DNA of 44,096 bases from an uncultured Xenococcaceae cyanobacterium (GCA_937996665.1 CALKUU010000120.1:1-44096), one strand, 5' to 3'; shown: positions 1 through 44,096, counted from the first letter of the stretch. Numbers and translations are program-made. The notes: a model not told the origin generated them from the letters alone.

Positions 1-1
1 C

Positions 2-1192
2 GAAACTCTCTGCGATGAATCTGGAAATCTCATCGACGACTACATCCAAATTGTTAGCTGGCTTTACCCAGGGGCAACAGTTCGTCACGCTAAATTAGAA
101 AAAGTAACGAAAATAGAAGAAAGAACCGAATACGCCCTAGCGCTTTTATTTCTGCCAATTGTCTGTCGATACTTTACTCTACTTTCTAGTTCCACTAAAA
201 GAGATAAAAAACAACCAGTCAGATATGTAATGGTCATTCCCGATGTTGATGACTTTGCCGAATCAGCCAATAGACTCTGGCAAATCCAAAATCCAGAATA
301 TCAAGATTGTTTTGTGGCTAATCTTGGAGAAGCCGCTCTCAAATACTATGCAGAATCAACTTTAGAATTAATTTCAACCCAACATTGTCAGGTTCTACTC
401 TACGAAAAGCTCAATAAAAAAGCTCGTCAAAGAATAATCTATGAGGATGAGGACTTTCGCATTACTCCTCAAGCTTTAAAAGACTTCAAATTTACCTCAG
501 AAAATTTTATCAGCAACAAAATTTTTATCGGAGAAAAGAGCTTCACTATCAAAGCTAATTCTATCCGCGCCATCATTGTCGAGAATTTGGCAAGAGAATT
601 GCCCTGGTGGCTTGGCTTATGGGAACAGCTTTATCAAACAGACCCTTTGGAGTCAGAAAATTTAGAACAACAATTAGTTTTCAATCGTCGAGGATTATTA
701 GCTATGCTTCAGCAGGATACAAAGTTAAAAATATACCAAGACTTTATGCGGGCTTTTCACGAAGCATTAAGAAGAACCTACGCCAAAACCTACAGTAAAA
801 AAAGAACCAAAGCTGAGAATAATCAGAGAATTGACAAAAAATACCAAGGTATTCGGAGCGAACTGAGTAGATGTTACGACCAAGAATCTTTAGAAGATTT
901 CCTGGCTGATTTCTTATCCAGAGCAGGGTTAAATTCTTCTCTTTATGACAAATGGGAGCAGATATTGCCTTTGATAGTGGATGAAATGAAATGGAAGAGG
1001 ACTCGAAATCTTTCTTTGCTAGCTTTAGCTAGCTACAAGCCGAAAGGCTCTTTTTTCAAGCAGTTATCAGTACGGTTCTGGACTATGTTGCTTGAGGTCA
1101 ATTATCAAGCAGCAGTCTTATTCTCAATCAAAAAGCCTTTGAAGGAAATCTTCCCACAAGCCGAAAATACAGACTCAGATCCAGAAAATTAG
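2..1192 (+). CDS. cas8: Type I CRISPR effector large subunit, Cas8a1/Cmx1 (DevT)-like, 5' truncated by the window edge
   Basis: The frame is open from base 2 to the stop at 1190-1192, so about 396 residues of the C-terminal part are visible and the true start lies outside the window. It is called from position (directly upstream of a DevR-type cas7 and a DevS-type cas5, the devT-devR-devS order of Myxococcus) and from a PWW-containing C-terminal region typical of MYXAN-type Cas8. The family forms the large subunit of the crRNA-guided complex that recognises target DNA next to its PAM. It has no nuclease motif of its own, and no Cas3 is visible here. The first ATG in frame is at 230, but the reading frame upstream is coding-like, so 230 is not taken as the start. 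The gap to cas7 is 19 bp. Family assignment is moderate; a Cas8b-type subunit is the alternative. Confidence 0.65.
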   Translation, partial: ETLCDESGNLIDDYIQIVSWLYPGATVRHAKLEKVTKIEERTEYALALLFLPIVCRYFTLLSSSTKRDKKQPVRYVMVIPDVDDFAESANRLWQIQNPEYQDCFVANLGEAALKYYAESTLELISTQHCQVLLYEKLNKKARQRIIYEDEDFRITPQALKDFKFTSENFISNKIFIGEKSFTIKANSIRAIIVENLARELPWWLGLWEQLYQTDPLESENLEQQLVFNRRGLLAMLQQDTKLKIYQDFMRAFHEALRRTYAKTYSKKRTKAENNQRIDKKYQGIRSELSRCYDQESLEDFLADFLSRAGLNSSLYDKWEQILPLIVDEMKWKRTRNLSLLALASYKPKGSFFKQLSVRFWTMLLEVNYQAAVLFSIKKPLKEIFPQAENTDSDPEN

Positions 1193-1211
1193 AAGATAAA
1201 TCAGTTTTTTT

Positions 1212-2123
1212 ATGACCAGATACTATCTATTCGGGACTCTGCTCACGCATTATGGTCCGGCGTCTTTAAATCATGGCAAAAGTAAGGGAAATACTAGTCC
1301 CTTACAAAAAGCCAGATGGCAAAACAAGCTCCATTCCGTGGTCAATAGCGATGCTATTCGTTGGTCATTGAGATTTTACTGGCAACAAAATGGTTATCCT
1401 GTGAATCGTAATTGGGATGGCGATGAATGTCTTAATTACTGGACAAATGAAAACTTTGATTCAGAGCGGTTTATTGATGATGATGTTTTAGGCTTTTTGA
1501 AACCAGAAGCCGTGAGAAAAGAGGTTACAGAAAATATTAATGGAACTCAAATAACTAGGGTGGCTTATCCTCAGAGAATGGGAGCATTAGGAGTCAATCG
1601 TGCTTTCTCAATGACCCCTTTGGATTGTGATGTGATTTTAAACTCTACAAGTGGGAAAAAAGATAGTACTTCGCTGCACTTTATTGAATGTCACAATACC
1701 CGCTACCAATATGTCTTTGCTCTAGATTGCAGTCATCTTCGAAATCAATCCCGAGTTTTCGATGTTATCGACGGCTTAATGGGAATTCGTAAGGTGGGAG
1801 GGCACAACAACGTATTTACCTATGACTTTTCCCCTGAAAGTTTTGTCTTGCGTTGGACTACAGATCCTTCGCCAGATATGTATTACTGTTTCGAGCAGTT
1901 GGAAAATAAACCCCTGGTTTATGCAGAACCTTCTATTTCAAGTAACTTGATTGAATCAGTTGAATGCGAGGATATTGATCCTAATGAATTATGGATTGGC
2001 GGTAAAGTCGCTAAAGATTTTAAGCTTGATAAAGCTCATATTTATTCAGGAAAGAAAAAGACCATAACTGAGTTAAAGAAAGCGATCTCTAGAGATTTAG
2101 AAATACCGCTTGATGATGCTTAG
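1212..2123 (+). CDS. cas7: CRISPR effector backbone subunit Cas7 (DevR/Cst2 family)
   Basis: A 303-residue protein of normal length for the DevR/Cst2 branch of Cas7. It begins with a short beta-strand (YYLFGTLLTHYGPASLNHG) and contains the AYPQRMGALGVNRAFSMTPLD stretch region typical of these RAMP-fold backbone proteins, with a Gly-rich VGGHNN segment near residue 197. Several copies line up along the crRNA in Cascade-like complexes. It follows the large-subunit gene by 19 bp, and its TAG stop is immediately followed by the ATG of cas5 (no gap), so the three genes form one operon. No convincing Shine-Dalgarno precedes the ATG. Confidence 0.8.
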   Translation: MTRYYLFGTLLTHYGPASLNHGKSKGNTSPLQKARWQNKLHSVVNSDAIRWSLRFYWQQNGYPVNRNWDGDECLNYWTNENFDSERFIDDDVLGFLKPEAVRKEVTENINGTQITRVAYPQRMGALGVNRAFSMTPLDCDVILNSTSGKKDSTSLHFIECHNTRYQYVFALDCSHLRNQSRVFDVIDGLMGIRKVGGHNNVFTYDFSPESFVLRWTTDPSPDMYYCFEQLENKPLVYAEPSISSNLIESVECEDIDPNELWIGGKVAKDFKLDKAHIYSGKKKTITELKKAISRDLEIPLDDA

Positions 2124-2756
2124 ATGATTAATTCTATAGCCTTGTATGTTCATGTTCCCTGCGCTACTTTTCGTACTTCTCGTAGTCGAGAATATGGCAA
2201 AACCTATCCTGTTCCTCCACCTTCAACAATTTATGGAATGCTCTTATCTTTTGTGGGAGAAACTGATTCGAGAAGGCATTGTGGAGTTAAGCTAGCTGTT
2301 GCGATGCTTTCTCAACCACAAAAATCCAGAATTTTGAGAAAAATGAGGCGCTTTAAAGAGATTCCTCTGGGCAATTTGAGAAACACCACAGTCGAACATC
2401 AAGAGATTCTAACTAATATCAAATTTATTGTTTGGGTTGATTCTTCGCTGGAAAAAAGCAACCCAACCCTAGCGAAGAGAATTATACAAGCCGTTGAAAA
2501 TTCATCATCTGTTCAACGTTTTGGCTGCTTGTATTTGGGTGAAAGCAACGATCTGGTTAACTCTATTAGATTGGCTAAAGAGTATCAATTAAATCAACCA
2601 AAACGATGGTTAGTTAAAGACAACAAAGGTTACATCACACTACCTTATTGGGTCGATCATGTTGGTTCTAGAGGAACTAGATGGCAGCGTTACTCTTTAG
2701 AAGAGCTAGCGGCAGAAACTCCCCCAGATAGCTGTTGGACGACAATTCAAACTTAA
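2124..2756 (+). CDS. cas5: CRISPR effector subunit Cas5 (DevS family)
   Basis: A 210-residue protein with the N-terminal Cas5 signature: a first strand (IALYVHVPCATFR), then KTYPVPPPSTIYGMLLSFVGE, the 'P-P-S-T-hydrophobic-G' loop that identifies Cas5/RAMP proteins. Cas5 caps the 5' handle of the crRNA in type I complexes. The ATG abuts the cas7 stop (TAGATG), suggesting translational coupling. It is the last gene before CRISPR array 1, which lies 249 bp downstream in the same direction. No cas6, cas3, cas1 or cas2 follows, so processing and cleavage or recruitment must be supplied from elsewhere. Confidence 0.82.
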   Translation: MINSIALYVHVPCATFRTSRSREYGKTYPVPPPSTIYGMLLSFVGETDSRRHCGVKLAVAMLSQPQKSRILRKMRRFKEIPLGNLRNTTVEHQEILTNIKFIVWVDSSLEKSNPTLAKRIIQAVENSSSVQRFGCLYLGESNDLVNSIRLAKEYQLNQPKRWLVKDNKGYITLPYWVDHVGSRGTRWQRYSLEELAAETPPDSCWTTIQT

Positions 2757-3005
2757 AATGCAAGCACCTCTGATTGGTTACAAAATCAATAGACCCAAAA
2801 AGGCTAAAACCCTGTGATACAAAGAGATATGACGATTATTGACTTGGTGGAGATACTTGAATTTTGCCTAAGCTTTGTAAATTAAGGGTTCCAGGCGCTA
2901 ATTTTTTTGATAATCTCCAATTGTGAGCTTAAATTGCAGTTTTTTAGATAGGTGCTTGCAAATGTGTTTCTCAACTACTGTTTTATCAGGGTTACAGAAA
3001 CTGGT
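2757..3005 (+). other. Putative leader of CRISPR array 1, bounded by an 11-bp inverted repeat
   Basis: A 249-bp AT-rich, gene-free stretch between cas5 and the first repeat, in the place expected for a leader or promoter. It holds an exact 11-bp inverted repeat, TGCAAGCACCT at 2759-2769 and AGGTGCTTGCA at 2950-2960, about 180 bp apart. No target-site duplication or transposase is visible, so this may be a leader-associated dyad or the trace of a small non-autonomous element. Confidence 0.4.
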
Positions 3006-3402
3006 CTGCATCATGGTTATACGCCTTTAGGCGTTGCTCACGTATCGGGATGTACGTGGAAAAATAAGTCTAAGCTGCATCATGGTTATACGCCTTTAGG
3101 CGTTGCTCACGAAGAAACTTTGGACGGGGATATTACTAATATTTTTGTACGACTGCATCATGGTTATACGCCTTTAGGCGTTGCTCACATTACAATCCCA
3201 ATATTGTTGCTTCTCCTGAGTACTGCATCATGGTTATACGCCTTTAGGCGTTGCTCACATCGGAATACATCCTTTTTCATCGCTGCCATAATTTCTGCAT
3301 CATGATTATACGCCTTTAGGCGTTGCTCACTTTCATTTTGGTTTTCTCTCCAACACAGCACCAATTCTGCATCATGGTTATTCGCCTTTAGGCGTTGCTC
3401 AC
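3006..3402 (+). CRISPR. CRISPR array 1: six 36-bp repeats, five spacers
   Basis: Repeats start at 3006, 3075, 3153, 3223, 3295 and 3367. Spacers are 33, 42, 34, 36 and 36 nt. The repeat runs CTGCATCATGGTTAT, then the inverted repeat ACGCC-TTTA-GGCGT, then TGCTCAC. Copy 5 has G to A (CATGATTAT) and copy 6 has A to T (TTATTCGCC). The sequence decay at the right end and the upstream cas operon both put the leader on the left and transcription on the plus strand. Cas6-type cleavage at the base of the hairpin would leave an 8-nt handle TTGCTCAC. The repeat is unrelated to that of array 2, so the two arrays serve different effectors. Confidence 0.95.
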
Positions 3403-3566
3403 TCATCTAACCATTTTTGCCACCCTTTCAGATCCCGACACTTACTTAGAAGTAATTACAAGTTACTTGTCAAGTTGCAATCCATAATTTGACACTCCTG
3501 CTTTTTTAGCAAGGCGAAAAGATCAATTGACGAAATGAAAAACTTTATTTAGTGGAAAATTTGTGT

Positions 3567-6500
3567 TTATTCGCTAAATGTATCAATTGTATTTTTTTCA
3601 AACTTACTAACCCACCAATCAGGAGTTTTATCATCAATTACACGATAGTCAACTCCGATAGCCTTGAAATGTCTTTTTGCACAGTCTATTTTTAGTTTTT
3701 CATGGATAAATCTAAGATTCTCGGTATCGGTTCTTCCCTTAGTTTCTCTAATCAATTCCAAGGTATGTTTGCCGTTTTCATCTTGTCGAATAATACCCCA
3801 GTCGGGATTGTAGTTACCGATAATTTTAGGAAAATTGACTTTAAATGAAGAAGGAAATTTGAAGTACAAAACTACTTTTTCTTCATCGGGAATAAGTCGC
3901 CTATTAACAAAATTAGTTTCTACTTCGGAATCAACTTGAACTTGATTGTATAACCCACGTTCTCCAGCTTCAATCAACTCTTTCTGGGCTAAAGACTTTT
4001 GGCGGGGAAATAACTCTTCAACTTTTTGAGTCAGATTGCTAATATTGTCCAGAGTAAATTGAATATTATCAACAATATGAGGAGTAGCTATATTTCTAAT
4101 AGTAGTAATAAAAGTGCTGGTAAAACCTTCAGGATTTTTAAATATAAGTCTTTTTTTGTCTTCTGACATTCCCTGAAAAATACGATTGAGCGTAGCACGA
4201 GTTAATTTTGTTTCTTTTGCAGCGCGTTCTATTAAATTGAAAACGGGGTAATTGTCTTTGAGAGTTTCGACAGTTTCTTGGTCAGGAGTTTGACCTTTTT
4301 CGCTGCTAAATTCAATTGGTTGATGTATATGTAGTTCTGTTTGATTTTTGTCGGAAAACTTGACTAAAGAATTTTCGCCATCTTCAATAATTTCTAGAAT
4401 TTTATAACCTCTTAAACGAGGCTCATCAAATTTTCTAGATAAATCATCTCTTACCTTAAATTCCCCTTCTTTGTTCATTGAGAAGAGAGTATTTTCTCTC
4501 TCTGTGCTTCTGGTTTGAAGACAAATAGTCGCTTTGTTTTTATTTACTGATTTTAGTTGAATACTATATTCAGTAATAATAAATCTTCCTTTGCTCAATA
4601 CTATTTTAGGCTCAGGAAAGTCATTATTATTAAGTTGTTCAATACATTGCTTAATTAGTTTGTTGCTATCGATAGAAATATTGTATTTAGTTCGCTGACC
4701 AAGTTTTTCCCAAAAGGATTGAAAAGCATCGCTGTTGAATAATTCATCTCTTCGTTCAACTTTACTTTGCTGCGGTCTTTTGGGTTTGGGTGGAGCTTCT
4801 TCACCGTCTTTGACATACTCATGCTGCAAACCTGCTGCATATTCTTCATAGCTTTCATTGGCTACTACTGTCAAAATATTGATATCTTCATCGAAAATCC
4901 GATTTCCATCTTGATCCACGCAAAGTCTAAGTCCTCGTCCGATTTCCTGTCTTTTCTTGATTTCTGAAGCAGTCTGGTTGAGGGTACAAATTTGAAAGAC
5001 ATTGGGATTGTCCCAACCTTCTTTGAGGGCTGAATGAGCAAAGATAAAGGAAACAGGTTCATCAAAAGATAGAAGCTGCTCTTTCTTCTGCATAATTAGG
5101 GTGAAAGCTTTTTTCTCTGCTTCTCTTTGTGCTACTGTTCTGCCTTCGGTATCAATAGCATCTCCGCTTTTATTAGTAGAAAAATATCCTTCTCTGACTA
5201 TTTCGGGACTGTATTTTTGAAAATGAGAGTATTTGGGTTTAAGTAGCTCGAATTCTTGATCAAAAATAGTCCGAATGATGCCATCATCTTTGGTGTAGTT
5301 GGCAACACGATCTATAAAGAATAGAGAAAGTATTTTGATGCCCTTATCGTAAAGTTTTTGCTGCATCTCCATGTGCTGCTTAATCGTCTCTCTTATCTGG
5401 ATGCGGAAAATTTCTGGTCTGGAGGGGGCAAGGTTTTCATTGAGACGAATAGTTAAAGTATTTTCAAACTGAACGAATTCATTTTTTTTAGCAACACCAA
5501 TTTCTGCAACAAGATAACCATCTTTGTGTTCGTCACGCTTGGTCTTGTCGTGAAGATTATCCCCCTGCTTGAGAGTAATAACTTCCTCTTTGACCGCACC
5601 TTTTTCTGCTACAAGAGTTTTGACTTTAGCTGTAATAGGAGATTTGGTGACAGACTCTAAAACAAGTGCGGGGCGGTTGAGGTTTTCTTCTTCAGTAACT
5701 CCAAATACCTGAATTTTTTTAACTAGGTTTTGGTGGTAAGCATCTACTGGAGTCAGTCTATAGAGTAAATTAGGCTTGATTCTATGGGTAGCACTGTAGC
5801 GTAAGGTAAATAGAGGATTTAGGGTACGAATCGCTTTTTTTGCTTTCTCCGTGTTGTCAATACTTTGTGGTTCATCCAGAATCAGGATAGGTCGAGTTTT
5901 TTGAATGTATTGATATGCTTGAAGTTCTCCTGGTAATTTCTCACTGTGTTTATAGATATTGTTACCCCTTACTTTATTGAATGCTTGAATCGTTATGACC
6001 ATAATTTCAGTAAAAGTTGAAGTAGCAAATGAACGGACTTTGCTTAATCGTGTGCCGTCGTAAGGAAATAGATTTACGACTTCATTGCTGTAAAGAGAGG
6101 CAAAATGATTTTTAGTTATTTCAAACGATTTCTTTACCCCTTCATAAATAGCTATGCTAGGAACAATGATAATAAACTTACTAAACCCATATTGCTTACG
6201 TAATTCGTAAATAGTTCTCAGATAAACGTAAGTTTTACCTGTTCCAGTCTCCATCTCAATGGTGAACTTAGGAGATCTCTCATCAGGCTCTCCGTGCGCC
6301 CCTTCTATTATTGGACCATCGTATACACCTTCATTATCTGAAAGACTTAAAGTTTCTCCGATTTTGTTCTGCCTCTGAATATAATTGAGATTTTCCAACA
6401 AAAAATCTTCGTAAATAGACTCATCTGGGGGCAGATTAGGAACGATTTCATCTGACAAAAAATCCTTAGTAAAATCCCCTTGATATTTTGAGAGTCCATC

Positions 6501-6581
6501 AAATAGCTGAATTACGCTATCAATAGCGGTGAGTTGATATTTCTGATTTGGATCGAATTTTAGATGTAATTTTCTCTTCAT
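3567..6581 (-). CDS. res: Type III restriction endonuclease subunit Res (DEAD-box ATPase plus nuclease)
   Basis: A 1004-residue protein, normal for Res. A helicase/translocase core is visible: Walker A METGTGKTYV at about residues 110-119, Walker B variant LILDEPQS at about 234-240, and a motif V/VI stretch with SALKEGWDNPN followed by QEIGRGLRL. The C-terminal PD-(D/E)XK nuclease motif is YNPDWGI with ELIRETKG about 20 residues later (about 920-948). With Mod it forms the ATP-dependent restriction complex that cleaves DNA after long-range communication between two unmethylated sites. The start is backed by AGGAGG five bases upstream of the ATG. Mod ends only 9 bp upstream, so the two are co-transcribed. 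All key motifs are intact. Confidence 0.92.
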   Translation of the reverse strand: MKRKLHLKFDPNQKYQLTAIDSVIQLFDGLSKYQGDFTKDFLSDEIVPNLPPDESIYEDFLLENLNYIQRQNKIGETLSLSDNEGVYDGPIIEGAHGEPDERSPKFTIEMETGTGKTYVYLRTIYELRKQYGFSKFIIIVPSIAIYEGVKKSFEITKNHFASLYSNEVVNLFPYDGTRLSKVRSFATSTFTEIMVITIQAFNKVRGNNIYKHSEKLPGELQAYQYIQKTRPILILDEPQSIDNTEKAKKAIRTLNPLFTLRYSATHRIKPNLLYRLTPVDAYHQNLVKKIQVFGVTEEENLNRPALVLESVTKSPITAKVKTLVAEKGAVKEEVITLKQGDNLHDKTKRDEHKDGYLVAEIGVAKKNEFVQFENTLTIRLNENLAPSRPEIFRIQIRETIKQHMEMQQKLYDKGIKILSLFFIDRVANYTKDDGIIRTIFDQEFELLKPKYSHFQKYSPEIVREGYFSTNKSGDAIDTEGRTVAQREAEKKAFTLIMQKKEQLLSFDEPVSFIFAHSALKEGWDNPNVFQICTLNQTASEIKKRQEIGRGLRLCVDQDGNRIFDEDINILTVVANESYEEYAAGLQHEYVKDGEEAPPKPKRPQQSKVERRDELFNSDAFQSFWEKLGQRTKYNISIDSNKLIKQCIEQLNNNDFPEPKIVLSKGRFIITEYSIQLKSVNKNKATICLQTRSTERENTLFSMNKEGEFKVRDDLSRKFDEPRLRGYKILEIIEDGENSLVKFSDKNQTELHIHQPIEFSSEKGQTPDQETVETLKDNYPVFNLIERAAKETKLTRATLNRIFQGMSEDKKRLIFKNPEGFTSTFITTIRNIATPHIVDNIQFTLDNISNLTQKVEELFPRQKSLAQKELIEAGERGLYNQVQVDSEVETNFVNRRLIPDEEKVVLYFKFPSSFKVNFPKIIGNYNPDWGIIRQDENGKHTLELIRETKGRTDTENLRFIHEKLKIDCAKRHFKAIGVDYRVIDDKTPDWWVSKFEKNTIDTFSE

Positions 6582-6590
6582 AATGCCCTC

Positions 6591-8483
6591 CTATAAAGCT
6601 TTTACATTGCAACTATCGGCTAGCTGTAGCTTGGCTTCGTCCGTCAGGGCATTATCCAAACAGATAAATATATCCTCAGAGGCTAAAGACTTGACCTGTT
6701 CTACGGTTTCAGGTTTTAGTTTGTTTTCTAAGCAGATAAATAGTTTGTGACCAATGAGATCGGAAGCTACTTCGAGTACACGATTTCCTGTGAACACATC
6801 AGCTTGTTCTATTTTGCTATCGAGTGGAAAACCTTCTATTAACTGAATCTCTGCTACCACATCCTCTTCTTTCCATCCATCAATTAGAGGATTTTCAAAG
6901 TCTAACAATGAAGCTTGAAATGTTTGAAGATTGTCATCTTGATGATTTTCCCAGATTTTAAGATTAGATTTGTCAAGTTTATAAACTTTGAATCCTAAAT
7001 CCTGTTTTTTTTCTGCGAGAAGTTCTAGCTGACTTTGTTGCTCTTCTTTGATTTGTTTAATAACACGACGAATGCGTTCTTTTCCAATTTCAGCTATGCT
7101 CTCATATCCTGATTTGTATGCTTCTGAACCTTTTTCACATAGTTCAGGAATTTGAATCATTATAAATTTTCGTTCTCCACCGTCTTCTTTGTTGAGATTA
7201 ATGGCGGCATGAGCAGCAGTAGCAGAACCACAGAAAAAGTCTAGGACAATATCATTTTTACTATAATTTAGTCCAATAGTAATTAGCTTACATAAGAGTG
7301 CTGAAGGCTTAGGAAAATCAAAAATTTTGGCATTTCCAAATATATCTACAAACTCATTTGTGCCATGTTGAGTATAAATATTATCAATTATCGAAAAAGG
7401 CTTTGTTTTTCTTATCTCTCCATTATCATCTTTTAAATATTGTTTCGAAGATAAAGTCCAATTACCATTTTTATTTTGAGAAAATTCAATTTCTTGATTT
7501 TGAAGAGCAAGCTGAACTCTTTCCTTGCTCCACCTCCATTGTCTTTTTGGATAGACTTCATCTCCATTTGGTGCAGTAATAGGAAAATATAAATTTTCTC
7601 TTTTATCAAAGCTTTTCATTGCTTCAAGTGGATGAGTTCTATAAGGTCCACGTTTAACAAAATTATTATCTTTGCTTTTGTAGTAACGTTTTATTGATTC
7701 TTCTTCTAAGGGAATATATAGGTTATCTAAAGCAGTTTTTGATTTTGAATAAAATAGCGTATATTCGTGCAAAGCAACTAAATATTTCTCTTTTGCACCA
7801 CCACCGTATCTTTTTTTCCATATTATTGGGTCTATAAAATTCTCCTCTCCAAATATTTCATCACATACTTGTCTTAAATGAGCTACTTCATTGTCATCTA
7901 TAGAGATTAAAATTACTCCATCTTCTTTTAAAAGATTTCTAGCCAATTTTAGACGGGGATACATCATATTTAACCAATTAGAATGATAGCGTCCTCCAGA
8001 TTTAGGATTACTGGTTAACAAGTTTCCCTCTTCATCTACTTGACCAGTTTTTCTTAGATAATCATCTAATGACTCTTTATAATTATCTTTATAAATAAAA
8101 TTATTTCCCGTGTTGTAAGGTGGATCTATATAAATCATTTTGATCCGCCCTGCATAACTTTTTTGTAATAGTTTTAAAACTTCTAAATTATCACCTTCAA
8201 TAAAAATATTTCCTGTATTCTCTTCATCAACTCCTTCACCAACAACAGGTTTTAATGTTCCTTTACTCGGTACACTTGCTAATCGTCTCGCCTGTCGTTT
8301 ACCTGCCCAATTCAAGCCAAAATGTTCGACTTCATTTTCATCTTCTAAATGCTCACCTAAAAGTTCCTTTAGAACTTCCCAATTAATTTTGCTCTCTGAT
8401 ATTGCTTCGGGAATAAGTTTTTTTAGTTCTTCAAATAAATTTTCTTGCATGGTAGGAATAGGTTTTAACTTGCTAATAACCAT
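6591..8483 (-). CDS. mod: Type III DNA adenine methyltransferase subunit Mod
   Basis: A 630-residue site-specific DNA N6-adenine methyltransferase of the beta class. The catalytic motif IV MIYIDPPYNTG (D120-P-P-Y123) precedes the AdoMet-binding motif I DFFCGSATAAHA near residue 412, the order expected for type III Mod. The stretch between them is the target-recognition region, which sets the specificity of both methylation and restriction. AdoMet binding gives protection of host DNA; Mod also carries specificity for Res. A GGAG lies 9 bases before the ATG. It sits 38 bp downstream of the nuclease gene and 9 bp upstream of res on the same strand, so the operon probably begins with the helicase. 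The target site cannot be read from the sequence. Confidence 0.92.
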   Translation of the reverse strand: MVISKLKPIPTMQENLFEELKKLIPEAISESKINWEVLKELLGEHLEDENEVEHFGLNWAGKRQARRLASVPSKGTLKPVVGEGVDEENTGNIFIEGDNLEVLKLLQKSYAGRIKMIYIDPPYNTGNNFIYKDNYKESLDDYLRKTGQVDEEGNLLTSNPKSGGRYHSNWLNMMYPRLKLARNLLKEDGVILISIDDNEVAHLRQVCDEIFGEENFIDPIIWKKRYGGGAKEKYLVALHEYTLFYSKSKTALDNLYIPLEEESIKRYYKSKDNNFVKRGPYRTHPLEAMKSFDKRENLYFPITAPNGDEVYPKRQWRWSKERVQLALQNQEIEFSQNKNGNWTLSSKQYLKDDNGEIRKTKPFSIIDNIYTQHGTNEFVDIFGNAKIFDFPKPSALLCKLITIGLNYSKNDIVLDFFCGSATAAHAAINLNKEDGGERKFIMIQIPELCEKGSEAYKSGYESIAEIGKERIRRVIKQIKEEQQSQLELLAEKKQDLGFKVYKLDKSNLKIWENHQDDNLQTFQASLLDFENPLIDGWKEEDVVAEIQLIEGFPLDSKIEQADVFTGNRVLEVASDLIGHKLFICLENKLKPETVEQVKSLASEDIFICLDNALTDEAKLQLADSCNVKAL

Positions 8484-8521
8484 AAATAAATTCTCCTATA
8501 TTAAATTTCTAAACGGACATC

Positions 8522-9379
8522 TCACATTGGCGAGGAGACCTCGCCAACCGTGTCCTCATCTTCAGGTGATGGGGTGACGGCTAAATTAGAAAATCGCCAA
8601 TCCTCACGTTCCAAATCGCTGCCAAAATCATTGAGAAATCGCTTCAGCATTGAATCTGACTTGGCAGCAGACGACCTGATGTAGTTGCGATATGCCGAAC
8701 AAGAAAACCGAGCGTCGCAGTTACGACACACCTGAACGGCAAAGGTGTATTTTTTACCTGGCAGAGAAGATTTCAATTTATCTACAGAGGGCGGTTTGAA
8801 CTCTCTCGACTCGATCGCCTCCACTACTTCCCCAAACTCTCGAATCGTCTCCTCAACGTTTTCTTGTTTGAATGGAATATCAATCAAGGGATTCCAACTT
8901 TCCAATTCTTTAGCTAACCGCCTCTCATTATTTTCTTTGAGCGCATTTGCGATCGCTTTAGGATAAGAAGTTGCAATAATAGCTGTTTGGTCTAGCTCTT
9001 GCCCTCTCAATCCCTGCCAAATATGGGCATAAACATTCAACTGTTTTTCATATTCAGCCGTATTTGCCCTAACATAATCAGAATCGTGAGTTTTGATGTC
9101 GTACATCACCGTTTTATCTTCTTCGCGGATAATATCGACAACTCCTTCAATGCCATATTTTCTCCCTTGAGATGTAGTTAGTTCTGGTAAATTAAGCTTG
9201 ACTTCCGTATCGGTGACATTTTCTGCCACATCTTTCATTTTGCGCCAGTAATGTATCACCTGATTTAGTGCAGTTTCTTTTACATCCGCAGATAAAGAGT
9301 GACCACCTTCGATTCGCATTAACTCGTAATTTTCGGCAAACATTCTGCGAATTTCAGCTTCTATCTCAGAATTAATCAC
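8522..9379 (-). CDS. Fe-S PD-(D/E)XK nuclease, RecB/AddB/Cas4-like, C-terminal part of a split nuclease domain
   Basis: A 285-residue protein with a RecB-type nuclease core: GIEGVVD (D82), then VMYDIKT (D94-x-K96), then QLNVYAH (Q113...Y117). Near the C terminus lies CRNCDARFSC (C218, C221, C227), three of the four cysteines of the 'iron staple' cluster seen in AddB and Cas4. The fourth Cys and the first helix of the domain are missing here but present at the end of the upstream helicase. The start is a GTG at 9379 with AAGGAGG seven bases upstream, overlapping the helicase TGA (GTGA), so it is a real start and translation is coupled. It probably acts as the nuclease partner of the helicase. 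Not a Cas4: no adaptation genes are nearby. Confidence 0.75.
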   Translation of the reverse strand: MINSEIEAEIRRMFAENYELMRIEGGHSLSADVKETALNQVIHYWRKMKDVAENVTDTEVKLNLPELTTSQGRKYGIEGVVDIIREEDKTVMYDIKTHDSDYVRANTAEYEKQLNVYAHIWQGLRGQELDQTAIIATSYPKAIANALKENNERRLAKELESWNPLIDIPFKQENVEETIREFGEVVEAIESREFKPPSVDKLKSSLPGKKYTFAVQVCRNCDARFSCSAYRNYIRSSAAKSDSMLKRFLNDFGSDLEREDWRFSNLAVTPSPEDEDTVGEVSSPM

Positions 9380-12024
9380 GATTTCTGCCTCCTTGACGTT
9401 AGTAAATGGTGTAAATCTTCAATAGTTTGGTGAACTAAGCTTCCAAAAAACATGGTTTGCGACCGAGAAGCGACAAAGCCATACTTGCGAAAAATCATGT
9501 ATTGTCGGGGACACCTTTGGTAGAGCAAATAATCGCTGGTGTAGGAATAGTTTTTCGGTAACTCGTCAATGTCTTCTTTGGCTTCGGGAAGAAAGCTCGT
9601 ATCAAAATTCGGTATTCGAGTTATTTCACCAGACAAAATAGTACGAAAAGGTTCGCTAATCCTCTGTCCTTGACCTTTGTAGTGGTTTATTACCAGTAAA
9701 TTCTTTGCTCTAGATAACGCCACATAAAACATCCGCATGATGTCAAAAGAAGACATTCGCTCTAGTGGTTCTCCCTCACGCTCTATTAGGGGTCTGACAA
9801 TCTGTTCGATTCTCTGCGGTCCTCGGTCATCTTTTCTGGGATTTCCCAAAATGACTACGGGAAACTCCAATCCTTTTGATTGGTGGATGGTGAGAAAGGG
9901 AATTCTACCTTTGGGAAAAGGATCGTCAGCATCTTCATATTCGGATTCTCCCAGTCGAAACAGACTGTAAAGAAAGCTCATGAAAAAAGTAACTTGGAAC
10001 TTTTTATCGCTGAGGAACTGGGCAGTAATTACAGAGGTATATTCGTCGGTAAACCTAGCTAGATACTGAGTGATCAAACCCAAATTACAAATTGGTCCTT
10101 CGTCTTTTCCTGTCTCTGCTAAATCGAACATCGTTTTGAAATGGTCAAAAATGCAGAGTCGATAAAACAGATCGAGAACACTCCAGTCAACGGATGTAGC
10201 AGCGTTGATGACATAGCTCAGAGAGAAAGGATTACCTTCTTCGATTCGTTTTTCGACGACGCGCTTGAAATAAGAACTACCAATAGCTTTCTTGGCAGAA
10301 GTAGATATTCCATTAGCGTTAGAAAGTGATCGCTGCATTAGCACAATGTCATAGGGCTGTTTTAAATCCCATTGATTGTCTTGAGCGACTTGTAGCAGTA
10401 TTTGATAGTCTTTGGTGACAGTTTTGATTTCTTCCCTACGCTCTTTAACGTAGCTAGCCAAGTTCTTATCTCGTTGAATTAGAAGATTCGCTTGAGAGAC
10501 ACATTCCTTCATCCATTCGTGGAAATCATTGTAATCCTCTCCTGAGAAGCTTCCTTTTGCTGGCTTGCCGAAAATTTTGAGGTAAACACCAAATACTGCG
10601 ATCGCTTCTTCTACCGCTAAAAAACCTTTGGCTCTAGGAGCATAAACCTTGAGTCCCTGTTCTTCCAAAGCATCCATCATTCTTTTAACTTGTGTACTGG
10701 GTTTCCCTCGGTATTTTAGAGATGGATAAAGAAAAGCAATCTGGTTCGGGTCTTGAACTTTTTTGGTATCGATTAGTTTTCTGACAAACTGGGCGATTTC
10801 AGCACAGACAAGATCGGGTTTAGCTGCTGTACTGGCGATAACTGAAGGATTTTTATCTTGGCTGTGGGCCTGGATATTTTTGTTAGTAATGCGGTAGTGA
10901 CCCGTTCCCGAAGATTTACGCCAATTACAGCGATCAATAAAGTCAGTGTAGAAGTCTACTATTTTCTGTCTAGAACGGTAATTAGTATTGAGGGGAATTT
11001 CACGAGCATCGCATCCTAAATATTTTTGACAGCGTTGAGGAAATTCAACAAAGTTTTCTACTGTGGCACCCCTAAAACGGTAGAGAGCTTGATCATCATC
11101 TCCTACAACACAAATGTTTTGATGACCAGTAGCTAGTTTAAAAAATAGTTTTTCTTGAATGGTATTGGTGTCTTGATATTCATCGATAATGACGTGCTTG
11201 AAAATCTGCTCGGATGCTGTAGAAGCTTCCAAATTTATGAGAGCTTGTTGTTGTACTAGAGAAAAATCTGTTTGGGGTAGTCCATCTGATGAATTGAGAG
11301 AGTCTTGATAAAAGGCGTACATATCAATCAGACCCTGCAAAATCTCATCTGTGACTTGTTCTTTAATTTCTGAAGACTTAATATATTCTTCTGAGAAGCG
11401 ATTAAACAGAGAAATACAGTTGGTAACTGCTACGTGCCTCGAACTAGATCGAGAGCCAAAATATTCATTAATGATCGCACTGAGATTCTCTTCTGGATTT
11501 TCTGACAAATTTCCAGCTTGAGTCATTTTTTCCCAGAAAGCTCGCCGAGAAATATAGAAGTATTGACCCAGTGCATCTTTGAGGGCTGGAGTAATCGGTC
11601 TTTTTCCAGCTTTAGATAATCGCCTGTCTCTGATGAGTTTTTGGCAGAGGGAATGTACTGTACCCACGTACATCTTAGAAATGTCGTAGGGTATGCCTGT
11701 AAGGTTAGTGACAAGTCCGAGAAGCGATCTCAATCCTTCCTGTAGTTGAAAGGCTGCTTTTTCGGTAAAGGTACTCAGAAAGATTTCTTCTGGTTTAACT
11801 TCTTCAAAGACAATTAAATTTAGGGTTCGCCAGAGAAGAACTCTCGTTTTGCCAGAACCAGGACCCGCCGTCAGAAAAAGAGGACAACCATTGTGAAGAA
11901 TAGCTTTTTCTTGATTTTCGTTCGGTCGGAAGTTAACTTGTGACCAAAGTTTTTGAATTGATAGTTTGTTTGTAGTTAAGAGCATTAAGCATTCTTTATC
12001 CAATGTTTTAAACACTTCGGTCAT
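9376..12024 (-). CDS. UvrD/Rep-family (superfamily 1) DNA helicase with the N-terminal part of a nuclease domain
   Basis: An 882-residue SF1A helicase: Walker A LTAGPGSGKTRV (residues 52-62), TFTEKAA (motif Ia), Walker B HVIIDEYQDTN (about 273-283), motif III VGDDDQALYRFRGA (about 307-320), motif IV NTNYRS, and motif V/VI FLTIHQSKGLEFPVVI with FYVALSRAK. The C terminus has LLYQRCPRQY (C838) and FFGSLVHQTIEDL (H865, E869), which are the first cysteine and first helix of a RecB/AddB-type nuclease domain. The protein then stops, and the rest of that domain is the next gene. Expected role: ATP-driven DNA unwinding with end resection. The start at 12024 lacks a clear Shine-Dalgarno; an ATG at 11985 is the alternative. 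It heads a minus-strand block with nuclease, mod and res. Confidence 0.82.
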   Translation of the reverse strand: MTEVFKTLDKECLMLLTTNKLSIQKLWSQVNFRPNENQEKAILHNGCPLFLTAGPGSGKTRVLLWRTLNLIVFEEVKPEEIFLSTFTEKAAFQLQEGLRSLLGLVTNLTGIPYDISKMYVGTVHSLCQKLIRDRRLSKAGKRPITPALKDALGQYFYISRRAFWEKMTQAGNLSENPEENLSAIINEYFGSRSSSRHVAVTNCISLFNRFSEEYIKSSEIKEQVTDEILQGLIDMYAFYQDSLNSSDGLPQTDFSLVQQQALINLEASTASEQIFKHVIIDEYQDTNTIQEKLFFKLATGHQNICVVGDDDQALYRFRGATVENFVEFPQRCQKYLGCDAREIPLNTNYRSRQKIVDFYTDFIDRCNWRKSSGTGHYRITNKNIQAHSQDKNPSVIASTAAKPDLVCAEIAQFVRKLIDTKKVQDPNQIAFLYPSLKYRGKPSTQVKRMMDALEEQGLKVYAPRAKGFLAVEEAIAVFGVYLKIFGKPAKGSFSGEDYNDFHEWMKECVSQANLLIQRDKNLASYVKERREEIKTVTKDYQILLQVAQDNQWDLKQPYDIVLMQRSLSNANGISTSAKKAIGSSYFKRVVEKRIEEGNPFSLSYVINAATSVDWSVLDLFYRLCIFDHFKTMFDLAETGKDEGPICNLGLITQYLARFTDEYTSVITAQFLSDKKFQVTFFMSFLYSLFRLGESEYEDADDPFPKGRIPFLTIHQSKGLEFPVVILGNPRKDDRGPQRIEQIVRPLIEREGEPLERMSSFDIMRMFYVALSRAKNLLVINHYKGQGQRISEPFRTILSGEITRIPNFDTSFLPEAKEDIDELPKNYSYTSDYLLYQRCPRQYMIFRKYGFVASRSQTMFFGSLVHQTIEDLHHLLTSRRQKS

Positions 12025-12135
12025 GGATCGAGCAAATAGCAGAAAATTAGCTAATCGCTATGTTTTTCCAACAAGTAAAGTTTTTTCACAGCAAGGAATA
12101 GAGCAAATTAGAAATATCTAAAATGCTCACGCCAG

Positions 12136-12159
12136 GTAGATTTTTTTCAAAAAATCTAC
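12136..12159. promoter_or_regulatory. 24-bp near-perfect palindrome upstream of the helicase operon
   Basis: Exact 11-bp arms GTAGATTTTTT and AAAAAATCTAC are separated by only 2 bases. The spacing suits a dimeric repressor site better than a terminator. It lies about 112 bp upstream of the helicase start and is a candidate operator for the helicase-nuclease-mod-res block. Confidence 0.45.
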
Positions 12160-12172
12160 TTAGATTATGAAA

Positions 12173-12190
12173 TTAAATCTTTAGATTTAA
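12173..12190. promoter_or_regulatory. 18-bp palindrome upstream of the helicase operon
   Basis: Exact 8-bp arms TTAAATCT and AGATTTAA around TT, 13 bp from the palindrome at 12136-12159. Two adjacent dyads with a shared ATCT core suggest paired binding sites for one regulator. Confidence 0.4.
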
Positions 12191-12337
12191 GTGAAATCAA
12201 TAACAGAAGAGACAAACTGCTTCTCTGTTCAAGATGGCTTCAACATTTAAATAACTAGCTTTAAAGTTAATTTAAATGCAGATTTTGGATTCAAGGCTAC
12301 GGAGAGTTTATGTATTATGCACTTACGCTAATACTCT

Positions 12338-12369
12338 GTGACATTAATAATAGCTGTGATTAATGTCAC
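12338..12369. repeat. 11-bp perfect inverted repeat
   Basis: GTGACATTAAT (12338-12348) and ATTAATGTCAC (12359-12369) are separated by 10 bases. It could be an operator, or a recombinase/transposase-type site, since TGACA-containing repeats occur at the ends of Tn7-like elements. There is only this one pair, and no terminal structure or duplication is visible. Confidence 0.45.
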
Positions 12370-12852
12370 TTGATATCGTTATAAACAACGAAAAATATGG
12401 AAAATTGAAAAATGTTTTAGTTACACCATATACAGTGGTCTACCTACAATTACTTTCTCGATTAATCAAATATTCAACAATTTTTTCTCCACATATAGTG
12501 TTTTAGTGCTATCTCGGATAATCTAAATCATTTAGCTAAGAATACTGAAAGTATTTCGACCACAATATAATTACAGTCAGGCTACGTCGAAGCAAATTTT
12601 TGTCTTTTCAAGATCTTGAAAAATTAAAAACCTACTTGTCTATAAAATTAACGATAAGTTAATCTCAAACGACTTCAGTAATATTGAGTGCTTAAAATAC
12701 ATAAATTGTGCTGGTTACGACAGGCTATCTTTCTTGTAAAGAAGTCGGATTATTGTTGTAGTCAATTTTCAAAGATTTGAAAAAAATTTGAACGACAAAT
12801 TTTAAGTGTTAAGAAAATTTACTTAATACACAAAAACATGATTTATTCTTAG

Positions 12853-12869
12853 AGTTACCTGTGGTAACT
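12853..12869. repeat. 17-bp palindrome AGTTACC-TGT-GGTAACT
   Basis: Seven-base arms with a 3-base centre, 14 bp upstream of the short open frame at 12884. The geometry is that of a dimeric regulator site. Function unknown. Confidence 0.35.
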
Positions 12870-13159
12870 ACAAAAAAATTTCAATGACTCTTCCTTTTGC
12901 CACGAGTCGAGTTTTCAGTAAAGACCCTACTCAAAGGCTGTTAGATAGAACTCTTAAAATTCCCAGGCAGGTAAGTTTTAATCAAAATAACTAAAGTTAC
13001 TCAGTTGAATGAGGTTTAAATAGTCTGAGATGTGTCTAAGCATTCATTTTTGAATCAAGTTTAAATGATTTTCGCTTTTTAAGTGCCTAACATCAATTAA
13101 CGAAGTTCAAAATTCCTTGGACTTCAGAAATAGTCTATGAAATAACTTTCTTAGAACTG

Positions 13160-13171
13160 TTATTCGCATGA
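13160..13171 (+). promoter_or_regulatory. Shared upstream element a (TTATTCGCATGA)
   Basis: Matches the 12-bp element found before many genes of this region. It ends 83 nt before the ATG of the exported-protein gene at 13255 and has the same orientation. It overlaps a possible earlier ATG (13168), which argues against that start. Confidence 0.55.
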
Positions 13172-13254
13172 AAATCTGGTTTTCTTTTAAAGCAATTCGT
13201 AAAAATATAAAAGTCCAGCAAAAAAGTTTTGAGTTTCGCACCAAGGAGAGAGCT

Positions 13255-13566
13255 ATGACTTATGTATTTTGCAATATCAATATTTTGGTGATGGCTACTT
13301 TTTCTTTCTTTACAGCCTTTGTCACGGCTACAAGTGCCCAAACAGCCCTAAAAAAGGAGCAAGTGAAAGAATTTTGTTCCCCTAATGAAGAACTATCTTA
13401 TTTAGAGTTGTTAAATTTACCTGCAAATTCAGAAATCAAGTTTAACAGCCTAAATTTTATTGAAGCTATCCCAAATTCCAAAAGTGAATCAACTAAAACC
13501 TTTTTTATAAGGGCTGAAAAATACAGTATTTACAAAAAATCGGCTTTTACTGAGTTTAAAAAATAG
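13255..13566 (+). CDS. Small exported protein, unknown function
   Basis: A 103-residue protein with a signal peptide: hydrophobic core LVMATFSFFTAFVTA, then a likely cleavage site SA-QTA near residue 29. The mature part is about 74 residues, contains a single Cys (EFCSPNEEL) and ends in a Lys-rich helix. The start at 13255 is preferred over the in-frame ATG at 13168 because GGAGAG lies just upstream, the signal peptide then starts directly, and the earlier ATG sits inside the shared upstream element. It lies alone, 192 bp before the cmr operon, in the same direction. I recognise no family. Confidence 0.6.
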   Translation: MTYVFCNINILVMATFSFFTAFVTATSAQTALKKEQVKEFCSPNEELSYLELLNLPANSEIKFNSLNFIEAIPNSKSESTKTFFIRAEKYSIYKKSAFTEFKK

Positions 13567-13758
13567 ATTTACAGCACTAAATAATCATGATCGAGCAAAT
13601 TCTAAGATTAATTTAAGAGTTCAACTCCCTTGTTGATTTTGCTAATAAAAACCTTAAATTACTCCATTCTATCTAGCATTATCGCTAAAGTACATAGAAC
13701 ATATAACTTTTAAAAATGTTCTTTTAACTAAGTTATTTCGAGATTTATCGGTATATAA

Positions 13759-18146
<4,388 letters not shown>

Positions 18147-18149
18147 ATT

Positions 18150-19052
18150 ATGAAACCAAATTTAGCTTACATGTATTTGCTTTCACCTTTACACACTGGA
18201 GGCACAAGTCAGGAAGGGAACTTAGTTGGAATCGCAAGAGAAACTCATACAAATTTCCCTTACACTCCTTCAAGTACAATTCGTGGACGTCTCAGAGCAA
18301 AAGTAGACGAGAACATAAACACTAAGGATGATGACAAGGTTATCGAAAGCAAAATAAGAAAAGTGAAATTATTTGGTACCGACCTTAACGACATACAGAA
18401 TAGAGATTTTGTGGAATACTACGAAGCAGAAACAGATCGTAAGTTAACCAATCTAGAACAGGGAAATATTTGGATCGGAGATTCTTCTTTACTTTGGTTT
18501 CCTGTTGCATCTCTAAGCCATGGTGTAGTTTGGATTAGTTGCCCTTTACTGCTGCAAAGATGGGCAAGATTACAATCTGATAGACAAATCAATAAAATCC
18601 CCACAGCTTACAAGGCTCACTTTAATTCCAAGTCCGATGTTTATCTTAAAGATGCAATTATCTCCAAAAATACTATTAAAGACTGGCAAGAATGGGAAAG
18701 CTTTATTCCGAATAAAGATAAAACAAGCATTGATAAAGTAATCGTGCTGCCTAATCAACATTGCGAAACTCTTATTCAGATGAGCTTGTGGAGACAGGTA
18801 AAAGTAAAATTAGACGAACACAAAAGCGTTGTCGATGGTAGTTTTCGTTATGAAGAAGCTATCCCCTCAGATACCTTAATGTATCTACCCTACGGGATTA
18901 CTGCTAAAGCAAACAATCACACAGAAGAATATCTGAAAGACTTTCAGAAACTACTATCAGATAACAAACTACTACAAATTGGTGGTCAAGAGAGTTTAGG
19001 CAGAGGTTTTCTTGAATTATGGATTGACAAAAAAGAAGAGGTGACAGCATGA
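18150..19052 (+). CDS. cmr4: Type III-B backbone subunit Cmr4 (Cas7-like, target-RNA nuclease)
   Basis: A 300-residue Cmr4 with YLLSPLHTGGTSQEGNLVGI at the N terminus, the FPYTPSSTIRGRLRAKV glycine-rich turn, and the C-terminal RAMP loop IGGQESLGRGFLEL. Cmr4 copies form the filament and cut bound target RNA at 6-nt steps. The catalytic Asp of the family cannot be placed with certainty by eye, though several Asp residues occur in the thumb-like segment after GRLRAKVDEN. The ATG follows cmr3 by 3 bp and the stop overlaps the cmr5 ATG (ATGA), so it belongs to the operon. Confidence 0.92.
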   Translation: MKPNLAYMYLLSPLHTGGTSQEGNLVGIARETHTNFPYTPSSTIRGRLRAKVDENINTKDDDKVIESKIRKVKLFGTDLNDIQNRDFVEYYEAETDRKLTNLEQGNIWIGDSSLLWFPVASLSHGVVWISCPLLLQRWARLQSDRQINKIPTAYKAHFNSKSDVYLKDAIISKNTIKDWQEWESFIPNKDKTSIDKVIVLPNQHCETLIQMSLWRQVKVKLDEHKSVVDGSFRYEEAIPSDTLMYLPYGITAKANNHTEEYLKDFQKLLSDNKLLQIGGQESLGRGFLELWIDKKEEVTA

Positions 19053-19522
19053 TTTTTGACCCTAGAACTTTATCTGAACCAGCATATACTGCGTTAAGAG
19101 ATCTAAAAAAACAGTATACTTCCGCTTTTAAAGAGGGAACAATTACGGAAGAACAGTATAAAAAGCACCTGAAAGAACAAAAAAGCCAAGCGGTAGAACT
19201 TTACACGTATATTGCCACTTGGGGTTTAATGCGCCTTAAAGGGGAAGAAATAGTCCTAGATAAATGGAATCCCTCTCGGGAACCTTCTTTACAGAGACGT
19301 GCAACTACAAACCAAGAAGGAAAAAGAGAAATAATAGAATGCTTTTTTGATTGCCTAGGAAACGTTGCCTGTATTTCTCAGTTGTCGGGTCAGTTAGGAA
19401 TTGAAACTTTAACTACCCAGAATACCAATGCCAACAAATATTTAGGATTAACAAGTCTTGCTTTAAAAATTTCACAAGAATTTAGCTTTTGGGCGGATTC
19501 GGTTTATCACGATATTCAGTAG
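19049..19522 (+). CDS. cmr5: Type III-B small subunit Cmr5
   Basis: A 157-residue, mostly alpha-helical protein. Family features are a conserved C-half of the first helical region (QAVELYTYIATWGLMRLKG) and a position directly after cmr4 with a 4-base ATGA overlap. Cmr5 copies form the belly filament that packs against Cmr4 and helps hold target RNA. No catalytic role is expected. A longer N-terminal helix (ALRDLKKQYTSAFKEG) is present, as in cyanobacterial members. Confidence 0.85.
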   Translation: MIFDPRTLSEPAYTALRDLKKQYTSAFKEGTITEEQYKKHLKEQKSQAVELYTYIATWGLMRLKGEEIVLDKWNPSREPSLQRRATTNQEGKREIIECFFDCLGNVACISQLSGQLGIETLTTQNTNANKYLGLTSLALKISQEFSFWADSVYHDIQ

Positions 19523-19535
19523 GAGTAGCCTTTTC

Positions 19536-21368
19536 ATGTATGAAGATGACAATTGCCTAGAATGGTTAAACAATCATACTCAACTAGAACGTCACAATAA
19601 CGCTAGCTTCGTAGAATGTATGCGTTGGATGAGAATACCGAAAAAAATCATTGAAGATACAAGGGGTCTAACAAGAGAACAAGTAACACTCAATGGAGTT
19701 AACAAACAATACAACATTGATTCCCAACTCAAGTTACTTCAAATTGCTACAGAAAATGCTAATAATTTTACTGATAAGAACAAAGAATATTTAGAAATCC
19801 TCAACAAAAGAATTAAAAATATAGCGGGAGAAGAAAATACGTTTAACGCCGAATGTTTATGGCGTACTAGAGTTGGAGGGCACAGGGGAGCAGAAAATAT
19901 TCTACTTCCTGCATTCGATCATTTAGGAATTCCTTTCATTCCTTCCAGTACTTTAAGAGGAATAGCCCGAAATCAAGCTTTACTAGAACTGGGTAGCGAT
20001 CTAGAAGTATCTAAATATTTTGGCTCTTTAGAAGTAGATAGTTCAAACAAAATGGGTAAGGTAATATTTTTAGATGCATATCCAACAGCTGGAAAGTGGC
20101 GTAAAAACAACATATCTTTGGACATTGCAAATAACATTTGGGAATGGAGTGGCAACAACATCATCTATAAACCTAATCCCAACACATTTATTTCTTTGAG
20201 TAAAGCAGGATTTCTAATCGGATTAAAACCAACTAATAAATGCGAACCAGCACATCTTGAGAAGGTAAAAAGTTGGTTAAAACAAGGCTTGCTAGCTGGA
20301 GTAGGTTCGCAAATTAATTCTGGTTACGGAGAAATAAAGATTAAAGGAGAATCTGAAACAAACGAACCATTTCTTGAAGTAGGATTTACTCTTCAGAGTC
20401 AATTTATTCACGGTAATCAGAGATTTAATGATCTTCGAGAACCATATAAAAAGGTAAGAGGAGAAATAAAAAGAAGCAGAGATAAAATTCCTCAAACAAA
20501 TACCAGTTCACAGCCAGAAGTTCGACCTATCGCTTTTAAGTCAATGCTGCGTTACTGGTTCCGTACAATTACCCTTGGCTTTATTTCTGTTGAAGATGTC
20601 AAACAGTTTGAATCTCACCTATTTGGTTCCATTGAACCCCAAAATAGAGGGTGGGTGAAATTTAGAGTTTCTGGAGGAAATAAAGTTATCCCCAATCAAG
20701 AAGATCGTCCTTGTGGAATACAAAGAGGTAAACTCAAACTATATTATTCCTCAGAAATTAAATCTTCAAATAAAGAAATAGTACGGCAACTATTTATCGA
20801 TCTATCATGGCTAATGTTCCACTTAGGAGGAATAGGTCAAGGTTCAAGAAGACCATTATATAAACGCAGAAATAATCCATACTACCGAGGGAGTAAGTTA
20901 AGATTTACTAGCAATACATTAGAAACATCACCGACTAGCTACAAGGAATTTGCATCTCTATTTAGAGAAAAACTAAATAGTTTCCTCGAAAACTTAATGG
21001 TATTAACTGGAAAACAAGTAGAATTATCTTCTAATATTAATGATCATATTGAAGAAGCTTTTAATAGTAAGTGTGAAATTTTTGTTTATTCAGGAAAATA
21101 CGATCTACAGAAAAATAATGCACTAGAAATTTTACATGATGACAAGGAGTACCATTCAATAAATGATAGAGGTAAAAAAATCTACAATTCAGAGCTTTGT
21201 GGAGGAAATGGGAATCCTTCTCCAGTTTGGATTGCAGGATTAGATAACTATCAAGTAATAACCATTTTCGGTTCAAATACAGGATTAAGAAAAGATTTTG
21301 CGGGAAAACTAAAAAATAATAAGGATAAGTGCTTACAAGTATTTCCTGTTAAAAATTCTCAATTATAG
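19536..21368 (+). CDS. cmr6: Cmr6-Cmr1 fusion protein, type III-B
   Basis: A 610-residue protein with two RAMP modules. The first (to about residue 270) is Cmr6-like: LWRTRVGGHRGAEN, GIPFIPSSTLRGIARNQALL, and the Gly-rich loop LLAGVGSQINSGYGEIKI. The second (about 275-610) is Cmr1-like: a new start FTLQSQFIHGN, then RPIAFKSMLRYWFRTI and FESHLFGSIEPQ, and LGGIGQGSRRPLYKRRN. No separate cmr1 exists in the operon, so the fusion should supply both 3'-end cap subunits in one chain. A GGAG precedes the ATG, 13 bp after cmr5. The fused arrangement would put Cmr6 and Cmr1 next to each other, as they are in known complexes. Confidence 0.8.
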   Translation: MYEDDNCLEWLNNHTQLERHNNASFVECMRWMRIPKKIIEDTRGLTREQVTLNGVNKQYNIDSQLKLLQIATENANNFTDKNKEYLEILNKRIKNIAGEENTFNAECLWRTRVGGHRGAENILLPAFDHLGIPFIPSSTLRGIARNQALLELGSDLEVSKYFGSLEVDSSNKMGKVIFLDAYPTAGKWRKNNISLDIANNIWEWSGNNIIYKPNPNTFISLSKAGFLIGLKPTNKCEPAHLEKVKSWLKQGLLAGVGSQINSGYGEIKIKGESETNEPFLEVGFTLQSQFIHGNQRFNDLREPYKKVRGEIKRSRDKIPQTNTSSQPEVRPIAFKSMLRYWFRTITLGFISVEDVKQFESHLFGSIEPQNRGWVKFRVSGGNKVIPNQEDRPCGIQRGKLKLYYSSEIKSSNKEIVRQLFIDLSWLMFHLGGIGQGSRRPLYKRRNNPYYRGSKLRFTSNTLETSPTSYKEFASLFREKLNSFLENLMVLTGKQVELSSNINDHIEEAFNSKCEIFVYSGKYDLQKNNALEILHDDKEYHSINDRGKKIYNSELCGGNGNPSPVWIAGLDNYQVITIFGSNTGLRKDFAGKLKNNKDKCLQVFPVKNSQL

Positions 21369-21384
21369 CGATCTCATATACTCC

Positions 21385-21396
21385 TGATTCGCATCA
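21385..21396 (+). promoter_or_regulatory. Shared upstream element b (TGATTCGCATCA)
   Basis: Perfect dyad TGAT-TCGC-ATCA ending 77 nt before the ATG at 21474, in gene orientation. It lies 17 bp after the cmr6-cmr1 stop, so the small gene has its own promoter region. Confidence 0.6.
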
Positions 21397-21473
21397 AATA
21401 CAAATATTTTAAACTTCTTGCAATTTAGAATTACGTTGCCAATTCAATCTTTAATTACTGTCAGGATTAAGCA

Positions 21474-21847
21474 ATGTCTTTATATCTAGATACCATCAAA
21501 GAAAAAGCGCAGAAATGGAAAAACAACGAGAAACAATCAAAATATCTTCTTAGTAGATATGGCTTTATGGCTGCTTACTGCTGGAGCTTTAAAAATAAAC
21601 AGCGATGTAGCGATTTAGCCAGGGAATTCATAGAGCAAAGTTATATCGCTCAAGGAGGTTCTGCTGGCTGGGCTGGGATTCATTTTTAAGAAGGCAAGAA
21701 TATTGCGCACCGCGAAGCGGATCTCTTCGAGACCGCTGTAATGAAATCTACAAGCTAGAAAACCTATCTATTTGTACGGGATGTAATATTACTTACTGTT
21801 ACAGATGTTCTCGTCCTTGTGCTTGTGGGGGAGAAGTGGTTGGATAA
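21474..21847 (+). pseudogene. Frameshifted small gene ending in a Cys-rich zinc-ribbon-like segment
   Basis: The first frame encodes 71 residues (MSLYLDTIKEKAQKW to GWAGIHF) and stops at 21687-21689 inside a run of five T. In frame 2, which is open from 21611, the DNA continues to 21847 and ends with ICTGCNITYCYRC and SRPCACGG: seven Cys in CxxC-type spacings after residue 'CNEIYKLENLS'. Adding one T to the run would join both into about 124 residues. A palindromic repeat (21711-21737) sits in the join. The gene is therefore either broken or read by frameshifting. It lies between the cmr operon and the CARF-HEPN gene and carries the shared upstream element. No family recognised beyond 'zinc-ribbon-like'. 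Confidence 0.55.
21711..21737. repeat. Short dispersed palindromic repeat (compound hairpin)
   Basis: CGC-GAA-GCG is followed by AGCGG-a-TCTC-ttc-GAGA-CCGCT, a 9-bp stem with one bulged base. GC-rich compound hairpins of this kind are scattered in many cyanobacterial genomes. Here it lies inside the frameshifted Cys-rich gene and may have been inserted into it. Confidence 0.5.
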
Positions 21848-21897
21848 AAGGATTTTCACTCATTTTAAAGTTTTAGACATGCGACCGCTCTACCTTC

Positions 21898-21909
21898 TCA
21901 TTCGCGAAA
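21898..21909 (+). promoter_or_regulatory. Shared upstream element c (TCATTCGCGAAA), weaker match
   Basis: Keeps TCATTCGC but departs from the consensus afterwards. It ends 66 nt before the ATG of the CARF-HEPN gene, in gene orientation and at the spacing of the other sites. Confidence 0.4.
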
Positions 21910-21975
21910 ATAGCGATTCTTTAATCAATATAGATCTAGTCTTATCTACAGCACAATAGTTACTCAGCACTTATT

Positions 21976-23754
21976 ATGTCGATTTTAATTGCAAATATTG
22001 GTACGTCTGATTTGTCCGTTTCTATTGATGGACATTATTATCCAATTGGTTTCGACCGGAATGAAAGAAATCTTGATTATAAAAGTCTTACAGAGGAGAA
22101 AAAAAAACTTTGGAATAATAGGGATAAAGAAATAGCCTTAAAACTTTGTCCAGAGTTAGGAATAGAGCCGAAGACAATAAATAACGATAAAGGTGAAATT
22201 GTAGGATATCGTTTTAGTTTTAGACAATTGACCAAAAGAATATGGGAAGAGTATCAAAAAGAATACAAAAAAGGTTCATCCACTTGGAAAAAGCGTCTTG
22301 CAGTCGGTAGAATTGGAGGAGTAATTGAAAAAGCTAAAAATAAGTTCAGCCTAGAAAAAGCATATATTTTTGTCACGGATCAATCTACAGAAGATCAACC
22401 TGAATATCATCCCGACGATACTTGTTATCTGTTTAAGCTACTTGACGCAATCACAAATATCAAGCTAGAAGCTATTCCGATTAAAGATAATGCGGTAGAT
22501 GCTGATAGCCTTTTGGAAAAGTATTATGATTTTTTTAGTCAGAATATATCAGATTCAGCAACTATTCTAGTGAGTATCAAAGGTGGAACTCCCCAAATGC
22601 AAACAGCATTGAAAATGCAAGCTACTGCATCTGGTATTCCAAACTTACTATTTCTAGATCCTCAGTTAAATCTTAGTAAAGCTCTTAAAGGAGAGTGTTC
22701 TGAATGTGCCGTTACATCTTATTGGCGATATCTAAGAACTCAAAAGTATCAGACAGTTAAACTTCTATTAAACCAGAGATGGGATTTTCAAGGGGCTAGA
22801 GTAATTCTAGAAGAGTGGCAAAAAAATCTTGATTTTTTGAAATCAAATCTCAAAGAAGCAAATACAGAAGAATTATCTATAGAAAAAGAAAATCTGAATG
22901 ATGTTGTAAAAAATTTAAACTGTGCTGTTGACTATCTAAATTTTGCTTCTGTTTCTACAGATAAAGGAAAACTGCATTCTATTCTCAACCTTTACACTCA
23001 GTGCCGTATTTACTGGACTCTCGATGAGATTGCTAATTTTTTACCAAGATTAGGTTCATTTTATGAGGAAGCTATACAATCACTTATCGTTCAGTTTGGT
23101 GGAGAGAAATACTGTAAGTATAAAAACAGAAACAAAAAGTGGACTTTGCTTAAAAGTAACCTAGTTTCAAACCAAAGTCTGCTGGAATTATTTGAAAAAG
23201 CAGAAAAAACGTTTATTTGGGACGAGAAAATTTGGCGGAGGAAAACTACCCCTAAAACTAAAGATGATAAGTCAGAAAAAATTGTAGGATACGAATTTAT
23301 TTTGCATGACGAGCATAGACTATCAAGTCGCTACAGAAAGAAAAGCTTTGCTGAGGCACTAATTCGCAACAGTAAAGATAAAAACTCTATTTTTCGTTGG
23401 GAGAAAATTGACAAGTCTCTCAATCGCCTAAATTATTGGGTAGATCAAAGAAACGATCTAATCCACGGGGTAAGAGGGCTTTCAAAATATAGCATGGAAG
23501 AGAAAAAAGATAATGACATTAGGGACTATAACAACTCATCCTTGGAGCATAAAGAAAATCCGTATCATCCCGATCCGAGCAAAAGTTGTGAATCTAATCA
23601 ACTTATTAAAGAGATGAGCGTTGTATGTCATCAGATCATCAGACTCTTTGGTATGGAAAAGAGTCCTTATGTCGATCTTAAAACCCCTGACATAGCCAAA
23701 TATTACCTATATTCAGATATTAGAGAGAAAGTAATTAATCAGTTGGATAATTAA
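21976..23754 (+). CDS. csm6: CARF-HEPN ribonuclease, Csm6/Csx1 type
   Basis: A 592-residue effector of cyclic-oligoadenylate signalling. The N-terminal CARF fold starts with LIANIGTSDLSVS, and its signature ligand loop ILVSIKGGTPQMQTALK covers about residues 197-213. A helical linker follows (about 250-450). The C-terminal HEPN domain carries WVDQRNDLIHGV with R492 and H497, the R-x4-H catalytic pair. In the known pathway, Cas10 makes cA4 or cA6, the CARF dimer binds it, and the HEPN dimer cuts RNA non-specifically. It lies 607 bp after the cmr operon, in the same direction, with its own upstream element. No ring nuclease gene is visible to switch the signal off. No Shine-Dalgarno is apparent. 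Confidence 0.88.
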   Translation: MSILIANIGTSDLSVSIDGHYYPIGFDRNERNLDYKSLTEEKKKLWNNRDKEIALKLCPELGIEPKTINNDKGEIVGYRFSFRQLTKRIWEEYQKEYKKGSSTWKKRLAVGRIGGVIEKAKNKFSLEKAYIFVTDQSTEDQPEYHPDDTCYLFKLLDAITNIKLEAIPIKDNAVDADSLLEKYYDFFSQNISDSATILVSIKGGTPQMQTALKMQATASGIPNLLFLDPQLNLSKALKGECSECAVTSYWRYLRTQKYQTVKLLLNQRWDFQGARVILEEWQKNLDFLKSNLKEANTEELSIEKENLNDVVKNLNCAVDYLNFASVSTDKGKLHSILNLYTQCRIYWTLDEIANFLPRLGSFYEEAIQSLIVQFGGEKYCKYKNRNKKWTLLKSNLVSNQSLLELFEKAEKTFIWDEKIWRRKTTPKTKDDKSEKIVGYEFILHDEHRLSSRYRKKSFAEALIRNSKDKNSIFRWEKIDKSLNRLNYWVDQRNDLIHGVRGLSKYSMEEKKDNDIRDYNNSSLEHKENPYHPDPSKSCESNQLIKEMSVVCHQIIRLFGMEKSPYVDLKTPDIAKYYLYSDIREKVINQLDN

Positions 23755-23758
23755 TGAG

Positions 23759-23799
23759 AAAAGCGATCGCAGTTTGAAAGGTAATTGCGATCGCTTTTT
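23759..23799 (+). terminator. Rho-independent-type terminator built from two HIP1 octamers
   Basis: Arms AAAAGCGATCGCA and TGCGATCGCTTTT (13 bp) enclose a 14-base loop, and T residues follow. It starts 4 bp after the CARF-HEPN stop codon and should end that transcript. Confidence 0.75.
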
Positions 23800-23878
23800 C
23801 ATTTCAAAACCCTCTCCACTCCAGATAACAATGGTTCGTTATACTTAAGAACTTGATTACCTAAAATTAGCAAAGTCA

Positions 23879-24391
23879 ATGGAGTTATTACTTGAGCAGC
23901 TTTTTACTCTAGTGCAAGAAGGTACACATCAATTCAAAGCAGAAAATCCTCAAGGAGATGGAAGAGCATTCTGGCAACCAATGAAACGGATATTTGGTGA
24001 ACAAAATATTCAAGCTAGTACTTGGCAAGCTCTAGATCCAGAACTTGTGACAAAGTTAATCAATCTTCCAGAATATGACGATCTGGGAAATATGATTTTG
24101 CTAAATCACTTTCTGCGCCAACAAGTCAGAATTCCAACTCAAGAAGAACCTAGCCTGCGAAAAATTATGCAAATAGCACTAAACTCTGGACAATATGTAG
24201 CAGATATTGCCCATCAAAATCGACACCTAGGATTACAAGACTTCAACTACAACCAATCAGGATTGAGTTACCTAGAAACCTACATTTCAAAAGCTGAAAT
24301 TGCAAAATTGAGCACTCTCATTCCAGGAAGTTTGATTGAAGAAGTTGAGACCTACTTGCGATCGCAACTCAAGATAAAATGCGATCGCTAA
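23879..24391 (+). CDS. Conserved-looking helical protein, unknown function
   Basis: A 170-residue soluble, mostly helical protein without signal peptide, membrane segment or recognised motif. Noticeable stretches are an N-terminal WQPMKRIFGEQN and a tail ending near a HIP1 octamer (codons RSQLKIKCDR). It is separated from the CARF-HEPN gene by a terminator and from the convergent membrane-protein gene by 17 bp. It lacks the shared upstream element, so it may not belong to the same regulatory group. Coding-like composition and length support a real gene. I do not recognise it. Confidence 0.55.
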   Translation: MELLLEQLFTLVQEGTHQFKAENPQGDGRAFWQPMKRIFGEQNIQASTWQALDPELVTKLINLPEYDDLGNMILLNHFLRQQVRIPTQEEPSLRKIMQIALNSGQYVADIAHQNRHLGLQDFNYNQSGLSYLETYISKAEIAKLSTLIPGSLIEEVETYLRSQLKIKCDR

Positions 24392-24408
24392 GACAATTTA
24401 CTAGCTCG

Positions 24409-25734
24409 TTACTCAAGTAGCTGAACAAACTCTGAATAGTGCTTGGACAGATTCACTTCTCGACCTCTCCTAGATACCAAAGGAGCAATGCTAGAATTGT
24501 GCGCCTTGAGTAGACCCATTTCCCCCTCATTATCAAGAAAACCTAATAAACTTTGACGGTTTTGCAGTAGATTCTGTGTATTCTGAATCTCAGCAAAAGT
24601 CGCCACAGTATCAATGATTTTCCAAAGTCTATCTAGCTTAGATAAGCCTTTAAATCCATCAACGAGAGGAATAATAGTCAGCCAACGTTCGAGGTCATGG
24701 AGAGATTCACCTGTCAAGCAGTCTTTTCCAGAAATAAGCTCTCCTAGATCGATAAGCCAATCGAAAAAAATAGAACCAGCAGTACAAGCTGTAATCCTTC
24801 CTTTGATAACATCTGCCGCTTCAGACATTTCTCTGGCGATCGTATTAATCTCTTGTTCAACAGAGTCTAAATAAGAGTCTGCTTGCTCCACTAATTCATC
24901 TTTTGGAAAGTGAATTTCTACAGATTGATAGTAAGAGATCGCCGTTTTATAGTCTTGAACATCCTGATAGGCTTTGCCACAGAAAAGATAAACGACAGGC
25001 ATCAAATTACCCCATTGAGATACGGCAGGATGATTTTGCAAATTCTCGCTGCTGCTACATACCAAGGAGCTCTGGAGTAATCCTTGCTTAACCCTCAGAG
25101 CTTCACCATGTTGAGGGTAAGCTGTTAAAAATTTTGTTCGCAGATTAAATTCTTTCTGCTCGTCTTGCTGCTCTTGATACACTCCAATACATCCCAGATA
25201 AAACAGGGGTAAATAGCGCTCAGGTTCGGGTATCAACTCATACTTTAGAAATGAATCCACTTGCTGACAAGAGCGATCGCTAGTAAGTAAGGCTGTATCT
25301 ATTTCCTCAAACAGCTCTCCTAACTGCTTCTTCGCAAAAATAACAAGCTTACTACCTGGGTGCTTTTGAACAAAACTACTTAGGTTGATTAGTATCAGCT
25401 CCCATTCCTCATTTTTTCTGGCTAAATCAGTTTTGGTGACTGTATTTTGCCAGTTAGAACACTGATTTTGATAGAGTTTTGCCTCATCTGTTAAGTGATC
25501 GTACTTGTTGAGTAATTTATCAAACTTTCCTAGCCATTTATTATCTCTCTCAAGCAACTCAAAGTTGTTTAAAGCGAGATCACAATAACCTTGATCTAAA
25601 TTACTAATTGCTTCATTAAAATTGTTTTTTCTCTCTTGAATAGCTTTATAAACTGTTGCAGAAACAGTGCCTACAGCACCAAAACCCAGTACTAAAATAA
25701 TAGATAGAAACAATCTTTTAAAAGTATTATTCAT
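24409..25734 (-). CDS. Membrane-anchored TPR-like protein with a pre-toxin TG-like segment
   Basis: A 441-residue protein with one N-terminal membrane segment (LFLSIILVLGFGAVGTVSATV), then helical repeats resembling TPR units (for example YLFCGKAYQDVQDYKTAISYYQSV). Near the C terminus, DLGELISGKDCLTGESLHDL followed by ERWLTIIP resembles the pre-toxin TG domain that precedes toxin domains in polymorphic toxins. Here only about 60 residues follow. The start at 25734 is preferred: AAGGAGA lies 7 bases before it but only 1 base before the ATG at 25740. The shared upstream element sits 91 nt upstream. It is likely envelope-located with the repeats outside the membrane, or inside if the anchor is reversed. 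The TG similarity is by eye. Confidence 0.6.
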   Translation of the reverse strand: MNNTFKRLFLSIILVLGFGAVGTVSATVYKAIQERKNNFNEAISNLDQGYCDLALNNFELLERDNKWLGKFDKLLNKYDHLTDEAKLYQNQCSNWQNTVTKTDLARKNEEWELILINLSSFVQKHPGSKLVIFAKKQLGELFEEIDTALLTSDRSCQQVDSFLKYELIPEPERYLPLFYLGCIGVYQEQQDEQKEFNLRTKFLTAYPQHGEALRVKQGLLQSSLVCSSSENLQNHPAVSQWGNLMPVVYLFCGKAYQDVQDYKTAISYYQSVEIHFPKDELVEQADSYLDSVEQEINTIAREMSEAADVIKGRITACTAGSIFFDWLIDLGELISGKDCLTGESLHDLERWLTIIPLVDGFKGLSKLDRLWKIIDTVATFAEIQNTQNLLQNRQSLLGFLDNEGEMGLLKAHNSSIAPLVSRRGREVNLSKHYSEFVQLLE

Positions 25735-25825
25735 CTTCATTCTCCTTGTAGCTTTGGGAATATGAGATCTCTCAATTAATCTCTTTGACTTTTATAAAAT
25801 TTTTGACTGCATAAATTGGAACTTC

Positions 25826-25837
25826 TCATGCGAATCA
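25826..25837 (-). promoter_or_regulatory. Shared upstream element d (minus strand TGATTCGCATGA)
   Basis: Lies 91 nt upstream of the start at 25734, in gene orientation. Confidence 0.6.
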
Positions 25838-25882
25838 GAACTTAAACCCATATCAAAAACAATTATTCAGTTGCTCAATTGG

Positions 25883-25894
25883 ATGTTCGCACCA
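25883..25894 (+). promoter_or_regulatory. Shared upstream element e (ATGTTCGCACCA)
   Basis: Weaker match that keeps TTCGCA and the final CA. It ends 79 nt before the ATG at 25974, in gene orientation. Together with element d it forms a divergent pair 45 bp apart. Confidence 0.45.
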
Positions 25895-25973
25895 AACCAA
25901 CTAATCCAATATCTATTAGTTGGTATTCTCAAAAGCAAATACTTTTTAGTTGATAAACAAGATCACATTAGAC

Positions 25974-26297
25974 ATGTCCATCTACAAAATCATTACTAAT
26001 TACCAAAATGGATTTACTGCCTACAATTCTTGTCACAAGCAAACTATAGGTACTCAATGGTCCGCTTTTAAAGATGAATGTTTGGAATTTAGAGAAAATC
26101 CTACCTGGGATGAATTTTGGGATGTTTGCCACTCCTTCGGTAAAGTAATCCACCAGAAAACCAAAATTCCCCTGCACATCCTTGCTTATCCTACAATAGC
26201 TAAGCACAGTAAACGTTTTAGCGAAACTGGCTGTGTAAGAAGCAAAGGCAACTGCCAGAGAAAATGCTGTCAACCCAATTATGGGGAATGCAAATAA
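25974..26297 (+). CDS. MazG-like small protein
   Basis: A 107-residue protein. WSAFKDECLEF followed by WDEFWDVCHSFGKV gives an E-x-x-E ... E-x-x-D pattern like the metal-binding helices of MazG-type nucleotide pyrophosphohydrolases, although the space between the two halves is shorter than usual. The C-terminal tail is Cys-rich (five Cys in CVRSKGNCQRKCCQPNYGEC). The ATG at 25974 is chosen over a TTG at 25950; neither has a clear Shine-Dalgarno. An antisense open frame covers the same DNA, but this strand has the more protein-like composition and the shared upstream element. Role unknown; nucleotide-pool action during infection would be a guess. Confidence 0.5.
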   Translation: MSIYKIITNYQNGFTAYNSCHKQTIGTQWSAFKDECLEFRENPTWDEFWDVCHSFGKVIHQKTKIPLHILAYPTIAKHSKRFSETGCVRSKGNCQRKCCQPNYGECK

Positions 26298-26307
26298 TAT
26301 ATAAATA

Positions 26308-26327
26308 AAGGAGCAGCGATGCTCCTT
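26308..26327 (-). terminator. Hairpin between convergent genes
   Basis: AAGGAGCA-GCGA-TGCTCCTT, an 8-bp stem. Read on the minus strand it is followed by a T-rich tract (TATTTATAT), so it probably ends the transcript of the gene at 26338-26811. It may also slow the plus-strand transcript. Confidence 0.6.
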
Positions 26328-26337
26328 AGCATTCAAG

Positions 26338-26811
26338 CTATAGGGAAATTAACTTGCAGCGACTGTTGCTCTTAGTAGCTAAATCAATTTCTTCATAAAG
26401 CTTTCCGACTAAATAGTCTTGCCAATCCTCACGGGCGAAAAATCGATCTGAAGTTACTAAAACCCAGTAGTAATCGATTTTGAGAAGGCTTCTTATGTTC
26501 GACATTTGAGGTTTCCGTGCAATTTGCATAGCAGAATAAGCTTTATTATCACTTTTCCTTAAAGCGATACCTATCCGAAAAAAGTTACCTTTTTGGTCTT
26601 CAAGACGAATCAAACTATCAATTCCTAAAAGTTTCCAGACCTCATTTAAGTTGCTTAGATCAGTTCCATAACTCAAAGCGTTAAGAAAATAGGGGGTGAG
26701 ATTATTAGCCATCATTAGTACTAAGCGATCCCAGCGAATATCCTCCGCACTAAAATCACTAATTTTGACTTCTTTAGCTAACTGACGAAATCTTAGTGTT
26801 TGTAAACTCAT
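26338..26811 (-). CDS. Conserved-looking cytoplasmic protein, unknown function
   Basis: A 157-residue protein without membrane segments. AGGAGAG lies 7 bases upstream of the ATG, a good ribosome-binding site. The sequence suggests an alpha/beta fold with a central strand segment (IDYYWVLVTSDRF) and a C-terminal helix (WQDYLVGKLYEEIDLATKS), but I recognise no family. It is followed by a terminator hairpin and points toward the MazG-like gene. A weaker copy of the shared element lies 206 nt upstream. Confidence 0.55.
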   Translation of the reverse strand: MSLQTLRFRQLAKEVKISDFSAEDIRWDRLVLMMANNLTPYFLNALSYGTDLSNLNEVWKLLGIDSLIRLEDQKGNFFRIGIALRKSDNKAYSAMQIARKPQMSNIRSLLKIDYYWVLVTSDRFFAREDWQDYLVGKLYEEIDLATKSNSRCKLISL

Positions 26812-27017
26812 ATTCTTGCTCTCCTAAACAAATAAACTTTGTACGAGGGATTAAGTTAGTTAAGTAGTTTTAAAACTTACTTCGGTTATCGGCATCATCA
26901 CCGGGGCTGCACCTTTAGCAGTTTGGCTCTGGCTACTTGTCCCAGCGGCAATATTATGATGTGGGCTTAACCCCTATGTACATAGGATATTGGGATAAAG
27001 CAAGAAAATAAGCCTGC

Positions 27018-27029
27018 CCATGCGAACGA
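27018..27029 (-). promoter_or_regulatory. Shared upstream element f (minus strand TCGTTCGCATGG)
   Basis: Keeps TTCGCAT. It is 206 nt upstream of the gene at 26811, farther than the other sites. The intervening DNA contains a short frame without a usable start codon, so either the leader is long or this is a weak case. Confidence 0.35.
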
Positions 27030-27067
27030 CAAGAGGCAAGCTGATATGGTCTAAAATTTTAATTGGA

Positions 27068-27697
27068 TTATTTTTTTAGAATTAAAGCAGGCTGAGCACT
27101 GTAACTGACATCGGTAAAATTCTCTGCATGAAGACGATTTGCAAGTGAGATCGCGTTCTCCTCTCCAATAACACCAGCCACAGCTATTTCTTCCTGGGGT
27201 TTGCTTCCCTCGGGTAAAGGTAGCTCTTCGGGATAATTACACTGATGGGAAAAATAACTCTCTGCTTTAGCGAGATCTTTGGTGTAAATAGCAAAGTACT
27301 CCACAGGGTATTCTACATTAGCAGGAACTTTCTGAAGGCAGGAGCCTTTTTCTAGTTTAAATTCTAATTGTTGTTCATGAGCTACTAACTCTTGTGCGGT
27401 GTTACCCACACAATCATCAAAGACAAGACAATCAAAAGCTTTTTCTCCAAGATAGCCTAGAGCATAGCCAGTCCCAGCAGTTGCTGCTGTTCCCACAACC
27501 GTTTTAGTGGTGACTACTTTTCCCGCGATTAAAACTCCTTTTGCGCCACCTACGATTACGGCCTTACCCCCTAAGAGTTTTGCGAGTAGTAACAGAAGTG
27601 CCGAAATTGGCTCAGCAGATGCCGACCTAGCAGGAACAGATACAAACATTACAGACAATAGAAAGAGTGAAAGTACTTGCTTAGTTTTTCTAATCAT
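27068..27697 (-). CDS. Exported protein with a glycine-rich hydrophobic segment
   Basis: A 209-residue protein with a signal peptide (VLSLFLLSVMFVSVPARSASA, cleavage likely at ASA-EP), then a long Ala/Gly/Val-rich hydrophobic stretch (about residues 25-75) that may insert into a membrane. Four Cys in the mature part (CLVFDDC, SCLQK, QCNYP) could form disulfides. The C terminus (AVAGVIGEENAISLANRL) loosely resembles a SPOR-type peptidoglycan-binding repeat. GGAG lies 6 bases before the ATG at 27697, preferred over a GTG at 27718. It follows the gene at 27778 on the same strand with a hairpin between. No family assigned. Confidence 0.55.
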   Translation of the reverse strand: MIRKTKQVLSLFLLSVMFVSVPARSASAEPISALLLLLAKLLGGKAVIVGGAKGVLIAGKVVTTKTVVGTAATAGTGYALGYLGEKAFDCLVFDDCVGNTAQELVAHEQQLEFKLEKGSCLQKVPANVEYPVEYFAIYTKDLAKAESYFSHQCNYPEELPLPEGSKPQEEIAVAGVIGEENAISLANRLHAENFTDVSYSAQPALILKK

Positions 27698-27742
27698 AAT
27701 GACTCCGAATTGAAACACGGTACAAAAGGTTTTTAGATATTT

Positions 27743-27766
27743 AAGGCGATCACTTTTGACCGCCTT
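27743..27766 (-). terminator. Intergenic hairpin between two exported-protein genes
   Basis: Arms AAGGCGATCA and TGACCGCCTT pair over 10 positions with one G-T wobble and a 4-base loop. There is only a weak T tract, so it may act as a partial terminator or an mRNA-stability element between 27778-28476 and 27068-27697. Confidence 0.45.
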
Positions 27767-27777
27767 TCGATTAAGTT

Positions 27778-28476
27778 CTAGAAGTAGTTCTTATAAAAGC
27801 CTTCGACAATAGATACCGACCAATCGATAAAAAAGTCTCCCATTGCGCCGTAGCCAAATTGCGTCCGCATATCTTCCGTGATTTCATTAATGGCTAAGTC
27901 CATCCCCATTCCTGCAAGGCTTTTTCCTTCGAATAGTGAAAATAAACCAGTAGTTATCCTTGAAGCATCTACCTCCGTAATATCATCTTGGGCACTAATG
28001 CCAGACTCTAACCACGCTTTGCCCGCAGCTAGCCAAAATTTATTCATAGGGCTAACGTAGTCAGAGTAAAGGCGATATTGAGACGATGCACTACCATAAT
28101 TAACTACATCAAGATAGATATAGCGATCATGGTCGCTAGGTTGCACTATTAGTAACTCTGTTGCTGTACCGCTATTGTCTTGGGTATCAATTTTCTGGAA
28201 ACCGTCATCGTACTCATAAGCGGTAATATCAAAATCTGAGCGATCGCTATCGTTGTGTAAAGTAAAGACGCCAAAGGTATAGGCTGGAACTAAATATTTG
28301 TAGTACGTCTTTTCTTTAGATGAAAGAGTGCCGTAGTAGCTACGATATTGTGGATCGTATTCTGTATATTCTTGGGAGAAAGCCATGGTGGGAAAAGCAA
28401 GACATATACAAGCTGCGATGGCGACTTCGGTAAACTTACGAACTGTTTGTTGGCAAATATTAGGTACTGTATTCAT
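27778..28476 (-). CDS. Exported protein with a PPC-like beta domain
   Basis: A 232-residue protein with a signal peptide (VAIAACICLAFPTMAFS, cleavage near FS-QE). Residues about 50-135 look like a bacterial pre-peptidase C-terminal (PPC) beta-sandwich: YYKYLVPAYTFGVFTLHN, SDFDITAYEYDD, YIYLDVVNYGSASSQYRL. The C-terminal third is helical. PPC domains are secretion and adhesion modules rather than enzymes. The shared upstream element lies 72 nt upstream. It likely forms a transcription unit with the exported protein downstream. Confidence 0.55.
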   Translation of the reverse strand: MNTVPNICQQTVRKFTEVAIAACICLAFPTMAFSQEYTEYDPQYRSYYGTLSSKEKTYYKYLVPAYTFGVFTLHNDSDRSDFDITAYEYDDGFQKIDTQDNSGTATELLIVQPSDHDRYIYLDVVNYGSASSQYRLYSDYVSPMNKFWLAAGKAWLESGISAQDDITEVDASRITTGLFSLFEGKSLAGMGMDLAINEITEDMRTQFGYGAMGDFFIDWSVSIVEGFYKNYF

Positions 28477-28548
28477 AATCTCTTTGTTTGCTCCATAAAT
28501 CTTCTACCCAGTTATTAAAGAGCAAAGAATGTCATATCTTTTCAGAGA

Positions 28549-28560
28549 TGATGCGATTGA
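28549..28560 (-). promoter_or_regulatory. Shared upstream element g (minus strand TCAATCGCATCA)
   Basis: 72 nt upstream of the ATG at 28476, in gene orientation, with the CG extension (CGTCAATCGCAT) seen at several other sites. Confidence 0.6.
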
Positions 28561-28663
28561 CGACTTCTTGAAAGTGAAAATTTTATTACAATATGATTTG
28601 ACATATGATGCAAACAACAAGCAGATTTTAAAAGTGGCGAGTAAAGGTAATATTTATTGACTT

Positions 28664-29146
28664 TCAAATATCAAAAAATAATCTTTTATCCCAAATTACA
28701 GGTTGATTAAGGCTAGTCTCTAAATTATTAAATTCGGGATGAAATTCGTTGATGAGAATATTATTATCTAGAGGTGCAATTATTGAAGGCACGAATAGAA
28801 TGCAAGAACGTTTTTCTTCTAGCCACTTATCGCCAAATTCTTTAGTTGTGTTGCTATCTTTCCAGTCTAAAGAACTATAAGTAGTTACAATTTCATAGGT
28901 AGTACCAGCAGGAATCGTAATTTCAATCGACTGCTGGTTTTTAGGTATTTTCCCAGTATTACTATGAACGAGTTTTTCCAATAGAGCAGTAGAGTAATGC
29001 TCCGCAGTATATATCACTCGGAATCGTGATGTGTTCCACCGCCCAGGATATTTTATTGATCCTTCACCATTAAAGATTGGATGTCCATTACTTGCACTGC
29101 CAATACGATAGGCTTTGATAGTTCTATCTAAAACAGAAGCATTCAT
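28664..29146 (-). CDS. RES-domain toxin (NAD-degrading family)
   Basis: A 160-residue RES protein with the R-E-S motif region: AYRIGSA (R14), YPGRWNTSRFRVIY (R36, Y46), ALLEKL (E57). The spacing R36-Y46-E57 is the same as that of the catalytic R31-Y41-E52 reported for ParT/RES toxins, so the enzyme looks active. The family depletes NAD+ and halts growth when not bound by its antitoxin. The ATG overlaps the antitoxin stop by one base (TAATG). It has no shared upstream element, which fits an independent toxin-antitoxin unit. Confidence 0.85.
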   Translation of the reverse strand: MNASVLDRTIKAYRIGSASNGHPIFNGEGSIKYPGRWNTSRFRVIYTAEHYSTALLEKLVHSNTGKIPKNQQSIEITIPAGTTYEIVTTYSSLDWKDSNTTKEFGDKWLEEKRSCILFVPSIIAPLDNNILINEFHPEFNNLETSLNQPVIWDKRLFFDI

Positions 29147-29586
29147 TAAGCAGCAGAGCCAAATAACAGTCTTCCTAAAATTTGTTCTACTTGTCTGGCT
29201 CCTAGATCTGTCATAGAAGCTTCAAAGGGAGTGCGATCGTCTAACATAGGATGTTTTTTTGCCATGAACTCTCGCGCATCTTCTTCGGAATCCCAAACTT
29301 CTAGGGCAAACGCATATATTCTGGCTAATCGCTCTACTCTTTCACTGTATTGCAGAGGTAAGGGAGTACCATCGCTGAGCTTACGATTTAGAGTACTTCT
29401 AGGTACTACTTCATAGTAATAGTTAGGAGAATTTGGATAAATACGATCTACAACTATTCTGACTGACTCCCCAGGTAAACCAGCAATTACTAGCTTTTCT
29501 AAATCGCGATCGCTTTTTATAATCTTTCCAAGCTTCTTAGTACCGCCCAACATCGATACCATTTGTTTTGTTGCGATAACATTCAT
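29146..29586 (-). CDS. Xre/MbcA/ParS-type antitoxin (DUF2384)
   Basis: A 146-residue partner of the RES toxin. The N-terminal half is the Xre-like DNA-binding part. The C-terminal half has the DUF2384 signature: YSERVERLARIYAFALEVWD, AREFMAKKHPMLDDRTPFEA, then a final helix with LGARQVEQILGRLLFG that blocks the toxin active site in known pairs. Such antitoxins also repress their own promoter. It lies directly upstream of the toxin gene with a one-base overlap. Confidence 0.85.
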   Translation of the reverse strand: MNVIATKQMVSMLGGTKKLGKIIKSDRDLEKLVIAGLPGESVRIVVDRIYPNSPNYYYEVVPRSTLNRKLSDGTPLPLQYSERVERLARIYAFALEVWDSEEDAREFMAKKHPMLDDRTPFEASMTDLGARQVEQILGRLLFGSAA

Positions 29587-29676
29587 AACTACTTATTGCC
29601 CATTTGAATATATTAATTTTATCATATGGACAAAAAAGCTGGTTTGATGAGAATGACAATAAAACAACATCAAGAG

Positions 29677-32169
29677 CTAACTAGTATAGTTTTTGCAGAT
29701 ACTGTTGGCTAAATTATCAATCTTAGCGATTAATTCTTTGGGCTGCTTTACTTTTACGGCTCCACCAAATCCTAAAATCCAACGGAGAAAGTCGTAATCC
29801 TGAATTGACCATGTTGGAAAATTGACTGTAAATTTATTTGGGAAATTGAGATCGTTTGTTTTTTCTAATTGGAATATTTTTTCTAACTTGAGTCCTTTTT
29901 GCTTCTCACGTAAATCTTCTTCAGATAAATCTGTTTTTGGAAGCTCAAACTTCAAATTTTCATAATATGTTTGTAAAGTATAAATTTTAGGGATATCCAG
30001 TTGAGGATTGCTCCGTGGGTCGGTCATTTGAATTCCCTTATATCTTTTCATTCCTTCTAGAATGAAAGGATAGATTTCATTAGTGAACCATAGCTCAATT
30101 TTAGTTTTAGCAATAGCTTTGTTATTGAGCCACTTTTGCTGTAGATCTTTATTCCCAAGAAAAATCCCTGGACAAGCATTATACAACTTATTAATATTTT
30201 TTATGGATTGGCTGAATTTTTTATCTTTTGTCAAGTCTCCTTCATTTTCAAACTGCTTTAATAGCTTTAATCTATCCAATCTTTCAAATTTATATAATCC
30301 TTGTTTTTCTCCATCAGCGTATTCTAAGCCTAAGTACCAAGCTATATTGTGAAACAAAATTAATAGGGGATAAGCTTCAAAGTCTTGATGTTGTTCCTTA
30401 ATATCGATGTGCTTTCCAGAACCTTTGAGATAGCTTAATTTCAGCTTATTTTTATGAGCGATTGCATTTTCAATAATTTGAAGATTATCTTTTCTGGCAA
30501 GACTATCTCCAGGAAGAAATTCATAATCAACTATTGAACTAATTCCAATTTTCCTTATTGGCTCTCTTTTTTGAATATCTATTGCTTTGCTACCAAGACG
30601 ACTTTCAACCTGAGAATATATCTCATCGGCGACTAATTCATCGACATAATCTTTATGGGGCAAAATCATTCTTTCGTATATATCTTCCAATTCCATTTTG
30701 CTAAAAAGTGCTGTGCCGATGAAATATCCCTTATCCATAGTTTTATCTGATAATATTTGATATTTTTTTAGATGCTGTTGAACGTCTTTTCTGAAATTAT
30801 GTCCGAAATATTGGATTTCTTTGGCAATTTCCACTCCAGATTTATAAAAGATATTACCTTTTTGTTCCCCCGTAATATCTATGTTCTTTAAAAGCATTTT
30901 AAATGCTAAGACATATCGCAAAGGGAAGCTTACTTCCTGCGTCTTCTTCAGATTATCTATTTTTGCTTCAAATCTATTTATTTCTTGTTTATTCAATTTT
31001 ATTTTTGCTTTCTCTTTTGATTTTTCGAGTTTTCTAAACTCTTCGTCTAGTAGCTTTTTTTGAATTTCTTCTAGAGATTCATATAAATTATTTTTAATTT
31101 GATTATCCAGGCAGTTTTCTTCAATTTCCCACTCTACATTCTCTATAATGTCATTCTTATTGGCAATAAATACAGGGGAATGACAAAGAAAACGAATTAC
31201 CTCTAACAGTCTTATAAAAGATTTCTTCTTAGAGAAACAATGACAAAATATATAATCATCTAGGCTTATATCTGGGAGAATTTCTAGATAAATATTTTTA
31301 TAATCCTTTGCATATTCATGTGTAAAATAATTTTCATTTAACCATTGTATATCTCTAGAAATTTCTTTTTGAGAGCTATAAATTTTTCCATATTTATTTT
31401 GCATTAATTCACAGATAGATTCAATTGACTCAATACCTGGATTATTTAGAATTAAGGAAATTAAATATATGAGACGTTCAAAATCTAATAACTTTGAATA
31501 TTGATGCCATTGACCTTTGCCCTGTTGATTTTGCTTACTTTGTAAACTGGCGATAAGACGATCAACAGCTAATTCTTCTGCAAAAAGTCTAGGAATATCG
31601 TATTTTTCGATAACAGTTTTAGTTTTGTGCCGACTTCCAGAAGGTAGTTTTTCTTTCCTTTTAATCGATACATAATATTCTGGAGGCGACAGTTGAAATA
31701 ATTTAATAAAGCCTTCTCCCGTTTCGATAGGAAATTTTTCTAATGACTTATTAAATTCTTCAATCACTTCATCTGGTACATGACGATCGCGTTTTTGATT
31801 CCATTCCTTACAAGTCTCAACAGGAGTTTGTAGATGCCAAGCTACCCAATAAACTTGTGGTGCATCAATTTCTTGTAGTTTCTCCTCGATCTTCATTAAC
31901 ATACCCATACGCCAATCTCGACGGATATTAGTAGCATCGTAAATAACGGGTTTTCCAGAGGAGATCGCATTTTGAATCTGCTTCAAAATTTCTGGCTCAA
32001 CCTCCTTTGCCCAATCACCTTGAATAGATTCGTCGTCAAAGAGCTTTTCTCTGGCTGTATCAGTAGAAACGATCGCTGTGTTGGGAATCATTTCCTGTAG
32101 CCTTCGAGCAAAAGTAGATTTACCACTAGCAGGAAGTCCAATTAGAAAGTGACAAATAAGTGGAGCCAT
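29677..32169 (-). CDS. P-loop kinase-WYL domain fusion, putative regulator
   Basis: An 830-residue two-part protein. The N-terminal ~170 residues are a P-loop kinase of the polynucleotide-kinase/zeta type: FLIGLPASGKSTFARRL (G11-K17-S18) and VIYDATNIRRDWR, a lid-like segment. A long, Lys-rich helical middle follows. The C-terminal ~300 residues contain a WYL domain (LKLSYLKGSGKH, then LILFHNIAWYLGLEYADGEK) and a WCX-like end (FTVNFPTWSIQDYDFLRWIL). WYL proteins often regulate defence genes and sense nucleotides or nucleic acids; the kinase part is unusual for them. No classical helix-turn-helix was identified with certainty. It carries the shared upstream element 65 nt upstream, divergent from the nuclease gene. 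It is a natural candidate for the regulator of that element. Confidence 0.75.
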   Translation of the reverse strand: MAPLICHFLIGLPASGKSTFARRLQEMIPNTAIVSTDTAREKLFDDESIQGDWAKEVEPEILKQIQNAISSGKPVIYDATNIRRDWRMGMLMKIEEKLQEIDAPQVYWVAWHLQTPVETCKEWNQKRDRHVPDEVIEEFNKSLEKFPIETGEGFIKLFQLSPPEYYVSIKRKEKLPSGSRHKTKTVIEKYDIPRLFAEELAVDRLIASLQSKQNQQGKGQWHQYSKLLDFERLIYLISLILNNPGIESIESICELMQNKYGKIYSSQKEISRDIQWLNENYFTHEYAKDYKNIYLEILPDISLDDYIFCHCFSKKKSFIRLLEVIRFLCHSPVFIANKNDIIENVEWEIEENCLDNQIKNNLYESLEEIQKKLLDEEFRKLEKSKEKAKIKLNKQEINRFEAKIDNLKKTQEVSFPLRYVLAFKMLLKNIDITGEQKGNIFYKSGVEIAKEIQYFGHNFRKDVQQHLKKYQILSDKTMDKGYFIGTALFSKMELEDIYERMILPHKDYVDELVADEIYSQVESRLGSKAIDIQKREPIRKIGISSIVDYEFLPGDSLARKDNLQIIENAIAHKNKLKLSYLKGSGKHIDIKEQHQDFEAYPLLILFHNIAWYLGLEYADGEKQGLYKFERLDRLKLLKQFENEGDLTKDKKFSQSIKNINKLYNACPGIFLGNKDLQQKWLNNKAIAKTKIELWFTNEIYPFILEGMKRYKGIQMTDPRSNPQLDIPKIYTLQTYYENLKFELPKTDLSEEDLREKQKGLKLEKIFQLEKTNDLNFPNKFTVNFPTWSIQDYDFLRWILGFGGAVKVKQPKELIAKIDNLANSICKNYTS

Positions 32170-32234
32170 GAATAATGTATTTTCTAGAGGTTGGTTACGA
32201 TGCTACAAGTCATAATTTTAAATATCTCTAGTTT

Positions 32235-32246
32235 TGATGCGAATCA
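32235..32246 (-). promoter_or_regulatory. Shared upstream element h (minus strand TGATTCGCATCA)
   Basis: Perfect dyad, 65 nt upstream of the WYL-fusion start at 32169. It is 42 bp from element i, which faces the opposite way toward the nuclease gene. Confidence 0.65.
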
Positions 32247-32288
32247 CGAAAATTAATAGACATTTTTTAAGATCGAGCTAATTACTCG

Positions 32289-32300
32289 TCATTCGCATGG
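32289..32300 (+). promoter_or_regulatory. Shared upstream element i (TCATTCGCATGG)
   Basis: 64 nt upstream of the ATG at 32365, with the CG extension (CGTCATTCGCAT) also seen at element j. It is the divergent partner of element h. Confidence 0.65.
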
Positions 32301-32364
32301 AACATATTTAAGTCTTAAGTTAAGTCATATATTTTGGTAATTGTCGTTGGTTGAGGTAAGTCTT

Positions 32365-33327
32365 ATGACAATTACTACATCGGTTGTTACCAAATCTCTA
32401 GCTGTTTCTATCTTAGGTATTTCAATTCCTTTGACTCTCTCCCAAAGTAATTTTGGTTCTGCTTTCGCTGGCTTTGTAGGAGGAGCAACCGCAGCAACTG
32501 TAGTTAGCAAATCAACTGATAGTCGCAAAAAAAACAAGAAAGAAGAAATTTCAACTTTAGTACAGCCAACAACCTTAGAACTGGAAGACAAACCAATTGA
32601 TATTTCCACGCTAATAGAACCATCGACATCAAAAGAGCAACTAAACTTAGCAACCTTACTAGGACAACAAGGTATTAGCGTAATTGAGTCTCGCCGACCC
32701 CAAGCAAAAGATGAAGTGCTCGACCCTATTGCCGTTTATCTTGGCAAGCGTTACTCCCTAGTAGAGAAGTTGCAAAGAAAAATCAAGGCTAGCATCGCTC
32801 ACCAAAAAGATTTCACTTTTAATCTAAAAGGTAAAAGCCAGCAGGAAATCCAAAGTTGTACTCAATACTGCAATATGCTTGATAGAGCCAGCTTATTGGC
32901 TAAATATCACTACGACAAACGCAAAAAAATTATTCGTGGTAGCGTACAACGTCGTGGTGACATTATTAATTTCCTCAATGGCGGTTGGTTTGAAAGAGCA
33001 GTTTTGCATTCAGTAAAAGAAAAGTTTGCTGATGCAGACGAGATTGAGTTCTTGGTGAATCCTCAACTTAAGTTTGCTAATGGCGATCGCTTTGAACTAG
33101 ATATTATCTGTTTAGCGAAAAACCAACTATTCTGGATCGAATGTAAAACAGGCAACAATTACAATGATTGTCTTCCCAAATATTGCAGTCATGGAAAAAA
33201 ATTGGGAGTGCCCAAAGAAAATGCCTTTCTTGTGGGCTTAGGTTTGAGCGATCGCGATGCAGAGAAGTGGACTAAGCTTTGGTCTATTACTGTAGTCAAT
33301 CCCGAAGGATTGATGGAGACAATCTAA
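32365..33327 (+). CDS. Membrane-anchored DUF1887/Card1-like nuclease lacking a CARF domain
   Basis: A 320-residue protein. Residues about 6-48 are hydrophobic (SVVTKSLAVSILGIS ... GFVGGATAATVV) and should form one or two membrane helices. A polar linker with two similar STLVQP/STLIEP segments follows. The C-terminal ~120 residues are a PD-(D/E)XK nuclease of the DUF1887 type found in Card1/Can2: NGGWFERAV (E210), DRFELDIICL (D246), FWIECKTGNN (E259-x-K261). The CARF sensor that normally precedes this nuclease is absent. The start at 32365 has GAGG 8 bases upstream and is preferred over a TTG at 32341. Next downstream, after a terminator, is the DUF4407-PBP/RT/cas1/cas2 operon. How it would be activated is unknown. 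Confidence 0.75.
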   Translation: MTITTSVVTKSLAVSILGISIPLTLSQSNFGSAFAGFVGGATAATVVSKSTDSRKKNKKEEISTLVQPTTLELEDKPIDISTLIEPSTSKEQLNLATLLGQQGISVIESRRPQAKDEVLDPIAVYLGKRYSLVEKLQRKIKASIAHQKDFTFNLKGKSQQEIQSCTQYCNMLDRASLLAKYHYDKRKKIIRGSVQRRGDIINFLNGGWFERAVLHSVKEKFADADEIEFLVNPQLKFANGDRFELDIICLAKNQLFWIECKTGNNYNDCLPKYCSHGKKLGVPKENAFLVGLGLSDRDAEKWTKLWSITVVNPEGLMETI

Positions 33328-33353
33328 GGAAAATAAAAGTAAAAAATGATAAG

Positions 33354-33383
33354 GGAGTGAAGCAAATTGCTGCTCCTTTTTTT
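33354..33383 (+). terminator. Terminator after the membrane-anchored nuclease gene
   Basis: A stem formed by GGAG...CTCC and AGCA...TGCT (33354-33376) is followed by seven T. It separates the nuclease gene from the next transcription unit, which has its own upstream element. Confidence 0.7.
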
Positions 33384-33426
33384 GTTGTAATTTCTGATGA
33401 TTATAAGTTTAAGCCCAATATTAGCG

Positions 33427-33438
33427 TCATTCGCATCA
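33427..33438 (+). promoter_or_regulatory. Shared upstream element j (TCATTCGCATCA)
   Basis: 81 nt upstream of the DUF4407-PBP gene, in gene orientation. It probably also drives the RT, cas1 and cas2 genes that follow closely. Confidence 0.65.
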
Positions 33439-33519
33439 AGTAATAAAGAATCAAACTTAGTTATCGCTAATCTAATTTCTATGAGGCTTTATGCCAATTT
33501 TCAAAATAAGAATTAAGTC

Positions 33520-36500
33520 ATGAGAAGCGATCACAATCCTAATTTTATAACTCAATTTATTTGGTTTTGCTCGGGGGCAAACACAAAAGTATTAAAACAA
33601 GTGGAGTCAGAACATGGAAAATATGCCAATCAAGGATTTGCCATCTTTATTATTGGAGTTGTTGGGATGTTTACTGGTGGATACGCCATCTCCACAGTAT
33701 TTAGTAGTAGGTTAGTAATTTACGCTGGTGGAGCTTTGTGGGGTTTAATTCTCAGCAGTATAGATCGTTCTATGGTTTCTGGGTTTAATAAAAGGTCTAA
33801 TCCTTCTGTAAAGGAAAGAATTGGCGGAGCAGTATCTTTAATGGTTAAGTTAGGAATTTCGACTCTAATTAGTTTTACTGTTGCCAAGCCTCTAGAGTTA
33901 AAGATATTTGAATCTTCTATTGAAGCTCAAGCAGCTAAAAATATTGAAGTAGAAATTGATAAATATAGCCAGCCAATAATCAATCAATATCAGCTAGAAA
34001 TAGATAAATTAGAAGGAGAGAAACAACAACACAATCAAGAATTAAGTGATTTCCAACTGCAACTAGAACAAACTGAAGATGCTTATCAAAAAGAATTGCT
34101 CGAAGGTGGTTTTGGCAGAGACAGAGGTTATGGAAGTGTTGCTAAACAATTAGAGAAATCTGTAGAACAAGCACAGCAAAAATACGACCATAAAGAACAA
34201 ACTCTTAGGAGTTTAATTGGAGAAAAAGAACAGCAAGTAACGAATTTAAGAGCAGATCGTCAAGAAAAACTGAGTGAAATAGAACGAGAAGTTAAGGAAG
34301 AGCAAACAGCTACAGATTTCGTGGCTCGACTTCATGTATTGCATCAGATTCAAGCCGAAGAAGATAAAATTTTCTTAGATTTGGGAGTTTATGAGGCTAC
34401 GGGTTGGATAATTTCCCTTATCTTCATTCTGATCGATGCTTATCCGGTTATCAATAAAATTTTCTCTCCAATTGATAATTATGAAAAACTTTTAGAAAAA
34501 CATCAACAGAAAGAAGATGAGTTCTCAGAATTAGTCCTTACAGAAGAATCCGAACTACAAAATGAAGGTTTTCTGGGAGAAATCGATCTAACTAGAGATA
34601 TAGAAAGAGGCAGATTTACAAATAGAAAAGAACTAATACCCAAACAATTAGCTAATGAAAGTAAACAGCAACAAAAAAAAATTGATATTCATAATACTTT
34701 TACATCTCAGGGAATTGAAAATCTTCAAACCTTTTTGGAGTCTTATGGAAAAAAGTGTCAAGAAATTGGATTAGAAAATCTTGAGGATGCAGATCGCTTA
34801 TCCCAATTAAGGAAGATAAGAAATGAATACACTAAAACTTATATCGACTTTGCACCTAATTTCTTTTCCAATTTGGAGGAAATAATAAAAAAAAATTTGT
34901 TTTCCCAAAACAAAAACTATAGCGATCATCCACGGGATCGTTTTACGCCAAGTCAGCATTCCTACGATCAGAGTTCAAAAACATACGCAACCGAAGAGCT
35001 TAAGAACTCTGAACTTGTCAAAAGTAATATTCCTAGCTACAGAAATCAAAAATCTCAGCTAGCAGAAAATTCGAAACGATCTGGATGGATTAACCCCATA
35101 TTAAAAATTTCGGGAATAGTTTTAACCCCTCTAGCTTTGTGGTTAGGGGCAGAAACCATAGCTGTTTCTAAAATAAAAATTGACCCCATTCCCTATCCTC
35201 AAGAAGCTAGCTCCCACTTGGTTTATACTTCTGACGCATCAGAGCTGAGAAACCCTAAATCTTGGAAAACTTCAGCTCGCGAGCTAGATTTGGAAGAATT
35301 CTCTCCCACTTTACAGCAAGCTTTACTCGCATCTGAAGACAGACGTTTCTACGAACATAACGGTTTCGATCCCTATGGAACTTTGAGAGCATTAGTGCGG
35401 ACATTATCTGGAAATAAACAAGGAGGAAGCACTATTACCCAGCAAGTAGCAAAGAAATTATTTATAGAGCAAAAATACGAAAATCTGCCTGAATTAAGAA
35501 AAAAATTACAACAAATTGTCTTAGCGATTCGCTTGGAACGTAATTACGAAAAGGATGAAATTCTCAAAACCTATCTCAATCGAATTTATCTCGGTCACCA
35601 AAAAGGTCGGGCTTTAATTGGCTTTGAAGAAGCAGCACAATTTTATTTTGGTAAGTCTGCACGAGATTTAAATATTGCCGAATCTGCAACCTTAGTAGGA
35701 ATGCTGCCCAGTCCCAGTATTTCCAACCCTATTCAAAATTTAGAATTAGCAAAAAAAATGCGGGATAGCCGTATTCAGCAACTTTTAAATTTGGGAAATA
35801 TTACTCAAGAAGAAGCAAAACAAGCATTAGAGTCAGAAATAGAGATCGAAATTCAGTCTCACAATTATCCTGATACTCTTGCTCCCTATGCCTATGATCG
35901 CGTGATGAAAGAACTAGCTAATATTTTGGGCGAGGATTTAGCTAATTCGGGGCAGTTCATTGTCAAAACTACTTTAAATAATGATTACCAATTGGCAGCC
36001 GAACAAACTTTAGAAACAGAATTACAAACTCAAGCTTCTTTAAAAGGCTATCAGGAAGGGGCCTTGGTGACTATAGATTCTCAAACGGGAGCTATCTTAG
36101 CCTTTGTTGGCGGAATTGGAACGAACTATCCAGTCAATTATGCTTCTGAAGTTAAACTATCACTTGCTTCAACTTTCAAATTAATTCCCTATACTGTCGC
36201 GATTACGAAGGGATTTAGCCCTAACGATAAGTTGTCCTGCGCTTCCTGGCAAGGTGAAGATAAGTATACAATCCCTGCTTGTCGCCATGGTGATGGCGAA
36301 TTAACGCTGACAGAAAGTTTAGCGAGATCGGAAAATCCGCCAGTGTTACGTTTGGTCGAACAAGTAGGTCTGGAATCAATTGAGAAATTGAGTAAAGATT
36401 TGGAATTAGATCTTGACCTAGAAAAGATAAAAGATACCAAAGGTTATCACCAGCAGTTGGCTTTAGGTACCTATGGTTCGACGGTTTTAAATATTACTAA

Positions 36501-36972
36501 TGCCTATGCTGCGATCGCCAATCAAGGAATATTTAATCGACCTCACATCATTGAGACAATAATCGATCGCAATAACTGTAAAAATCCAGAACAATTAAAC
36601 TCCTGTAAAGTCATTTATTCCGCTAGAGATCGCTTTCCAGAAAAATCCGTAGTAGATTCTCAAGTAGTGGGAGAAATCAATCAAATGCTCCGTAAAGTAG
36701 TCACCGAGGGGACAGCCACCGAAACGCTGATGAGCAATGTACCTGAATTGATTAGCGATTATGACACTTTAGGGAAGACTGGAACGAGTAAAGACAATCG
36801 GGATCTTTGGTTTATTGGCTCTCTACCAGAAAACAACCTTACCACGGGAGTTTGGCTTGGACAAAGTTGTGTTGAAGAAGCTAATAAACAAAAGTACTGT
36901 AACTCTACAAAAGGCAAAAGCTCTCTTTCTGTGACTTTGTGGGCTAGATATATGAAAAAAGTTTTGCGCTGA
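33520..36972 (+). CDS. DUF4407 membrane protein fused to a bifunctional penicillin-binding protein
   Basis: A 1150-residue fusion. Residues 1-310 are DUF4407-like: membrane segments near 40-60, 65-80 and 103-122, a long coiled coil (about 125-270), and a fourth segment (GWIISLIFILIDAYPVI). After a polar stretch, a further membrane helix near 530 leads into a class A PBP. The glycosyltransferase has LLASEDRRFYEHNGFDP (E606) and GGSTITQQVAKKLF; the transpeptidase has STFK (S884, K887), SEN (937-939) and KTGT (1086-1088). All catalytic motifs are intact. Such PBPs polymerise and cross-link peptidoglycan. The fusion to a coiled-coil membrane protein, just before RT-cas1-cas2, is unusual. The ORF is uninterrupted, so the fusion is not an assembly of two frames. 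Confidence 0.82.
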   Translation: MRSDHNPNFITQFIWFCSGANTKVLKQVESEHGKYANQGFAIFIIGVVGMFTGGYAISTVFSSRLVIYAGGALWGLILSSIDRSMVSGFNKRSNPSVKERIGGAVSLMVKLGISTLISFTVAKPLELKIFESSIEAQAAKNIEVEIDKYSQPIINQYQLEIDKLEGEKQQHNQELSDFQLQLEQTEDAYQKELLEGGFGRDRGYGSVAKQLEKSVEQAQQKYDHKEQTLRSLIGEKEQQVTNLRADRQEKLSEIEREVKEEQTATDFVARLHVLHQIQAEEDKIFLDLGVYEATGWIISLIFILIDAYPVINKIFSPIDNYEKLLEKHQQKEDEFSELVLTEESELQNEGFLGEIDLTRDIERGRFTNRKELIPKQLANESKQQQKKIDIHNTFTSQGIENLQTFLESYGKKCQEIGLENLEDADRLSQLRKIRNEYTKTYIDFAPNFFSNLEEIIKKNLFSQNKNYSDHPRDRFTPSQHSYDQSSKTYATEELKNSELVKSNIPSYRNQKSQLAENSKRSGWINPILKISGIVLTPLALWLGAETIAVSKIKIDPIPYPQEASSHLVYTSDASELRNPKSWKTSARELDLEEFSPTLQQALLASEDRRFYEHNGFDPYGTLRALVRTLSGNKQGGSTITQQVAKKLFIEQKYENLPELRKKLQQIVLAIRLERNYEKDEILKTYLNRIYLGHQKGRALIGFEEAAQFYFGKSARDLNIAESATLVGMLPSPSISNPIQNLELAKKMRDSRIQQLLNLGNITQEEAKQALESEIEIEIQSHNYPDTLAPYAYDRVMKELANILGEDLANSGQFIVKTTLNNDYQLAAEQTLETELQTQASLKGYQEGALVTIDSQTGAILAFVGGIGTNYPVNYASEVKLSLASTFKLIPYTVAITKGFSPNDKLSCASWQGEDKYTIPACRHGDGELTLTESLARSENPPVLRLVEQVGLESIEKLSKDLELDLDLEKIKDTKGYHQQLALGTYGSTVLNITNAYAAIANQGIFNRPHIIETIIDRNNCKNPEQLNSCKVIYSARDRFPEKSVVDSQVVGEINQMLRKVVTEGTATETLMSNVPELISDYDTLGKTGTSKDNRDLWFIGSLPENNLTTGVWLGQSCVEEANKQKYCNSTKGKSSLSVTLWARYMKKVLR

Positions 36973-37020
36973 GAATTATTGATATCTAAAGGGAAGGGGG
37001 GATTTCCAATAGCTTTTAGC

Positions 37021-37050
37021 ATTGAGGAGTATGTTAATTATTCCTCAATT
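37021..37050 (+). promoter_or_regulatory. Hairpin immediately before the RT start
   Basis: ATTGAGGA and TCCTCAAT pair (8 bp) around an AT-rich loop. The only Shine-Dalgarno-like GAGG near the RT start lies in the left arm, so folding could control RT translation. A short out-of-frame ATG (37031) lies in the loop. Confidence 0.35.
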
Positions 37051-37053
37051 ATT

Positions 37054-38013
37054 ATGTCAACTATAGTTAAGGATTTTCTTACTCCAGCAAATTTTGAGCA
37101 AGCCTGGTACAAGGTTAGAGATAATAAGGGCTGTGCGGGAATAGACGAAGAAACTATAGAAGAATTTGCTCTAAACCTAAAAGCTAATCTTGCTGGTTTA
37201 AGAAATGCGGTAACCCAAAATACTTATCAAGTTAAACCACTTAAACAAGCTTTAATTCCTAAAGGCGGCGGAAAGTTAAGAGAGTTAAGAATTCCTAGTA
37301 TTAGAGATCGAATTGTTCAGCAAGCTTTATTGAATGTTCTTGTCCCAATTATTGAGCCAACTTTTTCTGACTCTAGTTTTGCCTATCGTCCCAATCGCTC
37401 TATTATCAAAGCAGTTGAAAGAGTTGCAGAGTGGCGAGATCGCAGATATGTCTGGATATTAGACGCGGATATTGTTAAATTTTTTGACAACATAGATCGT
37501 CAAATCTTGCTTACTCAAATAAGGCGATATATAGATCATCCTGGGATTTTATGTTTGCTCAAAGCCTGGATCGCCTCAGACATTGTCACGAACCAAGGCA
37601 TCAAAAAAACGGATAGAGGGATTCCTCAAGGCGCAGTAATTTCACCTTTGCTGGCGAATATCTACTTGAACAAATTTGATAAGGATATTTCTCAGAATAA
37701 TGTGCAGCTAGTTCGCTATGCAGATGATTTTTTGCTTCTAGCAAAATCTAGAAACGAAATTTTGCAGGCTTATACAGAAGTAGTCAAGTTATTACATAGC
37801 TTAAATTTAGCAATCCACCCGGAAAAGACTCAAATTACAAATTTTGAGCGGGGATTTCGTTTCTTAGGTCATGGCTTTATGAACAATAATATTTTTCCGT
37901 TGGAAAGTCCTAGAGAAAAAGCTAAAGCTGCAAAAAAAAAATTCTTTGCTCGGAAAAAGAAACGCCTGAAAAGACGGAGAAAGCTGGATATAAAAAACAG
38001 ACAAAGGAAATAG
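37054..38013 (+). CDS. CRISPR-associated reverse transcriptase (group II intron-like)
   Basis: A 319-residue reverse transcriptase with ordered RT motifs: NKGCAGIDEETI, PKGGGKLRELRIPSIRDRIV, SSFAYRPNRS, the first catalytic Asp in WILDADIVKFFDNI, RGIPQGAVISPLLANIYL, the YADD active site (VRYADDFLLLA), then KTQITNFERGFRFLGHGF. No maturase or endonuclease domain follows; the C terminus is very Lys/Arg-rich. It lies 41 bp upstream of cas1 on the same strand, so it is a stand-alone CRISPR RT rather than an intron ORF. RTs of this kind let Cas1-Cas2 take spacers from RNA. The start at 37054 matches family length; a TTG at 36979 would add 25 unrelated residues. It is 81 bp after the PBP fusion and probably in its operon. 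Confidence 0.88.
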   Translation: MSTIVKDFLTPANFEQAWYKVRDNKGCAGIDEETIEEFALNLKANLAGLRNAVTQNTYQVKPLKQALIPKGGGKLRELRIPSIRDRIVQQALLNVLVPIIEPTFSDSSFAYRPNRSIIKAVERVAEWRDRRYVWILDADIVKFFDNIDRQILLTQIRRYIDHPGILCLLKAWIASDIVTNQGIKKTDRGIPQGAVISPLLANIYLNKFDKDISQNNVQLVRYADDFLLLAKSRNEILQAYTEVVKLLHSLNLAIHPEKTQITNFERGFRFLGHGFMNNNIFPLESPREKAKAAKKKFFARKKKRLKRRRKLDIKNRQRK

Positions 38014-38054
38014 AGGAGATCGGGGAAAAACAAAAAAATATTTGGAGTCATTCG

Positions 38055-39059
38055 ATGGCAACACTTTACCTGTTGGAGCAAGGAACAAGTTTATTTAAGG
38101 AAAATCTTCGCTTTATTATCCATGTACCCAAAAAGGATAAATTTGAATTGCCAATTAGGGAAGTAGAAAGAATTTTGCTCTTTGGGAATATTAATCTTTC
38201 TACTCCTGCGATCGCAGCTTGTTTAGAATCCTCAATTAATGTTTTGTTCCTTTCTCCTTCTGGTCGCTACAAGGGTCATATTTGGAATAAGGAAAACTCT
38301 AACCTCAATGTAGAGTTACTGCAATATAAACATCACAATAGCTTTGAATTTAGATTAGAAATTTCAAAAGCGATCGCCAAAGGTAAACTACAGAATTCTA
38401 GACAGTTGTTACTTAGATTGAATAGACAGCATAAAAATCAAATAGTTCAAAAAACTGTCAGCGATATTTCTTCTGATATTGAAGCGATTAACTTAGCAAA
38501 AGATATAGATAGCATTAGAGGCTATGAAGGCATTAGTGCTGCAAGATATTTTCCAGCGATAGGAGAATTACTTAACAATTCAGATTTTGATTTCTGCCAA
38601 CGTCATCGTCAGCCACCTACCGATCCAATTAATGCATTGCTTAGTTTTGGTTATACTCTTTTATTCAACAATGTTCTTAGTTTAATTATTGCAGAAGGTC
38701 TATCGCCTTATTTTGGCAACTTCCATTATGGTGAGAAGAAAAAACCTTATCTTGCTTTTGATTTGATGGAAGAATTCCGCTCTCTAATTGTGGATAGTCT
38801 AGTTGTGAAACTGATTAACAATCGAATTCTCAAGAAAGAAGACTTTGAAGAAATTAGCGATCGCCAAGGCATCTTCTTAAAAGATGTAAGTAGAAGAAGA
38901 TTTCTCAATGAGTTTGAAAAAAGAATGAAGGAAAAATCTACACATCCTGTTTTGGATTACCAACTGTCTTATAGAGAAATTATTCAGCTTCAAATTAGGC
39001 TTTATAAAAGGTGTTTATTATCAGATAGTGCGTACGAACCTTTTTTACGTGCAGCATAA
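38055..39059 (+). CDS. cas1: CRISPR integrase Cas1
   Basis: A 334-residue Cas1 with its active-site residues in place: E158 in RGYEGISAARYFPAIGELL, H224 in GLSPYFGNFHYG, and the acidic pair D236/E239 in FDLMEEFRSLIVD. With Cas2 it captures protospacers and inserts them at the leader end of an array. GGAG lies 8 bases before the ATG, and the stop overlaps the cas2 start (TAATG). Together with the upstream reverse transcriptase it forms an RT-Cas1-Cas2 adaptation module, of the kind tied to type III systems. It most likely serves the III-B system and array 2. Confidence 0.95.
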   Translation: MATLYLLEQGTSLFKENLRFIIHVPKKDKFELPIREVERILLFGNINLSTPAIAACLESSINVLFLSPSGRYKGHIWNKENSNLNVELLQYKHHNSFEFRLEISKAIAKGKLQNSRQLLLRLNRQHKNQIVQKTVSDISSDIEAINLAKDIDSIRGYEGISAARYFPAIGELLNNSDFDFCQRHRQPPTDPINALLSFGYTLLFNNVLSLIIAEGLSPYFGNFHYGEKKKPYLAFDLMEEFRSLIVDSLVVKLINNRILKKEDFEEISDRQGIFLKDVSRRRFLNEFEKRMKEKSTHPVLDYQLSYREIIQLQIRLYKRCLLSDSAYEPFLRAA

Positions 39060-39334
39060 TGTTGGTAATTGTTGTTTATGATATTTCTGATAATAAACGA
39101 CGTACTAAGCTTGCCAATTTTTTGGAAGGCTATGGCAGAAGAGTTCAATATTCTGTATTTGAGTGTTTTCTTTCCTATTCTCAGGTAGAAGCCCTTTATG
39201 AAAAGGTACAAAAGAGAGTAAAACCAGAAGAGGATAACGTCAGGTTTTATTGGATTTCAAAAAAATGTGCCGAAAAAACTTTAACTATCGGCAGCGATCT
39301 TCCTGAACAACCTCCCAACTATTATATAGTCTAG
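39059..39334 (+). CDS. cas2: CRISPR adaptation protein Cas2
   Basis: A 91-residue Cas2 with the ferredoxin-like start MLVIVVYDISDNKRRTKLA, the conserved strand end FLEGYGRRVQYSVFEC, and a C-terminal NYYIV strand. It bridges two Cas1 dimers in the integration complex. It starts within the cas1 stop (one-base overlap), so it is coupled. Its stop lies 5 bp from the stop of the convergent gene at 39340, leaving no room for a terminator. Confidence 0.93.
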   Translation: MLVIVVYDISDNKRRTKLANFLEGYGRRVQYSVFECFLSYSQVEALYEKVQKRVKPEEDNVRFYWISKKCAEKTLTIGSDLPEQPPNYYIV

Positions 39335-39339
39335 AAAAT

Positions 39340-39822
39340 TCATCTATTATTTAATTCAATTTCTACTTGCTTAACTTTTTGTTGGAGTAGTTGTAGCTGT
39401 GATTGAGCAATATTCTTTTGAGTTTCAAGTAATTCAATCTCTTGAGCAATTTTTTTCATTCTCAAATTATGTGATTTACTTTTTCCAGGATGATAAATTG
39501 CACCTAAATAAACGGTTATATTATTGTCGTCTAAAGTGTTTATTCCTACCGACATATTTAATCCGAAGTTATTCTCTGAATTAGGAGGAGTAAAAATTGG
39601 ATTATCTAAAGGTTGTCGTGGGAAGTTAATTTCATTTAGATTCTGATTTTGATTATTATTTTGATTTGGTATTTGAAAGACGTTGTTAAACTCTCCCTCA
39701 ATGATGGAGCGGCTATCAACTTCTTGGGATGATACTTGGGCTAAAGCAGGATTGCAGATCATGCTACTTAATAGGCCAATAAAAATGGTTTTACGGAGAT
39801 TTAAAGTTAATATTCTTTTCAT
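39340..39822 (-). CDS. Exported protein with Asn/Gln-rich linker and C-terminal coiled coil
   Basis: A 160-residue protein with a signal peptide (TIFIGLLSSMICNPALA, cleavage at ALA-QV). The Asn/Gln-rich linker (PNQNNNQNQNLNEIN) leads to a short beta segment (MSVGINTLDDNNITVYLGAI) and a heptad-like C-terminal helix (ETQKNIAQSQLQLLQQKVKQ). The pattern suggests a periplasmic or envelope protein that oligomerises. AGGA lies 8 bases before the ATG. The shared upstream element is 118 nt upstream. No family recognised. Confidence 0.6.
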   Translation of the reverse strand: MKRILTLNLRKTIFIGLLSSMICNPALAQVSSQEVDSRSIIEGEFNNVFQIPNQNNNQNQNLNEINFPRQPLDNPIFTPPNSENNFGLNMSVGINTLDDNNITVYLGAIYHPGKSKSHNLRMKKIAQEIELLETQKNIAQSQLQLLQQKVKQVEIELNNR

Positions 39823-40243
39823 AAATACATTCCTATCTAATAATTATTTTTCAAGAATCTTTAAATTAATATCGGTGATAAATTAATATATTTTCTTGAC
39901 ATCCATATTGTATATATTGATTTAGAATGAGATTTAACATTCATGCGATTGACGAATATATTATTTAGATAATCGTCATATCCTTATGTGAGTTAGAGTA
40001 TTATTCATGGCGTTGATAAGTGTGTAATGTTCAAGAAAAAGCGGAAACATCATGAAATCTCAAATAGTTTAAAAGTAGACTGATTGAATAATTAAGAAAG
40101 TCCAGTGATTTAGAGTAACAAAAAGTTTATAGACGTTTCTATTCATAAGGTCAATTAATCATGCAAGAAGTCTACTAAGTAAAAGCTAAAATTAAATATT
40201 TTTTTAACTCAGCTATTCAGTGAGGTTGAACTGTTACTAAGCT
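39823..40243. other. 421-bp intergenic region
   Basis: Very AT-rich. It contains shared element k (39941-39952) for the exported-protein gene on its left and the 3' end region of the Nif11 gene on its right. Only frames of a few codons were seen, no RNA gene and no strong hairpin. Confidence 0.6.
39941..39952 (-). promoter_or_regulatory. Shared upstream element k (minus strand TCAATCGCATGA)
   Basis: 118 nt upstream of the exported-protein gene at 39822, in gene orientation. It has the same CGTCAATCGCAT extension as element g, which precedes another exported-protein gene. Confidence 0.6.
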
Positions 40244-40612
40244 CTAACTAATGCGCCAGCAACCAATAGGAAGAAAGATGTAATCTTTTTGAGATTCAGG
40301 AGTATATTTACGAATAGCTAAATCAATATCAGACTTAGAAAATTTATAGCCATGGTTTGATGCCATTAGAGTTAATTTATTGAGTAATTCTTGGCGATCG
40401 CTAATATCATCCAACTCAGTTTGAAGAGAACCACTATTACTAACCAACTCAAAGAAGCTCTCTAGCTGATTAGCTATAGATACTTGTCTCGTAGTAGATA
40501 CGAGGTTAGTTTCTGGAATATTTAATTCAGGATTGACAATCAAAATGTAAGCAAAGAGTAGGAATAAAAAGCAAGGAAAAACAAATTCATTAGCAAAGAT
40601 AGTTAGATTCAT
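40244..40612 (-). CDS. Membrane-anchored Nif11-domain protein
   Basis: A 122-residue protein. An N-terminal membrane helix (FVFPCFLFLLFAYILIV) is followed by a Nif11-type domain: QLESFFELVSNSGSLQTELD, then RQELLNKLTLMASNHGYKFS and KSDIDLAIRKY. Nif11 domains occur as leader regions of cyanobacterial peptide natural products and in stand-alone proteins of unknown role. Here there is no double-Gly core peptide, and the protein ends shortly after the domain, so a tethered regulatory or scaffold role is more likely. A hairpin lies in the 5' leader and the shared element is 111 nt upstream. Confidence 0.65.
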   Translation of the reverse strand: MNLTIFANEFVFPCFLFLLFAYILIVNPELNIPETNLVSTTRQVSIANQLESFFELVSNSGSLQTELDDISDRQELLNKLTLMASNHGYKFSKSDIDLAIRKYTPESQKDYIFLPIGCWRIS

Positions 40613-40648
40613 ATTCTTGAAGTTAATTAAATTTGATAGCGGGGTTAC

Positions 40649-40681
40649 GGAAGGGAATTATTTAGCTAATTTTTCCCTTCC
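40649..40681 (-). promoter_or_regulatory. Hairpin in the leader of the Nif11 gene
   Basis: GGAAGGGAA and TTCCCTTCC (9 bp) flank an AT-rich loop that can pair further (AATTA/TAATT). It lies between shared element l and the start codon, without a T tract, so it would be in the 5' UTR: an attenuator, processing or stability element. Confidence 0.4.
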
Positions 40682-40723
40682 AACAATAAGATTAAGGCTT
40701 CTAGTTAGTTAGCTGTAGTTGAT

Positions 40724-40735
40724 ACGTGCGAATGA
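40724..40735 (-). promoter_or_regulatory. Shared upstream element l (minus strand TCATTCGCACGT)
   Basis: 111 nt upstream of the Nif11 gene start, in gene orientation. It departs from the consensus at its last three positions. Confidence 0.5.
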
Positions 40736-40852
40736 GGAAAATAGTAGTTTCAACCAGGTAATAGTTAACAGCGCAAAAATAAGCCAAGAAGAATATAGCC
40801 CTTTAATCGACAAGTCTTGATGCTTTTCCTAAAAGCTAATTAGTCTCTATGT

Positions 40853-42172
40853 TTAAGCGGAGAACTTAGTATCCTGAGCAATATCTTGCATAATCGATTC
40901 TAGAGGAGTAAATTCATCCGCGTAGACTAATAAATTTTTGCTAACAGCAGTTGATTTAGCAATTACTGTAACCCTGACATCCATTTTCTCTTTAACTCTT
41001 TTCACAGCGGGAAATAAATCCCCATCTCCTGATACGATAGTGACGAAGTCACCAGGCTTAACATCTCTGACTAAATCGATCGCTAACTGCACATCATCTC
41101 CAACAGTTTTAGGTTTATCATTGTCTCTGAAAACAATGGGGAGAGTCTTAGTTTGGTAACCTATTTTCCGTAGTTTTTTATATTTATAAGCCTGATTGGG
41201 AAATGCACCATCGTACAGTTTAACTTCCTTGCTTACATCTTTGTTTAAAAGAGTCCATAGAGCCTCATAGTCTATTTTGATGCCTTCTTTCTGAAGACAC
41301 TTATAAAGATTGTTGTTATCGATATAGCAATAGTTATGTAGCTTACGAGGAGCAACAAAATTTTTGAGTACAGGAGACTTTACTTTGTTTTTGGCAGCTT
41401 CAGTGATCGCTTTATCTCTAATAACCTTTTGAAAAATCGGCTTCTGAGATTCCTTTTCGGATAATTTCTGTATGTTTTCGAGCTTCTGAATTCGCGACAA
41501 ATTGCGGTTTTGGTTGGCTTGTTGGCTGTTGGATCTAGATTGCAATTTTAATAGCTTTTTAGAATGAGTTTTTGCCTGAAGCTTAGAGCGACTAATCTCT
41601 CGCTCTTGTTGCTGTTGTTGGCTTTGCAAATCCACGAGCTGTTGCCCTTGTTCGGTAAATTTTGTATCTACCTGGTGAACGTCAAACTGTAATCGCTCGA
41701 TTTCGAAGAAGTTGCGATCATTTTTTTCTTGGCTAGTATGTAGTTCTGCTTTAACTTCGCAATAAAGCTGCTGATTGTTTAGCTTACATACCTCAATCTC
41801 TTGGTTTTGTTGACGGAGATTATTGTCAGTTTGCTGGACAATTTCTCGCAAATCGTCGATATTCTCTGCGTTTTGCTTGTATTCTTGTATCAGAGTAGAT
41901 AGAGAATTTTGTAAGGATACGCTGTTAAATTGCTCCTTGTCTGCGTTTTTGATAACAATGTCGTGAAGAGTACTCACTTTTCCTTCTAGCTTGGCAATGA
42001 TAGTTTGATACTGGCTATCTCTCTGTTGTCTTTCCTTTTTGTCCTGGGACATTTGAGCAAAAGCACACCCAAAAACTCCCATATTACCTACATAAGTAAG
42101 TTGAGGATTGTTAGCCATCATCCCTGCAACTGAGATGGAACCACCAATTAGTAAAGAAGTTAAGCTATTCAT
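40853..42172 (-). CDS. Membrane-anchored coiled-coil protein with a NYN (PIN-like) nuclease domain
   Basis: A 439-residue protein. Residues 5-40 are hydrophobic (SLLIGGSISVAGMMANN, then TYVGNMGVFGCAFAQ), likely one or two membrane helices. Residues 45-245 are a long Gln/Lys-rich coiled coil. The C-terminal NYN domain (about 278-415) shows the acidic metal site: YCYIDNNNLYKC (D285), VGDDVQLAIDLV (D359/D360, D366) and TIVSGDGDLFPAV (D383, D385). NYN/LabA-type proteins are RNases of the PIN superfamily. GAGAGG lies about 8 bases before the ATG, and the shared element is 108 nt upstream. The layout (membrane, spacer, nuclease) parallels the DUF1887-like protein at 32365. Expected function: RNA cleavage at the membrane, trigger unknown. 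Confidence 0.78.
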   Translation of the reverse strand: MNSLTSLLIGGSISVAGMMANNPQLTYVGNMGVFGCAFAQMSQDKKERQQRDSQYQTIIAKLEGKVSTLHDIVIKNADKEQFNSVSLQNSLSTLIQEYKQNAENIDDLREIVQQTDNNLRQQNQEIEVCKLNNQQLYCEVKAELHTSQEKNDRNFFEIERLQFDVHQVDTKFTEQGQQLVDLQSQQQQQEREISRSKLQAKTHSKKLLKLQSRSNSQQANQNRNLSRIQKLENIQKLSEKESQKPIFQKVIRDKAITEAAKNKVKSPVLKNFVAPRKLHNYCYIDNNNLYKCLQKEGIKIDYEALWTLLNKDVSKEVKLYDGAFPNQAYKYKKLRKIGYQTKTLPIVFRDNDKPKTVGDDVQLAIDLVRDVKPGDFVTIVSGDGDLFPAVKRVKEKMDVRVTVIAKSTAVSKNLLVYADEFTPLESIMQDIAQDTKFSA

Positions 42173-42280
42173 CTATCTATCCTCTCCAAAACTTGATTGA
42201 GCAAATTCTTTAAGGCAAGAACTGTTTCTTTGCCTCGTTGGACCTACTCTACAAGTTCTCTTTGGATATAGTTACTGGTC

Positions 42281-42292
42281 TGGTGCGATTGA
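42281..42292 (-). promoter_or_regulatory. Shared upstream element m (minus strand TCAATCGCACCA)
   Basis: 108 nt upstream of the NYN-nuclease gene, in gene orientation, between that gene and the decayed gene at 42313. Confidence 0.55.
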
Positions 42293-42312
42293 CCATTTTA
42301 TAGCTCTGCACT

Positions 42313-42840
42313 TTAGTAAAAACGCAGTGATATGCCTAAATTCTCAAAATCTTCATGCTGAGAAAGCGCACTATAAATTTTAGAAGCAAAACTCTTAGCT
42401 ATTTTAGTTTCCTCAGAGCAATAAATTAGGACATTTATATGTCTTCTATTTTTGTCTTTATTATATCTCTTATGTATAGTGTTGATTTTTGAGATACTAC
42501 TCTTAATTGAAGCTATTGTATTGAGTTATATTTCAAGTAAACAATTACGAATTCCAAACCGCTTAGTAGGTGAATCACTATAGCTTGTAATTCCTTGATG
42601 TTGATCTACTGAGAAGGGTTTAAGAGATATATAAGCATCAAAATTTTTCCTGTCATTTTTCATTTTTTCTGTATCTTCCCAGCTACTAACTAACAGGTTT
42701 ATATTGTCATATGTCTGTTGAATTCCATTTCCTCTATCTTCAATTTTTGTTGCTAATTCAGGTGAGTTTTCTACCTTGATTTCCTTACCCCAAGGTACAA
42801 GCCATTTTATTAGGTAAATATCTTCTATGTAGCCAAAATT
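42313..42840 (-). pseudogene. Decayed gene cut off by CRISPR array 2
   Basis: One minus-strand frame is coding-like from the edge of the first repeat (42840) to a stop at 42313-42315, about 175 residues, interrupted by a single in-frame TAA at 42526-42528. The upstream part includes WLVPWGKEIKVENSPELATK and FDAYISLKPFSVDQHQGITS; the downstream part includes INVLIYCSEETKIAKSFASK and ends LGISLRFY. No ATG, GTG or TTG lies between the repeat edge and residue ~65, and the frame closes inside the repeat, so the 5' end has been lost. Family not recognised; a distant likeness to amidase_3 cell-wall hydrolases is possible but weak. Confidence 0.55.
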
Positions 42841-44096
42841 GTTTTCATTTATTTAACTACTAAGAGTTAGGAAAGAATCTGTCGCAGGATGGAGACAGTT
42901 ACTGGCTATTGTTTCCATTTATTTAACTACTAAGAGTTAGGAAAGTTGAAGCATTATATCGGGCAGAGTGCCTAAGATATGGTTTGTTTCCATTTATTTA
43001 ACTACTAAGAGTTAGGAAAGTAGCCGAACAAATGACAAAAGACCTTATTGAGTTTCCATTTATTTAACTACTAAGAGTTAGGAAAGATGAAAAAATTCAT
43101 AATCTTTTTCATGTTTGCTCTTATGTTTCCATTTATTTAACTACTAAGAGTTAGGAAAGATGATGACATACCGGTAGAGATCAGCAATGACTCTAGTTTC
43201 CATTTATTTAACTACTAAGAGTTAGGAAAGGTGTACATACATCATTCTAGTAAGAATTATGTCTAAACGTTTCCATTTATTTAACTACTAAGAGTTAGGA
43301 AAGAGTGATACTAGATACTATTGTGATACCTATATCATACATGTTGTTTCCATTTATTTAACTACTAAGAGTTAGGAAAGTCATATATGTATCGGAGCTT
43401 TTTCAAACAAGATTCACTGTTGTTTCCATTTATTTAACTACTAAGAGTTAGGAAAGGAAAGATCGCAGATTGTTAACCCAATAACAATTGCGTTTCCATT
43501 TATTTAACTACTAAGAGTTAGGAAAGAAAGTTATATCAACGGTTTACGAACCAGATTTATGTTTCCATTTATTTAACTACTAAGAGTTAGGAAAGGATTG
43601 TTCGTGATCATCGCTATTTGTTTTGGCGCAAGTCGTTTCCATTTATTTAACTACTAAGAGTTAGGAAAGAAATTTCCAAACTCCAACCCCGTGCAAGCGG
43701 AAGTAATTGTTTCCATTTATTTAACTACTAAGAGTTAGGAAAGAAAGGAATTGAGGGATAACCCTCTCTTCCTCCACGCATTTATGTTTCCATTTATTTA
43801 ACTACTAAGAGTTAGGAAAGTTATGGCATCCTTAATCTTAGCGGCATGTCACTAAGGTTTCCATTTATTTAACTACTAAGAGTTAGGAAAGTGTTCTTCG
43901 GAACTTTCATACAAGCAACACCCCGAGGTTTCCATTTATTTAACTACTAAGAGTTAGGAAAGTCGCCGTCAACAATAAAGACGAAAGTACAACTGTTGTT
44001 TCCATTTATTTAACTACTAAGAGTTAGGAAAGTCATGACTTTAACTGCCTAAGTCCGCATGACAACTATCGTTTCCATTTATTTAACTACTAAGAG
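42841..44096. CRISPR. CRISPR array 2: at least 18 repeats of 35 bp, continuing past the window
   Basis: Seventeen complete repeats and a partial one (from 44071) start at 42841, 42911, 42986, 43052, 43125, 43196, 43269, 43346, 43422, 43492, 43561, 43635, 43709, 43786, 43857, 43928, 43998 and 44071. The 17 spacers range from 31 to 42 nt, the loose spacing typical of type III arrays. The repeat begins GTTTCC, has an inner TAACT-ACTAAG-AGTTA stem, and ends GGAAAG; its ends also pair (TTTCC/GGAAA). Only the first copy differs (GTTTTC), a sign of the trailer end, so the leader may lie beyond the right edge with transcription leftward and a handle ATGGAAAC. Rightward reading would give TAGGAAAG, so orientation is unproven. 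It probably serves the III-B complex. Confidence 0.97.

Follow-up and report, generated by a model that had tools for sequence, protein, structure and literature searches.

A DUF4407-class A PBP fusion gene in a cyanobacterial type III-B CRISPR locus, preceded by a candidate regulon motif

Type III-B CRISPR systems with RT-cas1 adaptation genes have been described (Silas et al. 2017, PMC5513706), and the locus analysed here resembles them in having a Cmr operon, a separate reverse transcriptase (RT), cas1, cas2, a CARF-HEPN gene, a WYL gene and an array. It lies in contig C120 of a 4.15-Mb cyanobacterial assembly, and the whole contig, 44,096 bp long, is called the window below. On the plus strand are the effector genes cas10(cmr2)-cmr3-cmr4-cmr5-cmr1/6 (13759-21368), a gene for a membrane-anchored Card1-type PD-(D/E)XK nuclease (32341-33327), the group II-like, CRISPR-associated RT gene (37054-38013, ATG at 37054), cas1 (38055-39059) and cas2 (39059-39334), the last two assigned by Pfam, and a CRISPR array with 18 repeats up to the contig end (42820-44096). 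The CARF-HEPN (Csx1/Csm6-like) gene is at 21976-23754, and the minus strand encodes an AAA (kinase-like)-WYL/WCX protein (29677-32169) and, adjoining the array, an NYN-domain protein with a long coiled coil (40853-42172). Several small secreted proteins and a RES/Xre toxin-antitoxin pair also belong to the locus. However, unlike the systems of PMC5513706, this locus embeds a cell-wall synthase, a DUF4407-class A PBP fusion encoded at 33520-36972 on the plus strand.

Some of the neighbouring genes deserve a mention on their own account. The Card1-type nuclease has an N-terminal TM segment in place of CARF, and its relatives are present in 30 of the 391 Cyanobacteriales genomes; two of those examined adjoin NYN genes. 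For a CRISPR-associated NYN ribonuclease, a function in crRNA trimming has been suggested (PMC11346440). Furthermore, a secreted 232-aa protein (27778-28476) and a 157-aa protein (26338-26811) recur near other cyanobacterial RT-cas1 loci (L098, L110).

Regarding the fusion itself, the initial annotation had proposed an uninterrupted frame joining DUF4407 to a complete PBP with intact catalytic residues, and this was confirmed. The gene is a single ORF of 1150 aa with an ATG start, and all three of its domains exceed the Pfam gathering cut-offs. DUF4407 (PF14362) occupies residues 24-328 (33589-34503; E about 8e-47 to 8e-48) and scores 160.3 bits against a cut-off of 31.3, matching positions 2-296 of the 297 in the profile, and it is a member of this family both by score and by full-length match. 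The Transgly domain follows at residues 586-753 (GT51 glycosyltransferase, 35275-35778; E 1.6e-53) and the transpeptidase at residues 847-1105 (36058-36834; E 8e-26). The catalytic E606 and the STFK (884), SEN (937) and KTGT (1086) motifs are invariant across 34 aligned PBPs, and in the same alignment the GT51 domain has ED at 606-607 and GGSTITQQ at 635. The protein has both hallmarks of a class A PBP, that is, a GT51 domain with its catalytic Glu and a transpeptidase with SxxK, SxN and KTG. Its base composition does not set the gene apart from its neighbours, and there was no Rfam match.

With known class A PBPs (PBP1A, TIGR02074; PBP1b, PDB 3fwl) the fusion shares the order of GT51 and transpeptidase, all the catalytic motifs and the TM helix before the glycosyltransferase, but it differs from them in bearing the DUF4407 module. 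Its best family match is PBP1A, although at 402.7 bits it stays below the 508.75-bit cut-off of NCBIfam TIGR02074 and is therefore outside that family. Its identity to the main cyanobacterial PBP1 orthologues is no more than 39-42%, whereas these reach 55-84% with a reference member. Actually, it is a fourth class A PBP and is distinct from the orthologue of the common cyanobacterial PBP1 that its genome has on contig C344.

The N-terminal module has the signatures of DUF4407 proteins (YA--T-F, DR and PLE-K-FE) together with their four TM helices and coiled coil. Such proteins are usually 350-450 aa long and stand alone, in Bacteroidota and cyanobacteria, or are joined to an SPFH-type region of about 650 aa; very few papers in the literature searched mention DUF4407 by name. 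In cyanobacteria we also saw DUF4407 genes beside or fused to SPFH (Band_7) genes and beside TPR-CHAT, DUF4384 and GUN4 genes (L305-L323, L119-L121). The initial description of this part was a four-helix coiled coil, but the profile, the hydropathy and the AlphaFold2 prediction for residues 1-520 (pLDDT 80.7 on average and mostly over 90 to residue ~330) describe it better as four TM helices bearing a long coiled-coil hairpin, formed by helices 131-195 and 206-262. A fold search with DUF4407 gave coiled-coil-type matches only, and Foldseek returned nothing with an E of 0.001 or below.

The linker (34504-35091) is modelled as all-helical, with falling confidence that is low after residue ~460, and a fifth TM helix (residues 524-550, 35092-35163) is seen in the hydropathy profile. 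This helix stands just in front of GT51 and would place the PBP in the periplasm; with an odd number of TM helices the protein has, as far as sequence can tell, an N-terminal anchor and enzymatic domains that lie beyond the membrane. The positive-inside rule predicts a cytoplasmic location for the N terminus and the linker, and a periplasmic one for the hairpin and the PBP. No strands and no CARF/SAVED fold were predicted in the linker by AlphaFold2, at low confidence beyond residue ~460, and neither Pfam nor PADLOC matched CARF/SAVED or another ligand domain in the fusion. It thus shows no sign of the ligand domain that defines the type III effectors activated by cyclic oligonucleotides. Signalling domains (kinase, receiver, CARF) were likewise not found by Pfam.

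Both domains are known; nevertheless, neither their fusion nor any CRISPR regulon that includes a class A PBP was found in the literature searched, which covers only a minority of subscription papers and preprints. Peptidoglycan and penicillin are not mentioned in PMC11229360, nor is peptidoglycan in PMC5513706.

The fusion is rare. DUF4407 is present in 27 of the 391 Cyanobacteriales genomes and is joined to a PBP in only two, the one studied here and a Trichodesmium MAG (JAKQYF010000090.1). The latter copy surfaced in a scan of genome contigs with a DUF4407 alignment, being the only one of the 80 loci kept in which the domain was joined to a PBP, whereas a single-protein query gave no match. 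It encodes 1171 aa (L177:2177-5692) with all three domains and the same five-TM plan, and is collinear with our protein over its full length at 34% identity, which rules out a chimera of assembly or frame. The other 61 genomes searched of the Trichodesmium family lacked the fusion, and no other was found among 27 genomes of the window's family. Plasmids gave PBP-only matches and one weak DUF4407 match, and viral contigs gave one DUF4407 protein and no relative of the fusion. The two fusions form one clade in the PBP tree (100/98 support) and one in the DUF4407 tree (100/99), although they are long branches in both, which makes their exact placement unsure. In the PBP tree they stand apart from the same genome's housekeeping orthologue (C344, L124).

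At both sites there are relatives without the gene. In a sister locus (G396) RT-cas1-cas2 stands beside AAA-WYL, Xre and RES, the fusion is missing, and AAA-WYL is ~0.2 kb from RT-cas1-cas2 against 4.9 kb in the window. Similarly, a Trichodesmium relative (G615) has 0.5 kb between the flanking homologous segments, which are 4.6 kb apart in the fusion contig. Therefore, the fusion is an accessory and probably mobile gene, and its family, in addition to being rare, seems to move horizontally. We found no convincing terminal repeats common to the two insertions. A ~90-bp interspersed palindromic repeat (CAGGACTTACGCAA..., L261 1851-1940), possibly a MITE, precedes the Trichodesmium fusion and is also present at other places in a relative.

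The association with CRISPR does not recur. We examined 28 other RT loci, namely 27 in other genomes of the order and the sister locus, some of them on short contigs, and none had a PBP or DUF4407 gene, which rules out a conserved CRISPR accessory gene. A conserved pairing of the Card1 nuclease with the fusion was also discarded, because 20 Card1-like loci had neither DUF4407 nor a PBP. The Trichodesmium copy is away from cas genes: none was found on its 19.9-kb contig, of which 2.2 kb are visible on the 5' side, nor was a CRISPR array seen there or the motif described below found at comparable strength. Its neighbours encode Tubulin_2, VWA, periplasmic-binding, STAND-like ATPase and GUN4 proteins, which are kinds of protein known from the conflict systems of multicellular prokaryotes (PMC7159879). 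It had been set beforehand that finding the architecture elsewhere without CRISPR neighbours would refute the link to CRISPR, and the only other copy is of this sort. The tie to CRISPR that the initial annotation had drawn is nevertheless partly supported, since in the window itself a perfect copy of the locus motif precedes the fusion while RT-cas1-cas2 has none of its own.

This motif, CGTCATTCGCATCAA (also written CGTSATTCGCATVRA), is 15 bp long, and the lead to it was given by an inverted repeat. No description of it was found in the literature searched. Most of the transcription units from 13 to 42 kb (13158-42300) have it upstream, and eight matches with up to two mismatches occur in the window, where 0.52 are expected and none of 100 shuffles reaches eight. 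The copy before the fusion (33425-33439, plus strand) has no mismatches and ends 80 bp before the ATG. The others precede the Cmr operon (13158-13172, plus; two mismatches, overlapping the first listed ATG), the CARF-HEPN gene (21383-21397, plus; about 590 bp upstream), the gene of the 232-aa secreted protein (28548-28562, minus; two mismatches), the Xre/RES pair (29644-29658, minus; two mismatches), AAA-WYL (32234-32248, minus), the Card1-type nuclease (32287-32301, plus) and the gene of a 160-aa secreted protein (39940-39954, minus; one mismatch). All copies lie between genes or at the start of a gene, point towards the gene downstream and are mostly 54-132 bp before its start codon; the NYN gene and two more ORFs have weaker sites in front of them. 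The fusion, therefore, has the motif at the promoter distance and in the orientation that mark the regulon of this locus. With a leave-one-out model its site scores 19.2 bits, above all 1.6 million background positions, and when the model is built from outside sites it comes fifth among the 88,148 positions of the window, a ranking that is partly dependent on the window since the outside sites were found with the window model.

Beyond the window, the whole genome (4.15 Mb) has ten sites with up to one mismatch, five of them in the window contig and two on contig C309. At two mismatches there are 49 sites against 65 in the reversed control, so single weak sites elsewhere in the genome are meaningless. 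In the sister locus the sites are at corresponding places: AAA-WYL, Xre and the cas10 gene are each preceded by one, and another follows RES. In three other cyanobacterial type III-B or RT-cas1 loci the motif precedes a WYL-type TIGR03985 gene (the further motif loci are L362, L363, L098:7015, L099:7201 and L109:12785). We consider the motif a candidate CRISPR-regulon operator of cyanobacterial type III-B loci, including those with TIGR03985 WYL genes.

The strongest alternative to a role in CRISPR immunity is that the fusion, as an accessory wall synthase, is a passenger of a plasmid or defence island and is reached by a regulatory element that is replicon-wide. We regard this as a serious possibility, if a rather doubtful one. 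It would explain why the association with CRISPR is seen once and the other copy lies outside CRISPR, and contig C309 (L362) also favours it. This second cas1-bearing contig encodes NYN, TraG/VirD4 and TniQ proteins, a protein with an L7/L12 C-terminal domain and several small secreted proteins, and its motif copies precede secreted-protein and conjugation-type genes; for this reason the regulon may be that of a plasmid or island and not one of CRISPR in itself. C309 and the window are perhaps one replicon. Nevertheless, five further loci or contigs with CRISPR have sites of at least 18 bits, against not one such site in 813 kb of non-CRISPR cyanobacterial loci, and in the same window the restriction-modification and helicase genes at 0-12 kb have no copy in front of them; both results argue against a mere passenger.

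As to what may bind the motif, WYL proteins are known as regulators of defence islands and, in Synechocystis, of a CRISPR locus (PMC9122601). As with BrxR (PMC9122601) and Sll7009 of Synechocystis, our locus encodes a WYL-domain protein, and a motif is repeated close to the promoter of that gene and to those of others. However, BrxR binds paired inverted repeats at two sites, whereas here single 15-bp sites stand before about ten units and AAA-WYL is only a candidate binder. Actually, naming it as the binder is a guess, because it is not a TIGR03985 protein, the resemblance between the two being marginal, and because, among the 12 TIGR03985 genes examined, the motif precedes just 3.

The fusion is on the same strand as RT-cas1-cas2 and 81 bp from RT, as first reported. 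RT-cas1-cas2 has no motif site of its own, including none before RT, and the 81 bp contain no intrinsic terminator with a T run. A terminator-like match at 37021-37049 (plus) is an 11-bp hairpin immediately before the RT start codon, followed by TATTATG (z -5.8 for 37015-37052). Between the Card1-type nuclease and the fusion there is a terminator-like hairpin with a T run (33352-33385, plus; -10.7 kcal/mol, z -2.8). A shared operon is plausible because the fusion has the motif while RT has neither a motif nor a T-run terminator before it, and a fusion-RT-cas1-cas2 transcript headed by the fusion is probably the simplest reading; the stable hairpin in the gap is a point against it.

Taking these observations together, the reading we prefer, at about even confidence, is that a mobile accessory peptidoglycan synthase was recruited into the type III-B CRISPR regulon, probably under AAA-WYL control, and would give extra wall synthesis on activation. 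The fusion would be a five-TM bifunctional class A PBP in which the DUF4407 part contributes a bundle of membrane helices and, in the periplasm, a long coiled-coil hairpin. Its recruitment is indicated by the sharing of CGTCATTCGCATCAA, through which AAA-WYL would probably act. When the locus is activated, the fusion would supply additional peptidoglycan synthesis at the envelope, as a wall and membrane arm beside the nucleases, and its presumed synthase activity in the periplasm may serve to strengthen or repair the envelope during defence.

It is improbable, instead, that the induced fusion is an abortive or dormancy effector that mislocalises or over-drives wall synthesis and so halts the growth of the infected cell. 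The RES/Xre pair, the Card1-type nuclease and CARF-HEPN nearby are typical growth-arrest effectors and type III loci do use membrane effectors (PMC11229360), but the catalytic residues of the fusion are all intact and a linker with no predicted CARF/SAVED fold offers no evident second-messenger switch. Least probable of all is an envelope-damage sensor whose DUF4407 coiled coil would perceive wall or membrane stress and signal to the CRISPR genes: the predicted periplasmic hairpin and cytoplasmic linker would suit it, as would the adjacency of cyanobacterial DUF4407 to SPFH, TPR-CHAT and GUN4 genes, but the fusion has no signalling domain and sensing needs no intact bifunctional synthase.

Extending the preferred recruitment reading, we tentatively suggest, as an unlikely generalisation, that some cyanobacterial type III-B loci are WYL-controlled regulons with an envelope arm: infection would induce secreted proteins and a DUF4407-tethered synthase that rebuilds or seals the wall, together with the nucleases and the acquisition of spacers. 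The motif makes the regulon idea directly testable, offers a way to learn what turns on the type III loci of cyanobacteria, and gives a functional context for the little-studied DUF4407. If true, a peptidoglycan synthase under CRISPR control would extend the reach of such loci beyond nucleic acids and membrane depolarisation to the synthesis of the cell wall.
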